The position numbers were made by a program, and so were the translations under genes. A stretch of 64,000 nucleotides of DNA from Desulfolutivibrio sulfodismutans DSM 3696 (GTDB lineage Bacteria > Desulfobacterota > Desulfovibrionia > Desulfovibrionales > Desulfovibrionaceae). Below, piece after piece: positions 1 to 64,000 of this stretch (positions within the stretch are counted from its first letter, which is position 1; each line of letters opens with the position of its first letter). The notes under the pieces were generated by a model. That model saw nothing but the letters and a program-made list of their open reading frames with translations, searched no databases and had not been told where the DNA came from. The stretch is taken from contig NZ_CP045504.1 of the NCBI RefSeq assembly GCF_013376455.1, forward strand, positions 2,191,001 through 2,255,000, written 5' to 3'.

Positions 1-2
1 CC

Positions 3-3000
3 CTGGAAGAACGGGACGGACAGGCCGTCCTGATCGTTGCGGACAGCGGGCCGGGCGTTCCCCACGACATGCGCCAGACCGTTTTCGAACGCTTCCGGCA
101 GGCCGACGACAGCTCCCGCCGCCGCCACGGCGGCACAGGTCTTGGACTGGCCATTGTCCAGGAATTCGTCACGCTGCATGGCGGCGCAATCCTTCTGGAC
201 GACTCGCCCGACAAGGGTGCCCGGTTCACCGTGACCCTGCCCCTGTGCGCGCCGGAGGGGGCCGCCATCGTGGAGGAACCAAGCTTTTCGGACGAGGCCA
301 TCTCCCGGCAGATCGTGGAGGAACTCACCCCGGGCCCCGCCAATCCGGCGTCTCCGCTCCCAGACCCTGACCCGTCCCGGGAACTGGTCCTCATCGTCGA
401 GGACAACCCGGACATGAACGCCTTTCTGGTCGACGCCCTGAACAACGAATTCCGGACGGCCTCGGCCCTCGACGGCCGGGAGGGCCTGGACACGGCCCTG
501 GCCCTCCGGCCAAGGCTGATCATAAGCGACGTCATGATGCCCGGCATGGACGGCGAGGAGATGGTCCGCCAACTCCGCGACCACCCGGAGACTGCGGACG
601 TGCCGGTGATCATGCTCACGGCCAAGGCTGACGAAGCCCTGCAAACCCGGCTTTTACGGGACATGGTCCAGGATTTTCTGACCAAGCCCTTTTCCGTCGC
701 GGAGCTCATGGCCCGTGTCCATGCGCTTCTCAAGGATCGTCGACGCCTGGAAGCCGAGAAAAGAAAAACCCAGGCCCGCTTCGAGGCCACCTTCGAGCAG
801 GCCGCCGTGGGCATCGCCCATGTGGCCCCGGACGGCCGCTGGCTGCGGGTGAACCGCAAGCTGTGCGATACCCTGGGCTACAGCCGCGATGATCTGCGCC
901 GCAAAACCTTCCAGGAGATCACCCATCCCGACGACCTGGAGACCGACGTGGGCCACATGGCCCGGCTGCTGTCTGGCGAAATTCCGTCCTACACCATGGA
1001 GAAGCGGTATGTCCGGGCCGACGGCGGCACGGTGTGGGCCCAGCTCACGGTCTCCCTGGTGCGTGATGGCGCCGGACGGCCGGACTATTTCATCTCCGTG
1101 GTGGAGGACATTGGCCGCCGCAAGGGCGTCGAGGCGGCCCTGCGGGAAACCCGGGAACGTTTCACGGTGCTGGTGGAAAACGCCCCGGAGGCCATCTGCA
1201 TCCTGGAGGACGGCCAGGTGATCTACGCCAACACGGCCAGCCAGAGCCTTTTCGGCCTGCCCCGGGAACATGCCCGCGCGGCCCCCTCCATTCTTGACTC
1301 GGTCACGCCCGGGCACCGGGACCGGTTCCAGGCCTGGATCGCCATGCGGGAGGGTGCTGCGGCGGATTCCTCCACCAGCGAGCCCGCCCTGGCGGAGGAA
1401 TTCCGTTTCCTGAAAAAAGGCGGCGGGAGCGTGGACATCGAGGTCTCGGCCGTTCCCCTGTTCTTAAACGGGCGGCGGGACGTGTTGCTGTTCGCCCGGG
1501 ACATCAGCGAACGCAAGCGGGCCTACGAGGAAATCCAAAGCCTGGCCCGGTTCCCCGGGGAAAACCCCAATCCGGTCCTGCGGGTGGCCCCGGACATGAC
1601 CGTTTTGCACGCCAACAAGGCCAGCGCGGCCTTCCTCGACCATTTCCAAAGCGGCCTGGGGCAGCCCTTTCCCGCCCCGCACCAGGAGGACGTGGCCACG
1701 GCCTTCGCCACGGACAGGCCGGTGGTCTTTGAGACGATGGTGGGAAAACGGGCATTCGCCATGACCGTCCACCCCATCCTGAAAAGCGGCTACGTCAACA
1801 TCTACGGACAGGACATCACCGACCGCAAACGGGCCCAGTCCCAACTGGTGGCCGCCAAGGAGGCGGCCGAGGCCGCCAACCTGGCAAAGAGCGAGTTTCT
1901 GGCCACCATGAGCCACGAGATACGCACGCCCCTAAACGGCGTGCTGGGCATGCTCCAACTGGCCCAGACCACCGCCCTGGACGAGGAGCAGGCCCAATAC
2001 GTCGCTACGGCCCTGCGCGCCGGGCGGGGCCTTTTGTGCATCCTGGCCGACATCCTGGACATCTCCCAGATCGAATCGGGCCGGATGGCCCTGTCGGCCA
2101 GGGGATTCGAGATCCAGGAGGCGCTCCAGCCGGTCGTCAGCGCCTTTACCCATGAGGCGGAGAAAAAAGGGGTGGAGCTTTCCTTCGTCGTGGAGCCGTC
2201 CACGCCCGATTCCTTCTGCGGCGATCCCGGCAGGATACGCCAGGTGCTCTACAATCTGATGGGCAACGCCCTGAAATACACCGACTCGGGGTCCGTGCGC
2301 CTGCGGGTCTTTCCTCTCCCCGAAATCCCCGGCCGGGCAGGGACTCGCCTGTGCTTCGACATCTCCGACACGGGGGTGGGCATCCCGGGCGACAAACAGG
2401 CCCGGGTGTTCGAGGCCTTCACCCAGGCCGACGGCTCCTATACCCGGAAATACGGCGGGACGGGCCTGGGGCTTTCCATCGTCAGGCGGCTGGTGGACCT
2501 CATGGGCGGCTCGGTGTTTTTATGCAGCCAGGAGGGCGTCGGCACCCGGGTCCGGGTCACGATTCCCGACCAAAGCCCGCCCGAATGCCCCAGGCAGCAG
2601 CCCATCTCCCTGGGGACCATGGACCGGGAGGCGGGACGCGGATGGCGGATCCTGGTGGTGGAGGACGATCCCGTCAGCCAGTTCGCCGCAAGCCGCTACC
2701 TGACCAAGCTCGGCTACCGGACGGAATGCGCAAACAACGGCCAACAGGCCCTGGAGGCCCTGCGCACCGGACACTTCGACCTGATCCTCATGGACATCCA
2801 GATGCCGGTCATGGGAGGCTTAAACGCCGCCGCCATCATCCGCACCGACGCCACGTTTCGCGACCACGCGGACATCCCCATCATCGCCATGACCGCCCAT
2901 GCCATGCTCGGCGACCGGGAGCAGTTCCTGCAGGCGGGCTTAAGCGGCTACGTCTCCAAGCCCGTGGAGCTGTCCGAACTCAAGCAGGCCATCGAACGGG

Positions 3001-3035
3001 CCATGGACGCCGTCCCCACCACCATGCCGCAGTAG
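3..3035 (+). CDS. Hybrid sensor histidine kinase (double kinase), 5' truncated by window edge
   Basis: The reading frame is open from the window edge, so the true start lies upstream; 1010 residues are visible. Order seen: the end of an HATPase domain (DSGPG near residue 16, [10 protein letters not shown]), a receiver domain with phospho-acceptor Asp in DVMMPGMDG (about residue 176), three PAS domains (about 265-620), a HisKA box ([11 protein letters not shown]), a second HATPase (DTGVGIPG, then GGTGLGLS) and a C-terminal receiver ([11 protein letters not shown]). It should autophosphorylate on the HisKA His and relay to its own receivers. No membrane segment is visible in this part. Two kinase cores in one chain is unusual; the input domain is outside the window. 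Confidence 0.93.
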
Positions 3036-3163
3036 GCCGCCGGGCAGGCCCCCTCCAGGCCTACCCGGTCCAGGATTGATTCCCTCCGGGCCTTGGCGTA
3101 TCCGTGTCCCCACCCCGGGACGGCCGCCGCCCCTGGGAAATCCAGCGCAAAAGGCTTTTTTCC

Positions 3164-3979
3164 GTGACGCAACCGGCAAACCATCCCATCGGCATCTTCG
3201 ACTCGGGCGTGGGCGGGCTGACCGTGACCCGGGCGGTCATGGAACGCCTGCCCGCCGAGCGCATCGTCTATTTCGGCGACACGGCCCGGGTGCCCTACGG
3301 CGTCAAATCGCCCGAAACCGTCAACCGCTATGCCGCCGAAATCGTGCGCTTTTTGCTCGACAAAGAGGTCAAGCTGCTGATCGTGGCCTGCAACACCATG
3401 GCCGCCGTGGCCCTGCCGACCATCACCGCCCTGTCCCCCGTGCCGGTCCTCGAGGTCATCGACGCCGGAGCCCGGAGCGCCCTGGCCGCCACCGGAACCG
3501 GGCGCATCGGCATCATCGCCACCCCGTCCACCGTGCAAAGCGGGGCCTACAAGGCGGCCATCGCCCGGCGCGGCGGCGACGCCTCGCGCACGATATCCCG
3601 GGCCTGTCCGCTGTTCGTGCCCCTGGCCGAGGAGGGGTTCCTGGACCACCCGGCCACCCGGCTCATCGCCCGGGAATACCTGGCCCCGGTCCTGGCCGAA
3701 AACCCGGACACGCTCATCTTGGGCTGTACCCACTATCCGCTGTTGCGGCCGCTTCTGCAGGACGAGGCCGGGCCTTCGGTGACCCTGGTGGATTCGGCCG
3801 CGGCCGTAGCGGCGGACACCCAGCGGATTCTGGCCGAGGCCGGGCTTTTGGCCGACGCCGACCACCTGCCGCACCACGACTTCTACGTGACCGACGCCCC
3901 CGACCGGCTGCGCGGCATCGGCGAACTGTTTTTGGGCCGCCCCCTGCCGGACGTGCATCTGGTCAGCCTGGGCTGCTGA
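3164..3979 (+). CDS. murI: Glutamate racemase
   Basis: Converts L-glutamate to D-glutamate for peptidoglycan synthesis in the cytoplasm. It begins with the family signature IGIFDSGVGGLTV and carries both catalytic cysteines in VACNTMAA and LGCTHYPLL. Length is 271 residues, normal for MurI. I chose the GTG at 3164, just before the conserved core; an in-frame ATG at 3104 would add 20 residues with no family resemblance. It follows the hybrid kinase on the same strand after about 130 bp. Function is well supported by the two Cys motifs. Confidence 0.95.
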   Translation: MTQPANHPIGIFDSGVGGLTVTRAVMERLPAERIVYFGDTARVPYGVKSPETVNRYAAEIVRFLLDKEVKLLIVACNTMAAVALPTITALSPVPVLEVIDAGARSALAATGTGRIGIIATPSTVQSGAYKAAIARRGGDASRTISRACPLFVPLAEEGFLDHPATRLIAREYLAPVLAENPDTLILGCTHYPLLRPLLQDEAGPSVTLVDSAAAVAADTQRILAEAGLLADADHLPHHDFYVTDAPDRLRGIGELFLGRPLPDVHLVSLGC

Positions 3980-4174
3980 TCGACCTGCCGTCCTTTCGTC
4001 CTGGACGCTTCGACCCGCCGACCCGCCTCATGGATCGGCTGGCCTTACGCCGAACCAGGGAGCAGTTGCGCCGACCGTCCCGCCTGTCTTCCAAAAGACA
4101 TCCTCCGTGCGCCAAGCGGTCACACGGGCGTGGTTCAGTGCCGCCAAACCACCCCGTTTCCGGAGGAGACGCCC

Positions 4175-4786
4175 ATGGAAAGACATTTCGACCGCCGCCA
4201 GTTCCTGGAGCTTGGCGCGGCGTTTGGCGCGGTGGTGGCCTCCCAGATGCTCCACGACCTGCACAAGCCCTGGGTCTTCGCCTGGGGCGAGGCGGGCGAA
4301 TCGCGCCCGGAAAAACCCCTGGCCGGGACCGGCGAACACCATCCCTTAAGCGTGGCCGAATCCATGGTGGTGGCCCAGGCCTGCGCCCACAACCATCCTG
4401 GATCGCCGAAGGATGAGGCCGAGGTGGTGGGATGGATCAAGGCGGCGGCCATCCTGGCCGGGATCGATCCGGTGGCCAAGGGATTTTTGGCGACGGGCGG
4501 CGAGACCCTGCCCGAACCCCGGCGCATGGAGGGGTTCGTGTGCCACCTGGGCTACCACGACTGGGTGTTGTCCGTGCCCTCGGCCAAGTGGACCATTCCC
4601 GTGCTGGCGGAACTCGCCCGGGAGCGCTACGGCATGTCCGAGGCCGATCTTGCGGGCAGGCCTTTCAACGCGTTCCGCAATTATGTCTCCTCGCAGACCA
4701 CCGCCATGCGCCTCTACGCGGCCTATTCCACCAAGGGAAAGGCCGGGGTGGCGGCCCTGGCCGAGGAACTGGTCAAGCCGGTCTGA
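4175..4786 (+). CDS. Small Tat-exported protein of unknown function
   Basis: 203 residues. The start ATG at 4175 is preceded by a strong GGAGGA site. The N terminus has a twin-arginine signal (DRRQFLELG followed by a hydrophobic stretch), so the product is probably exported folded to the periplasm. The rest is mixed helical with no cofactor motif I recognise; the phrase HLGYHDWVLSVPS is distinctive. It may be a small subunit of, or accessory to, a periplasmic oxidoreductase, but no partner gene is adjacent. It is followed by a clear terminator at 4880, so it seems to be transcribed alone or with murI. Confidence 0.7.
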   Translation: MERHFDRRQFLELGAAFGAVVASQMLHDLHKPWVFAWGEAGESRPEKPLAGTGEHHPLSVAESMVVAQACAHNHPGSPKDEAEVVGWIKAAAILAGIDPVAKGFLATGGETLPEPRRMEGFVCHLGYHDWVLSVPSAKWTIPVLAELARERYGMSEADLAGRPFNAFRNYVSSQTTAMRLYAAYSTKGKAGVAALAEELVKPV

Positions 4787-4879
4787 TCCCCTTCCTGCGC
4801 ACCATGCAGAACATCACGGGCAGGTCGCGGCGCAACCGCGCCGTCAGCGAGTGACGTTCGCGCCAAGACGTCATTGTGA

Positions 4880-4911
4880 AAGGCCGGGGTGACAAGTCCC
4901 CGGCCTTTTTC
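4880..4911 (+). terminator. Rho-independent terminator
   Basis: GGCCGGGG (4882-4889) pairs with CCCCGGCC (4898-4905) around an 8-nt loop and is followed directly by five T. It ends the Tat-protein transcript. Confidence 0.85.
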
Positions 4912-4958
4912 TATATATGCGCCCGGCCCTGGGGCCAAATCCACTGCAGCGGACAACC

Positions 4959-5144
4959 ATGGACATCAGGGCCGGAGACCGCATTTCCTCGAAACGCCAC
5001 AAGGGCGAACTGGTGGTGGCCGTGTCCGGACGGCGCATCCTGGTCTGCCGCAAGGTGAAAAAGGACGGCGCGCCGGGAAATCAGGAGGTCTTGGTGGATC
5101 GAAACGAGGTGGCGGCGGTGCGACTGCGGCTGCCCCTCTCCTAG
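4959..5144 (+). CDS. Small conserved-type hypothetical protein
   Basis: 61 residues, rich in beta-type residues (GDRISSKRHKGELVVAVSGR), resembling a small SH3-like or KOW-like barrel, although I cannot assign a family. The start at 4959 (MDIRAGDR) is chosen over an upstream start because the conserved-looking part begins here. Its TAG stop (5142-5144) overlaps the stop of the convergent racemase gene within one CTAG, which argues both frames are real. The promoter is presumably just after the 4880 terminator. Confidence 0.6.
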   Translation: MDIRAGDRISSKRHKGELVVAVSGRRILVCRKVKKDGAPGNQEVLVDRNEVAAVRLRLPLS

Positions 5145-5842
5145 CCGTCGCCGTCCAGGGCCATGTCCACGGCCATGGCCGCATGCAGGGCCGCCGTATC
5201 GAAAAGCGGCAGCGCCGATTCGGCTGGCGGCAGCAGCATGGCGATCTCGGTGCAGCCCAGGATCACGCCTTCCGCCCCGCGCCCGGCCAAATCCCCCACA
5301 ACCCGTTCGTATTCCCGGCGGGAAGCCGCAGTGATCCGCCCCTGGCACAGCTCGTCGAAAATCACCCGGTGCACCATGGCCCGGTCCGCCTCCCCGGGCA
5401 CGAGCACCTCGATGCCGTGCCTGCGGGACAGCCAGCCTACATAGAAATCCATCTCCATGGTCGGGCGCGTGCCCAAAAGCCCCACCCGCGAAAGCCCCGC
5501 CGCCGCAACGCCCCGGGCCGCCGCATCCGCGATATGCACCACCGGAATGCCCGCCGCCGCCGCCACCGCGTCGTACACATTATGCACGGTGTTGCTGCAT
5601 AAGAGCAGAAAATCCGCCCCGGCGGACGCGATACGGGCCGCCGCCGGGCACAGCAGATCCGCCACCCCGTCCCAGTCGTCCGCCGCGAGGCAGGAATCCA
5701 GATCGGCGAAATCCACGCTTTCCATGAGGATGCGCGGGGAATGGCTTCCGCCCAGGCGGGCCCGGACCCCGGCATGGATGTCGCGCAGACAGTTTAGGGT
5801 CGATTCGAAACTCATGCCGCCTAAAAGTCCGATGGTCTTCAT
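5141..5842 (-). CDS. Aspartate/glutamate racemase family protein
   Basis: 233 residues starting MKTIGLLGGMSFEST, the start signature of the Asp/Glu racemase (RacX/YgeA-like) family. Catalytic Cys positions are visible in LLCSNTVHNV and LGCTEIAML, the two-cysteine arrangement of cofactor-independent racemases. The start at 5842 has a GGGGGCAGG site upstream; a longer frame upstream is low-complexity repeat sequence and not part of the gene. It probably makes or consumes a D-amino acid. It is convergent with the small gene at 4959, with stops sharing four bases. Confidence 0.88.
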   Translation of the reverse strand: MKTIGLLGGMSFESTLNCLRDIHAGVRARLGGSHSPRILMESVDFADLDSCLAADDWDGVADLLCPAAARIASAGADFLLLCSNTVHNVYDAVAAAAGIPVVHIADAAARGVAAAGLSRVGLLGTRPTMEMDFYVGWLSRRHGIEVLVPGEADRAMVHRVIFDELCQGRITAASRREYERVVGDLAGRGAEGVILGCTEIAMLLPPAESALPLFDTAALHAAMAVDMALDGDG

Positions 5843-5919
5843 GTCCTGCCCCCTTGTGCGGCGAGTCTGCCGCCGCCTGCGGCGGCCACGCAACATCGCA
5901 TGGCCCGTCCGGCGCATTC

Positions 5920-5966
5920 GGCCCGTCTGGCCCATCTGGCCCGTCTGGCCCGCCCGGCCCGTCTGG
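5920..5966. repeat. 9-bp tandem repeat upstream of racemase gene
   Basis: About five units of a GGCCCGTCT-type 9-mer (some with one or two changes) lie 80 bp upstream of the racemase start. The period is a multiple of three, but the segment sits outside the likely coding region. It may be an unstable tract. Confidence 0.7.
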
Positions 5967-6118
5967 CGCTGCCCCTTGTGCAGCACAGGTCGCCGTCCGG
6001 GTCAAGGGGGCCGTGCGCAGGGGACGTGCTGCCCGGGTCTGTTCTCCGCACCGATTTGGGGGTATGAGACGGGCATCCGGTACAATCCACCACACCACCC
6101 CGGATACGGGAGTCCGCC

Positions 6119-7786
6119 ATGTCCCTTTCGCCCGTGCCGCGCCCGGTCCTGCGGCGTTTTGGAAACGCTTCGGCCGCCATCCTCTTTCTCCTGGCCCTGG
6201 TCCTGGCCACCGCCGTCCGGGCCGAACAGGCAGATTTCGCCCTGACCCTTTTGCACACCAACGACGTGCATGCCCACATCGCCGACTTCGACGCCATGGG
6301 ACAGGAATGCACGGCCGACAAAGAATCCCAAGGCAAATGCCTGGGCGGCGCGGCCCGACTGGCCACGGCCATCGCCCAGGCCCGGGCCGAGGGCGGCAAC
6401 ACCCTGCTCGTCGACGCGGGCGACTGGTTCCAGGGAACCCTGGCCTACAGCCGCTTCAAGGACGAGGCCCTGCGCGCGGTGACCAGCCGCCTGGGCTATC
6501 AGGCCATGGCCCCGGGCAACCACGAGTTCGACGACGGCCCGGCCGTGCTGGCCAGCTTTCTGTCCGGCGTCCCCTTCCCCATGCTGGCCTGCAACATGGA
6601 CGCCTCGGCCGAACCGCTTTTGGCCGGAAAAATCGCGCCGTATGCGGTTCTCGACGTGGGCGGCCGCGCCGTGGGCGTGGTGGGCGTGGCCAACGAGGAC
6701 ACGGCCAGCCTGTCGAGCCCGGGGGAGAATGTACGGTTCATGGCGGCCGAGGAGCCCCTGCGCGCGGCCGTGGCTGAACTGGCGGCCCAGGGGGTGAACA
6801 TCATCATCGCCGTCAGCCATGCCGGGTTCGAGCGGGACAAGGTGCTGGCGGCCGCCGTGGCGGGCCTGGACGTCATCGTGGGCGGCCACAGCCATCTGCT
6901 TTTGGCCAACGGCGCGCCCGAGGCTGTGGGCCCGTCCCCCTTACGCATCTCCGGCCCGGACGGGGAAACGGCCTGCGTGGTCACGGCGGGCTCGTGGGGC
7001 AAATACCTGGGACGGCTCAACCTGCGTTTCGACGCCGCCGGGCGGGTGGTGGAGGCCGAGGGCGACCCCCGGCCCATGGACGCGGGCATGGCCCAAGATC
7101 CGGACATGGCGGCCCTGGTGGCGACCTATGAGGAACGTCTGGCCCCGTTTCGGGCCACGGCGGTGGGCAGCCTGGAAACGGCCCTGCCCCTGGACCGGGG
7201 CGACTGCCGGGGCGCAGAGTGCCTCATCGGCGACATGGCGGCCGATGCCGTGCTGGCGGCGGCCGCACGCCACGAGGCCCGGGCCGCCCTGGTCAACGCC
7301 GGCTCCATCCGGGCCGGGCTGCCCGCCGGAGAGGTGACGCTGGGTGCCGTGCTCACGACCTTTCCCTTCGGCAACACCCTGGTCGTGTGCGACCTTCTGG
7401 GCGCGGACCTGATGGCCGCATTGGAGCACGGGGTGAGTCTGGCGCACGATCCCTTGGGCTCGGGGACGGGACGGTTTCCCATGGTGGCGGGGCTGCGCTA
7501 CGCCTTCGATCCGGCCCGGGAGGCGGGGTCGCGCATCCTCTCGGCCCAGATCCAGGGCCCGGACGGAAAATTTTCGCCTGTGGACCCGGCCGCCACCTAT
7601 CGCGTGGCCATCAGCGACTACCTGTCGCGCGGCGGCGACGGCTACGGCATGCTCAAGGACCGGGCCAAAAACGTGCTGCTCGACGGCCGGACCATGGACG
7701 AGATGGTGGCCGGGTATCTGGCGGCGCATTCGCCGCTGGCCGTGGCCCTGGATGGAAGGATCGAGAGGAAGGAGAAAGGAGAATAA
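6119..7786 (+). CDS. 5'-nucleotidase / UshA-like bifunctional metallophosphatase
   Basis: 555 residues. An N-terminal signal peptide (hydrophobic segment ending AVRAEQA) sends it to the periplasm. The N-terminal metallophosphoesterase domain has TLLHTNDVHAHI, DAGDWFQG, GNHEFDDG and GGHSHLL, the metal-binding boxes of the family. The C-terminal 5'-nucleotidase domain has FPFGNTLVVCDL and the substrate-stacking YLSRGGDGYGML. It should dephosphorylate extracellular nucleotides. The start has GGGAG 8-9 nt upstream. A membrane-protein gene follows after only 17 bp, suggesting co-transcription. Confidence 0.93.
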   Translation: MSLSPVPRPVLRRFGNASAAILFLLALVLATAVRAEQADFALTLLHTNDVHAHIADFDAMGQECTADKESQGKCLGGAARLATAIAQARAEGGNTLLVDAGDWFQGTLAYSRFKDEALRAVTSRLGYQAMAPGNHEFDDGPAVLASFLSGVPFPMLACNMDASAEPLLAGKIAPYAVLDVGGRAVGVVGVANEDTASLSSPGENVRFMAAEEPLRAAVAELAAQGVNIIIAVSHAGFERDKVLAAAVAGLDVIVGGHSHLLLANGAPEAVGPSPLRISGPDGETACVVTAGSWGKYLGRLNLRFDAAGRVVEAEGDPRPMDAGMAQDPDMAALVATYEERLAPFRATAVGSLETALPLDRGDCRGAECLIGDMAADAVLAAAARHEARAALVNAGSIRAGLPAGEVTLGAVLTTFPFGNTLVVCDLLGADLMAALEHGVSLAHDPLGSGTGRFPMVAGLRYAFDPAREAGSRILSAQIQGPDGKFSPVDPAATYRVAISDYLSRGGDGYGMLKDRAKNVLLDGRTMDEMVAGYLAAHSPLAVALDGRIERKEKGE

Positions 7787-7803
7787 GCACGAGGGGGGAC
7801 ACC

Positions 7804-8904
7804 ATGGGCAGCCGGGACGAGGATGGCGGCCGGGACTCAGGAGAACGGGAGGCGACGCTGTCCTGGGAATGGAAGGCGCGGCACATCCTCACGGATCGGT
7901 TCGTGCTCGCCGATTTCGTCACGGTCATGAGTATTGCCGGGAGCGCGATGTGCCTGCTGCTCTCTTCCATCATGATTTTTCAGGGCGACTGGGACGCGGC
8001 CGGGCGCATGGCCGTTTTCGCCCTGGTCATGACCGGCGCGGTGGCCGTGCTCTTTCTGCTGATCATGCTCGTCATCGGCGGCAGGTTCCGCTACCGCTTC
8101 GAGATTGACGAAGACGCCGTCACCTTCACCGTGCTCTCCGGCTGCGTCAAAACAAGCAACCGGCTCGCGGTCGCCCTGGGCGTGCTGGCGCGAAGACCTG
8201 GATTGACGGGCGCAGGGCTTCTGGCCAAGTCGGAGGAGTACAACCGCATCGCCTTCGCGGACCTGTCCACGGTCAGGTACTACCCGAAGGATCATGTGAT
8301 TTTTCTGCGCGCCCGCTGCAATCCCAAGCCGATCCGGCTCTATTGCCCGCCGCAGGCATACCCTGAGGCGGCGGACAGGATCAGACGGGGATTTGCCCGG
8401 GGCCGGAACCGCCAGAAGCAGGAAGGGCGCGCCCTCGGTCCCTCTCCTGTCCCGCGCCGGATGGCGGCCACCTGTGCGGCCCTGGCCGCATCCCTTTTCC
8501 TGCTGGCCGCTCCCTTCGACATCCCGCCGGGCATCGCCCTGGGCATGGCCGCCCTGGCCGTCGCCGCCATCTGGATCCCCCCGGCCGGAAAACCCGTGGG
8601 GGGCCTGCTTTGCCTGGGATCGCTGGGATTTGTCCTGTACATCGCCAGGGCGCTCGTCACGGTGAACGTCACCACCACGGAAGAGCAATTCCGGGCCTTC
8701 GCCGCCAGCCGGGGCGTTGCGCTCAATGAGGCGGTCAGGCTGGACAACACCTTTCTCGGCAACTACGCCCCGTATGAGCTCTTTGACCCGGAGCGATGGA
8801 CGTTCTTCGCCCTGGCCGTTCTGGGCGCGCTGGTCCTGGCGTTTGTCGGGCTCACGGCCTTCCGGGCAGGCTACGCCCGGCGCAGGCCCGGCATATCCGG
8901 ATAG
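7804..8904 (+). CDS. Membrane protein of unknown function
   Basis: 366 residues. The start at 7804 has a GAGGGGGG site immediately upstream. Two hydrophobic helices lie near residues 40-95, then a soluble region of about 110 residues with a PH-like feel (FEIDEDAVTFTVLSG, VRYYPKDHVIFLRAR), then three or so more helices between about 220 and 360. I do not recognise the family. It follows the nucleotidase by 17 bp and is probably in the same transcript. Confidence 0.75.
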   Translation: MGSRDEDGGRDSGEREATLSWEWKARHILTDRFVLADFVTVMSIAGSAMCLLLSSIMIFQGDWDAAGRMAVFALVMTGAVAVLFLLIMLVIGGRFRYRFEIDEDAVTFTVLSGCVKTSNRLAVALGVLARRPGLTGAGLLAKSEEYNRIAFADLSTVRYYPKDHVIFLRARCNPKPIRLYCPPQAYPEAADRIRRGFARGRNRQKQEGRALGPSPVPRRMAATCAALAASLFLLAAPFDIPPGIALGMAALAVAAIWIPPAGKPVGGLLCLGSLGFVLYIARALVTVNVTTTEEQFRAFAASRGVALNEAVRLDNTFLGNYAPYELFDPERWTFFALAVLGALVLAFVGLTAFRAGYARRRPGISG

Positions 8905-8927
8905 CCCCCGGCAACCTCGCCGGGGTT
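8905..8927. terminator. Possible bidirectional hairpin between convergent genes
   Basis: CCCCGGC (8906-8912) and GCCGGGG (8919-8925) form a 7-bp stem between the convergent genes ending at 8904 and 8950. There is almost no T tract, so termination is inferred from position. Confidence 0.5.
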
Positions 8928-8949
8928 CCCGGGAAACACCCAGGACACG

Positions 8950-9468
8950 TCACGGTTGGCTCAAGATGTCGCGCAGCGAAATACGCTGGCCATCCTGGAG
9001 ATAGCGCACATCATCGATGACCCACCGTCCGGCGTCCTTGACCAGCAAAAAATCGTAGGGTTTCTCACCCTTAAAGCCGTTTTTCACCTGCATGACGGCT
9101 GTGTCCCCCTGGCTGGCGATGCCGACGATGGACAACGGCTTTCCGGCATTGTCCTGGGCGTTGAAGAAAAAATCGAAATCAAGGTTCCCGATGCCGTCAT
9201 TGTTTTTGCTCAACAGCCGTTCTTTCTGAAGCAGATCTTTCAGTTGCGGCGAAACGATGTTTTTCGAGAGTGCGAAACCGATGCAGTCCTGCGAGCCATC
9301 GCTAAGGAATATCTTCGAATATTCGGCGAGAAGCGGGGCGAACGTCTGGCGGATGCTTTCCGCCGCCGGATCCTGTTGCTGGGCGCCGACAGCATGCGCA
9401 GCACAACAGCAGACCGCAATAACCAAGAAACCGACTCTCCGAAGGATACGTGTCACACACTGTTTCAT
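8950..9468 (-). CDS. Exported DUF3828-type protein
   Basis: 172 residues with an N-terminal signal peptide (MKQCVTRILRRVGFLVIAV, then a cleavage-like AVGAQ), so probably periplasmic. The C terminus (RWVIDDVRYLQDGQRISLRDIL) matches the way DUF3828 proteins of the NTF2-like fold usually end. ATG at 9468 is preferred because a GGGGGTGG site precedes it; a GTG two codons upstream is possible. Biochemical role unknown. Confidence 0.75.
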   Translation of the reverse strand: MKQCVTRILRRVGFLVIAVCCCAAHAVGAQQQDPAAESIRQTFAPLLAEYSKIFLSDGSQDCIGFALSKNIVSPQLKDLLQKERLLSKNNDGIGNLDFDFFFNAQDNAGKPLSIVGIASQGDTAVMQVKNGFKGEKPYDFLLVKDAGRWVIDDVRYLQDGQRISLRDILSQP

Positions 9469-9501
9469 ATCCACCCCCAGTTCTTGCTTGGGATGCTTCT
9501 C

Positions 9502-10776
9502 TCACAAATCCGGACGAGGCGAAAGCCCTGCAAGACCACCATCAGCCTCTGAACCCGCGGGCATCCGCCCTGCTCCTGCACCCCGTGCAGGCCCGAAGGA
9601 CCACTTTCGCCTCCCGGGGGAGGCGCGATCTTTCCCCAGCGTCCGGGAAAAAAATCCGCCGAGGAGAACCCTGCTTTGCTCTTTGAACGTCTTCAAGGTC
9701 TTAAACATTTTCATTTTGAGTGTGGGCTTCAAAAGACGCACCCATACAAGGTTACTCTTTCCGTTTGAAAGACTCTTCTTATATCTGTCCTCTCCGGCTC
9801 CGAAGTCGTATACCATATGATTCTTATTGGCATTGTAAACAATGGCCAGGGTGTGGGCGACAAGGCCAGGGCGCATTTTATTGTCTTCAGAGTAATGAAA
9901 TCCGCACTGATAAAAGTAAACGGTTCCATTGTACACATGATTGTAGAGGTATCCGATGATTTTGTCGCCTGCTGTAATCTTCAACACCTGAATCTCATGA
10001 AAGGAGAATCTGGATTCCAGAAGATTGTCATTGAACTTGATGACATACGGATTAAGAGAGGAAACGATTCCCTGGGCATCTTTTCTCAATCTGCCCAGAT
10101 AGTACATTTCTTCAAGCATTTCCCTGGCAGATGCTCTCGAATCTGCTTCATGCACCTGCAACTCGCCGAATTCTTTATATGCCCGCATGGACCTTTTGAT
10201 CTGGCTTCGCGTATTCTGGGACAGCGTCGACAGGAATGAGTCAAACGTCTTGCCGACTTTTGTCAAATCGACAGTGTATGCAGGCTTGTCATAGTCATAT
10301 ATTATGTATTTGTCGTCGTATTCATAAAAACCATTCCCTGGAAAGTCCCGGGTTGAAGCCCCCGGGAAATAAAACTCATCCCATCCAAACGGAAAACTGT
10401 TGACAACATCACGGATTGAAATGCCTACTTCTTTCAGCTTCAAGAAATGATTATATATCCCACAAATGGAATCAAGATAGATATCGCCGCATGAATACAC
10501 GCTCACCAGTCGCGTCGGGACGATCCCCTGGCGCATTTTTTTTGATGTCGTTACAACACATGCATAGACGCACTCGTCGTCTTTCAAAACCCGCATTAAG
10601 TATAATTGTTGCGTTTGTTCAAGACTCGTGCACCATGTTGCAATCCATCCATGTGAAATATAATATGACGTATCGCTCTTGTCGCAAAGATGCTTCCACT
10701 GTGATAGCGCACCTTCCAAATCGCTTCGCATATCTGTTAATTCGACGCACACGTTTGTGCAGGAAAAAATGGACAC
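9502..10776 (-). CDS. CelD/BcsL-type GNAT acetyltransferase with abnormal C-terminal tail
   Basis: 424 residues starting at GTG 10776, with GGGAGGAAG 6 nt upstream. The middle resembles the Acetyltransf_6 (CelD/BcsL) fold used in polysaccharide or peptidoglycan modification: a region around SQIKRSMRAYKEFGE and then IIGYLYNHVYNGTVYFYQCGF. Base composition is much lower in GC than the flanks. The last 45 or so residues switch to GC-rich, Gly/Arg/Pro-rich sequence and run through a hairpin-like palindrome near 9610, suggesting that the original stop was lost or the end was replaced. A second gene of the same type lies upstream. Confidence 0.7.
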   Translation of the reverse strand: MSIFSCTNVCVELTDMRSDLEGALSQWKHLCDKSDTSYYISHGWIATWCTSLEQTQQLYLMRVLKDDECVYACVVTTSKKMRQGIVPTRLVSVYSCGDIYLDSICGIYNHFLKLKEVGISIRDVVNSFPFGWDEFYFPGASTRDFPGNGFYEYDDKYIIYDYDKPAYTVDLTKVGKTFDSFLSTLSQNTRSQIKRSMRAYKEFGELQVHEADSRASAREMLEEMYYLGRLRKDAQGIVSSLNPYVIKFNDNLLESRFSFHEIQVLKITAGDKIIGYLYNHVYNGTVYFYQCGFHYSEDNKMRPGLVAHTLAIVYNANKNHMVYDFGAGEDRYKKSLSNGKSNLVWVRLLKPTLKMKMFKTLKTFKEQSRVLLGGFFSRTLGKDRASPGRRKWSFGPARGAGAGRMPAGSEADGGLAGLSPRPDL

Positions 10777-10919
10777 GTAGCTTCCTCCCAGGCGAATGAA
10801 AGAATGAACTCGGGTGCTGCTTGATCAATCGAGGAAATGGTGCTGCCTGAAAAAGAAGGTTCGATTATCCATGCTCCAGGAGAGAGTCTGCCTTCATTGT
10901 GAAACGAGCATATTGAGAA

Positions 10920-11993
10920 TTATGTGGTCGCCTTTTTCGACATTTTAATTTTGTACGCCATGGACAGAAGCTGTCCTTTTATGTTGTTACTGAAAAGAAC
11001 ATGGGTGTTGCATTCACATCTGTCGTGTGCATATTTCTGTTTGTATCCATACGACAACGGATAGCAATTCAGAAGCTTCACGTCCGGAAAAGTGTCGATC
11101 AAAAGACGAAGTGTCCTCGCTATCAAAATGACAGACGGACCAAACATGGCATAGTCTCTATCATATGCCGTCCTTAACCCGTTATATACCCCATCTTCGA
11201 TATATCCGTACTGTCCGGCAATTTTTACCCCGTCAATCTCAAGAAAAGCCATGAAAAACTTTCCGGAAAGACAGCATGCGTGAATCAACGACTCGGAATA
11301 GACAAGATTATCCTTCATGTTTAACAATGCTGTACCGGACTCTTTTTTCCATCCCGTGTTCTCCATCTCATAAAATCGTCCCATGTGGGGAAGAGCTTCA
11401 TAATTCATGTAATAGACAAACTTGCTGTCTTGTTTTGCAATTTTTCTCTCTAATCGATCAAGATTTTCACGAGTTTTCTTTGACAGGTATGTCTGACAAT
11501 ATTCCTCAAACGAATCTCCAATCTCTACAACATATGTTCGATCATGAATCGTAAAAAATTTCGTGTTGTTGCTTTCAAATGCTGACGCCAGCAACCCCGC
11601 TTCAGGCTCAAAACAATAGATGCTGCTGAATTTGAGCACATCCCATTTGCCATGCTGTTCCTGTAAAAGGCGAATCAGTTCCCTGAAATAAAATTCACCA
11701 TACCCCGCCGCAACAATCGGCTTACTTATACTGAATGACTCATGGTAAAGTGTATTGAATACTTTTGCGCCATACTTTCTTTCCAACGTGAAGGGATACA
11801 GCCCCAGGCACGTCTTCCCGTCCCACAGGGACAGAAAGGCTGGTTTGCGGCCAGCCAGATAACATGCGTACCAGGCGTTGAGCAGCACATAGTCATTTTG
11901 TATGCTTGGATTGGCGAGACTCTTCTCCAGCCTGAGCCATTCTTCGGATATTGCAGGGATGGAAGAGTGGAATTCTATGCGTGTCGACCCCAT
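10920..11993 (-). CDS. CelD/BcsL-type GNAT acetyltransferase
   Basis: 357 residues. ATG at 11993 has GGGGGATGA just upstream. It has the usual two-part layout of the CelD/BcsL family: an N-terminal half ending in LYPFTLERK and a C-terminal GNAT half with LSKKTRENLDRLERKI, FFMAFLEIDGVKIAGQYGYI and the final KLLNCYPLSYGYKQKY. It probably N- or O-acylates a sugar or amino sugar for surface polysaccharide, by family knowledge. Low GC compared with the chromosomal genes on both sides and a tandem relative downstream suggest the pair was acquired together. Confidence 0.75.
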   Translation of the reverse strand: MGSTRIEFHSSIPAISEEWLRLEKSLANPSIQNDYVLLNAWYACYLAGRKPAFLSLWDGKTCLGLYPFTLERKYGAKVFNTLYHESFSISKPIVAAGYGEFYFRELIRLLQEQHGKWDVLKFSSIYCFEPEAGLLASAFESNNTKFFTIHDRTYVVEIGDSFEEYCQTYLSKKTRENLDRLERKIAKQDSKFVYYMNYEALPHMGRFYEMENTGWKKESGTALLNMKDNLVYSESLIHACCLSGKFFMAFLEIDGVKIAGQYGYIEDGVYNGLRTAYDRDYAMFGPSVILIARTLRLLIDTFPDVKLLNCYPLSYGYKQKYAHDRCECNTHVLFSNNIKGQLLSMAYKIKMSKKATT

Positions 11994-12648
11994 TCATCCC
12001 CCTGAAACCGTGTCTCATGCAACCATATACACATAGCGTACGATATTCACCGGTACACGTCGCCATGCAAACTTGAGGCAGATTGCGGCCACGCCTTCGA
12101 GGCATGCGCCATCCGTTACGTATCCCCCGGAATTCGCACACTGAAACTTCACAAACATGACGGTTACATACTTATTATTTTCTGACAAAGCACGTATGCA
12201 TTTTGTCAGTGAGGCAACACAAGCAGGTTCAGAGTCGAAGGTATCGGCACGAACCGCTTATTACGTTTACACGGGCCATGACGCGTACCGTCCGGGGAAA
12301 CCTCCCGTCTGCGGCAGGCATTCCCTGCCCGTGCAATCCGTCGTGCTTGAATCTGCACCAATGTGTATAATAAAAAAGCGATCTTGCACAGATATTTTTA
12401 TCGCGGCGCCGGAGTCTTGACGTTTCAGGCCGCTTCGACCTGCAAACCGTGAACGCAGGTACATTGTTGCTGCCCCCCCCCACAGCTGCACATGACGGCG
12501 CAGGCTCGCAGTCGGTCCACTCGTTCCCGGATATCCATTCTCTTTCAAGTGAACAAAACGGAGGCGCCGGGAACGGCGACTTGCCTGCCCGGCCCATGAG
12601 CGCGCGCAGCGAGGTGTTCCGGGTCTTGGGCGGACGCTCCGGGCAGCC
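11994..12648. other. Gene-poor intergenic region with a C9 tract
   Basis: No convincing gene between the acetyltransferase start and the end of the metallophosphatase. It drops in GC and contains a run of nine C at 12473-12481 next to CAGCTG, the kind of tract that slips during replication. Nothing else recognised. Confidence 0.6.
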
Positions 12649-14157
12649 TTACAGGGAATCCACGCTCAGGCTGAGGGCGTCCCAGAATATGCGGAAGGTG
12701 CGCCCGTTGACCTCATTGATGTGGGCGCTTCGCAGGTCAAACCCCTGTGCGAACGCCTGTCCCCGCGCCGGACAGGCCACAAGGCCCTGGTACATCTCCT
12801 GCCAGTCCGTGGCCGAGCGCAAACCCCGACCATACGTTTGCGAATACTGGTACTCTGTCGCCCAGGCCGGACTGGCCGCGCCGATGTTCAGATAGTGTGT
12901 GGTCATGTCCAGCAGTTCAAGGCTTTCCCGATCATAGGAAAAGACCTGGTAGCCTGGGTTATTGCCTGTCACAGGCGAAATGGATGGCCCCAGCCGCATG
13001 GCGGCGACCGGCAGGTTGCCGTTTCGAGGGCGCATCAATCGGAACTCGTCGCGGTGGACATGCCCGGCAAAGCTGGCCTTGATGGTTGCGGCGTACTTCA
13101 CGATCAAACCGGCCTGGGCGTCGTTCCAGGCCTCGGTCAGCATGGGATCGAAAACATCCTTGCCTTTTTTCACATACTTGGCCGCGCTGGCCTTGGAGTT
13201 GTCTCCAGGGGGGACATGGGACATGAGCCAGACCTTCTCCCCACGGCGTTTTACCTGGCCCAGTTCATGGTCCAAAAACTCCAACACCCGCCTCCCGGCG
13301 GCCTCACGTCCGGATCGCTTGGTCCAGAAGATGTTGTTGAACACCACGAGTCTGCCGCCCCCCGGCCCGGGCAGGGGCACGGCGTAGCAGCCGTCGTGCG
13401 GATAGGAGTCCAGAAAGGGCGCGCGGGACGCTTGGTCCTTGAGCGCCAGTCGGGCCACAAGGGGCGCGGTGGCCGAAAGATAGGGGCTTTTCGGGGCGAT
13501 CCGGTAGTCCCCCTCGAAGCTGTCGTTGTTGCCCAGGGCGAGGTACAGCGGGGCATCCGGGAATCGCCTTGTCACCTCGGCCAGGAAGTATTCGGCGGTC
13601 TTGGCGATGAAGGTCAGCAGGCCCTCGGGCGTGGCGTCGCCGGTCAGCCGGGGATAGGTGGTCCAGAAATCGTGGCACAGCAGATCGCCCGGGTAGAGCA
13701 GAAAGTCCGGCCTGGGCGCGCGGCGGGCCATGTCGTCGAGAAAGGACTGGAAGAGGGCGTCGTTGCTGTCCTGACCATAGGGGCTGTACGCGGCGGTGGA
13801 GTCGGACAGGATGCCGCGCCACGCGCTGGCCGGTGCGGCCGCCAGGGCCGACACCTTGGCCGGGTCGGCGAAGGGGTCGAAATGGACGTCGGAAAAAAGC
13901 AGGAACATCCCGCCCCGTTGCGCCGTGGCGGCCGTGTACGAGGCCGGGTCGCCGTCTGAGCAATTCGGGCCTGAAGGCGCGGCCATGGCGTCTGGCAGGG
14001 GGGTTTGCCGTTTCGCGCCCCAGGCCTGGCCTTGGCCGCAGAGCAGCGGCGCGGCCAGGACGGCGGCTCCGGAAACCGCCAGACGCAAAAACGTCCTGCG
14101 GCCGATGATCTGGGTCTTCGATTCGCCCTGGCCCGCAGCGTCTTTTGGGTCGATCAT
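12649..14157 (-). CDS. Tat-exported metallophosphoesterase (acid sphingomyelinase-like)
   Basis: 502 residues. ATG at 14157 has a GGAGGGA site upstream. A twin-arginine signal (GRRTFLRLAVSG) predicts periplasmic export. The catalytic domain shows SDVHFDPF, YPGDLLCHD, LALGNNDSF, LMSHVPPGD and FAGHVHRDEF, the five metal-binding boxes of calcineurin-like phosphatases in the order found in acid sphingomyelinase-like phosphodiesterases. The substrate could be a phosphodiester, phospholipid or nucleotide. The 228 bp upstream up to 14386 hold no gene. Confidence 0.88.
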   Translation of the reverse strand: MIDPKDAAGQGESKTQIIGRRTFLRLAVSGAAVLAAPLLCGQGQAWGAKRQTPLPDAMAAPSGPNCSDGDPASYTAATAQRGGMFLLFSDVHFDPFADPAKVSALAAAPASAWRGILSDSTAAYSPYGQDSNDALFQSFLDDMARRAPRPDFLLYPGDLLCHDFWTTYPRLTGDATPEGLLTFIAKTAEYFLAEVTRRFPDAPLYLALGNNDSFEGDYRIAPKSPYLSATAPLVARLALKDQASRAPFLDSYPHDGCYAVPLPGPGGGRLVVFNNIFWTKRSGREAAGRRVLEFLDHELGQVKRRGEKVWLMSHVPPGDNSKASAAKYVKKGKDVFDPMLTEAWNDAQAGLIVKYAATIKASFAGHVHRDEFRLMRPRNGNLPVAAMRLGPSISPVTGNNPGYQVFSYDRESLELLDMTTHYLNIGAASPAWATEYQYSQTYGRGLRSATDWQEMYQGLVACPARGQAFAQGFDLRSAHINEVNGRTFRIFWDALSLSVDSL

Positions 14158-14385
14158 GCTCCCTCCGTCCGGTTGTCTGTGTCCAACTCTTGGTCCGTAT
14201 GGGCTGGGTACCGACGCCCAGGGAGATGGTCCGCCGCCGCCCGCCTCCCCCACCACGCCCCTTCCATGCCCGTACATATCCTGCGAAAAAAAGCCTTCTC
14301 AAACTCCGTATCGCTTAGAAGATGGCGCAATTCCTGTCAAATGCGGAAGCATCGGATCACTGCCTCCTGACTGCCGACACGGCAA

Positions 14386-14625
14386 AAAAGAAAGGCCCCA
14401 TCCATGATGGACGGGGCCAGTAGGGGTAAACTCAGTGTTTTTTGCTTTTTTTAGGAGTTGTCTTAGCCAATTCTGGAGAGCTGGTGGTTACTCCACCTTG
14501 AGTTTGCCAGTTTTTTCGGTTTCACCGGCCTGTTTATGCTCTCCTTCAGAAGGCCATCTCCGCGTCTCTCTTGCCCAATGGTCTCGCCTCCGTTGAGGTT
14601 GCAACCGAAAACCGCCTTGGGACAC
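14386..14625 (-). ncRNA. Putative intergenic RNA, copy A of a two-copy family
   Basis: No ORF is supported here, yet the segment is repeated with clear conservation at 34766-35006. The inferred RNA starts at G 14625 and ends after a terminator whose stem is GGCCCC(G)TCCA / TGGA(T)GGGGCC (14394-14418), followed on the minus strand by a T-rich tail. A 32-nt block (14575-14606) and a 21-nt block (14478-14498, a GGTGG/CCACC hairpin with AGTAA loop) are identical in both copies, while the spacer near 14420-14460 is not. A short CCTC-AACG-GAGG hairpin lies in the first block. I do not recognise it as 6S, tmRNA, SRP or RNase P. Confidence 0.75.
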
Positions 14626-14631
14626 GATTAC

Positions 14632-14660
14632 TATATAGGCCCGGGCCGAAAGCTTGTCCA
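14632..14660 (-). promoter_or_regulatory. Sigma70-type promoter of RNA copy A
   Basis: On the minus strand, TGGACA (14655-14660), 17-nt spacer, TATATA (14632-14637). The same spacing and hexamers precede the second copy, and the A-rich stretch further upstream is also shared. Confidence 0.75.
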
Positions 14661-14815
14661 GGGGTTTTCTCAAAATACTTGGGCCGGGAAACATTCCTTC
14701 GCAGCCCGAATCCGGGAAGGACGGGCCTGACTGGCCCCCCACGGGCCCGGCTTCCATGGCCTGGCCCCCGCTCCCCATCGTGGCGAAAAATCCGCCGACG
14801 GCCCGGACGCGGCCC

Positions 14816-15364
14816 TCAATGTAGGGAGGCGATCAGGGATTGCGTGGTGACAAACCGCACACCGGCGTCGCGCAGGGCCTCCAGGGCCTGCTCTGCGTCC
14901 CCCTCTCGGAGATCCACCCCCGCGACGGCGTCCGAAACCATGGTGACCGTCAGTCCGCAGGCCAGCGCGTCAAAAGCGCTGCTTTTCATGCTGTATTCCG
15001 TGGCCACGCCGACCAGGAAGAGGTGGGAAACGCCAAGGCCACGCAGGATGCGCTGCGCAACGCCATCAGCGAAGAGGCTCAAGGCATCCTTGTAGAGCAC
15101 AATGTCACCCGCCTCCGGGGACAACTCCTGGACAATCTGAGCCCCGGGCGAACCCGCCAGACAGTGGGGGCTCCAGCCTGAAAACTCCAGCGAATCCTTC
15201 GGATGCGCGTCGTTGCCATAGACGACCTGCACGCCGCAGCCTCGAAAGGCGGCCTTGAGCCGGGCAATGGCGCCGACCACCGCCTGTCCCTTTTCGAAAT
15301 AGAGGCTCCCGGACGGCAGGAGGAAGTCATTTAACATGTCGATGATCACGAGCGCGTTTTCCAT
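14816..15364 (-). CDS. Isochorismatase-fold hydrolase lacking the usual Cys nucleophile
   Basis: 182 residues; ATG at 15364 has a GAGGTG site upstream. It looks like a nicotinamidase/cysteine hydrolase: Asp9 in VIIDMLND, Lys92 in LYKDAL, metal-type residues in NDAHPKD and SPHCL. However, the position that is Cys in GVATDYC-type motifs is Ser (GVATEYS, residue 125; codon AGC). Either it uses a different mechanism, like the isochorismatases that lack the Cys, or it is inactive as an amidase. It stands alone between the RNA and a methyltransferase. Confidence 0.85.
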   Translation of the reverse strand: MENALVIIDMLNDFLLPSGSLYFEKGQAVVGAIARLKAAFRGCGVQVVYGNDAHPKDSLEFSGWSPHCLAGSPGAQIVQELSPEAGDIVLYKDALSLFADGVAQRILRGLGVSHLFLVGVATEYSMKSSAFDALACGLTVTMVSDAVAGVDLREGDAEQALEALRDAGVRFVTTQSLIASLH

Positions 15365-15653
15365 GCTACACACCTCATGTTTTCCCTGCGATTGGAGTGC
15401 GTGCCGCCGGGCGGCGTCGCGGCCCCCGTTGGACAGCGGTTGGCCCGCGCTACGCGGGCATGGCCCGCTCCTGCATATCAGTTCCCGGGAGAGGCCGCCA
15501 GAAGGGCGCAACGCTACCTGCGCGTGGCTGGGTGGGGAGGCGGACATTCACGTTATGTCCGGCTGGCGACGAAACTTCCCTGCTTTGCCATCGGCGAAAA
15601 CGATTGCTCTCTGCTTCAAAAAGAGCACAAAACGCGACACGGCATGGTATCGG

Positions 15654-16436
15654 CTATTTTTCCCACAACAGCAGTTCAATACTATAATCGGTGGTTTCCA
15701 CGTATTTATCCGGTTCAGTCCGGAATTGCTCGATGTATTCTTTCAGATATTCCGGATCGGGCGTTACGCCGTACGGCATCAGCATGGCGGTGCAGGAGCT
15801 GATCATGCCTTCGCGGGTCGCGGGCACAACCCATTGCCCCTCAATGAGGCGGCTGATGTGGCTGATGCCTTGATCCTCCAGCCAGTGGCGCATCTCCGGG
15901 CCGTTGTTGAAAACCTTTGGCGTGACCTGATAGTGCGCGAACAATCCGTTGAGCACATTGGAGGACATGCGTCCGGCAAAGCCCATAAAAACGGTCCAGC
16001 CTCGGGCATGGCGGAGCAGCTTGCGTCTGGTCGCGTCGTCGTGGATGGCGGGGGTCATGGAGCAGAAAACGACATCGTAGCAGCCATGATCCTCGAATTC
16101 CTCCCAGCCGGAAAGAACGTAGCGGATGTTCGAAAGCCTGTGACTTTCCGCATCATGCCGCAGGATTTCCAGCATCTGCTCGGAGATGTCCACGGCGGTG
16201 ACGTGGCTCGCCTCCATGGCGAGGCGGATGGTGTACATGCCGCAGCCGCAGCCCACGTCCAGGACGGTGCGCCCCCGGAAATCCACGCCGTATTCCCGGA
16301 TTGTGCGCAATATGCCCGCTTCATAATTGTCTTCGCCCGCCTCGTAGCGGGGGAAGGTCTTGGCCTTTTCGTTCCAGAAGTCCTTGCCGCCCTCCGGGGT
16401 CATGCCCGCCGCGTTTTCTGTAGTCGTCTTTTCCAT
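15654..16436 (-). CDS. Class I SAM-dependent methyltransferase
   Basis: 260 residues starting MEKTTTEN at 16436. Motif I is VLDVGCGCGMYTI, followed by VTAVDISEQML (acidic residue that binds the SAM ribose) and YDVVFCSMTPAI. The core occupies about residues 50-160; the C-terminal half presumably binds the substrate, which cannot be read from sequence. It is divergent from the cyclodipeptide synthase fragment at 17013, with 576 bp between them, so a shared pathway is possible but unproven. Confidence 0.88.
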   Translation of the reverse strand: MEKTTTENAAGMTPEGGKDFWNEKAKTFPRYEAGEDNYEAGILRTIREYGVDFRGRTVLDVGCGCGMYTIRLAMEASHVTAVDISEQMLEILRHDAESHRLSNIRYVLSGWEEFEDHGCYDVVFCSMTPAIHDDATRRKLLRHARGWTVFMGFAGRMSSNVLNGLFAHYQVTPKVFNNGPEMRHWLEDQGISHISRLIEGQWVVPATREGMISSCTAMLMPYGVTPDPEYLKEYIEQFRTEPDKYVETTDYSIELLLWEK

Positions 16437-17012
16437 TTCAGCTCGCTCTCTCCGCCCGGCCATTCCTGCGGCCCGGCCACGCCAGCACCTCCCCCTGAAG
16501 AACATGCCGCCTGTCCCGCCGCCCGCCATCGACCTGGGCATCTTTTGGGAAAGCGTACACCGGACATGCCACACTTGTCACCGCCGCAGAAGCCGCCTGG
16601 AGTTGACTCCGGCTAGCGGACCAACATTTGGTTCATCGCGAAATTCCTGGAAAGGTGACCTGTCTATTGCGAACAGAGGCGACGTCATCACCGCAGCCGC
16701 CGCCTCTGCGTTTGACCACCCTGATCGTGCTGGCGGCCTCAGCAAGGCGGCAGCCCGGCAGCAGGAAAATCCCCTGGAATAGGCTGAATAATGCGCCCGC
16801 GGCCCCCTTGCATCCGGGCTCTTGCCCCCCTTCCGGCGTAGCCCTCTGCCCGGGGCGGCGCAGGTTGCCTGCCTACAGGAGGCCCGTTGGAAAACCGACG
16901 AAAGACGTTTATGGTGCCTTTGTCCGTCGCCGTGACGGTAGCGGTTCGCTTGGTGAACCGGCCCGGGGCGGCGGGTCATGATGTGCGCTCAAACAGCAGC
17001 CAGGGGATTTTC
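16437..17012. other. Divergent intergenic region, no gene seen
   Basis: 576 bp between divergent genes. A frame open from 16887 into the cyclodipeptide synthase exists, but its N-terminal part does not resemble the family. No riboswitch or repeat recognised. Confidence 0.5.
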
Positions 17013-17426
17013 ATGGAATTCAGAGACATCTTCAATACGACGCGTGCGACCATCGAATCCGGAAACTGGAATCCGTACCTCGGCATCAGCATCAACAACA
17101 AATACTTCACCCCGGAAAATATCGCCGCCTTCGCCTCCTGGGGCGCGCAACACTGTCGCGACGGCTTCGCGCTGCTCGTTGTCGACATATTGCAACGGAT
17201 CAACAACGAGGTGTTCGACAAGGCCAACGTCGAAAAAGCCATCAGCAAGGCCTTCCGGCAATCCGACGTCATCCTGGATTCCTGCCGCCAGGCCCTGGCC
17301 ACGCTGCCCGCCGCCGACCGGGAAAAGGTCGTCATCCTGGAGTGGCCGGACATCATGGACGCGGCCTATTTCCACAACACGCGGATCGTCTTCGACAATT
17401 TCCAAAATAATGAGGTGAATAACTAG
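17013..17426 (+). pseudogene. Cyclodipeptide synthase, truncated by IS insertion
   Basis: About 135 residues remain of a family that usually has about 235. The N-terminal half matches tRNA-dependent cyclodipeptide synthases such as AlbC: LGISINNKYFT holds the nucleophile Ser (Ser37 in AlbC) and the Asn of the NYH subgroup, followed by the SWGAQHCRDGFALLVVD strand-helix. The enzymes join two aminoacyl-tRNA amino acids into a cyclic dipeptide. The C-terminal half with the catalytic Glu and Tyr is absent: the codons after FQNNE come from the IS element starting at 17416. ATG 17013 has AGGGG about 7 nt upstream. Confidence 0.8.
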
Positions 17427-18503
17427 GCTTCTCATCGGACAGATTTTGGGGTACGAAACGACCAGGAGACCCCCCAATGAAGGCCGAAGAAAAACTCGCA
17501 CGGCAGAGGCTTTCCGTTTTGGAGTTGGCCAAGGAGCTTGGCAACATCGCTGAGGCCTGCCGCCAGCGAGGCATGCACCGCAGCCAGTTCTACGAGTACA
17601 AGCGGCGATTTCAGACGCACGGGATTGAAGGCCTCAAGGATCTGCCGCCTATCCCCAAGAGCCATCCCATGACGACGCCGGATGAGGTGGTTCAACGTAT
17701 CTTGGCCTTCAGCCTCGATCATCCCGCCTGGGGATGCGTCCGTCTCTCCAACACCTTGAAACTGGACGGAATTTCCGTCAGTTCGCCCACCATCCAGAAC
17801 ATCCTCATCAAAAACGGCATGGCCAGCAAATATGACCGCTGGCTCAAGCTTGAGGAGAAACGTGCCGGTGAGCCCATTGAACTCACTGGAGAGCAGGTCG
17901 CGTTCATCGAAAGGCAAAATCCCGCATTTCGGGAACGGCATGTGGAAAGTTCAAGGCCTGGCGAGCTTTTGTGCCAGGATACCTATTATGTCGGTCGTCT
18001 CAAGGGCGTTGGCCGCGTCTACATGCACACGGTTGTCGATACGTATTCGAGCTATGGGTTTGGATTTCTTCACACTGCCAAGGTTCCCGAAGCGGCAGTT
18101 GCGGTTCTGCACAACGATGTTCTTCCGTTTTATCAAGAAAAAAATCTATCTATCTCTTCTCTTCTCACAGACAATGGCCGCGAATACTGCGGAACAGAAT
18201 CACATCCCTACGAGCTTTATCTCGAGTTGAGTGATATCGAGCACCGTCGGACAAAGATCAGAAGCCCCCGAACAAATGGCTTTGTTGAACGATTTCACAG
18301 GACAGCCCTGGACGAGTTTTACCGCGAGGCGTTTCGCTCAACCCTGTATGAGTCTGTCGAATCGCTGCAGGCGGACTTGGACGACTGGCTCGACGACTAT
18401 AACAACAATCGTCCTCACCAAGGGTATCGGAACATGGGGCGCAGGCCCATCGACACCATCAACCAGTACCTTGAAAATGTCCAATAAGTAGCCTAGTATT
18501 ACA
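17416..18503 (+). mobile_element. IS481-family insertion sequence
   Basis: Ends are inverted repeats beginning TG: the left end (17416-) and right end (complement of -18503) share ACTAGGCT, CT, AT and GGACA over about 26 bp with few mismatches. The element holds one transposase gene. The flanks (AATGAGG left, AATCGCG right) do not form a clear target duplication, and each side truncates a different gene. The present arrangement therefore arose by deletion or recombination between copies, not a simple insertion. Confidence 0.85.
17477..18487 (+). CDS. IS481-family DDE transposase
   Basis: 336 residues; the start at 17477 has AGGAG upstream. The N-terminal helix-turn-helix (ELAKELGNIAEACRQRGMHRS) binds the ends. 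The rve catalytic core shows Asp in LLCQDTYYV, Asp in LLTDNGREYCG and Glu in NGFVERFHRT, the DDE triad, followed by DYNNNRPHQGY. It appears intact. The stop lies inside the right end of the element. Confidence 0.93.
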   Translation: MKAEEKLARQRLSVLELAKELGNIAEACRQRGMHRSQFYEYKRRFQTHGIEGLKDLPPIPKSHPMTTPDEVVQRILAFSLDHPAWGCVRLSNTLKLDGISVSSPTIQNILIKNGMASKYDRWLKLEEKRAGEPIELTGEQVAFIERQNPAFRERHVESSRPGELLCQDTYYVGRLKGVGRVYMHTVVDTYSSYGFGFLHTAKVPEAAVAVLHNDVLPFYQEKNLSISSLLTDNGREYCGTESHPYELYLELSDIEHRRTKIRSPRTNGFVERFHRTALDEFYREAFRSTLYESVESLQADLDDWLDDYNNNRPHQGYRNMGRRPIDTINQYLENVQ

Positions 18504-19094
18504 AATCGCGCTACGAGGCATCCCGTCATACTCGGTGGACTCGGGGTTCTGTGCCATGACCATTCCGCCCTCACCCTTGATGGCGCGTACTCCTAAAGTT
18601 CCATCACTACCGGTTCCAGAAAGTACAATGGCGATCGCCTTCTCATGCTGATCTTGGGCCAAAGATCGGAAAAAGAAATCAATTGGCAGACGCTGTCCTC
18701 GGGGGCTAGAAGGCTCCAGAAGTTGGAGCGTACCGTTTAGAAAAGCCATATCTCGGTTTGGCGGGATAATGTAGGCGCAGTTGGATTTCACCTCCATTCC
18801 GTCTTCTACTTCAAACACCTGCATGCGAGTATAGCGCCGAATAAGATCAGTGAGAATGCTTTTGTGATCAGGAGCCAGATGCTGTACAAGAACAAAGGCC
18901 ATACCCGGATCGGTATCGACGGGCATGCCAGAGAAGAACGCCTCAAAAGCCGCCAAGCCTCCTGCGGACGCGCCTATCCCGACGATGGGGAAAGAGTGTA
19001 CAGGGGTCTGGACTGGGTCGCTAATGGGCGTTTCTACCGAAGGCTCGAAACCTGTATTGGGGTTTGACTTCGGTGGTGCCTTTTTCTTAGCCAT
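18459..19094 (-). pseudogene. CheB-type methylesterase domain, 3' end lost to IS
   Basis: The frame starts MAKKKAPP at 19094 with GGAG upstream. The CheB methylesterase domain keeps its three catalytic residues: Ser in GIGASAGG, His in LVQHLAPDH and Asp in GTGSDGTLG. The chain stops being CheB-like right after GMPRSAI at 18504; the last residues are read from the IS element. Related proteins usually continue as CheB-CheR-PAS fusions, so most of the gene is missing. Likely non-functional or a free esterase domain. Confidence 0.85.
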
Positions 19095-19414
19095 TTTTAT
19101 ATCTCCATGATCCATGATCCGGTCGGCACAACTCGCACGCACTGCGAAAGCATTTGTCTCAAATCTGTGGCTATTTTTCTAAACATAACATTATCGCCCT
19201 TCTGGCGATAGTTGGCAAGTGGGTTTTGAAACAGCGGACTGAAAGTCCAGCTACGAACCGCAGTCTTCGCATCCGGTGATTAGGAGCCTCACCAATGTCA
19301 CACTACTTTTGAGAATGACTTGGGAGTTGACCCAGATACGGACTACCGCAGAAACAAATACAACTGCTAGCTGAAAGCTACCCGGCTAAAAGCCTAAATT
19401 CGGACGAATTAATA
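19095..19414. other. Intergenic region with a hairpin
   Basis: No gene seen. TATCGCC (19192-19198) and GGCGATA (19204-19210) form a 7-bp hairpin without a T tract. Confidence 0.5.
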
Positions 19415-20878
19415 TCAAGATTCGACAAAAATACATACCCTGTTACGCCCAGACTCTTTCGCTTTGTAAAGAGCCACATCTGCACGTTTCATGATCGCGT
19501 CCAAAGAATCTTCACGTCCTTCGAAAACAGCCAAACCAATGCTCACCGTTAAACGGATATTACTATTATTCGTTTTTAAAACTATATCCTGAATCGACTT
19601 CCTTAAACGTTCAGCTATGTGTTTGCCTTCTTCTATACCTGTCTGGATAAGCAGAGCACCGAACTCCTCACCTCCAATGCGCCCAAGAACATCCGTTGTT
19701 CTTAGTATATTTTGAGCAGTAGTAGCCAAAGATTTTAGAATATGATCACCTGTATCATGCCCAAACGTATCATTAATAGATTTAAAGTGGTCGATATCGA
19801 TCATGAGAAAAATTAATGGGAGATCATAACGTATGCTTCGCAAAATCTCAGCTTCAGACCGTTCAAAAAAATAACGACGGTTGCCGATACCGGTCAAGAG
19901 GTCGGTGGTAGCCAGGATTTCCAATTCATCAACAGACTTTGTTAGCGCCATTTGTGTGGTCTTGAGTTCCGTGACGTCCGACATAAGAACAGAAAACCCA
20001 CATACCTCGTGATCTTGGACGTCTGGGATATAGGAAGCTAATGCATATCCAGTGCTTCCATCGGATTTTCGTAAGGAAAGCTCAAAACTCGGCGAATCTC
20101 CCTGCAAAACTGAACCGATGAATGGCTCATTTATTCTGAATAAAGCATCACCCATCAACTCACGGATAGATATACCCATCATCTGTTCTGGCGTTCTTCC
20201 AAACCACGAAAAATATGCTTTATTGGCATATGTACAGATTAAATTTTTATCCCAGTACGATACCAGTCCAGGGATATTGCTTGTTATTGATCGTATAAAT
20301 CTTTCATTTTTTTCAACCATTCGCGAGTATAAAGCGAGTCGTTCTTCGGCTATTTTTCGCAAAGAGTTGTCCGTGCTGATCAAGAGATATCCGATAATAG
20401 TCTCTTGATCATTTCGCAGTGCAGTTACTGAAACTACAGCAGGAAAACGGCTTTGGTCTTTGCGAATGTAAGTTAGCTCATAGATGTCTTCAATGCCTCG
20501 TGAAGCCTTGAACACTAACGCTTCGAATCCTGGGCTGATTGGTGCGTTGAGTTCAGTGCTTAAGGCCATGGCGCGCGAAGAAATTTCTTGCGGATCGGAC
20601 AGATCCGCTGGAGTGAACTTGTCCACAACTTCCTCAGCTTTGAAACCAAGCAAGTTTTCAGCACCGACATTAAAAATTTGAATAAGACCCGTCGAATCTG
20701 TAGCTATACATGAAAAATTGACACTGTTAAAAATTGCATTCTGAAGGGCTTTAGTCTGAAGTGGCACTTCTCCAATCAGTTTGCGTACAACGTCACTTTT
20801 TCCAACTTCAGTTGATCTCTGAAGAGAATTTTTCGACTTAATTCTAGAATTATCTTTTGCAATTTTTGAATTTTTCAT
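19415..20878 (-). CDS. PAS-PAS-GGDEF diguanylate cyclase
   Basis: 487 residues. Two PAS sensor domains (about 45-180 and 195-310) precede a GGDEF domain with GRIGGEEFGALL and the DIDHFKSINDTFGH motif, so it should make cyclic di-GMP. No transmembrane segment is apparent, so it is likely cytosolic. The lower GC content matches the island, not the left chromosome. It stands alone after the broken cheB gene. Confidence 0.92.
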   Translation of the reverse strand: MKNSKIAKDNSRIKSKNSLQRSTEVGKSDVVRKLIGEVPLQTKALQNAIFNSVNFSCIATDSTGLIQIFNVGAENLLGFKAEEVVDKFTPADLSDPQEISSRAMALSTELNAPISPGFEALVFKASRGIEDIYELTYIRKDQSRFPAVVSVTALRNDQETIIGYLLISTDNSLRKIAEERLALYSRMVEKNERFIRSITSNIPGLVSYWDKNLICTYANKAYFSWFGRTPEQMMGISIRELMGDALFRINEPFIGSVLQGDSPSFELSLRKSDGSTGYALASYIPDVQDHEVCGFSVLMSDVTELKTTQMALTKSVDELEILATTDLLTGIGNRRYFFERSEAEILRSIRYDLPLIFLMIDIDHFKSINDTFGHDTGDHILKSLATTAQNILRTTDVLGRIGGEEFGALLIQTGIEEGKHIAERLRKSIQDIVLKTNNSNIRLTVSIGLAVFEGREDSLDAIMKRADVALYKAKESGRNRVCIFVES

Positions 20879-21186
20879 GGTTACTCAAAAATGGTCACAG
20901 TATGCTTGTTAACTAAACGTTGCTCAAGTTTGCAATCTTGCGCACCTCCCGCGTTTGAGTCACGCTTTTGAATTAGACAGTGATGCGCAGCATCGCCAAG
21001 GTCCGAAACTCGTTTAGAAACAGCAGCGTCATTCACTGCTCCGCCTGCAAATGATTCCGCCTAACCTCATTTAAAATCAAATCAATTTCATCGAGTTTCC
21101 AGCAAAAAACCTCTACCACGTTACCGGCCTCATGGTCCAGGGTATTCTCCTTTTGGCCCCCAAACTTTTGCACCAAGGAGAATGCC
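20879..21186. other. Intergenic region, no gene supported
   Basis: A short minus-strand frame overlaps the start of the next gene but has no ribosome site. Nothing firm seen. Confidence 0.4.
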
Positions 21187-21585
21187 ATGGTCGACAAAGA
21201 CGATGAATACGACGACTGGCCGATCATCTTCAGCTATACCAGAAAGCAAGCCATGGAAGACGGCGTGCTGATCGACGTCACCGACGAAGCGAAATCCGCC
21301 GGGTTCAAAGTCCCGGTGGCTATCGGCGACAACCTGTTCAACCAGTACGTCTCCCCTCCTCCAGGTCTCGAAGGCGAGGGGCAGTCCATCAGCGGACGTT
21401 TGCACGATCTTTTCATGATGGCTCACGCCGCCATCCGTTGCCAACGAGGGGAAAGCAGAGTCATCTTCAGCGTGTTGTTTCTCATGGAGCCCAGGAAAAC
21501 AGAAAAGATCACAGTGCTGGCGGTCATCGGCCCAGGCGATGAAGGCGAACCCGTTTTGACCATGTGCCTCCCTGAAGACGAGTAA
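21187..21585 (+). CDS. DUF6573 family protein
   Basis: 132 residues; start at 21187 with AAGGAG upstream. It opens DEYDDWPIIFSYTRKQAMEDGVLIDVT and continues with IGDNLF and PPPGLEGEGQS, a pattern I associate with DUF6573. A clear relative lies at 63597-63977 at the other end of the island. Such proteins accompany plasmids and integrative elements; molecular function unknown. It is followed by a bidirectional-type hairpin at 21842. Confidence 0.8.
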   Translation: MVDKDDEYDDWPIIFSYTRKQAMEDGVLIDVTDEAKSAGFKVPVAIGDNLFNQYVSPPPGLEGEGQSISGRLHDLFMMAHAAIRCQRGESRVIFSVLFLMEPRKTEKITVLAVIGPGDEGEPVLTMCLPEDE

Positions 21586-21840
21586 GCCGTCGCAATAGAG
21601 CATTCAAAAAATAACAAATAAATACTGAATTATGATCCCTGCAAGCACATTAACTGCTCGAAAATACGTTAACATCTTCTTACATACATGCCTGGGAGGG
21701 AAGGCTAAGCCTCGGCGGAGTAGATTTCTACCAAGACCGACAAAAGGACGTGCCGCCTCTCTCAAGCCTCTGGGTCAATTGGATGATCCAGCCGCGGCAA
21801 TTGGATGCCGCAAAAATCAACGGGGCAGGGGATTCAACGA

Positions 21841-21875
21841 AGAAAGGCCTAGGGCGTTTGCCTCAGGCCTTTCTC
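21841..21875. terminator. Hairpin between convergent genes
   Basis: GAAAGGCCT (21842-21850) and AGGCCTTTC (21865-21873) form a 9-bp stem between DUF6573 and the convergent parB gene. T-rich sequence follows weakly on both strands. The rest of 21586-21953 holds no supported gene. Confidence 0.6.
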
Positions 21876-21953
21876 TGCTTTGGCGTTGATCAGCACCAGC
21901 GGATTTGGTTCTAAAATCGAAAGCTTGAATGCCCCACTGCTACCCTACTGCTT

Positions 21954-22733
21954 TTAAAGCTTCTGACGAAATTCTTTTATATTCTCTTCCAACTTGCCAA
22001 GAGCCATCTTTACATTATCAATCTGATCAGGCGTCCATTCGTCGGTAATTTTAACCGCTTTAATTACCTTAGTAATACCTTCAATCGACTTCTTGAGCAT
22101 TTCGGCTTTGTGACTATGCGGACGGGTAATTTTCCGAACCTCGTCACTGGTCAGCCCTCTCTCTTTAAATTTCTTGAAGGTAGCTCGCATTTTGGCTTCG
22201 GTCTTTTCCTTAGCGATCTCTACCAACACCCGGCGGGAACAAGCTGCATTCGAGCGAAGCTCTTTTCTCACGTCCTCGGGCAATCTCATGATGCTGAGGA
22301 TTTCAGTCACGGTGGAACGCTTTTTCCCGATCATCTCGGCAAGCTGATCCTGCTTGCATTTCTTCTTCTGCATATAGCGGTCAAGGGCTTCAGCTTCTTC
22401 GACCGGAGTCAGATTCTCCCGGAACAGGTTTTCAACCAGGTTGAGTTCCTCGCCTTCCTTCGCAGTGAAGATGGCAGGAATCTCTTTAAGACCAGCCTTT
22501 CCAGAAGCCCTGTACCGTCGCTCACCAGCAACGAGGATAAGTTTCCCTTTGTCGTCTTGCCGGAAGAGTACGGGCTGGATGATGCCGTGTTTCTTGATGG
22601 AGGAGACAAGTTCATCAAGCGCCTCTTCATTGAAATATTTTCTCGACTGGTTGGGGTCTTTGTGAATAGATCCAACGGGAATCTTGTATAACATGCCGTC
22701 TTCATAGCTGCTTGTAACCGTGTTCTCAGCCAT
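21954..22733 (-). CDS. ParB/RepB/Spo0J-like partition protein
   Basis: 259 residues. The N-terminal ParB/Srx fold has VGSIHKDPNQSRKYF, GIIQPVLF and the arginine patch GERRYRA; then ENLFRENLTPVEEAEA and a helix-turn-helix (QLAEMIGKKRSTVTEIL). These proteins bind parS-like DNA and hydrolyse CTP to slide. The second of two adjacent ATG codons is preferred because AAGGAGG sits 5 nt from it. No ParA is next to it, so it may be an orphan regulator or work with a distant ParA. It lies downstream of the AT-rich repeat region and the replication gene. Confidence 0.88.
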   Translation of the reverse strand: MAENTVTSSYEDGMLYKIPVGSIHKDPNQSRKYFNEEALDELVSSIKKHGIIQPVLFRQDDKGKLILVAGERRYRASGKAGLKEIPAIFTAKEGEELNLVENLFRENLTPVEEAEALDRYMQKKKCKQDQLAEMIGKKRSTVTEILSIMRLPEDVRKELRSNAACSRRVLVEIAKEKTEAKMRATFKKFKERGLTSDEVRKITRPHSHKAEMLKKSIEGITKVIKAVKITDEWTPDQIDNVKMALGKLEENIKEFRQKL

Positions 22734-23106
22734 CATGTCCTCCTTAAAGCGATTTTAGTAGAAACAGTCATGCAAATTCATTTTGAATTTCAAAATATGG
22801 GTAGTTTTTGGAATGCAAGCGGAACACATCTTCCAAAACTATCACAACTTAAGCACATCTAACAATACTCTCAAATCTTTGCAATACAAATTTATATAGG
22901 GGGATTACTACTTTGAGTAATCCCCATAAAAATATATATAAGGATTTTGCAATTGCAAATGTAATTATTTTAACCGGTTACCGTTTGCAAAATATTTTGC
23001 ATTGGAATTGGAAATGGAATGTAAATATATAAAATTTAACAGTAAAATTTTGCAAATGAAATTGGAATTGCTTGGAATTGGAATTGGTTGAAAATAGCAA
23101 GGGTTC
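22734..23106. other. AT-rich repeat region, candidate origin or partition site
   Basis: 373 bp without genes between rep and parB. It contains four TTGGAATTG motifs (23002, 23062, 23072 and overlapping 23078), five TTTGCAA-type sites in either direction (22878, 22946, 22953, 22984, 23048), and a perfect 10-bp inverted repeat GGGGATTACT/AGTAATCCCC (22900-22925). Iteron-like repeats in AT-rich DNA beside a replication gene suggest oriV; the inverted repeat could be the ParB site. Both roles are inference. Confidence 0.55.
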
Positions 23107-25023
23107 TCAACTTTTTAAATATAAACTCTTTTTGTTACCTTGCATTTCCTCTACGATAATACTCCGTTCAATCGCTTCGGTGATCCAACTTCTAAGCGTA
23201 TTTCGACTAGGTGACTTCTGCCCTTTCTCAGTCAAGATGTCGGTCATCCTCGATACTAATTCTTGATGAGTAGCTGCTTTTCCGCCTAGCGCATGTATTG
23301 CTGCCAATACGGTATTGTCTTTACTGCTTGCTTTAACTGGCTCGTTCTCAACGATTTCATATCTGAGGTTGGGGGTTCGGCGAAGATTCAGTGACCCAAG
23401 TGACTCCGAGTCTCTGCTTTTCAGATTGACGAGTTCAAACAAGTCATCTTTGCGTTTTTTCAGTTCCAAACTTCCCGAGTTCCAGTCTCCAATGGCGCTT
23501 GCACCGCGACCACCCGAGTTCCCATTGCCGCCATCCGCCTTGCCAAGATGATGTACCACCATCAATGTTACCTTGAGATCAGAAGCGAAGTCCTTGATTC
23601 CATCCAAGACTTTGCGCATGGCTTGGTTGCTATTTTCGTCGGCATCGTGAAAACTAATAAGCGGATCGAATACCAGGATATCAGGAGCTACCTTGTGTAT
23701 TATTCTGGAAAGTGACGATAGGAATTGCGGGTCACTAAAAATGCCTCTTGCCCGTGCATCACCCTTTTCTCCGGCAAATATAATGTTATTCCTCACATCT
23801 TCAGGCAATGGCTTGCCGTCGAACATCAACTGTTGCCTCCTGTAGATGCTGGCAGCACTGTTTTCAGCCTGGAAAATCAGTGACCGATACTTCCCATTGA
23901 TCTTGAACCGGCCAAGGAAACCCTCTTCCGGCGGCGAAGCCAGTTGCATGAGCATGTCCAGTGTGAAGAGAGACTTTCCAACACCCCCTTTGCCCAGAAT
24001 CATGAGCGGTTCATACTTGGGCCAGAGGCCGTCTATGATGAATTCCATCTCCGGCTTTAGAACTTCTAGATCGCCAAGCGTGACTGTTTCAATGGGCTTA
24101 GCCTCACACATATTTTCGGTGAAGACCCGTGCGACGGCTATCTGATGCACCAACCGTTTGATTCTGTTTTGTCCATATTCGCGGTGTTTCTCACCGATGG
24201 GGAACTGTTCGAAAATGGATAGAATAGTTTCATCTGATTTTTGCGCGAGAACCAAACTATCAATAACGGACATCTCTACTTCTGAGCGTGTTCCTTTCGG
24301 ATGTGAGTATAAAATCTTCACCTTCACGGAATCTGGCACATTCATGGATTGCAGGTCTATTCTGGGCAACGTGTCTGGATCGATCTGAACAGCCTTTGAA
24401 ACTGCCTCTTGGACACGTGAGGTCTCCTTCCGTTCTTCCCCGCCAAGGGACAACGCAAGAAGCCAGTCGGGAGCGGGAGCGATTGGAACAAAGTATTCAA
24501 TGCGATATGGCTGACCCGTAGCAGGATGGATTGATCCTGGCGCGACAGCCTGCCTTCCATCCCCGATAAGATCGAAGATGACACATTCATCGTCCTTGAC
24601 AGTTCTACTTTTGTATATTTTACCGTCGGAAGGGGTGCTATAGTAGAAGTGACGACTTTTGCCACCCGACTTGATTGTCAAGGTTTCAGGTAGAGAAAAG
24701 TTTTTTTCAAATAAATAGTTATTGAACTTTTCAGCGTGATCTTCGTCGATGATCAAGAGGGTATTTGACGGCCCGCCGGTGATCCCAGCGTTCATCCCCT
24801 TGAAGTCTTCAGCTTTAAATGGTCTTTTGACATGGCACCAGCGTTGCCATCCTGATTCCACGGGAGATTTGTTTCTACTTGGATTCGAATGGTTCTGGTG
24901 CAGGGGGATGAGCGAGAAGCAAGAGGCCAATCCTTCATAGAGCTGCATCCTGCTAGAGTCTTTCGAGAGATCGATTTCCGACAATGTTTTCAAGACGATT
25001 TCGTTGAATTTTTCTATAGACAT
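23107..25023 (-). CDS. Primase-polymerase / RepA-like ATPase replication protein
   Basis: 638 residues; ATG 25023 (MSIEKFNE) has an AGGTG site. The N-terminal 200 residues look like an archaeo-eukaryotic primase (bifunctional primase/polymerase): WQRWCHVKRP, the acidic LLIIDEDHAEKF, and GDGRQAVAPGSIHP. The C-terminal part is a RecA-type AAA_25 ATPase (RepA-like) with Walker A GKGGVGKSLFTL and DILVFDPLISFH. This fusion replicates plasmids and integrative elements. It sits with parB and a repeat-rich gap, forming a replication cassette for the left island. Confidence 0.85.
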   Translation of the reverse strand: MSIEKFNEIVLKTLSEIDLSKDSSRMQLYEGLASCFSLIPLHQNHSNPSRNKSPVESGWQRWCHVKRPFKAEDFKGMNAGITGGPSNTLLIIDEDHAEKFNNYLFEKNFSLPETLTIKSGGKSRHFYYSTPSDGKIYKSRTVKDDECVIFDLIGDGRQAVAPGSIHPATGQPYRIEYFVPIAPAPDWLLALSLGGEERKETSRVQEAVSKAVQIDPDTLPRIDLQSMNVPDSVKVKILYSHPKGTRSEVEMSVIDSLVLAQKSDETILSIFEQFPIGEKHREYGQNRIKRLVHQIAVARVFTENMCEAKPIETVTLGDLEVLKPEMEFIIDGLWPKYEPLMILGKGGVGKSLFTLDMLMQLASPPEEGFLGRFKINGKYRSLIFQAENSAASIYRRQQLMFDGKPLPEDVRNNIIFAGEKGDARARGIFSDPQFLSSLSRIIHKVAPDILVFDPLISFHDADENSNQAMRKVLDGIKDFASDLKVTLMVVHHLGKADGGNGNSGGRGASAIGDWNSGSLELKKRKDDLFELVNLKSRDSESLGSLNLRRTPNLRYEIVENEPVKASSKDNTVLAAIHALGGKAATHQELVSRMTDILTEKGQKSPSRNTLRSWITEAIERSIIVEEMQGNKKSLYLKS

Positions 25024-25198
25024 GATGACACCTGGACAAACAACTCCACGCCAATGGAGTTGGCTTAGATTTGTTTCGCAATGTCGGCGCGCCGACATCA
25101 GGCCAATTACGTACGTGATGACAGAGGGTTGCTGGCTATTTTCCTGAAGGCGGTGATGCGCAGGATCGTAGGAATGGACGGCGAAGACGCGAGCAATA

Positions 25199-25236
25199 AG
25201 AAAAGGGGGAAGGCTTTTTCAACCATTCCCCCTTCA
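25199..25236 (-). terminator. Rho-independent terminator
   Basis: AAGGGGGAA (25203-25211) and TTCCCCCTT (25226-25234) form a 9-bp stem, and the minus strand continues with TTTTCTTATT. It follows the small zinc-ribbon-like gene. Confidence 0.8.
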
Positions 25237-25256
25237 CGGTGGGATATGCTTCTAGT

Positions 25257-25535
25257 TTAGCATTTCACTTCGACCCAATCGAAGTAATAGCCATCATTTT
25301 CATATTCTTCAGCTTGCTTATCTGAGAGCGCGAGTTGTTTCTTGCGATATTCCTCATACAGGGCATCAAGATTGTTTTTTATCTCTTCATATGAGTGCGT
25401 TTTTGAAAGCGGTACATAGTACTTCTTGTAACAATCAGGGCATAAGAATTTCCACGTTTCATCAGGATTGGCGAAGAACCCGTGACCACCCCTTTGACAT
25501 TTCATTTTGATTTTTCCTTTGTTTCCTTTTGACAT
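25257..25535 (-). CDS. Small zinc-ribbon-like protein of recombinase module A
   Basis: 92 residues starting at 25535 with ACGAGG upstream. KCQRGGHGFF and LCPDCYKKYY supply at least three cysteines plus a His that could bind zinc. The rest is a charged helix. It directly follows the large integrase gene, just as the Cys-containing gene at 54010 follows the second integrase, so it is probably part of a conserved module, though the two small proteins are only loosely alike. Role unknown. Confidence 0.65.
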   Translation of the reverse strand: MSKGNKGKIKMKCQRGGHGFFANPDETWKFLCPDCYKKYYVPLSKTHSYEEIKNNLDALYEEYRKKQLALSDKQAEEYENDGYYFDWVEVKC

Positions 25536-25591
25536 GGCAGACCTCGTAACGCCCGGTTTTGGGGGCCTTCTCGGCCCCCGTTATGATGTCG

Positions 25592-26707
25592 TTATGACAA
25601 AGATGGCATCAAACTCACGGCGCGTTCCTTCTCGCCCTGCAGGTAGTGATAATACGTGTCCGCAGTCATCTTGACGGTGGAGTGACCCATCATCTTTGAT
25701 ACTGCGGCGAGGTCAGCACCTTTGCTCAAAAGCGTAGTGGCAAAGAGGTGGCGCAAATCGTACATTCTGGCTGAATATTTTATTTCGGCTCGTTCGCAGG
25801 CATTATTGAATGCCTTTCTCATTGTCGTGAGCCGTTTCCCGCGATACTCGACGACATATTCCGAGGTCGCAGCTTGCTTCATCTCCTTCAGCCGGGGGAT
25901 GAAGTTCGGATTGATGGGCACCGTTCTGAACTGCTTGTTTTTTGTCGCATAGATTTGGGCGGTGCCTTTCTCCAAATCCAGATTGGCCCATTTCAGGGAA
26001 AGCAATTCTGACGGCCCCGGCCGTGTTCCCAGGTTGAAGCAGACCTCCATGGCCCATCGAAGGTGAGGTTCCGCCTCCTTCATGATCTTCTTCACGTCCT
26101 CGAGGGTGAGTTGCACATCCCGAGGCGTTTCTTTCGACTTCTTCCTGCCCTTGAGAGGGTTGACCTTGGTCAGGCCCATTTCCAGGCCAAAGTTGAAGAT
26201 CGCGTCCACGTAATCGCAGTACCGATTGACGGTGTGCTGGGACCTCGGCTTTCCAGTGACAGAGCTTTCCGCTTGAAACTGCCGGATGAAAGGGAGCATG
26301 TCGCCGTGATAGGTCATCTGGTCCACGACCTTTTCCCCGAGCACGGGCAAGAACTGATTTTTCAAAAGCACTGAAACATTGTGGATATGCCGCTGCGTCC
26401 TTCCGGATGCCGCCAGATGTTCCAGGTGTTTTTTTGCCAAGTCCTTGAACCTCACGGCTGACTCTTCAGGGTTGTTGAGAGTGCGCTGAAAAGTCAGAAA
26501 CGGGTGATCTTGTAATCTCGTCTGTGACGTGAAGGAAACAGCATCAGGAAGTTCAGTTCCTGACGTTTTGGCCGACTTCACAGCGGTGTTGAAAGCTTCT
26601 GCCAAGCCGAATGCCTCGGGGCCTCTGCCAAAGGATTTGTCTTTTCTTTTACCCGAGTCATCGTGATAAAAGACCATCCACCTACCGTCGCGCTGGTATA
26701 CTCCCAT
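25592..26707 (-). CDS. Tyrosine recombinase/integrase, large partner (module A)
   Basis: 371 residues; ATG 26707 (MGVYQRDGRWMV) has GGAG upstream and matches the start of the relative at 54321-55496. An N-terminal arm-binding strand region is followed by a SAM-like core-binding domain and the catalytic domain: Arg in LGTRPGPSEL, YDLRHLFAT (Tyr replaces the usual first His of box II), GHSTVKMTADTYYHY with His and the nucleophile Tyr. It probably integrates and excises the left island with the small recombinase upstream. Confidence 0.92.
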   Translation of the reverse strand: MGVYQRDGRWMVFYHDDSGKRKDKSFGRGPEAFGLAEAFNTAVKSAKTSGTELPDAVSFTSQTRLQDHPFLTFQRTLNNPEESAVRFKDLAKKHLEHLAASGRTQRHIHNVSVLLKNQFLPVLGEKVVDQMTYHGDMLPFIRQFQAESSVTGKPRSQHTVNRYCDYVDAIFNFGLEMGLTKVNPLKGRKKSKETPRDVQLTLEDVKKIMKEAEPHLRWAMEVCFNLGTRPGPSELLSLKWANLDLEKGTAQIYATKNKQFRTVPINPNFIPRLKEMKQAATSEYVVEYRGKRLTTMRKAFNNACERAEIKYSARMYDLRHLFATTLLSKGADLAAVSKMMGHSTVKMTADTYYHYLQGEKERAVSLMPSLS

Positions 26708-26737
26708 AACGGAACTCCATGGGGTTGAGGTTATCCA

Positions 26738-26770
26738 AATGAAAAGGGGCCGATGAGGCCCCCTTTTTTT
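26738..26770 (-). terminator. Hairpin between the two module A recombinases
   Basis: GGGGCC (26746-26751) and GGCCCC (26757-26762) with a 5-nt loop. T runs flank it on both strands, and it lies between the small and large recombinase genes, where it could attenuate readthrough. Confidence 0.7.
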
Positions 26771-26786
26771 AACGATTTTTAGACTA

Positions 26787-27344
26787 TTATATTTCATGCA
26801 TCAGAATTTCTTCGACCTCCTCTTCCTGGATTCCAAGATAGCGCCGTGTGATAGACGGATTCGAATGGTTCAACCGTTTTGACAGGACTTCCCAGGAGAC
26901 GCCGAATTTCTTGCGCTGCTGGTAGGTCCAGGTTTTCCGCAAGGTATGCGCGCCGTAGTTGCCTTTCAGGTTCACAGCCGCACACCATCGCTTCACCATC
27001 TTGGTGACGGCGAAAGTGGTCAGAGGATAGTTTCTGCCCTTCCTGCTTTTGAACAGGAAGTCAGCGTCCCCGAGCTGTGCGGCCGTCAGATGCTTGTCCA
27101 GCGCAGTCTTGATTTCCTTGTTGACGATGAACACGTTTTCCTTGTTGGTCTTTTTCTCCTTCAAGGTAATGCGGTCGCCAACCTTGCAGTCTCGCAGGGT
27201 CTGGACCCGAAGGTTCAGTAAATCCTGGACGCGTAGCCCAGAGTTCACCCCCATCACAAACAGCAGCAGGTCTCTCGGACTTTCTCGCAAAATCTTCTTT
27301 ATGTTTCGGATGTCGCTGGAGGCGGTGATCGGTTCCACTTTCAT
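26787..27344 (-). CDS. Small tyrosine recombinase, catalytic domain only (module A)
   Basis: 185 residues; ATG at 27344 has GGAGG upstream. It contains only the catalytic domain: Arg in GVNSGLRVQDLLNL, HTLRKTW (His and second Arg) and HSNPSITRRYLG (His and Tyr nucleophile). It lacks arm- and core-binding domains, so it is about half the length of a normal integrase. The frame is intact and is repeated at 55857-56414, arguing it is functional and not a fragment. It may act with the large partner. Confidence 0.9.
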   Translation of the reverse strand: MKVEPITASSDIRNIKKILRESPRDLLLFVMGVNSGLRVQDLLNLRVQTLRDCKVGDRITLKEKKTNKENVFIVNKEIKTALDKHLTAAQLGDADFLFKSRKGRNYPLTTFAVTKMVKRWCAAVNLKGNYGAHTLRKTWTYQQRKKFGVSWEVLSKRLNHSNPSITRRYLGIQEEEVEEILMHEI

Positions 27345-27569
27345 GCATTTTCCTCCAAATTCCAGTTTTGCCTCCCAGAGATGTGAAACCGGACATTCAA
27401 AAACCCGGCGGGCATCTCCCCTTGGGGAGGCTATTTAATAACTCGTTAAATTTCTTGGATTTTAACAACCAATCCCAGTCAATGTCCGTTTCTACATAGA
27501 AACGTACTTTCCCATTTTTATTATTTTTATATAACTTTTGACAAAGTTAAAGAATTTTTGGCGCAGAAA

Positions 27570-27604
27570 CGAAAGAAAATGCCACGCTTCGAAGCATGGC
27601 ATTC
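27570..27604 (-). terminator. Terminator after AbrB-like gene (module A)
   Basis: AATGCCA (27578-27584) and TGGCATT (27597-27603) with an inner GCTTCGAAGC stem, T-rich tail on the minus strand. The same hairpin follows the relative at 56771. Confidence 0.75.
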
Positions 27605-27610
27605 TCGCGC

Positions 27611-27967
27611 TTAAGCCTTGGTGAGGATGATGCGTTCATCCTCGACGGAGACTCTGAACTCATCCCCATACTCGATGTGCATGCCCTGCAAATCGACCTT
27701 TTCCAGGTAGATCTTCAGTTCGAGCTTCTTGTTGACTCGGTAGCAATTCGAGCCCTTGAGATAGAGCCCCTTGACTTCGTAAAGGTACTTGTCATCGTTC
27801 ATCAGCTTCAAAATATGCTGCTTGAACGTCTGGCGGTGCTTGATTTCAAGCTTTGCCATGATTTCATCCGCATGCATTCCTGCATTGATGCATTCGCGCA
27901 GCATTTTGGGGTTGTATCGAGACTCGAATTTCTTTTCCGTGGTTTCATGTTCAGTTTTCTTTGTCAT
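27611..27967 (-). CDS. AbrB-like putative transcriptional regulator (module A)
   Basis: 118 residues; AAAGGAG lies before the ATG at 27967. An N-terminal helical region (RYNPKMLRECINAGMHADEIMAK) could be a helix-turn-helix. The C terminus (YGDEFRVSVEDERIILTKA) closely resembles the end of SpoVT/AbrB DNA-binding domains. It is the first gene of a module with the two recombinases, and its relative at 56771 is in the same place in module B. It probably controls recombinase expression. Confidence 0.75.
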   Translation of the reverse strand: MTKKTEHETTEKKFESRYNPKMLRECINAGMHADEIMAKLEIKHRQTFKQHILKLMNDDKYLYEVKGLYLKGSNCYRVNKKLELKIYLEKVDLQGMHIEYGDEFRVSVEDERIILTKA

Positions 27968-28228
27968 GTTTTTCTCCTTTGAGTATTATATTTCTATATT
28001 TGACGGAAGATTATGCAAATAAATATGAATTTTGCGCGCAAAACCACCTAAAAAGGGAGCTTTTGCATCTCGTTTCATGGGGAACCCTGGATTTGACCCC
28101 AGAATGCCTTCAGGCGCGTTTTGGGTCACGGGCAAGGGAAAGCTCGGGAAAAGGGTCAAAAAGGCCGCAGAGGGGAGCTTTGCGAGGCATTGTTTTCAGG
28201 AGTCATTGCCGAGGCCCCGCACAGAGCT

Positions 28229-28270
28229 AAAAAAAGAAAGAGGAACCCCGGTTTGAGCCGAGATTCCTCA
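28229..28270 (-). terminator. Rho-independent terminator with overlapping second hairpin
   Basis: On the minus strand GAGGAA...TTCCTC encloses an inner CGGC/ACCG-type stem and is followed by TTTCTTTTTTT. The adjacent CCTCAT CTAA ATGAGG hairpin (28266-28281) shares CCTC, so the two folds exclude each other, as in an attenuator. Confidence 0.7.
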
Positions 28271-28313
28271 TCTAAATGAGGCATTCCAAACTCTCCCTGG
28301 CGAAGATGATACT

Positions 28314-28508
28314 TCACCAAGGAGAGTCGGTTTCAGGGTCGAGTGAAACGTCACCGTTCCAAGCGCCCTTCACTTCCGGACAGGCGGTTTTCCCGCATCC
28401 GGCGGTAGCGGAAGATAAATGGATATTATTTTTTGAGATGTGTATTCGTACAATTTCAAAGTCGCTTTGTTTTAAGCCACCATGAGTCCAACTTCCATCT
28501 TCATTCAA
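28314..28508 (-). CDS. Possible small protein
   Basis: 64 residues with a protein-like middle (FEIVRIHISKNNIHLSS, two Cys). No ribosome site precedes the ATG. The end overlaps a perfect-looking inverted repeat (28290-28327, CTCTCC...GGAGAG), and a terminator follows at 28229. A transcript certainly seems to end here; whether it encodes this protein or is an RNA is open. Confidence 0.35.
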   Translation of the reverse strand: MNEDGSWTHGGLKQSDFEIVRIHISKNNIHLSSATAGCGKTACPEVKGAWNGDVSLDPETDSPW

Positions 28509-28665
28509 ACCAATTTTTCAAAATTTCATGCGTTTCATCTTCCGCCGTGTCCTTACGACACGCAGCCACCCCCAAATAGCGGATTCCTCCACAAATCCCT
28601 GCCGAAGCAGCTTGTTCAGGGGCTTCCTATGGTCTCATATCCGTCCATAAAGGACCGTCCCGCAC

Positions 28666-28821
28666 CTAATCGCGTCCGCATGCCTCAGCTATGAACTTCA
28701 GTTTGCCGTGAACTTCGTCCGGCATACGAGCCACCGTGGTCTCTCTCGATTGCTCGAAATACGGGCCAGCCCAAAATCGCAGCCCCTCCCCAAGCCGGAT
28801 TGCTCCGTACCTGGTTGGCAT
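28666..28821 (-). CDS. Small ribbon-helix-helix (CopG/Arc-like) protein
   Basis: 51 residues, ATG 28819-28821, TAG 28666-28668, preceded by a close GAGGA. The C-terminal half (RETTVARMPDEVHGKLKFI) has the strand-helix-helix pattern of ribbon-helix-helix repressors, which often have only 45-60 residues. It lies between the satellite-like operon and the recombinase module and could be an element repressor. Short and without wider context, so moderate confidence. Confidence 0.45.
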   Translation of the reverse strand: MPTRYGAIRLGEGLRFWAGPYFEQSRETTVARMPDEVHGKLKFIAEACGRD

Positions 28822-29245
28822 TCCTCAGGCGGCGCACCTCGATGGAGTCGGATGCGAAGGGTATTCTGAGTGAACTATTTTTTGATTTCAGCTAGTGTGC
28901 GCAGGTATAATGCCTACGCCAAAACGCTGGACCGGTGATATGATGCATAGCGCCCACGGCATTTTACTGCCTCGTGCATGCAATTCTGTAAATTGATTTG
29001 AAGAGATTGGAATTGAACTATTTCGTGATCGCGTAAAGAAACGAGCTTCATTAAAATTGTTTGAAAATCTCATCAAAGTATATATTGTTAACCTAATTTC
29101 TATATGAAGATCGAGTATATTAAATAATTTTTGCCGCATAAAATAAAGCTGGGGACATCGATCCCGCTGCTGGGTTTCTCGAATTGCAGCGAAACCAATA
29201 TTCCCAAAGTCTTTCTATCGAAGTTTCTTATCCTCCAAGGGGGGG
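28822..29245. other. Gene-free region after DpdA-like gene
   Basis: About 420 bp, AT-rich on the right. No supported gene, repeat or RNA seen. Confidence 0.5.
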
Positions 29246-30553
29246 TTACTTCAAGTGGCAAGGAAATCCGATGTCCTTGATCGTCCGCACCATATACTCC
29301 TCAAGGGTCGCTTCGTCCCGCCGGTCGACGAACCATTTATGCCAGAACCAAGTCCGCTCCAGAGTTATGGTGATGGTCTTTTCCATGTGGGGTGAAAATG
29401 CCTTCGGGTACTTTTGAGCAATGTCCTTAAAAATCCTGGTCAAGCGCCCTTTCAAATTCGTCGGGCTCGTTGCCTTGCCGAGTTCCCCAATAAGGTCGTA
29501 CTGGTCGATGACCATCCCAAAGAACTCGTCCAACTGAAGATTGCTGAACACGTTCAAAGGGCTGAAGGCCGCCGCATTCTGAAGCCTTACGCCATTACGG
29601 CGGCGATCCATTTCCGAAAGCAGCACCTGATAATGGCTGTCGTCTGCGGCTATCCCGCGAAGGATATCCTGCGGGGCGTCCAGCAAGGATGGATATATCT
29701 GAAAATCCGCCCCTTGGGCTACGTACAGCGGCACATCAGCATTCATCCGAACGGTATGTATGGGGTTGATCGAATCATACGACGTCTGCACATCCGCTGC
29801 CCCACCGAAGTAGCCTCGAAACAGCTTTTCCAGGAAAACAATATGAAACCTATCTGAGGGGGCGTATACGCCAAGGTAATGGATCTTCAGGCCGTCTCCA
29901 GCGTGCGGCCCTTGCATATGCCGATAGAGGATGTAGTAGCTCATGCCGGTGAAGGGCGTGAACGAGATATTCGTGGCTTCCTTGAGCCCAACCATCCCAC
30001 CAATGGCGTGGTTTCGAACGAATTTCTCCATCCCCAGTTCGGCATAAAGATGCTTCCAGATGGCGAACTGCTCCTGCATCTTGAAGTGCCAAACAAAGAA
30101 AAATTTATTTTGAAGAGCCTCATGGCGCTCCAAGACAGACCGCGAGGCACATAACGAGTCGGTGTTCGCCTGTAATATCTTGGCGACCGTATTGAACGAC
30201 TCGTATTTCAGGCTGAAAGGGATGTCCAACGAGAATATTCGATCATATTCTTCGAGTTCGCTTTCGAGATAGACCGTGTAACAGTCGACCAGCATGAGGA
30301 TTTTTGAAGGCGGAATATCGCCCTTGATGAATGAATAGCCGCCAGAATCCGTGACGATTTTCCCCCCGACAGGCACGGTAAAAAGCCTGGCAAACTCGCG
30401 GATATCGCAAGCCACCTTCTCGAGGGTGTCTAGCCCGAAGTCTTGCTGCCTCAGGCCGCCAATCAGCGAATACAGGGCGAATTTCGTCTGACGTGTTATC
30501 GCTTGCTCCATGGCGACGTCCGTCCCGCCGCCTGCGACGTAGATGTAACCCAT
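29246..30553 (-). CDS. TGT-superfamily protein, DpdA-like
   Basis: 435 residues; GGAGG lies 7 nt before ATG 30553. The barrel-type motifs of tRNA-guanine transglycosylase/DpdA relatives are visible: VTDSGGYSF near residue 67 (TGT DSGGFQ), FSLDIPFS, AIGGMVGLK and IHYLGV, with SYDS around residue 255 as a candidate nucleophile Asp. DpdA proteins swap guanine for a 7-deazaguanine in DNA of phages and genomic islands. No preQ0 synthesis or Dpd partner genes are nearby, so the base would have to come from the host. Last gene of a minus-strand operon with a P4-type helicase. Confidence 0.6.
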   Translation of the reverse strand: MGYIYVAGGGTDVAMEQAITRQTKFALYSLIGGLRQQDFGLDTLEKVACDIREFARLFTVPVGGKIVTDSGGYSFIKGDIPPSKILMLVDCYTVYLESELEEYDRIFSLDIPFSLKYESFNTVAKILQANTDSLCASRSVLERHEALQNKFFFVWHFKMQEQFAIWKHLYAELGMEKFVRNHAIGGMVGLKEATNISFTPFTGMSYYILYRHMQGPHAGDGLKIHYLGVYAPSDRFHIVFLEKLFRGYFGGAADVQTSYDSINPIHTVRMNADVPLYVAQGADFQIYPSLLDAPQDILRGIAADDSHYQVLLSEMDRRRNGVRLQNAAAFSPLNVFSNLQLDEFFGMVIDQYDLIGELGKATSPTNLKGRLTRIFKDIAQKYPKAFSPHMEKTITITLERTWFWHKWFVDRRDEATLEEYMVRTIKDIGFPCHLK

Positions 30554-30604
30554 TTCAAATCCTCCATGGAGGGGGGAGGCTCTCCCTCCCCCCCCCTGTC
30601 TCCG

Positions 30605-31414
30605 TTAAACACGCCCTTCGTATAGAAGCTCGTAGGTCGTGAGGTTGTTGATCATGTTCGGCTTCGACGAGGTTCTCAGCCAGTATCCGTGGACGTTGCG
30701 GTAGACACCGAAGCTCAGCCCCAGCTTTCCCGCCAGGGCCAAGAAGTTGCTGCTCGTGAGCATCAGGTCCGGTGAGCGATCAGCCAACGACGTGAATGAG
30801 GGCTTGTGAAGATAGTAGGGATTCTTGCCCCGAATCTCGACCTGCTCGAACTGACGAGAGAAGCACATCAAAAAAACAAACCTGGTCTTGGCCACGTATC
30901 TCTTGATAGCGTCCAGGTCGTCGACCTCGACCTCTTCGCCAAGCTTGTCTTTCTCGCTCGGGAGCGTTACCGAGGCCGTCGGTTCCTGCGGCGTGGGCTT
31001 CGTGAGCTGGGCCTTGGTGTAGCCGTTCGTGAAGACAAGCTCAGTGCCGAGGTCGTGGATTTCAATTTCCGACTTCCCAGCCAAGCTCGCGAGGTTGTCG
31101 ATGTCCTTTGCGCTGGCCAGGAAGCCGAAACTGACCCCCGGGTCGCTTGTGCCGACAGGCTGAACTCCGACGGGTATCGACTTTTTAGCCGGCAGCAGGA
31201 TGTTGGCGAGGTCGATGTCCACCCAGAAGTGGGGCGTCCCTATTGCCTGCACTATCCTGGAATTGTCGGCGTAGATCGGACGCGGCCCATGAAGCTCGAC
31301 CAGCTGGCGCGTGAGCCCGACGAACGCCTTGTAGCGCGCAGGAGCTATGGTGCAAAGGGGTTGAAGTGGCGGCGAAAATGCCGGAGCCAGGTGCGTGGTG
31401 AAGGTGCTTTCCAT
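30605..31414 (-). CDS. Unknown protein, possibly sliding-clamp-like
   Basis: 269 residues; AAGGAGGAAATC precedes ATG 31414. Two halves each suggest an alternating strand/helix pattern: FGFLASAKDIDNLASLAG then IEIHDLGTELVFTNG, and LTSSNFLALAGKLG then LSFGVY. This resembles DNA sliding clamps of phages, which would fit between a helicase and a DNA-modifying enzyme, but no diagnostic motif exists. It is 51 bp downstream... of the DpdA-like start and 59 bp from the helicase stop, so co-transcription is likely. Function uncertain. Confidence 0.55.
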   Translation of the reverse strand: MESTFTTHLAPAFSPPLQPLCTIAPARYKAFVGLTRQLVELHGPRPIYADNSRIVQAIGTPHFWVDIDLANILLPAKKSIPVGVQPVGTSDPGVSFGFLASAKDIDNLASLAGKSEIEIHDLGTELVFTNGYTKAQLTKPTPQEPTASVTLPSEKDKLGEEVEVDDLDAIKRYVAKTRFVFLMCFSRQFEQVEIRGKNPYYLHKPSFTSLADRSPDLMLTSSNFLALAGKLGLSFGVYRNVHGYWLRTSSKPNMINNLTTYELLYEGRV

Positions 31415-31473
31415 GATTTCCTCCTTAGGTTGAATGAAAATGCGGAGGCCCCTTTGCGGAGCCTCCGCGACGC

Positions 31474-33060
31474 TCAGCCGATGCGCTTGATTGCGATGCC
31501 CTGCCAGAAACGGCTGGGGTTGCCGCCTTTCGCCTCAAAGTGCCGGGCTGTGAGCATCTTTCCGAACTGGATTTTCCCGAGAGCCTTCGAGCCACAGTCC
31601 CGAGTCCAAGCCAGGTAGTCAGAATAAAGGAGGCCTTGTTGGGTCCGGGCGTTGGGGTCGGAGATATCGGTGCGCTCCTCCAGGTACCGCGAAATGTGGT
31701 CGTTTTCCTGAAAATAGGCGGCCGTCGCATCGAGGACGACTTTGGGCGGGTTCAGCCCCTGCTTCCTCCACTCCAGGAAGCCGCGTACAGCCCAAGCGAA
31801 AATTCCGGACAGTTCGCGCTCGACCTTGCCTTCAAGCTCTTCCTTGTTGACGGTGTTGTCGAACTGGTGGCGGAAAGGTACGACCCGAATCCGGCGACGC
31901 ATCGCGTGATCCGTGCTCAAAAGTGCCGGAAGGTGGTTCACCCCCATGAATATTTTTATCCTAGGCCGGAATTGGACCGGATCCTTTGCAACCCCGCGCC
32001 CGGATAACTCATCTCCGCTCACCAGCGCCTTCATGACCCCTTCGCCTAACGTGCGGTCCTGATCAGTCTCGATTGCAAAGCCTGAGCGTTTCCCTTCGAC
32101 TTGCCGATAAAAATAGGACATGCCGTACATTGTCGATTTAAGGATCATCTCAGGATTGAGCGTCAGGCCGTACTCGCCCGAGCCCAGGATGCGGAGGTTG
32201 GTCCCGAGGAAGAGGCTTTTCCCGTTCGCTCCACAACCGTGCAGGATGGTCATGACCTCCTCATAGGTCGAGCCGGTCATGCTGTAGCCGAATTGCCGCC
32301 GTAGATAATCGGCCAAGTCCCTGTCGCCGCATGACATTTTCGTGATGCTGTCTTCCCAGAAAGGGCATTTGGCATCCGGCTCCCAGGTGACAGGTGCAAC
32401 TTTCGTCACCTGCTGCGATGGGTGGTGCGGAGCCAACTCCAGGGTTTCCAGGTCGAGCAGGCCGTTCTGCAGGTTGATTTTATAATGGTCGGCGTCGAAC
32501 TCGCGGGACGTCACCTGGATGCGCGGCGCGAGGCTGGCAAGGGCGAGGGCCTTGTTGATCATTCCCAGGGAACGAACTTTTCCCTGAAACTTCAGAAAGT
32601 CCTCCTTGTCGACCGGCTGCCCGTCCTCGGTCATATGGATGCGGCCCTCCTCGAACTCGCGGTGGACCTTGTCCAGGGCTTCCAGCGCCCAGCGCTTTGC
32701 CAGATGGCCATGGTCGCCATACTTCGTGCCGTCCCAGGCATAGAGGAGCTTTCGGTCGGTCAGGTACCGCAGGCTGTCCTGACAGGCGGCAAGAACACGC
32801 TGGCTCGCTCCGACCTCGTCAAAGTTGGACACTACCTTTACCGTGGGGGGCCGGACGACGCTCCCCCCCACCTCGGGATCGGCCGCCGGGGCCTCGGCTT
32901 CTTCAGGCGCTGGTTGTTCCCCTCCTTGCGGAACTGCGTGCTCTTCCTCGTTCGGCGGCGGGTAGCCGCCGGTTCCCTCGGCCTGATCACGGGCCGAAAG
33001 CGCGTCGTCCTTGTGCTCCTCGTCATGCGGGGTTGGTGCGGATTCTGGATTGTTGAGCAT
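31474..33060 (-). CDS. P4-family primase-helicase (SF3 helicase, D5-like)
   Basis: 528 residues; AGGAGGGTGT precedes ATG 33060. The first 90 residues are acidic and Pro/Glu-rich, probably disordered. A D5_N-like region (about 120-260) leads to the SF3 ATPase with Walker A GCGANGKSLF and IFMGVNHLP (sensor-type Asn), then RRRIRVVPF. Such proteins start replication of phage satellites and plasmids. No zinc-binding primase domain is seen, so it may be helicase only. First of three closely spaced genes. Confidence 0.9.
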   Translation of the reverse strand: MLNNPESAPTPHDEEHKDDALSARDQAEGTGGYPPPNEEEHAVPQGGEQPAPEEAEAPAADPEVGGSVVRPPTVKVVSNFDEVGASQRVLAACQDSLRYLTDRKLLYAWDGTKYGDHGHLAKRWALEALDKVHREFEEGRIHMTEDGQPVDKEDFLKFQGKVRSLGMINKALALASLAPRIQVTSREFDADHYKINLQNGLLDLETLELAPHHPSQQVTKVAPVTWEPDAKCPFWEDSITKMSCGDRDLADYLRRQFGYSMTGSTYEEVMTILHGCGANGKSLFLGTNLRILGSGEYGLTLNPEMILKSTMYGMSYFYRQVEGKRSGFAIETDQDRTLGEGVMKALVSGDELSGRGVAKDPVQFRPRIKIFMGVNHLPALLSTDHAMRRRIRVVPFRHQFDNTVNKEELEGKVERELSGIFAWAVRGFLEWRKQGLNPPKVVLDATAAYFQENDHISRYLEERTDISDPNARTQQGLLYSDYLAWTRDCGSKALGKIQFGKMLTARHFEAKGGNPSRFWQGIAIKRIG

Positions 33061-33327
33061 ACACCCTCCTTGTCGTCGGCCCGAGCGGGCCGTGATTGAG
33101 CCAGGATAGCCTAGGCCCAAAAAAAGGGTTTTTTCTGGCATGATGACCGGGGGGGTAGGCAAAGAAACCTGAAAAATGGGTCCAACTGGTCAAACGGGCG
33201 GCGGTGAATGTCGTGGGGGGCTCAGCGAGATGTCACAAATGTCACGGCATGAAAAAATCTTTTATATAAGATAGTTACGTCGAAATGCTCCGGCTTCCCC
33301 GTGACATTTCGCGACACCGTCAAGCAA

Positions 33328-34296
33328 CTACTTGGATTTCAGATGCTTTTTGGATACCGGGAGGTCAAGGCGTTTTCTCATTGGGATTTTTTGCAGAAGA
33401 GGACAGCCGTGCTCTTTGTTGCAGGGGCATGTATCAATAGTCTTTTTGCTGCCAGGGCCATATATCCGACTTGATGGAGCAACTTTTTTTAACTTGTTCT
33501 TCGCGCTAACCTCTTTAGAATGATCAATCACTCCCGTCAGGATAAAAAGATGAAGCAGTTGCGTATGCAAAAGCTCACATCCATATTCCCATGCTTCTGT
33601 CGCGATGGCTCCGATATCGCTATTTTTCTGCTCGTCTCTTTTCTTTTTATTCGCGCTTGCGCCTATTGAATGAAATTTTCCGAGAAATGTGTCCTCAGTA
33701 AATTCGGAAAATAATTCTATTTGGTGCAATCCGATGCCTAAGCTTATTGCGCTTTTCAGCACATCCGCCCGGCCATCCTGGTTGGCAAAATTGGCGTCCT
33801 TCATAGTCCGAAAAACATTTTTTATGTAAAACCTGAGAAGAGCTATTCGGACTATTGCCTGATTTTTCATGACCTCCTTGTTTTCCTGTGTTGCAATTTT
33901 CAGTATCTTATTAAAGTAATCTCGATCATATTTCTTCATCTCCCATATGTTTTCAACTCTTGGCGATGTACATCGAACAAATCGAAAAGTGTCGGATATT
34001 TCTTCGAATTTTTTGCTAATATGGCCGTATTTTGCCCTAAGGTCTGCTTCAACGTTTTCTTCAGCGAGGATATACCTGTTTAACTCGTCAATGATTTTTA
34101 TTGCATCAATTAAGCTTATGTACCCGTCTAGAAATTCATCTATCACCTCCTCAAGATCTTTTATGTCCGAACTATCTGTTTGAAAAAACATGTCGAGATA
34201 GTTTTTAGCTTCAACGATGTTATGTTCTTCTTTGGACAGAAGTTCACACATCATATTCCCGACGTCTTTAATGGGTATAAGATTTTTTAAACTCAT
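33328..34296 (-). CDS. Unknown protein with C-terminal Cys cluster
   Basis: 322 residues. I prefer the ATG at 34296 (MSLKNLIP), which has GGAG 6 nt upstream, over the ATG four codons earlier. Largely helical and charged. Near the C terminus CPCNKEHGCPLL places three cysteines with a His, a possible metal site. The frame is AT-rich relative to its neighbour helicase. It lies 268 bp upstream of the helicase, same strand. I do not recognise the family. Confidence 0.65.
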   Translation of the reverse strand: MSLKNLIPIKDVGNMMCELLSKEEHNIVEAKNYLDMFFQTDSSDIKDLEEVIDEFLDGYISLIDAIKIIDELNRYILAEENVEADLRAKYGHISKKFEEISDTFRFVRCTSPRVENIWEMKKYDRDYFNKILKIATQENKEVMKNQAIVRIALLRFYIKNVFRTMKDANFANQDGRADVLKSAISLGIGLHQIELFSEFTEDTFLGKFHSIGASANKKKRDEQKNSDIGAIATEAWEYGCELLHTQLLHLFILTGVIDHSKEVSAKNKLKKVAPSSRIYGPGSKKTIDTCPCNKEHGCPLLQKIPMRKRLDLPVSKKHLKSK

Positions 34297-34653
34297 TGTT
34301 TTCTCCATCTAATTGATCGTTTTCGGCATTCTCGCATCAACATGCGTTTAACACACGCATAAATGCTGGGAAATGGCGTTTATTCGTGCCACAGGGGCGG
34401 CGGATTGGGCCGATACCGCGATTCTGTAGGAACGGCCGAAAGGAATGTCACAAATGTCACCATGCTATTTGATGAATTATTTTGGATAGTTATTGTCATC
34501 CTGGTACTGGCGGATGTGACATTTCATTCTCAACCGAGGTGCCGATCCAGGGGAAGAGAACCCCAAAAAACAGGCTTTGGGATCCTCCTGCGATTTCCTG
34601 GATTCTAGCGGGCCGGCCAGGCCCTAGTCCAGAAAATTTCCAAACGGGCAGGA

Positions 34654-34762
34654 GGGGGGCGCTTTGGGGGTCAAAAACTCCCAGGGGGCAGGGGCAGGGG
34701 CAGGGGCAGGGGCAGGGGCGGGCCAGTGGGCCAAGTTTTCTGTTGGGTCAAGCCAACTTTGG
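34654..34762. repeat. GC-rich dispersed repeat, composite copy
   Basis: Block A (34654-34688, GCGCTTTGGGGG...ACTCCCAGGGGG) recurs at 36475-36510. Block B (34715-34762, ending in a GTTGG...CCAAC hairpin) recurs at 36991-37029. Here A and B are joined through the GGGGCA tract; elsewhere they are separated by the 36541 gene. Confidence 0.75.
34685..34720 (+). repeat. GGGGCA tandem repeat, G-quadruplex candidate
   Basis: Five perfect GGGGCA units (34685-34714) followed by GGGGCG. Six runs of four G separated by two bases meet the sequence rule for a G-quadruplex on the plus strand. Confidence 0.85.
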
Positions 34763-34765
34763 GAA

Positions 34766-35006
34766 AAAGAAAGGCCCCATCCATGATGGACGGGGCCAGT
34801 AGGTGGTAATCGCTATATGATGTTGTTGTTCTCTGGCAGTTGTTTTAGCCAATTCTGTTGAGCTGGTGGTTACTCCACCTGAAGTTTGCCAGTATGTTCG
34901 ATTTCACTGGCCTGTTTTGCTCTACGTCAGAAGGCCTTTGCCGAATCGGTATTGTCCAATGGTCTCGCCTCCGTTGAGGTTGCAACCTGAAAACAACCTG
35001 GGACAC
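34766..35006 (-). ncRNA. Putative intergenic RNA, copy B of a two-copy family
   Basis: Same layout as the segment at 14386-14625: inferred start G at 35006, the identical 32-nt block at 34956-34987, the identical 21-nt hairpin block at 34860-34880, and the same terminator stem (34773-34797) with T-rich tail to about 34766. The two copies differ most just before the terminator and in the region around 34930-34955. No ORF is conserved between them. The RNA lies downstream of the DUF4405 gene on the same strand, with its own promoter. Confidence 0.75.
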
Positions 35007-35012
35007 GATTAC

Positions 35013-35041
35013 CATATAGGCCTGCGCTGAATGATTGTCCA
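35013..35041 (-). promoter_or_regulatory. Sigma70-type promoter of RNA copy B
   Basis: TGGACA (35036-35041), 17-nt spacer, TATATG (35013-35018) on the minus strand, matching copy A in hexamers and spacing. Confidence 0.72.
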
Positions 35042-35137
35042 GAGATTTCCCAAAAATACTTTTCCTGGTGGCGAATCAAGAGCAACCACGGGGGGGAAGA
35101 ATTTCAGTCATGCAACTGTACCCGAGCAGCCGGATTC

Positions 35138-35968
35138 CTAGCTGGAACTGGGTTTCCTGGACAAAGACCACGCTCGCAGGGCCTGATAAACCTCGGTCGG
35201 CGACAGGTTGTTCGCCGAAGCGATCTCCTTCATGGTCTGGTCCGCCGACGCCTTAATATTTGTCGCGGCCAAGCCTTTGACCGCCGCTTGGGCGTCCAAG
35301 CCGAACTGCTTGCAAAGATCGCCAAGACGCAGCTTGCCCGTACCCTCGGGGGCGATATCGGGTAGCTCCGGCGTAGTCGCGTCGCTCATGGCTTCGTACA
35401 GGGCCTTGGGAGTGACGCCGTTGGCGTCGGCCATGTCGCGGAGAGTCATTTTTGATGACTCAGCCTTGAAGCCTTTTTCCCGAAGCGCCATGAGCGCCTT
35501 TTCCGGGTCCATCTTCATGAAGGCGGCGAAGCGTTCCAAGGTGGAAAGCTCGGCGTGGCCGTAAGGAGGATTGCCGTAAGTCTCCACATGGGAGTCCTTG
35601 ATGGCGGAGCCGAGTTCTAAAACCTGTTGCATGGGCGGCAGGGCGAAAAGCGTACCGATGACCACGTACAGGGTGACGGCCAAGGCGGTCAGGTTTGCCG
35701 CGTTGATCCCGGTCAGTTCACGGGCCTTGTTTTTCATGTAGGACAGAATCGGCTTCCAGTTGAGCCAGACATGCAGCATCAGGGCGACGAGAAACAAAAA
35801 GCCCGTCGTCACATGGAGATCGCCCCACTGGGGCTTGTCAAGCCCGAGCAGTTTCCAGTCGGCCCAATAAGCAACCCGGCCCTCGGGTTCGATGTAAAGC
35901 ACTACGCTCGTCAAAAGGACGAAGACGCCGGAGAAGGTCAAAAGCAGGGATACGGTTTTTCGAAGCAT
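35138..35968 (-). CDS. DUF4405 membrane protein
   Basis: 276 residues; AAAGGAAC lies upstream of ATG 35968. Three hydrophobic segments (about 5-28, 50-72, 92-112) include GDLHVTTGFLFLVALMLHVWLNW, whose histidines resemble the cytochrome-b-like DUF4405 family. The C-terminal half is soluble, with repeated small helical units (MTLRDMADANGVTPKALYEAM and MKEIASANNLSPTEVYQAL), a duplicated helix-turn motif. GC content matches the chromosome. Possibly a haem-binding membrane sensor or electron carrier. Confidence 0.75.
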   Translation of the reverse strand: MLRKTVSLLLTFSGVFVLLTSVVLYIEPEGRVAYWADWKLLGLDKPQWGDLHVTTGFLFLVALMLHVWLNWKPILSYMKNKARELTGINAANLTALAVTLYVVIGTLFALPPMQQVLELGSAIKDSHVETYGNPPYGHAELSTLERFAAFMKMDPEKALMALREKGFKAESSKMTLRDMADANGVTPKALYEAMSDATTPELPDIAPEGTGKLRLGDLCKQFGLDAQAAVKGLAATNIKASADQTMKEIASANNLSPTEVYQALRAWSLSRKPSSS

Positions 35969-36540
35969 GCGTCGTGTTCCTTTGTCGGCGGTGGTTGGCG
36001 ATACTTATGGGAAATAAGCAAATTTTGGCAAGGATGTCCATGCCACAGCCGACTGTCTGACCTGCATTGCTGGGGCGGGAAGATCACCATAGCCCTGCGA
36101 CTTGCTCCGGCTGGAAATGCGCCTACCCCAGTGTCAATGCTCGGTCTGGAAGAAAATGCTGCACTCGGCTGGGCCATTTAGAAGGCGATTGATGCCTTCC
36201 CCGATTCCTCGACGGATGTTCGCATGAACCGATTGCGAAGTTGTCACAATTGTCACTGCGCAATTAATTCAATAAACACAGATTTTTGAGCCAGACAACC
36301 TTGCGCACCTGGTGACATTTCGCCGCCGACTGAAGGGGCTGATCATCAAGAAAAAACGTGCATTCCCCCATAGCTGCCCCCTCCTGGGCGAGGGGCTGTC
36401 CCGGGAGTCCAATCCCCCAACCCCAGGTAAAAGCCCAGGGAGGGGCCTGCCCACGCGAATCCAGGCTTCCCCCTGGGGGGGCGCTTTGGGGGCCAAAAAC
36501 TCCCAGGGGGGAAGGGGGCGGGGGCGGGGCAGGAGGTAAA
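35969..36540. other. Intergenic region, no gene supported
   Basis: 572 bp. Frames across the GC-rich right half are composition artefacts; the second copy of repeat block A is at 36475-36510. Otherwise nothing recognised. Confidence 0.5.
36475..36510. repeat. Second copy of GC-rich repeat block A
   Basis: Near-identical to 34654-34688, including GCGCTTTGGGGG and AACTCCCAGGGGG. Confidence 0.75.
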
Positions 36541-36948
36541 TTAATAAAGTGGCGTATGTATATATTTCTGCTTTTCACATGAACGACTGATCCAATCTTT
36601 AGCATGTTCCACTGATGGAAATATCTCGACTTTCCAAGTGGTTTCACTCATGGCGGACTTGTATAGTTCTGCAAAAGTCAATGCTTCTTCCTCATCGGTT
36701 ACGATGGCAAGAACGAGGCGTGGGTTGATGAGGGTAGCTGCTTCGTCCAAGGCGGCTGCGATTTCCACTTCTTCGGCAGACAGGTTGAACTTTTTAGCCC
36801 TTGATAAGTCGATAATCCCGTACTGCAGACCATCAAATCGTGGATCACCATAGATAGCTTGGGTTGCGCTGATGCCGTCTTGACCTGTAATCGTCCCATG
36901 GAATGCCCAAATCACTCCTCTGGTCTTCCAGGAAATTTTGTAGGGCAT
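36541..36948 (-). CDS. SpoIIAA-like (STAS-fold) protein
   Basis: 135 residues; AAGGAACC precedes ATG 36948. The pattern MPYKISWKTRGVIWAFHGTITG, GIIDLSRAKKFNLS, and IFPSVEHAKDWI is like small SpoIIAA-like STAS proteins, with a beta-alpha core and C-terminal helix. Such proteins may take part in regulation or lipid binding. It lies on the chromosomal side of the tRNA-Ala fragment and stands alone. Confidence 0.7.
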   Translation of the reverse strand: MPYKISWKTRGVIWAFHGTITGQDGISATQAIYGDPRFDGLQYGIIDLSRAKKFNLSAEEVEIAAALDEAATLINPRLVLAIVTDEEEALTFAELYKSAMSETTWKVEIFPSVEHAKDWISRSCEKQKYIHTPLY

Positions 36949-36990
36949 TTTTCCGGTTCCTTACGATCTGGAATCAAGGGGCAGGGGCGG

Positions 36991-37029
36991 GGGCGGGCCA
37001 AGTTTTCTGTTGGCATCAAGCCAACTTTT
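36991..37029. repeat. Second copy of repeat block B
   Basis: Shares GGGCGGGCCAAGTTTTCTG and the GTTGGC/GCCAAC hairpin with 34715-34762. Confidence 0.7.
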
Positions 37030-37044
37030 GAGGCCCCTTGGGCA

Positions 37045-37081
37045 AGAAAAAAGGGGCCAGGAACTTGGTTCCTAACCCCTT
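37045..37081 (-). terminator. tRNA-Ala terminator
   Basis: AAGGGG..AGGAAC..GTTCCT..CCCCTT (37051-37081) forms a two-part stem; on the minus strand it ends in TTTTTTCTT. It lies 9 bp past the CCA of the tRNA half, so it is likely the native terminator. Confidence 0.8.
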
Positions 37082-37089
37082 GAAATTCT

Positions 37090-37134
37090 TGGTGGAGCTG
37101 GAGGGAATCGAACCCACGACCTCTTGAATGCCAT
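37090..37134 (-). tRNA. 3' half of tRNA-Ala(GGC), element attachment site
   Basis: Read on the minus strand: anticodon loop ATGGCAT (T33, anticodon GGC), TCAAG, variable AGGTC, T arm GTGGG-TTCGATT-CCCTC, CAGCTCC, A, CCA. The U of CAGCTCC corresponds to U70 of the G3-U70 alanine identity pair. The bases before the loop (CTGGC) cannot pair with TCAAG, and no D arm or 5' acceptor strand follows, so only the half from the anticodon loop onward is present. This is what tRNA-targeted integration leaves at the distal junction. Confidence 0.8.
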
Positions 37135-37370
37135 GCCAGCAGCATGCTGAAATCATTAGACTTTGACTAGCCAGCCACCTGTTGCCAACGTAACATTTTG
37201 GCTCCTGCCAACAATTTTGTGGCTTTCAGTGGCGCTCCTGCCAACGTGTAGCCAACAGTTATTTGGTGGCAGTGGTTGCGTAGTTGGTGAGTCAGTGGTT
37301 AGACAGCCACAGGGCAGCCAATGAAGCAGTGGCTGGTCCAGATTCACAGGAGCCTGTGAATTTTGCAACC
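37121..37370. repeat. Attachment-type direct repeat, copy 1
   Basis: About 250 bp shared with 40906-41154, starting at the tRNA anticodon-loop core. It holds GCCAAC motifs at 37194, 37207, 37240 and 37251, spaced like recombinase arm sites, and a perfect ATTCACAGG/CCTGTGAAT inverted repeat at 37342-37361. Confidence 0.8.
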
Positions 37371-37409
37371 CCGGCAACCTACCCCCCCAAGAATAATGAC
37401 ACTCTCATG

Positions 37410-40316
37410 TCAGGCCTCCACTCTGGTTTTGCCCATCACCCTAGCGATGACAGCTTTCAGAGCTTCAATATCCACTGGCTTGGAGATGTAGTCGTTCATC
37501 CCAGCGGTCATGAACTTCTCCTTGTCCCCGGTCATGGCATAAGCGGTCATGGCGATGATCGGGATGTCGGCAAAAGGTTTGCCTGAAGTGCGGATTGATC
37601 TTGTCGCCTCCATGCCATTCATGACTGGCATTTGAATATCCATCAGGATTAAGTCGAAGGCTTCGGCATCCAACAGGGCAATCGCCATCATGCCGTCCGT
37701 CGCTGTCTGCACTTGGTGGCCTTGTATCTCCAGCGTTTTCTTCACGAAACTCAAGCTCAATTCATCGTCATCCGCTGCCAAGATATGAAAATGCAGGCCT
37801 GTATTGCGCTTGGGTGCCGTGGTCGGGGCTGGTTCGCTTCGGGTTGCTTCGATAAGTCCAACCTTGAAGGTAACATAGATCGTCGAACCCTTGCCTTCAT
37901 TCGAATCAACGCAGATCGTGCCGCCTATAAGCGCCACCAACCGCCTGACAATAGCCAGGCCAAGCCCTGCGCCCTGATACTTGCGAGTAAATGACGTGTC
38001 GGCCTGGGCGAAGGGGTGGAACAAGCTCGAAAGTCTGTCGTCGGGTATGCCGGGTCCAGTGTCCGAGACAATCAGCAGCAGCATGCCTTGGGTAGGATCG
38101 GCTTCGATCCTGGTGAAGGCGCTCGTCATCATCACCTCGCCCTGCTCGGTGAACTTGACGGCGTTGCCGACCAGATTGAAAAGCACCTGCAAAATCCTGG
38201 CTTGATCTCCAACCAAGGTTTCAGGGATAGTGCGCTCGTATTCGTAGCTCAACGACACCCCTTTGCTGTCGGCAGTGCGGGCGAACATCGCAATCGTTTC
38301 TTCCAGAAGATCTTTAGGGCTGAATTGCGCCGATATGATTTCCAACTTATCGGCGTCGATGCGGCTTATGTCTAAAATGTCGTTGAGCAAGCGTAAAAGC
38401 CTCTGGGACGACTCCTTGGCCATTGTCACGCACTGTAACTGATCGTCAGTGAGTGGCTCCATGCCCAACAGTTGGAGCATGCCAAACACTCCGTTAAGTG
38501 GAGTGCGGATTTCATGGCTCATGTTGGCCAGGAAGGCGGATTTGGCTTTGTTGGCGGCTTCGGCTGCACCCTTGGCCACCTGTAACTGCCTGGTGCGACT
38601 CGCCACCTCCTCTTCCAGCGAATCATTGACCTGTTTGATAGCCTTGAACTGCATAGACAAGGCGTCAGACATCATACGGAAGTTGGCTGTCAGGTAGTCA
38701 ATTTCCAACACCCGGCTTTGCAACAGGGAATGCTTCGTGACGCCTTGCGCCAGGTTAAGTGGCAGATTGGCAGTCGCTCCGGCCAGACTCTCCAGTCCCC
38801 GCATGATCCGGCGACTGAGCAGCCAAGCCAGTAGCAGCGCTACGAACAGGATCAGCAAGGCCAGGAACAAAGCCTTGGAGTATCGGTCGTAGAGATATCT
38901 CTGGAAAGGGGCTGTGGGCTGTTCCAGGATCAACTTCCATTCACCCATACCGCCGATGGAGCTTTCAATGATATAGCGCGCTTGTCGCCATCGCTCCATG
39001 ATGCTCGTGTTTGGCGGCACCTCGGGCACCCATTGCGAGATGCCTCCGTCCTGGTGTGCCCAATTCCCCTTGTTACGTACAAAGGGCTGCATAACCTCTA
39101 GTCCGACGACATTGGACATGATGACTTTGTCGTTCTTGTCCAGCAAAATATAACGCATGCCCTCGAGATCCATGTTCAGGTCAAGGAAATCCTTGATCTG
39201 GGACAGTCGTGGAACTGTGACGACGTAGCCCTCGAATCGGCCTCCGACAACAACCGGGGCAAGCATCAAGACGATCGGCACCGGACCACCAGTCCTGCCG
39301 ATCATGACTTCCGTAAGCATCGGCTTAAGCCTGCTCTTTAGCTCGGGCAGATAAGGGCGGTCTGCGGCACTCTTGCCGATGTTGGGCATCCCCATTTCGT
39401 CGAGCAGCGGGTAGTAGGCGGTAATTATGGCATCAGCGTTCAACAGGCCTGCCCGAACCAGGTTTGGATCGGATTTGGTCGCCTGCTCCAGGAAGGGCTG
39501 TACCCCTTCAGGCGGCAATGTGTGAGCGAGTTCTGCCAGAGTATTCAAGCTGGCCATCCGGTCCTCGATCCAGACCCCCATACGCCGTGAGATTTGCTCG
39601 CTCTTTGCAATTAACTGGGTGCGAATGCGTTGGTCGGTTTCGGTGAAGTCGCTTCTGCTGGCGATGAACAATATTACAAGCATAGGGAGCAGAACGAAGC
39701 TGGCCAGCAAAATATAGACGATCTCACGGTAGGAAAATCGCATGGATCGGGTCGCTAACCCATAACTGAAAATGATCACTCGCGCGATTAGGGCGTTGGT
39801 TATTCCGTTGATCGCTTGTTTAGCCATTACGATCTGGGTGCTGGACGATGAACTGTGCATGGCGAAATAATATAACAGGAAAACAAGCGGAATGCCGATA
39901 AAAATCCAATAGAGCGTGTCGGCTATCACGATGTTAAAGTTGCGGCGATATATCAGCCAACCGACAACGGCCGCTTCGGTGGTCATGATGATGATGGCGT
40001 AGGGGTGGAACCAGAGGATGAACGTGTAGCTGGCGATCAGTGCGGCGGCCGTAATTCCCCAGCCGAGACCAAGAAGTTGCAGTGCAATCATCGAGAAAAT
40101 GCTGCCAAAGAGAAAATCGATATTCAAAAAGATTGGAAACTTGAGGTAGTTTCCGGCCAAGCCGGCAAGAACAAGAAACATAAATACAACGAGCTTGAAC
40201 TTCACGGGGATTTCTAATCCGTTTTTCGTTGCGTTAGCCGTCGGATTGTTGGCCCCACGGAAAACCGGAGTGAGCGATTCACTGTCCTTAACCAACGGCC
40301 ATCCCTTTCTATCCAT
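37410..40316 (-). CDS. Membrane hybrid histidine kinase
   Basis: 968 residues; AAGGTAAC precedes ATG 40316. About six N-terminal hydrophobic segments (35-215), a Cache-like extracytoplasmic region (about 230-470), another membrane helix and a linker, then HisKA ([14 protein letters not shown]), HATPase ([18 protein letters not shown]) and a C-terminal receiver ([11 protein letters not shown]). A surface signal should drive phosphorelay. The gene is bounded on both sides by the 250-bp direct repeat, so it forms the cargo of a 3.8-kb segment between two attachment-like sites. Confidence 0.9.
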
Positions 40317-40905
40317 GTTATGTTACCTTGCCTAACCTAGCTTGAGCAATTTTCTCGCGCCTTCATACACCCGACAGCTGCTCATCCTCCAGAGACCATT
40401 TACAAATACATCCATCCGACACCAAGAACCTCGTCACCATTCGGGTGGAGGACTGGAAGAACCAACTGGAAGAACCAGTTTAGTAACTAAAACAAACTTC
40501 ATCGACGGTGTCCATCACAACAGACTGGCTGACCGGTCGCGCTTCTTTCCAAGAAAGGGGGGATCAGCAGTCCCAACCTCTTGAATTTTCATCAAGCGTC
40601 CTTCGCCTTCGCGACCATCTCGTCGCAGTCCTGCCCTCCATCACTTCCAAGAGAAACTTTCTCCGCCCCTTTAGGATAAGCACAAGCACTCCCAAGCAGC
40701 GATCGCTTGAAAAACCCACAAGGGGCACGACCTCTCAACGCTGCTTCCTCTGCGCCTGAACTCCAAAAGCTTCATTCGTGCGAATTGTGCTTTTTTGTGC
40801 TCATTTTCGTCACCCGATCGCTTGAATAGAAATTCAAGCGATCCCGAAATATAACTTTCAACTATCTGAAATAACTCACTTGCCCTCCACTTGTCCTTTT
40901 GAGCG
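40317..40905. other. Upstream region of hybrid kinase, gene remnants
   Basis: No intact gene. The part 40334-40460 is a diverged copy of 53612-53735. Confidence 0.45.
40334..40460. repeat. Diverged repeat, copy 1
   Basis: Shares CTTGAGC.ATTT.CTCGC, TTACAAATACA and CTCGTCACC...GGAGGACTGGA in the same order with 53612-53735. Both copies lie just upstream of minus-strand sensor genes. Confidence 0.5.
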
Positions 40906-41154
40906 CTCTTGAATGCCATGCCAGCAGCATTTTGAAATCATTAGACTTTGGCTAGCCAGCCAACGGTTGCCAACGTAACATTTTGGCGTCTGCCAACAGA
41001 TTTGTGGCTTTCAGTGGCGGTCCTGCCAACGTGCCGCCAACAGGGCTTTAGTAGAAGTGGTTGCGCAGTTGGTGAGACAGTGGTTAGACAGCCACAGAGA
41101 TGACAACGCGGCAGTGGCACGTCCAGATTCACAGACTCCTGTGACTTTTGCGAA
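40906..41154. repeat. Attachment-type direct repeat, copy 2
   Basis: Matches 37121-37370 from the CTCTTGAATGCCAT core onward, with five GCCAAC motifs (40959, 40969, 40992, 41025, 41036). The tRNA 3' sequence is not present on its left; it is replaced by other DNA after 14 shared bases. Confidence 0.8.
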
Positions 41155-41204
41155 CCAGTAACCGTCACCTGCACATGATGATGACGCTTTGTGAGAAGGC
41201 CTCG

Positions 41205-41930
41205 CTATTCAGATTTGTTTTGCGCACCACCTATATCTGTCAGCATCCCATCGCGAAGGTAAAATATCTGATCAAACCGGTCGAAAATTTTTTCATCATG
41301 GGTGACGACCAATACCGCAGCTCCCTGTTCAGCTGCTACCTTACGCAGCAGGTCCATCACGACACCAGCACGTTCTGAATCCAAAGCGGCAGTGGGTTCA
41401 TCAGCCAGAATGATATGAGGATGGTTAGCCAACGCACGGGCAATAGCCACTCGCTGTGCTTCGCCTCCAGAAAGTCTTGACGGCATTGTTTCGCAACGAT
41501 GCTCTACCTGGAGGTAACTAAGCAACTCTAGAGCACGCTGGCGGGCTGACATAGCACTTTTGTTGGCGATTTCCAAAACTACGGCAACATTTTCAATGGC
41601 ATTCAGGAAAGGAAGCAGGTTGTGAAACTGGAAGATGAACCCGATTCGGTCCAAACGCAGGCGACGCAAATCACTCTGTAGCCATTTGCCATCATAGACC
41701 ACTTGCCCATCAAGTTCCATGCGCCCGCTGCTTGGCTCCAGGATGCAACCAATAATGTTGAGCAGGGTGCTTTTCCCGGAACCACTCGGGCCAAGCAACC
41801 CCACCACCTGCCCGGCATACACTTGCAGCGTGACCTGCTTCAGTGCATCGACTCGCGCGTCTCCCTGCCCGAAGGATTTGTTAAGATTGCTGATGGTTAC
41901 CAAAGGGGTCCCTGGGGTGGACATATTCAT
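41205..41930 (-). CDS. ABC transporter ATP-binding protein (MacB/LolD-like)
   Basis: 241 residues. Walker A GPSGSGKSTLL, Q-loop in FIFQFHNLLP, signature RLSGGEAQRVAIARAL, Walker B ILADEPTAALD and switch His in VVTHDEKIF. It powers the permease encoded 3 bp upstream. The set resembles MacAB/DevBCA-type tripartite exporters and is the last gene of a TetR-adaptor-permease-ATPase cluster. Part of this gene is duplicated as a decayed fragment at 44945-45030. Confidence 0.93.
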   Translation of the reverse strand: MNMSTPGTPLVTISNLNKSFGQGDARVDALKQVTLQVYAGQVVGLLGPSGSGKSTLLNIIGCILEPSSGRMELDGQVVYDGKWLQSDLRRLRLDRIGFIFQFHNLLPFLNAIENVAVVLEIANKSAMSARQRALELLSYLQVEHRCETMPSRLSGGEAQRVAIARALANHPHIILADEPTAALDSERAGVVMDLLRKVAAEQGAAVLVVTHDEKIFDRFDQIFYLRDGMLTDIGGAQNKSE

Positions 41931-41933
41931 GCC

Positions 41934-43067
41934 CTACCCTCCCAAAGCCACGGCAGGTTCGATCTTGAGTGCAAGACGCACCCCCATCCCACTGGCAAGC
42001 ACGCATAAGACGAGCACCACAACAGCCAAAGCGAATCCGTCCTGAGGCAAAAGTATCACTCGCCGAGGAAAGAAATCTCTGGTCAAGTTGATGAGCAGAG
42101 CTCCCACAGAGAAGCCGATTACGGCCATGGCGACGGCTTCCTGAATGATAAGTCCGATAATGGTCTTGTCCGGCGCACCTATTAGTTTGAGCGTGGCGAT
42201 CTCCCTCACTTTATCCATTGTCATAGTATAGAGTATGAGCGAGATGATAACTGCCGAAACAACAAGAAGTATTACTGTAAAAAGTCCGATTTGGCGTCGA
42301 GATTTGTCCACCACCGACTTGGTCAGAATATTCTCTTGAGCGGACTGGCTCAATCCGGCGAGGTGCTTCCAACGTCCGACAGCCTCGACCACCCGATCCG
42401 GGGTCGTTCCTGGCGCGACTTTGGCAACCACAGCGTTGACGATGTCCGTGCCGACCTGTGGAGTGCCGCGTTCGGCCTCCCGTCGGGCTACCGGGGGTTC
42501 CAATTCAAATTGGAGGCGCTGCGCGTCTCGTAACGTAATATAGGCCACAGGATCGCCACCCGAAGAAACTTGATTTCGGGTCAATCCAACTACAGTAAAG
42601 ACATTGCGACCAAGACGCAACTGTTCACCCAACATGAGCCCGCTCTTCGAGTCGACCAGCATTTCATAGTGGCTACGGGTCATGTAGCGGCCAGCAAGTA
42701 TACTTGCAGGTCCTCCTAGCCTTCCAGATTCATATCCAACCACGTAAAGCCTCAATTTGTATCCGTTATGCATAGCTTCCACTGATTGATACGTCACTGA
42801 TCCCGTTTCCACCACCTGTGACAGACTGGCGATTACTTCGCGGGTGTCACCAGGTATCCGCGACGACTCCGCAAAAGGTCCCCTTTTTCCTGCCTCCACG
42901 ACCCAAAGGTCGGCTCCCGGTGTCCTGGACAAGGACAGGGCTTCTTCAACCAATCCACGGTAGATGCCGATCATAGACAACACGAGACCTAACAGCAGGC
43001 TTAATCCCAGACACGTCAGTAGGAACCGACCGAGGTTATGCCGGATATCGCGCACCGCCAGGTTCAT
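41934..43067 (-). CDS. ABC transporter permease (FtsX/MacB-like)
   Basis: 377 residues with the FtsX/MacB plan: an N-terminal membrane helix (about 14-38), a periplasmic domain, and three C-terminal helices (about 255-370). The start overlaps the adaptor stop by 4 bp (ATGA), indicating translational coupling. Works with the ATPase at 41205 and the adaptor at 43064. The substrate cannot be read from sequence; DevC-like permeases export lipids or drugs. Confidence 0.9.
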   Translation of the reverse strand: MNLAVRDIRHNLGRFLLTCLGLSLLLGLVLSMIGIYRGLVEEALSLSRTPGADLWVVEAGKRGPFAESSRIPGDTREVIASLSQVVETGSVTYQSVEAMHNGYKLRLYVVGYESGRLGGPASILAGRYMTRSHYEMLVDSKSGLMLGEQLRLGRNVFTVVGLTRNQVSSGGDPVAYITLRDAQRLQFELEPPVARREAERGTPQVGTDIVNAVVAKVAPGTTPDRVVEAVGRWKHLAGLSQSAQENILTKSVVDKSRRQIGLFTVILLVVSAVIISLILYTMTMDKVREIATLKLIGAPDKTIIGLIIQEAVAMAVIGFSVGALLINLTRDFFPRRVILLPQDGFALAVVVLVLCVLASGMGVRLALKIEPAVALGG

Positions 43068-44224
43068 AGACCGCCTCCGGATTGCACCGTGGCCTTCCTT
43101 CCTTGGCGTAGGCCGGACGGTAAGGCTGACAGAACCTGGGCTCCTTCAGGCACCCCCTGGATCACCGGAAGACGTCCATCCAGGGTGCTTTGCCCGAAAA
43201 CCACCTGGCACCGATTGAGTTGGCCCTTTTCCAAAATCCATATCTGCCCACTGTTACCATCTCGTTCGAAAACAAGCGCTTCTGGAACCAGCACGACTTT
43301 ATCTAACCAGCCACTATTGATCACCACCTCTGCCTGTTCGCCGAGATGGAAATCGCGGGGACAATCTCCCCAGGTTACGTAAATACGTCGTTCCTCTCCG
43401 ACCCGATCGCTCTCCAGGTCAATACGCGCGACTTTTCCAGGGAATCTTTTTCCAGGAAGGGAGCGGAGTCGCACCTCAACCGGCTGCCCAACTTCTATAT
43501 AACCGGCCTTGGCCTCGTCCACGAAAGCCCGTACCCAGACCGAGCAGGGATCCACCAATGTGAAGACCGGCTCCCCTGCTTGCATTATCGTGCCCACCTC
43601 CTTGTGGCGACCAATAATCACGGCATCGTATGGAGCCACCAGAAGATGTTGGGACAAGACTACACGTGATAAGCTGAGTTGAGCTTCAGCATCCTTCACG
43701 GTTGCCGCAGCAGCAGCCATCTCTGCCTCTGACAAAAGCACTTCTGCCTCTGCCGTTTGCGCTGCAGCCAATGAAACTTCGGCCTCTTCCCCAGCCAGAA
43801 CATCTTTACTTTTAAGCGCTTGGCGACGATGGCTTTGCTGTTGCTTCAGGGCAAGGCTGGTGCGGGACTTCTTTAGACTTGCCTTTGCCAGATTGAGGTT
43901 AGCTTGAGCCTTTTCATGGTTGGCCAAGGCTTTGGCCACTTGACTTTCTTGCTCGCCGCTGTCCATTAACGCCAGAAGCTGCCCCGCTTTTACCTCGTCA
44001 GCATGGTCAACCTTCAATTCACGAAGTAATCCATTTACCTTGAAGCCTACCTTGGAAAGTACTCTCGCTTCCACAGTGCCCAGGCCGAATACCTGGAGCG
44101 CCCCCTGTGCGACCGGCTCCATGACTCGGACTGAAATTGGGCGAAAATTCAGGTGAATCAGCATGAAGGCAACGACCATACCCCCTGCTACTGCCAATAT
44201 CACTCTCTTTCTGTATCTGGACAT
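43064..44224 (-). CDS. HlyD/RND-type periplasmic adaptor protein
   Basis: 386 residues. One N-terminal membrane anchor, a lipoyl half-motif (VEARVLSKVGFKVNGLL), a long coiled-coil hairpin (about 95-195, rich in Ala/Glu/Lys/Gln), the second lipoyl half (LLVAPYDAVIIGRHKEVG) and beta-barrel. It bridges the inner-membrane permease to an outer-membrane channel; no TolC-like gene is in the window, so it presumably uses one elsewhere. First structural gene of the exporter cluster, 20 bp after the TetR gene. Confidence 0.9.
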   Translation of the reverse strand: MSRYRKRVILAVAGGMVVAFMLIHLNFRPISVRVMEPVAQGALQVFGLGTVEARVLSKVGFKVNGLLRELKVDHADEVKAGQLLALMDSGEQESQVAKALANHEKAQANLNLAKASLKKSRTSLALKQQQSHRRQALKSKDVLAGEEAEVSLAAAQTAEAEVLLSEAEMAAAAATVKDAEAQLSLSRVVLSQHLLVAPYDAVIIGRHKEVGTIMQAGEPVFTLVDPCSVWVRAFVDEAKAGYIEVGQPVEVRLRSLPGKRFPGKVARIDLESDRVGEERRIYVTWGDCPRDFHLGEQAEVVINSGWLDKVVLVPEALVFERDGNSGQIWILEKGQLNRCQVVFGQSTLDGRLPVIQGVPEGAQVLSALPSGLRQGRKATVQSGGGL

Positions 44225-44243
44225 GAACGATACCCCTTGAGCG

Positions 44244-44843
44244 TCAATGAACCTTGCTCATGCCATACAGCATGACTTCCAAAAGCCGTGCACCTTCTTT
44301 CGCGAGGTTGAAACTGCGCCCGCTGAGTGACCAGCGTGTGGCTAGGCCTGACGGCAACGTCAACAGTACGCTGGCAATTTCATGAGGGGCAAAGTCACTT
44401 GACAACTCGCCATCGACCTGGGCTTGTTTAGCCAAATCGGTTAACATGATATGAAAGTCCGTGCTCATAGAGTAAAAAGATCGACGCAATTCGTCGTTTT
44501 GTGCGTGGAGTTCGCGTGAAAATATCAGAGAGTGGACCGCCGGAGTGTGCTGAATAAATTCAAGCTGCGCCTCTATGACGCACTTTATTCCATCAAGAGG
44601 ACTTTTCTCGCAATTGCGTGCTTTCGCCCAGCGTTCTTGGGCTTCTTTAATCAACCAGTCCGCAACGGCAATCCAAAGGTCTTTCTTCGCCGGAAAGTGC
44701 CGAAACACGCCAGCCTGTGTAACGCCTACCCGATCGGCTACCGCTTGGGTGGTCGCACATCCAGGCCCCATTTCGGCAACCAGTGTAAGCATGGCTGCCA
44801 CGATTTCGGCCTTTCTGTCGGCACTTTTCTTGCGCGTCCCCAT
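44244..44843 (-). CDS. TetR family transcriptional regulator
   Basis: 199 residues if started at the ATG 44843, which has GGGGA 6 nt upstream; an ATG two codons earlier has no room for a site. The N-terminal helix-turn-helix reads TTQAVADRVGVTQAGVFRHFPAKKDLW. The C-terminal ligand domain is typical in length. As first gene of the exporter cluster it likely represses itself and the exporter through the inverted repeat just upstream. Confidence 0.92.
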   Translation of the reverse strand: MGTRKKSADRKAEIVAAMLTLVAEMGPGCATTQAVADRVGVTQAGVFRHFPAKKDLWIAVADWLIKEAQERWAKARNCEKSPLDGIKCVIEAQLEFIQHTPAVHSLIFSRELHAQNDELRRSFYSMSTDFHIMLTDLAKQAQVDGELSSDFAPHEIASVLLTLPSGLATRWSLSGRSFNLAKEGARLLEVMLYGMSKVH

Positions 44844-44859
44844 AGACATTCCCCATTTG

Positions 44860-44879
44860 GTTAGTTATTAACAACTAAC
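44860..44879 (-). promoter_or_regulatory. Probable TetR operator
   Basis: Perfect inverted repeat GTTAGTT-ATTAAC-AACTAAC located 17 bp upstream of the chosen TetR start, a usual place for an autoregulatory site. Confidence 0.7.
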
Positions 44880-44944
44880 AAGCGTTGAAGCGCTTGTCAA
44901 TCCGGGATTTCGATTGACCTCTTAGCCCCGAGATCACATTCAAC

Positions 44945-45030
44945 GCGACAGTGGGTTCATCATTCAGAATGATATGAGGATGGTTAGGCAAGGCACGGGA
45001 AATGACCACTCGCTCGCCCCCGGAAAGCCT
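44945..45030 (-). pseudogene. Decayed fragment of an ABC ATPase gene
   Basis: Encodes SRLSGGERVVISRAL and HPHIILNDEPTVALN, a degraded copy of the signature and Walker B region of the 41205 ATPase (homologous to 41386-41480). Only this part remains, directly upstream of hcp. Confidence 0.8.
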
Positions 45031-45042
45031 CGATTGCTTCTT

Positions 45043-45072
45043 TTGACCCATGTCAGGTATGCTGTCTAAGAT
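45043..45072 (+). promoter_or_regulatory. Candidate hcp promoter
   Basis: TTGACC (45043-45048), 18-nt spacer, TAAGAT (45067-45072), 115 bp before hcp. It overlaps the end of the ATPase remnant. No clear HcpR/FNR box recognised. Confidence 0.35.
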
Positions 45073-45186
45073 GAATGGAGGACTATTGATAACAAGGTGA
45101 GAAACGGACGCCATGCGTCGCCGTACCTGCCGGGACTAAACCAGAACATGCTTGAATCACAGAACAATCAACCTCAAGGAGGCGTA

Positions 45187-46848
45187 ATGTACTGCTTTCA
45201 ATGTCAGGAGACCGCAAAAAACACCGGCTGCACTGTCAAGGGCATGTGTGGAAAACCCGAGGAGACTGCCAATCTTCAAGACCTCTTGATCTTCGTATTG
45301 CGGGGCATTGCCGTGTATGGTGAAGGACTCAAGGACCTGGGACAGCCTGACCGCTCGAACGATGACTTCGTGCTTCAGGGTCTGTTCGCCACGATCACCA
45401 ACGCCAACTGGAACGATGTTCGTTTCGAAGGCATGATTGAAGATGGTCTGAAGCGTCGCGATGCGCTCAAAACGAAGTTTCATGAAGCCTACAAAGCAAA
45501 GCATGGGAAGGAATTCAGCGATCAGCTGCCAGACGCCGCCACCTGGAGCGGCCCATCCTCATCTTTCACCGAAAAAGCGAAGACCGTGGGTATTTTAGCA
45601 TCGGAGAACGAGGATGTACGTTCCTTGCGGGAATTCCTTATCATCGGCCTCAAAGGCGTAGCCGCTTATGCCGAACACGCCGCCATTCTTGGATTCCGTA
45701 AACCGGAAATCGACGAATTCATGCTTGAGGCTCTGGCATCAACAACTAAAGACCTGTCTGTGGACGATATGGTCGGCATGGTGATGAAAGCAGGTGAAGT
45801 GGCCGTGACGACCATGGCCCTGCTGGACGAGGCCAACACGAGCACCTATGGGCACCCAGAGATCACCCATGTCAATATTGGCGTAGGCACGAACCCGGGC
45901 ATCCTTATCAGCGGTCATGATCTCAAAGACATGGACGAGCTGCTCAAGCAGACCGAGGGTACGGGCGTGGATGTCTACACTCACGGCGAAATGCTCCCGG
46001 CCAATTACTACCCAGCCTTCAAAAAATACAAACACTTGATCGGCAATTACGGCGGCTCCTGGTGGCACCAAAATCCCGAGTTCGAATCCTTCAACGGCCC
46101 TATCCTGCTGACCACCAACTGTCTGGTACCGCTCAAGAAGGATAACACGTACCTCGACCGCCTCTACACCACAGGGGTAGTCGGCTACGAGGGTGCCACG
46201 CACATCACGGACCGTCCGACCGGCGGGGCCAAGGATTTCTCGGCCATAATCGCCCAAGCCAAGAAGTGTGCGCCGCCCACGGAGCTAGAAAAGGGAGCCA
46301 TTGTCGGAGGTTTTGCCCACCACCAGGTCATGGCTCTTGCTGACAAGGTTGTGGAAGCCGTCAAGTCCGGTGCTGTCAAGCGCTTCGTGGTAATGGCCGG
46401 TTGCGACGGCCGTCAGAAGTCACGCGAATACTACACTCAAGTGGCCGAAGCTCTGCCAGAGGACACCATCATACTCACGGCGGGCTGCGCCAAGTACCGT
46501 TACAACAAGCTAAACCTCGGCGATATCGGCGGCATCCCGCGCGTGCTGGACGCCGGCCAGTGCAATGACTCCTATTCCCTGGCCGTCATCGCACTGAAGC
46601 TCAAAGAGGTCTTCGGTCTCGACGACATCAACAAACTGCCCGTGTCCTACGACATCGCTTGGTACGAACAGAAAGCCGTGGCCGTGCTCCTTGCCCTCCT
46701 GTTCCTCGGCGTAAAGGGTATCCGACTCGGCCCCACGTTGCCGGGCTTCTTGTCCCCGAACGTGGCTAAGGTCGTTATCGAGAAGTTCGGCCTGAAGCCC
46801 ATAGGCACTGTACAGGACGACATCGCGGCCATGATGACAGGCCAGTAA
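45187..46848 (+). CDS. hcp: Hybrid cluster protein (hydroxylamine/NO reductase)
   Basis: 553 residues; AAGGAGGCGTA precedes ATG 45187. The N terminus [15 protein letters not shown]...C carries cysteines 3, 6, 15 and 21, the class I arrangement that binds the cubane cluster in Desulfovibrio Hcp. Further conserved pieces are [25 protein letters not shown] and TAGCAKYR, whose Cys and Glu residues hold the hybrid 4Fe-2S-2O cluster. Hcp reduces nitric oxide or hydroxylamine and takes part in protein S-nitrosation. No hcr reductase gene follows. It ends at a strong terminator and is flanked by NIT-domain sensors. Confidence 0.97.
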
Positions 46849-46855
46849 AATCGAA

Positions 46856-46878
46856 GGGGGAGCTTCGGCTCCCCTTTG
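46856..46878 (+). terminator. hcp terminator
   Basis: GGGGAGC TTCG GCTCCCC stem with UUCG tetraloop, followed by TTT, 8 bp after the hcp stop. Confidence 0.85.
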
Positions 46879-47103
46879 TCATTAAAATGTATCGAGTGTC
46901 TTCAGCTCTTGTTGAGCTTCGCCAAGCTTATCTGCTCGGTTCCCCCTGAGGCCATTAAGCACCTGAAAGACCTTGCTGACGCGGAGAACCTCCTCGAAGC
47001 TGCCTTTGGCAAAGGCTTTGGTGACGAACAATCGTAGTTTACTTCCCGCCTGCAAAAATGATGAGCCAGATAATTTACCTCGATATGTTTAAGGCAAACC
47101 AAT

Positions 47104-48693
47104 TCATTTTATCGCGCTAAACGTGCAAACCTTATTTCTACCAGTGCGCTTCGATTCATAAAGAGCTGCATCAGCCCGAGCCATAATTGTTTTGAGAGAA
47201 TCACTCTCGTCAATTTCTGCAACGCCAAAGCTCATAGTTACTTTCAAACCGGACGGGAAAGAGTGCCCAGCTATAACTGACCGAAGTTTCTCAGCAAGTG
47301 CTACGGCAGAATGTAACTCGCTTGACGGGGCCAGAACCACAAACTCTTCCCCTCCCCATCTCACCAATATGTCTGTCGCCCTGATTATTTTAGATGCCAT
47401 GGACGCGACTTCAACTAGAACATCATCTCCGACATTGTGACCGTATGTATCATTGACTATTTTGAAGTGATCAATATCCATCATTATCACACTAAAAGGC
47501 GTTTTGTAGCGGGAAAACCGTTGAAACTCTGAATTAAAAATATCTACAAACTTGGTTCGGTTATAAACCCCAGTGAGCCTATCCGTTGAAGCCATCTTTT
47601 CTTTTTCTTCAAGCAATTGATTAGTAAACTTCAGCAGAGAATTCAGAGAATTCGAAATACCTGAAATCTCATCATGACTTTGGTCGGTAATTTCGATTTT
47701 ATAATCGTTGGTTCTCAAAATAAACCGCATTTTATCATCAATGTTTTCGACCCTCGCCGAAAATGACTTGATAAACCGCCCAACGAAAAGCCCCGAAACG
47801 AGAAGGACGAGGGCTGTAACGCACAATATCAATAATCCAGTTAATTGAGCTTTTCTTTTTTCGTATTTCAAATACTGACCATACGTGTCTGCAAGTGTAC
47901 CTTCGACCGAATAGTACACATCCATTGCCCCCGTAGACATTCCGAACCAACTATCGTAATCAAACTCTTGCTGTCTACCGTCTAAATACAAAGAAATTGC
48001 AGCTTCCGTTTTTTTGACTTTCTCGTCATCTGCGACAATGCCAACATAACCTGGATATTTTCCTTTAAGGCTTTTCAAAAACTCTTCCTTCGATATCTTG
48101 TAAAATCCAAACTTTTCTTTTACATAAAATTGACTCTCCCCATCTAAAAAATTATTCATCGCCGACATGGAAATTCGGGCCCGAATTTTCCCAAGGTGTT
48201 CCCTTGCCATCAACAAATTCATTAACGACAAAAACAAATGATCATGTTGAATATGCTCGTAAGATTTATCCGAACTGTAAGTTGCAATAATTTCGTATAT
48301 TATGTCAGAGTACTCTAGAAAACAATCTTCTAGAGAAATCGCATTAGAATCACTTAAGCCGCGAAGCCTGATCTGCCTTCCTGAGATTTCTCGGGACAAT
48401 GAAGTATTCGACAACTTTAGAATGGCAGCGCTAGTTTCAGCACGCCATAATTGGAGTTCATTAATATTGCTCGGCGTAGGTCGAAAGAGACTTTTTACAG
48501 TGAGCCCGCGCTCTTTTTGTAGCATGTGAATAGCTTTAGTCGACAGCCTGAAAACATTGTACTCTTCAAGCAGTGTTTGTCTTTCTGAATATTTGCCCCA
48601 ACTAAAACTAGCCACAGCCACTGCAACAGCAGCCATAAACAACGCCATGCATATATAAAGAAAATAAAACTTTGCTCGCACAGTAGTAAGCAC
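47104..48693 (-). CDS. NIT-domain diguanylate cyclase
   Basis: 529 residues from GTG 48693 (AGAGG 7 nt upstream); an earlier TTG would add 22 residues. A membrane helix (about 8-28) is followed by an extracytoplasmic NIT domain (LQKERGLTVKSLF near residue 60), a second helix (about 290-315), a HAMP-like linker and GGDEF with WGGEEFVVLAP and DIDHFKIVNDTYGH. It should tie nitrate/nitrite or a related signal to cyclic di-GMP. It lies just beyond hcp in convergent orientation. Confidence 0.88.
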   Translation of the reverse strand: MLTTVRAKFYFLYICMALFMAAVAVAVASFSWGKYSERQTLLEEYNVFRLSTKAIHMLQKERGLTVKSLFRPTPSNINELQLWRAETSAAILKLSNTSLSREISGRQIRLRGLSDSNAISLEDCFLEYSDIIYEIIATYSSDKSYEHIQHDHLFLSLMNLLMAREHLGKIRARISMSAMNNFLDGESQFYVKEKFGFYKISKEEFLKSLKGKYPGYVGIVADDEKVKKTEAAISLYLDGRQQEFDYDSWFGMSTGAMDVYYSVEGTLADTYGQYLKYEKRKAQLTGLLILCVTALVLLVSGLFVGRFIKSFSARVENIDDKMRFILRTNDYKIEITDQSHDEISGISNSLNSLLKFTNQLLEEKEKMASTDRLTGVYNRTKFVDIFNSEFQRFSRYKTPFSVIMMDIDHFKIVNDTYGHNVGDDVLVEVASMASKIIRATDILVRWGGEEFVVLAPSSELHSAVALAEKLRSVIAGHSFPSGLKVTMSFGVAEIDESDSLKTIMARADAALYESKRTGRNKVCTFSAIK

Positions 48694-48801
48694 TTGCACA
48701 CCTCTAGCGGCGGAATACCCTGCGCAAATCTGCACAAGGAGATTTATCACCAAACACAACTAACAAAAACGAGACAAGCACAAACGGCTTGTGAGAAATT
48801 T

Positions 48802-49701
48802 TCACATTATTTGCGAACTACAAACAACAACCTTGTTTTTACCAGTCATTTTTGCAACAAGCAATGCATCATCACATCGCTTCAACAGTCTTTCAGCATC
48901 TTCATCTACAGTCAACGATGCTACTCCACTACTGATGCTGAAAGAAATACTTTTATTCTCATACAAAAACTCGGCCATACTCACTGTACTCCGAACCCTC
49001 TCTGCAAATTTTTCTGCACCAATCAAATCAGTTTCGGGCAACAATACTGCAAATTCTTCACCACCAACCCTGCCTAGCGTATCAGTCTGCCGTAAATTTT
49101 CTCGTACGATTGTGCAAAAGTGCTTGAGAATTTCATCGCCAACAATATGCCCATGAACATCATTAACTATTTTAAAGTTGTCCAAATCAATCATTACCAG
49201 AGACAGGCTTGTAGAATATCTTTTAGATCGGACCACTTCTGACGTCATCACCGATGAAAAATGCCTCCTATTAAAGACACCAGTCAGAAAGTCATGCGAC
49301 GAGCTATACACCAATTCCTCTTCAAGTTTTTTACGCAAAGATATGTCAATTATTGTTGACAGGATTGCATCCTCATTATTGTAAACAATTCGCTTTGACG
49401 ACACCATACCCCAAAAACGAACACCGAGACTGTCTATGAATTCAATTTCATATTCTTTCAAAAACCCTGCGGAAGTTACTAAGCTTAAAAAATGCTTTCG
49501 TCTGCCTGGATCAACATAAAAATCCGTTGTATTCACGAATTCAGGCGTTTCTCCTTTTGTCCTTAACAGTTTCTGTGCATGCTCGTTCATATAAAATATT
49601 TTTCCAATTCCAAACCCGGCTATGACTACCGGCACAGGAAACTGATCTAATATGTTTTTGAAACATTCATGACCCGTCTTATTCATCAAGCAAGATGACA
49701 T
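48802..49701 (-). CDS. PAS-GGDEF diguanylate cyclase
   Basis: 299 residues; GAGGGTG precedes ATG 49701. A single PAS domain (about 15-130, including GFGIGKIFYMNEHAQKLL) then GGDEF with GRVGGEEFAVLLPE and DLDNFKIVNDVHGH. No membrane segment, so cytosolic. Both GGDEF catalytic and divalent-ion residues are present. It lies 108 bp upstream of the NIT cyclase, same strand. Confidence 0.9.
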   Translation of the reverse strand: MSSCLMNKTGHECFKNILDQFPVPVVIAGFGIGKIFYMNEHAQKLLRTKGETPEFVNTTDFYVDPGRRKHFLSLVTSAGFLKEYEIEFIDSLGVRFWGMVSSKRIVYNNEDAILSTIIDISLRKKLEEELVYSSSHDFLTGVFNRRHFSSVMTSEVVRSKRYSTSLSLVMIDLDNFKIVNDVHGHIVGDEILKHFCTIVRENLRQTDTLGRVGGEEFAVLLPETDLIGAEKFAERVRSTVSMAEFLYENKSISFSISSGVASLTVDEDAERLLKRCDDALLVAKMTGKNKVVVCSSQIM

Positions 49702-50128
49702 GCCACACCCTCAATTGAATTATATTGGCGATGCTTACAGGGTTCTCGCCCAGAAACTAGCGGCAAACCTAATTCGCCATTCATGACGAAGATTGTATAT
49801 TCCAGCGATTTTCTCTTGGGAAGAAAATTCTGCAAACGTTCAATAACACATCGTACTGGCAGCCATTCTCATTCCTTATAGCCTTCGATTCACACAACCA
49901 TTCCTGTCATGCTTCAATTTGATGGCAGATTCTTCTAGATGAGCATAGGAACAGATGGGAGCCAAGGGAGGTGCATGGTAAAGGACGGGACTGAAACGGA
50001 ATACAAAAAATACTATTACGACTGACCGGGACAGCCTCAGGCCAGACAACTTTCCCAGGATGAAGTAACCCTTCACCCGGCAAGCTGCAGCAATAAAGCG
50101 CAAAACAGAAATAACATCCCAAGATGCA
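49702..50128. other. Intergenic region, no gene seen
   Basis: 427 bp between the cyclase and the binding protein; no convincing gene, RNA or repeat. Confidence 0.5.
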
Positions 50129-50869
50129 TCACCTTTCAAAATGTGATTTTGCAATACACGTATTTATGACATGAATTGTTTCATCCTCTATATCATTAGA
50201 AAAAATTATGTACCTTTTATTTCCTGGCGGTATATCTTCAAGTTGTTTCTTCTCGAAGTCACGAGGATTCATTCCTGATGTGCGCAGGAGGTGCTGAATT
50301 TCTTCCGGTGGCAATAATATGTAGTCAAAACGCCCTGCTTTGAGCATGGACATTAAATTCACCTGTTCAGCACTCACGAGAATTACATTGTCCCTGCTAT
50401 TGCTCATTATTGAGTCAACAATTTCTCCTTCAGAGTGCCCTTTTATTACGCCGATCTTCAAATTTGAATTAGAAAGCAAGTCTTTCAAACTATTAAACCC
50501 TGCGAACCCATCTTCATTTTTTTTCAAAAAGACTGCCACCTGTGGTCGAGATTGACTAAGAGGAATAGAGTATTTTGCAAATTGCTCGCGCTCCTGGGTT
50601 TTGAACCATCCAATAGAAATTGTGTTTGAAGCAGTTTTTACCTCGTGCAAAGCGCGGTTTGACGGACACCCCACTAGGCGAAAGTCTAATTTTGCACAGC
50701 GCAAAACAGATGACGCGCGCGTTAACAAATACCCATCTGGATTCCCGTTTTTTGTGAAACAATAGGGAGGGTACTCAATGTATATCACATTGAACCTTGC
50801 CTGTCCCATTGCATTAGACAGAAGAAATGCGATCAGTGCGACAACAAATAAAACGTGCTTTGCCTTCAT
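50129..50869 (-). CDS. Periplasmic solute-binding protein (SBP_bac_3-like)
   Basis: 246 residues with a signal peptide (VLFVVALIAFLLSNAMGQ). The fold pattern IEYPPYCFTKNGNPDGYL, the small-residue LKIGVIKGHSEGE and a central LKAGRFDYILLP match the polar amino-acid type family 3. No ABC permease is near; instead it starts 3 bp after the cheW stop, in an MCP-cheW-SBP operon, so it probably presents a ligand to the receptor. Confidence 0.82.
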   Translation of the reverse strand: MKAKHVLFVVALIAFLLSNAMGQARFNVIYIEYPPYCFTKNGNPDGYLLTRASSVLRCAKLDFRLVGCPSNRALHEVKTASNTISIGWFKTQEREQFAKYSIPLSQSRPQVAVFLKKNEDGFAGFNSLKDLLSNSNLKIGVIKGHSEGEIVDSIMSNSRDNVILVSAEQVNLMSMLKAGRFDYILLPPEEIQHLLRTSGMNPRDFEKKQLEDIPPGNKRYIIFSNDIEDETIHVINTCIAKSHFER

Positions 50870-50872
50870 ATA

Positions 50873-51349
50873 TTAGTTGGCAGCACGTTGAATCTCTTCA
50901 CGAGAAAACAGCTTTTCTAAATCAAGAAGAATTAACAGCCGTCCATCCAGTTTTCCAACTCCCTTTATGTATTCAGACTCAACCCCAGAAACAACTGGTG
51001 GAGGAGGTTCTACCGTATTTGACTGAATTCGCAAAACTTCAGATACTTGATCGACGACAAACCCAACGATCATTCCATGAATCTTAATCACTACTATTCG
51101 AGTTTGGCTATCGTGTGCATGAAACTCCATGCTAAACCGCTTTCGCAAGTCAATCACAGGAATAACCTTGCCACGAAGGTTAATTACCCCTTCCACCGAA
51201 TGAGGAGAGTTAGGAACCTTGGTGATTGGCATCATGCGGATGATCTCTTGTACACGAAGAATATCGATTCCGAATTCTTCTTCAGAAATGGCGAACGTCA
51301 CGAGTTGAAGAAGCTCATTCTCCTGCACAGATAGGTGATCAGCATCCAT
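50873..51349 (-). CDS. cheW: CheW chemotaxis coupling protein
   Basis: 158 residues; the ATG at 51349 has AAGGAGG 6 nt upstream, inside the MCP stop region. The CheW fold is recognisable from LVTFAISEEEFGIDILRVQEII, GVINLRGKVIPVIDLRKRF and LLILLDLEKLF. It links receptors to the CheA kinase, which is not encoded here. It is 11 bp from the MCP stop, so this receptor has its own dedicated coupler. Confidence 0.93.
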   Translation of the reverse strand: MDADHLSVQENELLQLVTFAISEEEFGIDILRVQEIIRMMPITKVPNSPHSVEGVINLRGKVIPVIDLRKRFSMEFHAHDSQTRIVVIKIHGMIVGFVVDQVSEVLRIQSNTVEPPPPVVSGVESEYIKGVGKLDGRLLILLDLEKLFSREEIQRAAN

Positions 51350-51360
51350 CACAAGCCTCC

Positions 51361-53502
51361 TTACCGCTGGGCCAGTGCCAGCTTGCGCGTACCAAGTGAC
51401 TTCGCAGAACCAGCCCCTGCACCGCCCTCGTCCTTCATCTGGTCGATCAAGCTCTTGAGCACCTGCGCTTGGTGAGCAAGTTCACCCACAGCCTGGGCAG
51501 ACTGCCGCATGGCATCAGAGGTTTCGGAAGAGATGCGATTAATGGCCTCAATGCTCTGATTGATCTCCTCACTGGCTGCTGATTGCTGTTCGGATGCTGT
51601 TGCTATCGACCGCACTTGGTCGGTGGTCAGATCAACCAAAGATACGATCTCGTTCAAGGCGTCACCCGACTTACCCGCCAAGCCAGTAGCTGCGTCAATC
51701 CTTGAAACCGCGTGTTCAACATTCGCGATATTCTTTCGTGCCCCTTCTTGAATCCCTCGAATGGCGTCACCGACTTCCTTGGTGGCGGTCATGGTCTTTT
51801 CTGCGAGCTTACGGACTTCATCAGCGACGACTGCGAAACCCCTTCCGGCATCACCAGCCCGAGCTGCTTCAATGGCTGCGTTCAAGGCCAGCAAGTTAGT
51901 CTGGTCTGCAATGTCAGAGATAACGTTGAGGATTTGTCCTATGCCTTCTGCCTGTTTACCAAGAGAGGTCATGTCCATTTTGAGATCAAGAGCATATGAT
52001 TGAACTTCGCCGATCCCCTTGACCACTAAAGCAACAACTTGTGAACCATCTTCTGCTTTATCCTTGGCTTTGCCAGCAGTTTCAGCAGCCTGCGAAGCGT
52101 TCTTTGCAACTTCAAGGACCGTGGCGTTCATCTCTTCCATAGCGGTGGCGGTTTCACTCACCCGGTGAGACTGCTCCTCGGAACCACGGCTCGACTGCTC
52201 TACCTGGGCTGAAAGTTGCTCAGAAGCTGATGAAACAATTTCTACTACGCCTTCAAGTTGATGAGCTGCTTGAAGCATGCCTTCGGCCTTGGCACTTTCG
52301 GCCTTCTGTCTTGCAACATCGGCTTCTTTCATGGCCAGTAAAGCTTTTTCAGTTTGCTCAGAGGCAATAGAACTGTTTCGCTCTGCTTCTAGAATCTTGG
52401 ATTTTAAGTTTTCAACCATAGCCTCCAAAGACGCTTGAAGCACCCCAAGGTCATGGCTGAACCGTTCAACAAGTGTTGCATTTAGATTTCCACTCGCAAC
52501 ATCTTTCGAATACGAAATTATATGATTGATAGGAGCAGTAATTGAACGCGCCAGAAAGAAAGCAGAGATCAAAGCTAACAGCAAGATTAACCCTAATGAA
52601 AAGTAAACCTTTAAAAGGGTGCTGGCAATTTCGTCTTGAATTATTGACAAGTTATTAACTATCGACTCGACCTCTTTGTTGCGGACTGAGTACATGTCAT
52701 CAATAACTTTTGTCATTGTAGCAAAAAAGTCTTTGCCGCTAATGCCAAATTCTCCGTCTTTAGACTTTGTCAGTACAACATTGAATACTTTATTGACACC
52801 GGCCCATGCTTCAGACTTCCTACTATCTTCAAGGAGTGTTTTGGCAGTTGAGCTCAGTACAATCGCTTTCGAATCTAGGTTCGCATCAATATTAGCTTTA
52901 AAAGTAATCAGCCGAGTGAAAAGCTCTTCGTCGAATGGCTTGTCAGCCGTCAAAACACCGGATACGGTCGCTCTTAATTTTCCAGCATTTTCTTTTGCAG
53001 TTTCCAGAATTATGATAGTTGTCAGAGCCTTCCCAAATCCTCTTGTCGTCTTTGAATTGGCTATTGTTGTCTCAGTTGACATAAAAGCAGAAATAATCTT
53101 CCCATAAGTGTCGACAACGTCTTTAGCTGGTCCTTTTTGATTGGCAGTGCTTCGAACCTTTTCAATTTCAGATATTGCTTCTGCCGTGTTTGTTTTGATT
53201 TGAGATGAAATTGTTGATGTATTTAGCGCGCTAGTTACTGAGGGTATTTTTGAGTCAGTTGACTTTCTTTGACCTTCCATATCCTCGCGAGAACCTCCTG
53301 ACAAGTAAATGGAAGTCCGCCCTCTTTCTCTCTGTAATTCATGTATAAGATCAGATACGGCCATCAATAACTTCGTATTATTAGCCATATCACTGACAAT
53401 ATTAGATTCATCGATGTTGTTTTTAATAAATACCAAGCTTACGATAAAGAACGCGATCAGCGGAATTGCCGTCAATATAACTAATTTTCGCGAAATTTTC
53501 AC
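51361..53502 (-). CDS. NIT-domain methyl-accepting chemotaxis protein
   Basis: 713 residues from GTG 53502 (AAGGGGCA upstream). Transmembrane helices near 8-26 and 300-322 bracket an extracytoplasmic NIT domain ([19 protein letters not shown] near residue 53). HAMP follows, then a long coiled coil with the signalling tip [18 protein letters not shown], and flanking methylation helices. The NIT domain suggests nitrate/nitrite or a related small-molecule input. First gene of the MCP-cheW-SBP operon. Confidence 0.93.
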
Positions 53503-54009
53503 CGAAATGCCCCTTGTTAGAGATGAAGTCGCTCATGAGGAAAAGTTACTCAGAAACGATCTTAACTTACGGCACCCATTCGCGCAAGGAGCAGCAAGTG
53601 GAGAATATGAAGCCTAACTTGAGCGATTTCCTCGCACCCTCACATAGTCAAATATTGCTCAACACCTTAAATTGCTTACAAATACAATCCTGCCAACGCC
53701 ATCAAACTCGTCACCCTCCGGCGGGAGGACTGGATGCCCAAGATTATGAAACAATAGGCCAATCCCATTGACGATGTCTAGGTCACAACCGCTTGTCTGA
53801 CCTGAAAAAGTATCGTCGGCAGCCTTTCGACTGGGCTGCACAGGGAGACAGCCCCTACCATTTCCAAATGCGCAGGAGACTGCGCTTTTGGTTTCGGTGC
53901 TCTTGGCCTTCGTAACTAACCCTATCAGGCACACCGTGAAAGCCCTAATCAGGCAAAATAAGGGACCAGACCGCGCAACCGGCCTGATCCCCAAAACACT
54001 CAAACGCGG
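53503..54009. other. Degenerate region upstream of MCP
   Basis: No intact gene. It includes the second diverged repeat (53612-53735). A minus-strand frame at 53659-54003 lacks a ribosome site. Confidence 0.45.
53612..53735. repeat. Diverged repeat, copy 2
   Basis: Partner of 40334-40460, with the same blocks in the same order. Confidence 0.5.
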
Positions 54010-54255
54010 CTAAGCAAGCAATTCGTCGACTAAACTGAATCGCTCACGTCTCTCCCTTTCGGAACGGTGACCATGAACACCAATGAACTCTTTCCACAAC
54101 CTGAGGCCATAGCTACGCGACTCATCTCCAGCGACATAGCTCTCAAATTCCACGTTGCACTTAGGACAAAGAATAACTTCGCTGTCGTCCTCAAAATGTC
54201 CCGTGAACCCTTTCGAGCAATCCATACATTGCACACTCTCCCCATATCCCCTCAT
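54010..54255 (-). CDS. Small zinc-ribbon protein of recombinase module B
   Basis: 81 residues; GAGGAGAAC precedes ATG 54255 (MRGYGES). Two CxxC knuckles (QCMDCSKGF and LCPKCNVEF), 18 residues apart, form a rubredoxin- or zinc-ribbon-like site. The rest is charged and helical. Located directly downstream of the large integrase, in the same relative place as the Cys-containing gene at 25257. Possibly a DNA-binding or recombination accessory protein. Confidence 0.75.
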   Translation of the reverse strand: MRGYGESVQCMDCSKGFTGHFEDDSEVILCPKCNVEFESYVAGDESRSYGLRLWKEFIGVHGHRSERERRERFSLVDELLA

Positions 54256-54320
54256 GGCAGTTCTCCTCATCAAAAATTGGAGCAGGACTCTCTTCACAAG
54301 ACTCCTGCCCCCGGTTCATG

Positions 54321-55496
54321 TTAAACGGCAATCAAGCTGGGCAACTTGCTAACAGCCCGTTCTTTCTCACCTTCCAGATAGTGATAGTACACGTCTGCGG
54401 TCATCTTTACCGTGGAATGGCCCATGAGTTTAGATACCGCCGCCAAGTCGGCTCCGTTCGCCAGCATCGTCGTTGCGAAGAGATGGCGCAGGTCATACAT
54501 CCTGAAATCCACGGTGATACCAGCCTTCACGCAGGCCTTGTTGAAGCTCTTGCGAATCGTTGTCACCGGCTTCCCGTCGTATTCGACGATGTACCCAGAC
54601 CTTGAATGCCCCCGCATCTCCTTCAGGCGATCCAGGAATGCCGAAGTCACCGGGACAGTCCGATAGGTCTGCGTTTTGGTAGCGAAAATTCGCACCGTGC
54701 CAGCGCTGAAATCCACATTTTCATAGCGCAATGCGAACAGTTCCGAAGGACCAGGCCGAGTCCCGAGGTTAAAGCAGACCTCCATGGCCCACCGGACATG
54801 AGGCTCAGCACACTCCATGATCCGGCGCAGGTCATCAACGCCGACCTGGACGTCCCGAGGTTTCTCCTTGGCTTTCTTCCGCCCCTTCATTGGGTTCCTG
54901 GAAATGAGTTCCATCTCGATGCCGAAGTTGAAGATCGCGTCGAGGTAGTCGCAGTAGCGATTGACACAGGACTGGGACCGTGGCTTCTTCGTCTGAGGAC
55001 TGACCCCTTGCATCTCCTTGATGAACGGGACGATGTCTTTCAGGTACGTCATGCCCTCGACCAGGGTGTCCCGACCAAGGATGTCGAAGAACATGCTCTT
55101 GAGCAGGTTCTCGAGGTTAGCAATGTGCTTCGGCGTCCGACCCGACACCCGAAGGTGATCCAGGTACATCATCGACAGTTGACCAAAGGTGACCCTCTTG
55201 GCAGGTACGGCGACAGAAGCCACCGTCGCTACCGACGTCGCCAGCGGCATTTCAGCCTGGACCTCTTCAGCCCCAACCCCTGGCTCTTCCTGGTGCGCAA
55301 CCGGTTCCGCCCCCGGCTCAGTGACCTGCACCTCCTGAACAGGCACATTCAGATTCGCTTTCGCTTGCTGGATCGCAAGATCAAACGCCTCAGCCTGGAG
55401 ACGGGCCACTTCGCCCCTACCGAAGGACTTGTCCCGCCTCTTACCTTCTTCGTGCCAATAGACCATGAACCGTCCATCGCGTTGATAGACGCCCAT
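54321..55496 (-). CDS. Tyrosine recombinase/integrase, large partner (module B)
   Basis: 391 residues; CGGAGGGTGC precedes ATG 55496. It starts MGVYQRDGRFMVYWHEEGKR like its relative at 25592, then has a longer Val/Pro/Glu-rich linker (about 55-100) absent from module A. The catalytic domain shows LGTRPGPSEL (Arg), YDLRHLFATTM (Tyr for the usual His, then Arg) and GHSTVKMTADVYYHY (His, Tyr). It is the best candidate integrase for the tRNA-Ala-linked island. Confidence 0.92.
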   Translation of the reverse strand: MGVYQRDGRFMVYWHEEGKRRDKSFGRGEVARLQAEAFDLAIQQAKANLNVPVQEVQVTEPGAEPVAHQEEPGVGAEEVQAEMPLATSVATVASVAVPAKRVTFGQLSMMYLDHLRVSGRTPKHIANLENLLKSMFFDILGRDTLVEGMTYLKDIVPFIKEMQGVSPQTKKPRSQSCVNRYCDYLDAIFNFGIEMELISRNPMKGRKKAKEKPRDVQVGVDDLRRIMECAEPHVRWAMEVCFNLGTRPGPSELFALRYENVDFSAGTVRIFATKTQTYRTVPVTSAFLDRLKEMRGHSRSGYIVEYDGKPVTTIRKSFNKACVKAGITVDFRMYDLRHLFATTMLANGADLAAVSKLMGHSTVKMTADVYYHYLEGEKERAVSKLPSLIAV

Positions 55497-55586
55497 TTGA
55501 GCACCCTCCGTTGGTGGTGATTGCAGATGATTTATGAAGAGAATGGGGCGACCAGATCGATCGCCCCGGAATCGAATAACTAAACC

Positions 55587-55802
55587 TTACACATCCAGAC
55601 AGAACTCGATCGTCAGGCTATTGCCCCCAAGAAGCAGTTTAGAATAATGGCCATCTTCAACATGTTCGAACGGATAATTATTTTCTTCATCCATCTTAAC
55701 CAGAAGCTGAAGATTCGGAATCATGCACAACAAACGCAACATGTTCTCAATATTAGAGGCGTGCTGCAAAGTTTCCAGCGACGTGTAGCGGTTAGTACTC
55801 AT
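55587..55802 (-). CDS. Small protein inside recombinase module B
   Basis: 71 residues; CTGGAGAATCGCC precedes ATG 55802 (MSTNRYTS). Helical start and a beta-type end (GNSLTIEFCLDV). It sits between the small and large recombinase genes and has no counterpart in module A, where only a hairpin terminator occupies the gap. A GGGGCGA...TCGCCCC hairpin follows its stop. Family not recognised. Confidence 0.6.
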   Translation of the reverse strand: MSTNRYTSLETLQHASNIENMLRLLCMIPNLQLLVKMDEENNYPFEHVEDGHYSKLLLGGNSLTIEFCLDV

Positions 55803-55856
55803 GGCGATTCTCCAGATAATGAAAAGGGCCATTTCTGACCCTGCTAAAGTGTTTGA

Positions 55857-56414
55857 TCACAATGCGTTGAGGAGGATTTCTTCCACCTCTTCATCCTGTA
55901 CCCCAAGATACCTTCGCGTTATCGAGGGGCTACTGTGATTGAGCCTCTTGGCCAACAACTCCCATGAAACACCAAATGTTTTGCGTTGATGGTAGCACCA
56001 CGTCTTCCGCAGTGTATGCGCTCCGAAGTTGCCTTGTAGATTGATCTCGTCGCACCAGCGCTGCACCATCATGGTGACGGCATACGTGGTCAGCGGATAA
56101 TTCTTCCCCTTGCGGCTCTTGAACAGGAAATGTTCATCTTCGAGTTTCGAAGTTGCAAGATGCTCGGCAAGAGCCGACTTGATTTCCTTGTTCATTATGA
56201 AGATGTTCTCTTTGCCAGTTTTCTTTTCCTTGAGGCAGACGCGGTCGCCAATCTTGCAATACTTCACGTCTGAAACCTTCAAGGCCAATATATCTTGGAC
56301 CCTGAGCCCAGAGTTCACCCCCATGGTAAACAGTAGCCGATTACGCGGCTGATCCGCCAAGAGCTTCTTGATGCTCTTGATGTTCTTGAGGTCGATAATG
56401 GGCTCGACTTTCAT
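55857..56414 (-). CDS. Small tyrosine recombinase, catalytic domain only (module B)
   Basis: 185 residues from ATG 56414, preceded by AAAGGAGG. Same length and start (MKVEPI) as the protein at 26787. Arg in GVNSGLRVQDIL, HTLRKTW, and HSSPSITRRYLG complete the recombinase active site. No N-terminal DNA-binding domains. The coding frame is cleanly preserved in both copies, so a catalytic-domain-only recombinase seems to be a real working part of the module. Confidence 0.9.
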   Translation of the reverse strand: MKVEPIIDLKNIKSIKKLLADQPRNRLLFTMGVNSGLRVQDILALKVSDVKYCKIGDRVCLKEKKTGKENIFIMNKEIKSALAEHLATSKLEDEHFLFKSRKGKNYPLTTYAVTMMVQRWCDEINLQGNFGAHTLRKTWCYHQRKTFGVSWELLAKRLNHSSPSITRRYLGVQDEEVEEILLNAL

Positions 56415-56719
56415 GAGCACCTCCTTTGCAACGTTGTTTTTCGCTTCCAAACCCAACCAAATCGTAGATTCAAAACCAGGGATGGCTGGGACCGTCCAGC
56501 TAGTGCTGGAGTATCCCGTTGTAATACAACGGCTTATGCTGCAATGCTCATCCAATGTACGATTCTATCTATTATCGTTCTTTCCTCCGTTGTAGAGTGT
56601 TCGCATTATACCAATGATATCTGTATTACTTTGTGCATTCTGCCAGAAAATTGAAGTGACAATTTGATAGACTGCGAATCAGATGTTATGTTGCACGGAG
56701 GACGGAAAGCAGGATTCAA

Positions 56720-56756
56720 ACAGAAGAAAATGCCACCTCTCTGGAGCATGGCATTC
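56720..56756 (-). terminator. Terminator after AbrB-like gene (module B)
   Basis: AATGCCA (56729-56735) and TGGCATT (56749-56755), T-rich tail on the minus strand; same outer stem as 27570-27604. Confidence 0.75.
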
Positions 56757-56770
56757 GTAGATGGTTGATT

Positions 56771-57154
56771 TCAGATCACCGTCAGGATGATGCGATTGTC
56801 TTCGACAGTGACGGCGAACTCGTCGCCTTCATTGACGTCGAGGCTGCCCAGATCAAGTTTGTTGACGTTGATCCGCACCTCGCCCTTCTTGTTGACGTAG
56901 GGACGTGCAGAACTCTTGAGATAGAGTCCTTTGACGTCGTAGAACTGCCTGTCCTGGCTGATGAGCTTGAGGACGAAGTGCTTGAGGGTCGGCTTATGCG
57001 TAATGTTCATCTTTTCCATGATGGACTTCGCGTCGAGACCTTCCCTGATGCACTCCCTGAGAAGCGAAGCATTGTACTTCGACTCAGGGCGCTTCTTTTC
57101 GCCCACGCCATCGAACTCTTCACCCTCAATGGACTGAACCTTCTTCGCTGACAT
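56771..57154 (-). CDS. AbrB-like putative transcriptional regulator (module B)
   Basis: 127 residues; AAAGGAGGCAAT precedes ATG 57154. Relative of 27611-27967: shared KYNASLLRECIREGLDAKSIMEK helix region, FYDVKGLYLKSS and the AbrB-like end EGDEFAVTVEDNRIIL. First gene of module B, followed by the conserved terminator and the two recombinases. It probably sets the on/off state of the recombinases. Confidence 0.75.
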   Translation of the reverse strand: MSAKKVQSIEGEEFDGVGEKKRPESKYNASLLRECIREGLDAKSIMEKMNITHKPTLKHFVLKLISQDRQFYDVKGLYLKSSARPYVNKKGEVRINVNKLDLGSLDVNEGDEFAVTVEDNRIILTVI

Positions 57155-58515
57155 ATTGCCTCCTTTGTTTTAGGCGGTGGTATAAGAATCTAATATCTAT
57201 ATGATATGACTCGAATAATGTCATAGAAAGGAAGAAGCTTTCCCGTTGCGACAGGCGGAAACGTTCGTTGGGCCGAGGATCGCTCCTACGGGGTTTTCGG
57301 GTCCGAAGCAGGGTCAACCCTGGGGAAGCCCCAGAAAGCGCAGGAGGCGGGAGTTTTGGAGAGGTGGAAAGCTGACGAATTGGCATTCACAAAGAATACA
57401 CATTGACAGAAAGGAAATTGTGCGACCAAACAATATGTTAGCCATTCAGCTTTCCGCATCTTATTGAACATTTATTTCATACATTGTGAGTCATTATGCG
57501 TCCTTCAATGTACCGGGAATTTCATTCCTGGATCTTATTGACCAACTCAGACCTAGAGGGGTGGGAAACCGGCCACGCGAACGAAGCAGCCTAATCGTTG
57601 CCCCGCCAGGGCGGCGATGTCAGGTGATAACCATCGCTGTACACGAAGCATAACCAACCATGTCAATTCAAAGCAAATAAATGCGAATGGGATCACATCG
57701 GTCAATAGTATATTTCTGCATATTTTCATCAGTATTCTACATATCCATTTAGCCTTCTCAAACAGCCATAGATTCGATCTATGGCTAATTTCGCAGGCAA
57801 AGTATTTGCATTCACCCATCAAACGAAACCAAGACAGTAAAAGCCATCTGCAAGTCAACTAGGCGACTAACTAAAGCATGGCATTCAAACGTACGCAGCT
57901 ACTTACCGACTCACAAATACTGCTAGCCAGCAGCAAAAACACAAATTGTTCGACCATGTTTTCATTATTTCCTTCATAGCTAGACACCAGCCTTCTCCGG
58001 AGCCATACTATCTTTGTCTTTTATTCTGTAGATAAAATCTCCATGTTAATCTCTACCAACTAAAACAGGCTCAGAACGATAATAGCCTTAGGACATCATG
58101 ACACACGTAAAACCCAAGAGACGTAGAGGACAAACCCAAAATTTAGCCCTGCTTCATGATGGCTTGGTTCCGTATCAATCTTCCTCCAATACTCATGCGA
58201 CAAGCATTCAGCCATCAGCTAGACTGATGGCTCACATTTGATGACATCTGCACACATGAAAACCGCAAAGCTCATTACAACATACCCAATAACCTCATTG
58301 TAATGATTCGATTGTCTTCAATTCAACTAAATATCCAGGCTGCTTTCTACTTTTTCATAGCCATGCTATGCCAGCGATTATCCTGGTGAAACATATCCAG
58401 GCTGAGTGACATGTAAGACTGGATGGCGAATGCCCACGAGTTTGCCAACAACACGGATCAACAAACAAAGAAGCAAAGAGACGGAGAGGACAAACCCCTC
58501 CGTGCTGGAACGGGG
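57155..58515. other. Long gene-poor AT-rich stretch
   Basis: About 1.36 kb. Several short frames exist but lack ribosome sites and protein-like composition. The part near 57240-57360 is GC-rich and palindromic (CAGGGTCAACCCTG). No RNA gene recognised. Confidence 0.5.
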
Positions 58516-58611
58516 TCAGATTGATCTTTTTATGACAACGATTAGCGCTTGCTTCAGTATTTCCCTCGCAAGCTTTGATTCAATGAGAACCATGACGACT
58601 CTCAAAACCAT
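58516..58611 (-). CDS. Possible 31-residue hydrophobic peptide
   Basis: ATG at 58609-58611 is preceded by a near-perfect AAGGAGG site at 5-nt spacing. The peptide is hydrophobic (MVLRVVMVLIESKLA, LIVVIKRSI), as in small membrane peptides or type I toxins. The start overlaps the end of the frame at 58602-58784. Speculative because of length. Confidence 0.3.
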   Translation of the reverse strand: MVLRVVMVLIESKLAREILKQALIVVIKRSI

Positions 58612-58784
58612 AGTGCCTCCTTTTCGTCAGTTGTCCTGTTCTCCATCGACTTCCAGTAAAGAACAAAGCCCTTGACTCCGAAAAGCCAAGGGCCTTGCTC
58701 AGCCACCGTACGATACCCTCTAATATCTCTATGAACGCGGCTTAAAATGACATCGCATTTGTCATTGTCGTCGTTGCAATTCAA
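58602..58784 (-). CDS. Possible small hypothetical protein
   Basis: 60 residues from a TTG start; no good ribosome site. Sequence such as VILSRVHRDIRGYRTVAEQG looks protein-like, and it would be translationally coupled to the next peptide. No family recognised. Confidence 0.3.
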   Translation of the reverse strand: MNCNDDNDKCDVILSRVHRDIRGYRTVAEQGPWLFGVKGFVLYWKSMENRTTDEKEALWF

Positions 58785-58979
58785 AATAGATATACAGAAT
58801 TTGCAGGCGTAGACGCTACATAATTGTTATTTTGTTAAGCGAGGCAAAACTGTCGACGATGTCGACGACTCAAATACTGGCGACTTGGGAGGACATCTTT
58901 CGCTTTATGCTATCAAAATCTCTCAAATCTCGCAGACCACGAACCTTCAAACCCAGCTGCAGGACACCAACTGCCAACG

Positions 58980-59393
58980 TCACATATCCTCAACTGGCTC
59001 AGGACAGTAATAGCTCGAACAAGTTGAAGCACATTGTTTGACGTCGGCAATCACAAAACCCATGACCGAGCAACGCATCCCATCAGACCCTGTTTCGAAG
59101 TCCTCATCAGGCTGACAGAAATCACAGTCCGAGCAGGACCTGTCATTCGGAATCATATTTGGAGCAGACGACTTAACATTACTGGCCTGATCAACATGGA
59201 CACGATTCAATTGAAGCTCACCACCACCTGCATGAGCTAGGTTGTTTTCATAATTATCTTTATAAAATGAAACGTTACTTTCTATCTCGTCCTCGCAAGA
59301 GGCATCTGACTCGGCATTGACCACTTCAATGTCGAATGGGCAGAACGTCTCCAGGTCAAGTCCTAAACCTTTTAGGAAGTTCAAGAAGACCAT
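58980..59393 (-). CDS. Cys-rich unknown protein
   Basis: 137 residues; GAAGGAGAAAGCGAC precedes ATG 59393. An acidic N-terminal half is followed by a Cys-rich end: CSDCDFCQ, then single Cys in MRCSV, then CASTCSSYYC, eight cysteines in all after residue 85. This could hold zinc or an iron-sulfur cluster. It lies 264 bp downstream of the DUF927 gene, same strand. Family not recognised. Confidence 0.6.
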   Translation of the reverse strand: MVFLNFLKGLGLDLETFCPFDIEVVNAESDASCEDEIESNVSFYKDNYENNLAHAGGGELQLNRVHVDQASNVKSSAPNMIPNDRSCSDCDFCQPDEDFETGSDGMRCSVMGFVIADVKQCASTCSSYYCPEPVEDM

Positions 59394-59656
59394 GTCGCTT
59401 TCTCCTTCGCATGGTTATTATTCAAAAGCTTCATCTCCATAGAACTGGAATCGCCAGCGGCTTCGACGTTCCAAATACCCAACAAAAATCTGCCACCACC
59501 GTCGCTATTTATATTATAATGATATCATAATAATAATTATATATAATTAATTTATTTTAGTTATTTGGAACGTATAATAAGAATATGAATCACATGTACA
59601 CATTGAACAGTCACAGGAGCAGGGTGACAGGGATGCAAAAATTTGGAACGTACAAG

Positions 59657-61531
59657 CTATTTAGGGCTGGTCCTTCCCCGTCCGTCCCAAAAGGATTTGG
59701 CACTGAAGCAGTACATTGGCACTATTACGTTCTTCGACTCGCCAGCAGTTTTAGGGATGACGACCTTTCGCTGATACCCTTTGGACCAGTCATCGGTGAT
59801 GAGCCAGCCCTTGTCCTTCCAGAGACGGACCATTTCTAAGGCTTTAAATCCATTCTTTCTAAGAATATCATCCAGAATCGTTTTCGTTAACCCTGTGAAT
59901 GTCCATTCTCCATCGTCAGTCACGTCGCAATACGCTCCATGCATGTCACCAGACCAAGGGATATTTTGACGCGCCTCGGCTGGCAAATACACTCGATTCT
60001 GATTACTGCTAATCCATTCCTCTACGCACCCAAATGCCTGAGAAGCAATATCTGCAGATTTTGCTTCGTTCATTGCCCTGGACCAGACTGAATCGAGTAG
60101 GCTTCGGACTGGCGTGCTCCGTTTCAGTTCCGGTAGAGCCGCATGGATGATTGCAATCGCAGTAGCGACAGCGGCAAAGTATTCTCCAAGTCGCATTTCA
60201 ACTGGCGTCAGATCAGGCGATTTCGTAAGAAGCTCATTCGCTTCGGCATACGCCTCCTTCCAGATGGGCCATTGATCCCGATGGTCCAGGATGAACTGAA
60301 CCATGCGAGGTCCAGCATGGCCGAAGTGGTCAGTGACCCCTGTCTTGGTCCTGGTGACAACAGCTTTGCTCTCAGCGTCTGTCCTGAGGAAAGGGTTGCC
60401 CCAAAGGTCGATGATCCTGCCCCTGACACCACCGTCTGTACTCAGGTCCAGGCTTGGCGTCTCTCCAGTTGAGAAGAGGATGGTCCTGAACGGCTGCACC
60501 CGATCAGAGCCATGGAGGGTCGCTCGGCCCTTATCCATGCCGGATGCGATCATGTAGATGGAGTCAGTGACGAGGTCGCTGCCGTACTTGTTCTTTTTGT
60601 TCTGCAATCTAGCCAGCTTAGTTTCGTCAAGGAACAACGGCAGCCCATTGAGCAGAGCCGCCATCCTACCGATCCTGTTGTCGGTCCCGTTCCAGGTGTT
60701 GATGAACGAGCCCGCATGGAACGAAGGATTTCCCCATGCCGATGCCGCCAGCATCAGCGCGGTGGTTTTCCCTGAAGAACTTGGAGCACAGAGTTCGAGT
60801 GTAAAGTTGTCCACCCCCAGGATCGGAAGCAATGGCGCGGCCAAGGACGTGTACAGCGCAAAGGCGACGTCAGGATATTCCAGCGCCTCATTGACCATGG
60901 AGGCCCAGGCGGCGAAGCTTCCCTTTTGAACAAAGCCGCTTGCGAATTGCTCATCTCCCTGGTCGGCACCCTTGAAACGAACCACCGGGGCCTGGCCGGG
61001 AAGTTTACCGGCGGAAGTCCCACTCAAGTACGAGTGCCCCCAGAGAAACCCCGCCATGTCCTCGGTCCAACCCAGGCGGCTGTCCACAAACGTCTTCGGG
61101 ATGTTGCCACTGTTAACCCGATCATATTCTTGAAGATACTCGATGATGCCATTTGCGTTAATGCTCGTGACGGGGAAGTTGTAATTTGCCAATCCGACAA
61201 TGCTGGTCTTGCTTGCGATGACTCCGCGTTCAATTTGATGCTGATGCCACCTCCCGTCGCGTAACCAGGACAATGTGACATAATGCAGCCCCGTAGACCT
61301 GTTCTCCGAACATTCGCTAATCACGATTGGGCATGGTGAAAGCCGTATCCCGCCTGCATCAGTCGATTTAACAAGGCTCAGGTCCTTCGCAAACAGATAC
61401 CGATGCGGCAATTCAGACGCATTTGATACTGGCGCATTGGGAATACGCTGTTGAATGTTAATCGTCTTAAGAACTATATCTTGAGCAACTGCGCTCATAC
61501 TGCTTGTGTTGACAGTTTGATTCGTATTCAT
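59657..61531 (-). CDS. DUF927 ATPase/helicase-like protein
   Basis: 624 residues; AAAGGAAATCC precedes ATG 61531. The DUF927 region shows SRLGWTEDMAGFLWGH, then Walker A PSSSGKTTALML and LPLFLDETKLAR, followed by ILFSTGETPSL. DUF927 proteins are superfamily-3-like ATPases found in plasmids, phages and islands, and are thought to act in replication. A lid/C-terminal region with winged-helix character (WTFTGLTKTILDDILRKNG) ends the protein. The radical SAM gene upstream is 59 bp away and is probably co-transcribed. Confidence 0.88.
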   Translation of the reverse strand: MNTNQTVNTSSMSAVAQDIVLKTINIQQRIPNAPVSNASELPHRYLFAKDLSLVKSTDAGGIRLSPCPIVISECSENRSTGLHYVTLSWLRDGRWHQHQIERGVIASKTSIVGLANYNFPVTSINANGIIEYLQEYDRVNSGNIPKTFVDSRLGWTEDMAGFLWGHSYLSGTSAGKLPGQAPVVRFKGADQGDEQFASGFVQKGSFAAWASMVNEALEYPDVAFALYTSLAAPLLPILGVDNFTLELCAPSSSGKTTALMLAASAWGNPSFHAGSFINTWNGTDNRIGRMAALLNGLPLFLDETKLARLQNKKNKYGSDLVTDSIYMIASGMDKGRATLHGSDRVQPFRTILFSTGETPSLDLSTDGGVRGRIIDLWGNPFLRTDAESKAVVTRTKTGVTDHFGHAGPRMVQFILDHRDQWPIWKEAYAEANELLTKSPDLTPVEMRLGEYFAAVATAIAIIHAALPELKRSTPVRSLLDSVWSRAMNEAKSADIASQAFGCVEEWISSNQNRVYLPAEARQNIPWSGDMHGAYCDVTDDGEWTFTGLTKTILDDILRKNGFKALEMVRLWKDKGWLITDDWSKGYQRKVVIPKTAGESKNVIVPMYCFSAKSFWDGRGRTSPK

Positions 61532-61590
61532 TTCGGATTTCCTTTGAAGAAGGGCCACCAAGTTTTCACTTGATGGCCCTCTTTTAACGC

Positions 61591-62532
61591 TTACCGCTTC
61601 AGCCAGATCACTGCTGCGTCATTGACATTGTATCCGTCACCATCAGAGTAAACCAAAATCTTGAGATGATCCAAACAACCCCTGGAGATGGCGGCATTGG
61701 TTGCGGTATTGATCAAGTCTTCAACGTACAATTGATGAAAGTGAGATGACCGGATCATATCGAATTCGTGAGCATGCAATCCATACCCTTTCTGTTGAAG
61801 CGCCTTGGCGCAGTTGACGATCCCAGGCCCTCGCGCATTCAAAGGTTCAGTCCAAATCGTTTCAGGTTTTGCAGCCAAAACAGAATCGAGCATGCTTTCA
61901 TAATCGGATTGCGACGTGCCAATACCAGGCAGAACTGGACATATCATTCCGTAGGTTCGAATGCCCATGTCCCGAGCCAGATGCAGGGCTTGCAAGCGTT
62001 CGGTGATGCTGGAGGCATTCGGCTCGATGATCTTCGCGAGGTGCTCATTATGAACCGGAGCAGTAATGCTCAAACCAACCATCACCCTATTGCGATATTT
62101 CGATATCAGGTCATAATCATACGCAATAGAAGCGCTCTTCGTGAGAATCCGTACGGAGCAGGTGCTCTTGGACAAAATCGTCGACAAAAGATGACGCCCA
62201 AGATCGCGCCCCCTTGCCTCTGGAGCCCAGCAATCCGTTAGCGTGCTCATCATCACGACATCGTTACTATCAAGCTTCATGCTCTGGCGTTGAACACGCA
62301 AATGTGTCCACAAGTCGACAATAGCCGTCCCGCTTTCAAGGGCAGCAAAAGAAGTGATCTTGTTCTCCTTGAAGAATCTATGCGTTCTTATCAGCGACGG
62401 TGTTGAACAATACTTGCACGCATGACCGCAAATCAGTCCGCAATTTACAGCATGTGTGGCCAATTGCTTTTTTGCAAACTCATTCGAAAGAGTGATTCCG
62501 ATGTTCCTTTGGCATGTTAAGACGTTACTCAT
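61591..62532 (-). CDS. Radical SAM protein (SPL/ELP3-like)
   Basis: 313 residues from the ATG at 62532, which has GGGGGTG upstream. CGHACKYC gives the CxxxCxxC that binds the 4Fe-4S cluster; MSTLTDCWAPEA follows, typical of spore-photoproduct-lyase-like radical SAM enzymes. Later VMVGLSITAPVHN and ICPVLPGIG fit the partial barrel. A second Cys-rich cluster is not evident. Paired with the DUF927 ATPase; the substrate could be DNA, RNA or a protein, not determinable here. Confidence 0.85.
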   Translation of the reverse strand: MSNVLTCQRNIGITLSNEFAKKQLATHAVNCGLICGHACKYCSTPSLIRTHRFFKENKITSFAALESGTAIVDLWTHLRVQRQSMKLDSNDVVMMSTLTDCWAPEARGRDLGRHLLSTILSKSTCSVRILTKSASIAYDYDLISKYRNRVMVGLSITAPVHNEHLAKIIEPNASSITERLQALHLARDMGIRTYGMICPVLPGIGTSQSDYESMLDSVLAAKPETIWTEPLNARGPGIVNCAKALQQKGYGLHAHEFDMIRSSHFHQLYVEDLINTATNAAISRGCLDHLKILVYSDGDGYNVNDAAVIWLKR

Positions 62533-63004
62533 TAGCACCCCCATTGATTATTGTTTCCTGACACTGGCCGACGCAATTGATCATTGCGACCAGATTTCAG
62601 CACTCTAATGGGGTTATATCTTTATTGCTTTGCTCCGTTAGAACATCAGCGAGGGGTGAGGCCGATGACGTGCTCGGTGCCTGAATGAGTCTGAGGGAGC
62701 GGACCAGGGGCAACCCTGACCTCGGAGACATTGGCGGAAACGAGTTACCATCAGCCCCCTGGAAATGAAGGGGCGGTGCGAAAAATACCGGGGTTTGACT
62801 TTGTGCGTTCCCACACGAGGACAGGGCCGCGCAGGACATTCGGTGATCGCTCCCACCTTGGCTCAAATCGAAACGCGGCGAATTCATACCAATTCCAGAT
62901 GAATTGCGTGCGATTCATCCCTGACCGACACGAGCCAGCCTCCCTAAATCATGTACGATTTATGCCAGATGATTCCTGACGGCGATTCTGATACGCTTGA
63001 GGGC
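62533..63004. other. Intergenic region between divergent genes
   Basis: 472 bp, no supported gene. Contains CAGGGGCAACCCTG (62712-62725) similar to the palindromic CAGGGTCAACCCTG near 57308. Confidence 0.45.
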
Positions 63005-63175
63005 ATGGAATGGTTCATCATCGGCGGCGTGTTGGTCGCCATCGCCATCGGAGTTGTCATTTTCGGCGGCAAATCCAGGGGCGACGGATCAGTCCCTGGC
63101 CGATTCGATTTCGACAGCTACAAGGATCGCGAATTCTCTCAGCGAGGCTTACTCGACAAGGCGAAATGGCGGTGA
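63005..63175 (+). CDS. Small single-pass membrane protein
   Basis: 56 residues starting MEWFIIGGVLVAIAIGVVIFG, one membrane helix, then a charged cytoplasmic tail (RFDFDSYKDREFSQRG). A GAGG lies very close to the ATG; an upstream in-frame ATG at 62951 is an alternative. A terminator follows at 63236. Unknown function. Confidence 0.5.
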   Translation: MEWFIIGGVLVAIAIGVVIFGGKSRGDGSVPGRFDFDSYKDREFSQRGLLDKAKWR

Positions 63176-63235
63176 ATGATCAAGCCCTGTCAGATGTGAA
63201 CAACAGTGGCGGGACGGGAAGCCCAAGGTGACGAA

Positions 63236-63270
63236 GGGGGCAGGGTTGATTCCCGCCCCCCTGGTTCTCT
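63236..63270 (+). terminator. Rho-independent-type terminator
   Basis: GGGGGC(A)GGG and CCC-GCCCCC (63236-63260) form a strong stem, then CTGGTTCTCTTTC. Confidence 0.6.
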
Positions 63271-63372
63271 TTCAGGCAGGGGCTACGTCTTCCCTTGGAC
63301 TGGGCTCAGGCAAGATGCCATCGGAGCAGGGGCGGCGTCTCGGTCATGTGTTGGAGCTACCCCTGGATCATG

Positions 63373-63600
63373 TCAGTGTTTCTTGAGAACACGCTCCAGG
63401 GTTTCCCGGAACTGCGCCGACAGGTTCAGCCCGATTTCCGAAGAGCTCCTGACAAGTGAGGCTCCTCCAAGGGCATCCGGGGCAACAGCCCCCATCAACT
63501 GAAAGAGCTTTTCGATAGGCCGGAAGTGCTCAATGAGCATATCCAACTGATCCAAGTGATCCTGGGCCTCCAGCCCCGTCTCTCCCTCCAGAGCGTTCAC
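63373..63600 (-). CDS. Small protein coupled to DUF6573 gene
   Basis: 75 residues from GTG 63600. The DUF6573 stop TGA (63597-63599) overlaps this start as GTGA, and GGAGG lies 4 nt upstream, so translation is coupled. Largely helical (LDQLDMLIEHFRPIEKLFQLMG). No family recognised. Confidence 0.65.
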   Translation of the reverse strand: MNALEGETGLEAQDHLDQLDMLIEHFRPIEKLFQLMGAVAPDALGGASLVRSSSEIGLNLSAQFRETLERVLKKH

Positions 63601-63977
63601 AGGTCCTCCGGAAGACACAGAGTCAGGACAGGTTCGCCATGATCACCAGGGCCAACATGGAGAACGCACCGGACCTTTTCATGCTTCCCCGGCTTCATCA
63701 GAAACAGCACTTCGAAGTAGACGCGATCCTGCTGGAGCCCCTTCCGTGCTGAAAGAGCCGCAAGGCTCATCAAGTCGTGCAGGCGACCCTCCTGCGACTG
63801 CCCTTCGCCTTCCAGTCCAGGTGGAGGGGTGACGTAGCTGAACAGGTTGTCCCCGATGACAAAGGGCAGATTGAATCCGTAAGCTTTTGCCTCGGCGGTG
63901 ACGTCGATCAAAACCCCGTCCTCTATTGCCTGGGTTCGGGAATAACTGAAAATGATGGGCCAGGATTCGTCAGACAT
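63597..63977 (-). CDS. DUF6573 family protein
   Basis: 126 residues; GAAGGAACTGCC precedes ATG 63977. Relative of 21187-21585: shares WPIIFSYSR, AIEDGVLIDVT, IGDNLF, PPPGLEGEGQS and the final EPVLTLCLPED. The upstream end lies near the window edge. The paired occurrence at opposite ends of the islands and its small coupled partner hint at an accessory role for mobile-element maintenance. Confidence 0.85.
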   Translation of the reverse strand: MSDESWPIIFSYSRTQAIEDGVLIDVTAEAKAYGFNLPFVIGDNLFSYVTPPPGLEGEGQSQEGRLHDLMSLAALSARKGLQQDRVYFEVLFLMKPGKHEKVRCVLHVGPGDHGEPVLTLCLPEDL

Positions 63978-64000
63978 GGCAGTTCCTTCGAGTTTTAGCT

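Follow-up and report, generated by a model that had tools for sequence, protein, structure and literature searches.

The window analysed here, a 64,000-nucleotide stretch of the Desulfolutivibrio sulfodismutans DSM 3696 genome, contains two copies of a module in which a regulator gene is followed by a gene for a 185-aa, catalytic-domain-only tyrosine recombinase and then by one for a full-length recombinase. This order and its recurrence in the window had been proposed from a sequence-only reading, and both hold: the two modules were located as listed below, and a third copy of the small-large pair was found elsewhere in the genome (G000:C1:1072525).

Module A
27611-27967, minus strand: regulator, 118 aa, with an N-terminal helix-turn-helix-like part and a C-terminal AbrB/MazE-like hairpin
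27575-27606, minus strand: terminator-like hairpin 3' of the regulator gene
26787-27344, minus strand: small tyrosine recombinase of 185 aa with a catalytic domain only, proposed resolvase
26746-26762, called on the plus strand: terminator-like hairpin between the small and large genes
25592-26707, minus strand: large tyrosine recombinase, IntDes-like, 371 aa, proposed tRNA-site integrase
25257-25535, minus strand: Cys-containing small ORF
Module B
56771-57154, minus strand: regulator
55857-56414, minus strand: small recombinase, 185 aa
54321-55496, minus strand: large tyrosine recombinase, IntDes-like, 391 aa
54010-54297, minus strand: Zn-ribbon-like Cys protein (weak match)

Between the two modules the small recombinases are 68% identical, the large ones 55% and the regulators 51%. 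The Cys proteins have only a weak 41-residue match in common, and a minority of loci have an ORF related to that of module A downstream of the large gene. Hairpins of the terminator-like type are not more numerous than expected by chance (6 found versus 4.2 expected, s.d. 2.0). The regulator had also been called AbrB-like, a likeness that survives only as a faint one: the best sequence matches have E values of 0.075-0.09, and the top Foldseek matches are indeed AbrB/MazE/SpoVT domains, all at E ≥ 0.2 (the model of the module B regulator has a pLDDT of 78).

Both recombinases belong to the Pfam family Phage_integrase; in the small one, the catalytic Pfam model alone spans residues 14-174 of 185. 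The AlphaFold2 model of the module B protein (pLDDT 92.3) comprises the catalytic fold only and matches XerA, XerH and Cre in their catalytic parts. The residues R38, K65, R136, H160 and Y169 are conserved in all 106 full-length small-recombinase loci and H133 in 102, the other 4 having Arg. The protein thus carries the R-K-H-R-H set and nucleophilic Tyr that define the tyrosine recombinase superfamily; it falls outside the simple tyrosine recombinases, which have a core-binding plus a catalytic domain, as the core-binding domain is missing. The set of 106 comprises full-length genes only, without the partial or broken matches in G261, G218, G066 and G037, a contig-edge copy in G269 and one duplicate (L093:451, identical to L094).

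A two-part site upstream of the small gene

Upstream of the small gene lie two related elements. S1 is an 11-8-11 bp dyad about 165 bp upstream of the start codon, and S2, nearer the gene at about -50, consists of S1-type arms placed 18-20 bp apart, that is, one helical turn wider.

Module A S1, 27481-27510, minus strand: AAAGTACGTTT-CTATGTAG-AAACGGACATT; start at -166 from the small start codon; proposed crossover site
Module A S2, 27358-27397, minus strand: S1-type arms 18 bp apart, 18/22 arm positions; start at -53; proposed accessory site
Module B S1, 56554-56583, minus strand: AAAGAACGATA-ATAGATAG-AATCGTACATT; 8/11 paired; start at -169
Module B S2, 56436-56470, minus strand: start at -56; left arm clear at 10/11, the right one degenerate

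A dyad with at least 9 of 11 paired arm positions, located at -182 to -120, was found in 73/106 loci and in only 67/2120 dinucleotide shuffles (3%); S1 is present in 18 of the 24 clusters formed at 70% identity. The remaining 33 of the 106 loci lack a dyad of this quality, and 21 lack even one with 8/11 pairing. In one large subclade S1 takes a less symmetric form of 29 bp. Of the 85 sites with at least 8/11 pairing, 81 have an 8-bp spacer. The arms of S2 agree with those of their own S1 at 16.7/22 positions on average and with those of relatives below 55% identity at 13.2/22, the own value being the higher in 69/73 cases; S1 and S2 arms therefore covary, and they switch together with the recombinase clade. 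The distances between the S1 and S2 centres fall into discrete classes of approximately 96, 114 and 118 bp. A core dyad with an accessory site beside the gene, as in res-type systems, is seen in most clades, not in all.

The centre of S1 evolves differently from its surroundings. In 24 disjoint sister pairs it diverged at 54/144 positions (37.5%), the flanks at 152/1200 (12.7%) and the arms at 17/528 (3.2%); the effect for the centre is modest when tested per pair (17 versus 5, sign p = 0.017). In sets of copies from the same genome, differing S1 spacers were found in 7/7, 6/6, 5/5 and 6/9 cases, and the genome G262 has three distant copies with identical S1. Within the 4.44-Mb genome the S1 pattern is confined to the three small genes, apart from one match with 3 mismatches. 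The site is retained in 23/35 loci without a regulator within 5 kb and in 14/25 loci that have no regulator and no second recombinase in the vicinity.

On the plasmid pDCAR5, S1 lies at -163 and S2 at -56, counted from the annotated start codon (in the scans of the 106 loci this gene, L148, was given a later start). S1/S2-like pairs are also found on a Leptolyngbya plasmid and an Enterococcus plasmid. No convincing pair was seen in 6 of 8 plasmid and phage examples (PH10, Javan374, pBS32, a plasmid of pLS20 size, Planococcus and B. badius) or in Caldicellulosiruptor; the site is missing from some Bacillus plasmids and Streptococcus phages that carry relatives of the small gene. Among distinct viral loci, only 16/66 have an 8-bp-spaced dyad with at least 9/11 pairing within 300 bp (control 4.9%), and ten viral S1 positions (-195 to -211) refer to the residue that aligns with the first one of the query, not to an annotated start. 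For the 30 phylum loci, automatic start finding yielded an upstream region in only 10 cases, one of them masked.

Neighbourhoods and tRNA-bounded islands

An IntDes-type large recombinase gene follows the small gene on the same strand, within 1.2 kb, in 69/106 loci (68 plus L045, whose large gene sits in the adjoining stretch L044). Conversely, among the matches listed for the large recombinase in 288 genomes (hand count; at most 6 candidates per genome scored), 48/64 have the small gene upstream. The pair is therefore a conserved neighbourhood, and the small gene is usually present beside the large one in relatives; its usual absence there is what the sequence-only reading had named as counting against it. 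The further step of that reading, a recombinase of two subunits, is not supported: the small gene is separable from the large one and has its own conserved two-part site. It adjoins unrelated recombinases in 11/106 loci, lies elsewhere within the same island in L096, L137 and L138, and in some loci stands immediately 5' of phage terminase genes. It also occurs without the large gene in prophages and on plasmids such as pDCAR5, a free plasmid of 9,561 bp with RepB, ParA and the small gene. At some loci the large gene has been exchanged at the small stop codon, with regulator and small recombinase there up to 96% identical. In plasmid records, 483 of 72,556 carry the small recombinase (tblastn, E ≤ 1e-20). 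Among phages, the L152 protein gave no match at E ≤ 1e-20, and P0002 gave 139 records at 1e-12. Carriage by multimer-forming replicons, another trait of res-type systems, is seen here as carriage on circular replicons only.

The large enzyme is catalytically complete and IntDes-like. In the relevant section (14) of PMC8138268, IntDes is described as confined to Desulfovibrio relatives, with the first His of the RKHRH pentad replaced by Tyr and the first Arg displaced compared with other recombinases; that section gives neither a function nor a partner for it. The same replacement (Y334) is found in 81/84 aligned large recombinases, and R247 is invariant (84/84). Matches at E ≤ 1e-60 occur in 33 of the 288 genomes searched, which are those of the family of the window's own organism. 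The boundaries of these islands include the following feature:

37090-37134, minus strand: 45-nt copy of the 3' half of tRNA-Ala(GGC), 43/45 identical, proposed attR of the island with module B

The tRNA-Ala(GGC) gene itself lies 5 kb to the right of the window (69067-69142 in window coordinates). The third module is bounded by tRNA-Arg and a partial copy of it, the large gene ending 34 bp before the copy, and G135 has two tandem intervals with one module each. For module A no attR was found; two tRNA-Ala half copies are the only stretches scoring at least 29/45 in 104 kb. Since the islands with the large recombinase lie between a tRNA gene and a duplicate of that gene's 3' half, the enzyme is probably a tRNA-site integrase. 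An attachment site in the 3' end of the small gene, suggested by the homology breakpoints at its stop codon, was considered and set aside; repeats of that end were seen in 14/110 placements (7 stretches) and are mostly whole second copies. A duplicated 8-kb block in G212 was likewise rejected as a cleanly bounded element: on the left it breaks into a 602-aa ORF, and on the right one flank is masked.

A putative minimal resolvase and its alternatives

The arrangement of S1 and S2 is, on sequence grounds, the layout of a resolution site, and the small enzyme is best read as a stand-alone minimal tyrosine resolvase. It does not look like a subunit of the large enzyme, because its catalytic residues are kept and it is found beside unrelated integrases and terminases and on a plasmid. 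We consider it fairly probable that two independent recombination systems share one island. The large enzyme would move the island into and out of the 3' half of tRNA genes; S1 would be the crossover site of the small enzyme, and S2 its accessory and autoregulatory site. We infer that the small protein binds both, cuts there and serves resolution. Two direct repeats, each with protein on its S1 and S2, would assemble into a complex in which strands are exchanged only within one molecule, and the element, whether excised or replicating, could thereby be brought back from dimers or tandem copies to monomers.

S1 and S2 could instead be operators: a repressor, be it the regulator or the small recombinase itself, would bind both and draw the promoter region into a loop, and the small enzyme would recombine DNA elsewhere. 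The fixed distance to the start codon, the overlap of two spaced dyads with the promoter region, their discrete centre distances and a weak promoter-like match over S1 (such matches being no more numerous than by chance) would fit, and a repressor dimer could use spaced dyads too. This reading is nevertheless unlikely: the site persists where the regulator is gone, its arms change with the recombinase clade, and the S1 centre outpaces its flanks, which an operator does not need. Autoregulation is in any case compatible with resolution. We regard as quite improbable a mixed complex of small and large enzymes for integration and excision of the island; the conserved adjacency and the catalytic completeness of both proteins speak for it, and against it stand the occurrence of the small gene on a plasmid, in prophages and beside unrelated recombinases, the swapping of the large gene, the small enzyme's own site, and a separate excisionase-like gene already present in type-2 modules. 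FimB and FimE are short recombinases as well, and the small protein has weak NCBIfam matches to invertases, so that an inversion switch could be imagined, acting on a promoter in the S1-S2 interval or at another place, the more so as G037 has inverted copies of the small gene region. S1 and S2, however, differ in spacing and share no common centre, and the single mismatched occurrence noted above is the only other S1-like site in the genome; such a switch is the least likely of these readings.

The proposed resolvase resembles the tyrosine resolvases of Tn3-family transposons, TnpI-IRS of Tn4430/Tn5401 and TnpS-TnpT/rst of Tn4651. As far as described in the relevant part of PMC7157771, these too act at a site upstream of or next to the gene, with a core inverted repeat and accessory sites, and expression is controlled from the site, as proposed for S1/S2. 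The accessory sites of TnpI are direct repeats there, whereas S2 is an inverted pair of wider spacing; moreover, the present protein has 185 aa and no core-binding domain. Elements with TnpI also carry the DDE transposase TnpA and terminal inverted repeats; the surroundings of the modules inspected showed no Tn3 transposase. In the res site of Tn3/γδ, a crossover site is likewise combined beside the gene with accessory half-sites set about one helical turn wider than those of another site, the spacer of site II being 9 bp longer than that of site III in the account of PMC9943657; TnpR, in contrast, is a serine enzyme of unrelated fold acting on three sites, not two. XerS/difSL and XerH/difH also pair a single recombinase with a site beside its gene, and XerH is among the fold matches; they are chromosomal, with proteins of about 356 aa, and the portion of PMC5357621 that treats them mentions no accessory site. 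IntDes, an AB-domain tyrosine recombinase, and the large enzyme share their occurrence in Desulfovibrionaceae and the first-His replacement, to which the islands add att copies of tRNA halves and the link to a small recombinase, beyond the description in that section of PMC8138268. Clustered tyrosine recombinases are known from RIT, GInt and BIM elements; in the parts of PMC3414803 and PMC5385486 concerned, RITs and GInts have three that belong together, while here there are two, separable, one with its own site.

More tentatively, at somewhat less than even chances, the small enzymes may form a cross-phylum family of minimal tyrosine resolvases, made of the catalytic domain only, in which the hypervariable few-base centre of a two-dyad res-like site serves as an address tag, each replicon resolving only itself even with some 12 sister copies per cell. 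Hosts in this reading include islands, prophages and plasmids of Desulfobacterota and plasmids of cyanobacteria and enterococci.

If correct, these proposals would give a function to a class of recombinases labelled only 'integrase' on hundreds of plasmids and phages, and would assign the IntDes enzymes, listed as of unknown function, to tRNA-gene islands. They would also mean that a catalytic domain can carry out topologically controlled resolution even when the DNA-clamping domain usually joined to it is missing, and the family would offer a ready supply of orthogonal recombinase-site pairs.

Module composition and the separability of the two recombinases

Modules A and B (minus strand; regulator, small recombinase, large recombinase and a Cys-containing ORF) lie where the sequence-only reading had placed them, and a third module is present at another place in the same genome. 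The claim that A and B share one architecture holds gene by gene at the level of homology, with the exception of the last small ORF. Each module encodes two complete tyrosine recombinases, of which the small one comprises the catalytic domain only. Among 288 genomes of the family, the small recombinase is found in 51 (E ≤ 1e-30; up to 11 copies per genome among the matches listed), the large one in 33 (E ≤ 1e-60) and the regulator in 33 (E ≤ 1e-10).

The stretches surrounding the family matches were retrieved and their genes typed with profiles built for this analysis, giving 106 distinct full-length small-recombinase loci. An IntDes-type large gene follows within 1.2 kb on the same strand in 69 of them (68 by script, plus L045, counted as paired since its large gene sits in L044, the neighbouring stretch). 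Of the others, 11 have a different type of recombinase there and 26 have none. The regulator lies no more than 700 bp upstream at 60 of the 106 loci, and within 5 kb at 71. Conversely, by hand count, the small gene precedes 48 of 64 large matches, including 37 of the first 38. The small-large pairing is thus conserved across genomes yet not obligatory, as 69/106 and 48/64 paired loci indicate.

The small recombinase had been taken for a subunit acting with the large one. This view is not supported, because the small gene exists separately, homology between modules breaks in the region between the two genes, and type-2 modules have an excisionase-like gene of their own. The large gene is also swapped: in one genome the regulator and small gene of L057 and L058 are approximately 95-96% identical to those of L056, and the large gene of L056 shares 90% identity with the one in L082, from a different genome. 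Likewise, L103 and L110 have 92% identical regulator and small genes, but large genes of different families.

The large recombinase and tRNA-bounded islands

Partial tRNA-gene copies of at least 43 nt occur in 29 of 100 scanned stretches; nearly all begin near tRNA position 32 and extend to the 3' end. At the third module, a full tRNA-Arg(ACG) gene (L052:10642-10718) and a 48-nt partial copy (18323-18370) flank a low-GC interval (2-kb values of 0.34-0.45). The large recombinase gene comes last in this interval and stops 34 bp short of the tRNA-Arg copy. L100 shows the same arrangement with tRNA-Pro, and in G135 a tRNA-Ala gene and two partial copies mark off two tandem intervals with one module in each. 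In the window frame, which continues the window's numbering past its edge, tRNA-Ala(GGC) lies at 69067-69142 and a copy matching at 43 of 45 positions at 37090-37134; module B is therefore within a 32-kb island. No further tRNA-Ala copy was found left of module A. In another set of loci (for example L110 and L117), 181-360 bp separate the tRNA from the 3' end of the large gene; several of these loci have an excisionase-like HTH ORF ahead of the large gene.

The large protein matches what is described for IntDes: the first pentad H is replaced by Y in 81 of 84 proteins and R247 is invariant. The function of IntDes is given as unknown in PMC8138268 (section 14), the only relevant paper found on IntDes in the open-licence literature. 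We infer that IntDes enzymes act as integrases at tRNA sites.

Several further features of these islands were observed. Two changes set the tRNA-Ala copy apart from the resident gene (L050), together preserving a T-stem pair (C-G to G-C). All 45 nt of the copy match the tRNA-Ala of another family genome (L091), a hint that the module B island came from a host with that variant. Since replication-type proteins (Prim-Pol/AAA_25, D5_N, and DUF927 with a Cch helix-turn-helix domain; window 23107-25023, 31474-33162 and 59657-61561) lie near both modules, the sequence also suggests that the islands can replicate once excised. A methyl-accepting chemotaxis protein gene with a similar start, perhaps island cargo, follows the module both here (51361-53502) and in Solidesulfovibrio aerotolerans (L004:9239-11446). 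In G212, an 8-kb block with one module occupies two chromosomal places (L060/L061, 99.35% identical), one edge cutting a primase-like ORF. In G037 (L062-L063, ~4-34 kb) the small-recombinase 3' end recurs in an array, some copies whole and others broken, in both orientations and next to tRNA-Ala and tRNA-Thr-like fragments; between the copies lie apparent genes for a DNA methyltransferase, a reverse transcriptase and perhaps a restriction enzyme.

Paired sites upstream of the small gene

An alignment of the regulator-to-small-gene DNA revealed a single conserved dyad, S1, of 11-8-11 bp. In most cases its start lies between -163 and -169 relative to the small-gene start codon. With at least 9/11 arm matches within -182 to -120, it is present at 73 of 106 loci, whereas 67 of 2120 shuffles that preserve dinucleotides have one. 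Lowering the threshold to 8/11 gives 85 of 106, compared with 22% in mononucleotide shuffles, and the spacer is 8 bp in 81 of these 85. In distant clades, including loci beside phage terminases, the arm sequence is changed and the geometry and position are retained. S1 also occurs at 14 of the 25 loci lacking both a regulator (within 5 kb) and a second recombinase (within 1.2 kb). A further site, S2, with S1-like arms set 18-20 bp apart, begins at about -50. Scored by the locus's own S1 arms it averages 16.7/22, versus 13.2 by the arms of relatives below 55% identity, and the own arms score higher in 69 of 73 cases. Among 22 representatives at 70% identity, S1-S2 centre distances are 95.5-96 (3), 113.5-114.5 (5) and 117-118.5 (10), with 4 outside these classes.

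By tblastn, the small protein has matches in 483 plasmid records out of 72,556 (320 from Enterococcus, 74 from Bacillus) and in 139 phage records out of 50,697 (122 from Streptococcus phages). In a sample of 395 genomes from the phylum, 23 match, the window's own being one of the 23. Of 127 viral contigs, 80 were kept. No paper on this family was found in the open-licence literature. Sites on plasmids were as follows.

Solidesulfovibrio carbinolicus pDCAR5 (9,561 bp; RepB, ParA, small gene): S1 at -163 (10/11); S2 at -56 (19/22, 19 bp)
Leptolyngbya: S1 at -168 (11/11); S2 at -56 (17/22)
Enterococcus faecalis: S1 at -164 (11/11, spacer 7); S2 at -57 (17/22, 19 bp)
Acaryochloris: S1 at -153 (11/11, spacer 7); S2 weak
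Natranaerobius: S1 at -162 (10/11, spacer 7)

No convincing S1/S2 pair was seen in pBS32, a pLS20-sized plasmid, Planococcus, B. badius, Caldicellulosiruptor, or the Streptococcus phages PH10 and Javan374. Among 66 distinct viral loci, only 16 have an 8-spaced dyad of at least 9/11 (control 4.9%). In L142 and L152 the small gene immediately precedes the large terminase gene, and in PH10 and Javan374 it lies a few genes upstream of it; the prophage terminases in L142, L152 and similar loci belong to at least two families (phrog_38, phrog_675). Cre of P1 is a precedent for phage-genome circularisation, and by analogy the small recombinase could also circularise phage genomes.

Operator or crossover site

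Sister loci whose small proteins share 85-100% identity were compared in 24 disjoint pairs: differences affect 54 of 144 positions in the 6-bp centre of S1, 152 of 1200 in the 50 bp of flanking DNA and 17 of 528 in the arms. The centre exceeds the flanks in 17 pairs, falls below them in 5 and equals them in 2, both identical duplicates. S1 spacers of co-resident copies differ as well (7/7, 6/6, 5/5 and 6/9 sites in four genomes). These few central bases argue, though not finally, for S1 being a crossover site rather than an operator.

As a putative crossover site, S1 would be bound together with S2 by the small protein at two directly repeated sites, and the resulting complex would permit exchange at S1 only inside one molecule. 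Such intramolecular-only exchange, proposed here, is the point of likeness to res and IRS sites, as described in PMC7157771 and PMC9943657. S2, lying over the promoter region, would also let the small protein control its own expression. Apart from one place with three mismatches, a whole-genome scan met the S1 pattern at the three small genes alone, as would be expected if each element needs one site to resolve its own dimers.

Follow-up and report, generated by a model that had tools for sequence, protein, structure and literature searches.

The half tRNA gene at 37.1 kb in the window, by which we denote the whole 64,000-nucleotide stretch of DNA analyzed here, very probably marks a seam within a tandem accretion array, in which related integrative elements occupy one tRNA-Ala(GGC) gene. 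The proposed members of the array are all on the minus strand: El.1 (40906–69111, 28.2 kb; in-window part 40906–64000), which ends in the core of an intact tRNA-Ala(GGC) gene beyond the window; El.2 (37121–40919, 3.8 kb), which is bounded by att cores and carries no integrase; and El.3 (18507–37134), whose tRNA-side end is at 37134 and whose distal end is missing, being truncated at an insertion sequence that probably sets its left limit.

The half tRNA at 37090–37134 (minus strand) was confirmed. Read from 37134 to 37090, the minus strand is ATGGCATTCAAGAGGTCGTGGGTTCGATTCCCTCCAGCTCCACCA; its 45 nt comprise the anticodon loop from the first base, the 3' side of the anticodon stem, the variable loop, the T arm and the 3' acceptor strand (tRNA positions 32–76), with U70, A73 and CCA present in the 3' acceptor end. 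Two congeners (G001 and G002) have exactly the same 45 nt at the 3' end of their tRNA-Ala(GGC), and the host's own tRNA-Ala(GGC) gene (C1:2260067-2260142) matches as well, in agreement with the identity proposed in the earlier note. A strong intrinsic terminator follows at ~37044–37082 (minus strand; hairpin with a 14-bp stem and a U-run, −22.5 kcal/mol, z = −5.07). No complete tRNA was found in the 64-kb window by ARAGORN. The best Rfam match of the fragment was to tmRNA (RF00023), which would make it a displaced 3' end of ssrA. The match, at 24.4 bits against a cut-off of 47, is that of a look-alike, however: the real ssrA lies elsewhere, at C1:954812 and unlinked to the half tRNA, and core and half both match tRNA-Ala(GGC), a sequence match that already refutes the tmRNA reading and leaves it next to no probability.

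An intact tRNA-Ala(GGC) gene, predicted in the earlier note to lie beyond position 64000, was found at 69067–69142 (window numbering), 5 kb past the window and on the same strand as the half. The two share a 14-bp anticodon-loop core, ATGGCATTCAAGAG, as expected of an integration junction with its crossover in the anticodon-loop/stem region. A whole-genome search revealed three copies of the core in 4.44 Mb, all on one strand, at 37121–37134, 40906–40919 and 69098–69111. Since the core occurs only three times, and no copy with one mismatch exists elsewhere in the genome, chance is excluded. The first copy lies at the internal seam between El.2 and El.3; the second is a further internal att core (minus strand, like the first), at which the P arm of El.1 is joined to the P' side of El.2, and it is the sole att site among those compared that lacks a tRNA 3' half. 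An intact tDNA and its cognate displaced 3' fragment, in the same orientation, thus bound the island, as the Islander definition has it.

The cores are accompanied by arm-type repeats. The P arm of El.2 (37121–37370, minus strand) contains GTTGGC/GCCAAC repeats at 37184, 37207, 37240 and 37251, and over 250 bp it is 86% identical to the P arm of El.1 (40906–41156, minus strand), which contains five. Each core has a cluster of these repeats beside it: one to either side of 37.1 kb, one to the right of 40.9 kb and one immediately left of the intact tRNA gene. The position and recurrence of the repeats suggest that they are integrase-binding arm sites. Because of the third core and the similar arms, two units and not one island lie between 37.1 kb and the tRNA gene. 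The DNA right of 37134 is therefore element DNA, as the earlier note had it, but in the form of two tandem units meeting at 40906–40919. In the P' arms, recurrent hairpins of the form CGCTTGA-N6-8-TCAAGNGGTCG adjoin the attachment core and mimic the tRNA anticodon arm (~68900–68930 and 40800–40860 in window numbering; also in G289, G011, G002 and G177). These hairpins may act as decoys or provide additional binding sites for a recombinase.

The extent of El.1 is apparent from a relative in another genus. Between its tRNA-Ala(GGC) gene and a displaced half, G177 (genus g10, Fundidesulfovibrio) carries the same element, 90–94% identical in DNA to El.1 in large blocks over most of the backbone, with the cargo between them swapped and reordered; the flanking chromosomes of the host and G177 are 76–80% identical. 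The P arm of El.1 aligns to the distal end of the G177 element (87%), and the alignment stops at the last core base, 40906, so the ends of El.1 are fixed independently of the junction described in the earlier note. El.1 encodes, on the minus strand, a long tyrosine recombinase (54321–55496, 391 aa) with the R, LRH, GH and Y boxes and with Y where the first His of box II is usual; a short tyrosine recombinase (55857–56555, a 232-aa ORF) that consists of the catalytic domain only, with R, HTLRK, NHS and Y boxes; and a DUF927/Cch-type primase-helicase (59657–61561). Other genes specify a sigma-54-type AAA protein (in PADLOC, RtcR-like AAA matches only), a TGT-like protein and a radical-SAM-like protein, and the cargo includes genes for a hybrid-cluster protein, an ABC exporter, TetR and GGDEF proteins and chemotaxis. 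The TGT-like gene (queuine tRNA-ribosyltransferase family; 64409–65341 in window numbering) has distant relatives in elements of G289, G297 and G011 (Fundidesulfovibrio agrisoli SG106, a congener of G177) and is possibly a backbone gene of these elements.

The intact tRNA gene itself is chimeric. Among 119 sampled family genomes, surveyed with an exact pattern that permits either T-stem allele, C51-G63 was found in six of the six g10 genomes sampled and, outside g10, only in the intact gene of the host; all other matches, both congeners included, had G51-C63. G51-C63, the genus-native allele, is also that of the displaced half at 37.1 kb, which is identical to the native 3' half of the congeners. 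An intact gene with the g10 allele and a displaced half with the native one argue that El.1 replaced the tRNA 3' half. On the simplest reading of these alleles, El.1 would have come from a Fundidesulfovibrio-like donor, bringing a new 3' half and displacing the native one, so that the present gene would be a hybrid.

Left of the half tRNA, a P' arm (36977–37028, minus strand), 89% identical to 34708–34760, has three TTGGC/GCCAA sites within ~45 bp. These sites lie ~97–135 bp beyond the 37.1-kb core, the same distance as in other elements; elsewhere in the region, a density of three TTGGC-type sites per 45 bp is reached at 0.14% of positions. The G+C fraction of 18.5–37.1 kb is 0.496, near that of El.1 (0.488) and below that of the chromosome to the left (0.677) and right (0.635). 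On the minus strand, this DNA encodes a ParB-like protein (21954–22736), a Prim-Pol/AAA_25 replication protein (23107–25098), long (25592–26797, 401 aa) and short (26787–27344, 185 aa) tyrosine recombinases that are ~55% and 68% identical to those of El.1, and a D5_N/DUF5906 primase-helicase (31474–33162), in a gene order resembling the one seen in a complete G289 element. With arm repeats, low G+C content, a recombinase pair and primases on its left, the 37.1-kb site is therefore an internal seam, with El.3 next to it, and element arms flank the internal hybrid att sites on both sides, as in tandem accretion. El.3, which has one mapped end, is accordingly assigned as a probable element from its arm repeats, composition and gene content. 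As in Islander islands, an integrase lies inside El.1 and inside El.3; El.2 alone has none.

These findings bear on the model of the earlier note, in which a single island extends from 37134 to the intact tRNA gene and native chromosome lies left of 37134. The native allele of the half, the same as in the congeners' tRNA, is what a chromosomal end would have and counts against the array. G002, which has a degenerate array of its own, likewise shows the same left neighbors, a SpoIIAA-like gene and a 300-bp repeat, beside its half tRNA. The third core at 40906, precisely where the arm homology between El.1 and G177 stops, and the element-like content of the left-hand DNA, which is not chromosome-like as had been thought, nevertheless make a single island very unlikely. 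The DNA to the right of the half in G002 is different, and the content right of the seam is therefore exchangeable, as accretion predicts. This congener approaches the case, raised in the earlier note against integration, of an unrelated strain with the same half tRNA and no right-hand island; integration itself is not refuted by it.

Two features near the half tRNA deserve separate mention. The small gene directly behind it (36541–36948), which recurs at G002:C33 ~72557 with 77% identity, is SpoIIAA/STAS-like by sequence reading and had no Pfam match. The ~300-bp repeat at 34764–35061 and 14385–14680 (83%) was considered as a pair of att flanks and rejected, as more copies occur elsewhere in G001 and G002; it is more likely a repeated, structured intergenic segment. 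Its ends are promoter-like and terminator-like, and it resembles a conserved small RNA; a search of Rfam with this segment gave no convincing match.

At its far end, El.3 abuts an insertion sequence with an rve transposase (17416–18506, plus strand), an identical copy of which is at C1:2619499-2620589. No obvious target duplication was seen at the copy in the window, which truncates a CheB-fusion gene (18459–19142); none of the stretches examined contains the remainder of this gene. Neither an El.3 distal core with a chromosomal B' half anywhere in the genome nor, in 288 family genomes, a full-length relative that would locate the distal end by DNA similarity was found. It is plausible that a deletion linked to the insertion sequence removed this end. 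A boundary at 19219, common to G002 and G289, was rejected as the end of El.3 since it looks like an IS200/IS605-type repeat end with a CCAGCTTCAGCTGG hairpin. In G001, the counterpart of the chromosome at the left of the window maps ~1 Mb away from the tRNA locus, so rearrangement complicates the reconstruction; synteny of this chromosome with G001 and G002, interrupted by rearrangement or split between separate contigs, was uninformative. Inside this high-G+C chromosome, a low-G+C patch (~0.44) at 9502–11993 contains two GNAT-type (Acetyltransf_6) genes.

El.2 resembles a CIME: it has an att site at both ends and no integration or transfer genes. Its only large gene (37410–40316, minus strand) encodes a hybrid histidine kinase with dCache-like, HisKA, HATPase and receiver domains, and no PF00589 gene was found between its cores among the matches listed. 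El.2 may have been, or may still be, moved in trans. Within the array model, and not as an alternative to it, El.2 could be what remains of a larger element that lay between El.1 and El.3 and whose backbone was deleted after integration. The 40.9-kb seam lacks a tRNA 3' half, yet a stretch resembling the G011 P' arm (40722–40561) remains there, and a related kinase gene lies at the distal end of the full integrase-bearing element in G177. Against this, G289 and G297 repeatedly show att-bounded integrase-less units of several sizes (~1.6, 7.9, 14.4 and 23.9 kb), most of them with an arm at either side; a local deletion is therefore not required to account for such a unit. We consider the chances of the relic reading to be even.

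Related arrays exist elsewhere in the family. G289 (Solidesulfovibrio group), possibly strain RS-1, has an intact tRNA-Ala(GGC) gene and, behind it, four displaced halves flanked left and right by arm repeats. A recombinase pair is present in two units of this array; in the two outer ones (14.4 and 23.9 kb), no PF00589 gene was found among the matches listed (to about 1e-11). In G297, the short units (~1.6 and 7.9 kb) are without the pair. P-arm sites of this type, with one mismatch allowed, are present in 13 of the 288 family genomes. Behind the orthologous tRNA gene, the content differs among G001, G002 and G177, as is typical of Islander islands, and no empty site was found in the three genomes of the genus, each of which has arm-like repeats beside the tRNA gene; the lack of an empty site weighs against the array model. 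Across G289:C2, more than 12 adjacent pairs of long and short tyrosine recombinases were counted genome-wide, several of them clustered, which suggests arrays at other targets too.

An incoming element of this kind would use the anticodon-loop/3'-stem core and the GTTGGC arm sites to recombine either with the tRNA gene or with a core that an earlier element had left; its own 3' half would restore the tRNA gene, and the previous 3' half would be shifted outward. Along the minus strand, the array would begin with a tRNA gene whose 5' half is native and whose 3' half came with El.1, continue with El.1, the 40.9-kb seam, El.2 and the 37.1-kb seam with the displaced native 3' half, and close with El.3, whose far end was probably lost at the insertion sequence at 17.4–18.5 kb. 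We infer the order in which the elements arrived, and likewise which recombinase performs the crossover. A more far-reaching and rather doubtful possibility is that the integrase-less core/arm units (1.6–24 kb, with one to many cargo genes) are cassettes moved in trans by the recombinase pairs of their neighbors, that the Desulfovibrionaceae tRNA-Ala(GGC) gene is a cassette-stacking site, and that incoming elements repeatedly rewrite the tRNA 3' half across genera.

The analysis places an ambiguous half tRNA in an ordered array whose seams are mapped and provides a clean natural record of a foreign allele replacing a host tRNA 3' half, with the displaced native half persisting nearby. It also points to a tRNA-Ala(GGC) element family across several Desulfovibrionaceae genera, whose integrase-less units escape island finders that require one integrase per unit. 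As to the nature of these elements, no relaxase or conjugation genes were found when the main ORFs of El.1 and El.3 were scanned with Pfam. A PHROGs scan of ten proteins gave matches only to primase/helicase, AAA and TGT-like families and to unknown ones, and none to virion or packaging families; a P4-like D5 primase does not by itself justify assignment to a phage or phage satellite. In plasmid and phage collections, the integrases had only distant matches.

Displaced 3' tDNA fragments and an anticodon-centered crossover are standard for tRNA islands (PMC4383910), tandem accretion and CIMEs are established (PMC5704250), and there are other elements with paired tyrosine recombinases (PMC5704250; PMC3414803); the array is therefore of an already known type. 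Two of its details are instructive, namely the exchange of a tRNA half between genera and the recurring integrase-less units. The array shares with the tRNA/tmRNA islands of Islander (sub-site A) the regenerated target, the displaced 3' fragment at the ends and a tyrosine integrase; tandem arrays are recognized there too, and the 19 islands of Desulfovibrio magneticus RS-1 are the most of any genome (PMC4383910). Accretion of CIMEs, ICEs and IMEs, as in the ICESt1 family, likewise places decayed, integrase-less, att-bounded units beside intact elements and yields hybrid internal att sites (PMC5704250), but no relaxase or transfer genes were recognized in the present array. The 'Tyr duo' IMEs MTnPi1-3 also have adjacent genes for two tyrosine recombinases that are only distantly related to each other, but they are listed among IMEs of low site specificity (PMC5704250), whereas the elements described here are specific for the tRNA site and their second recombinase is a short catalytic domain (185–232 aa). 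The closest parallel is provided by the ssrA islands of Dehalococcoides, which are tandem, have displaced target repeats and lack conjugation genes, with 15 of them (about half) being without an integration module (PMC3146451); those islands use serine recombinases at ssrA, whereas the present array combines long and short tyrosine recombinases at tRNA-Ala(GGC).
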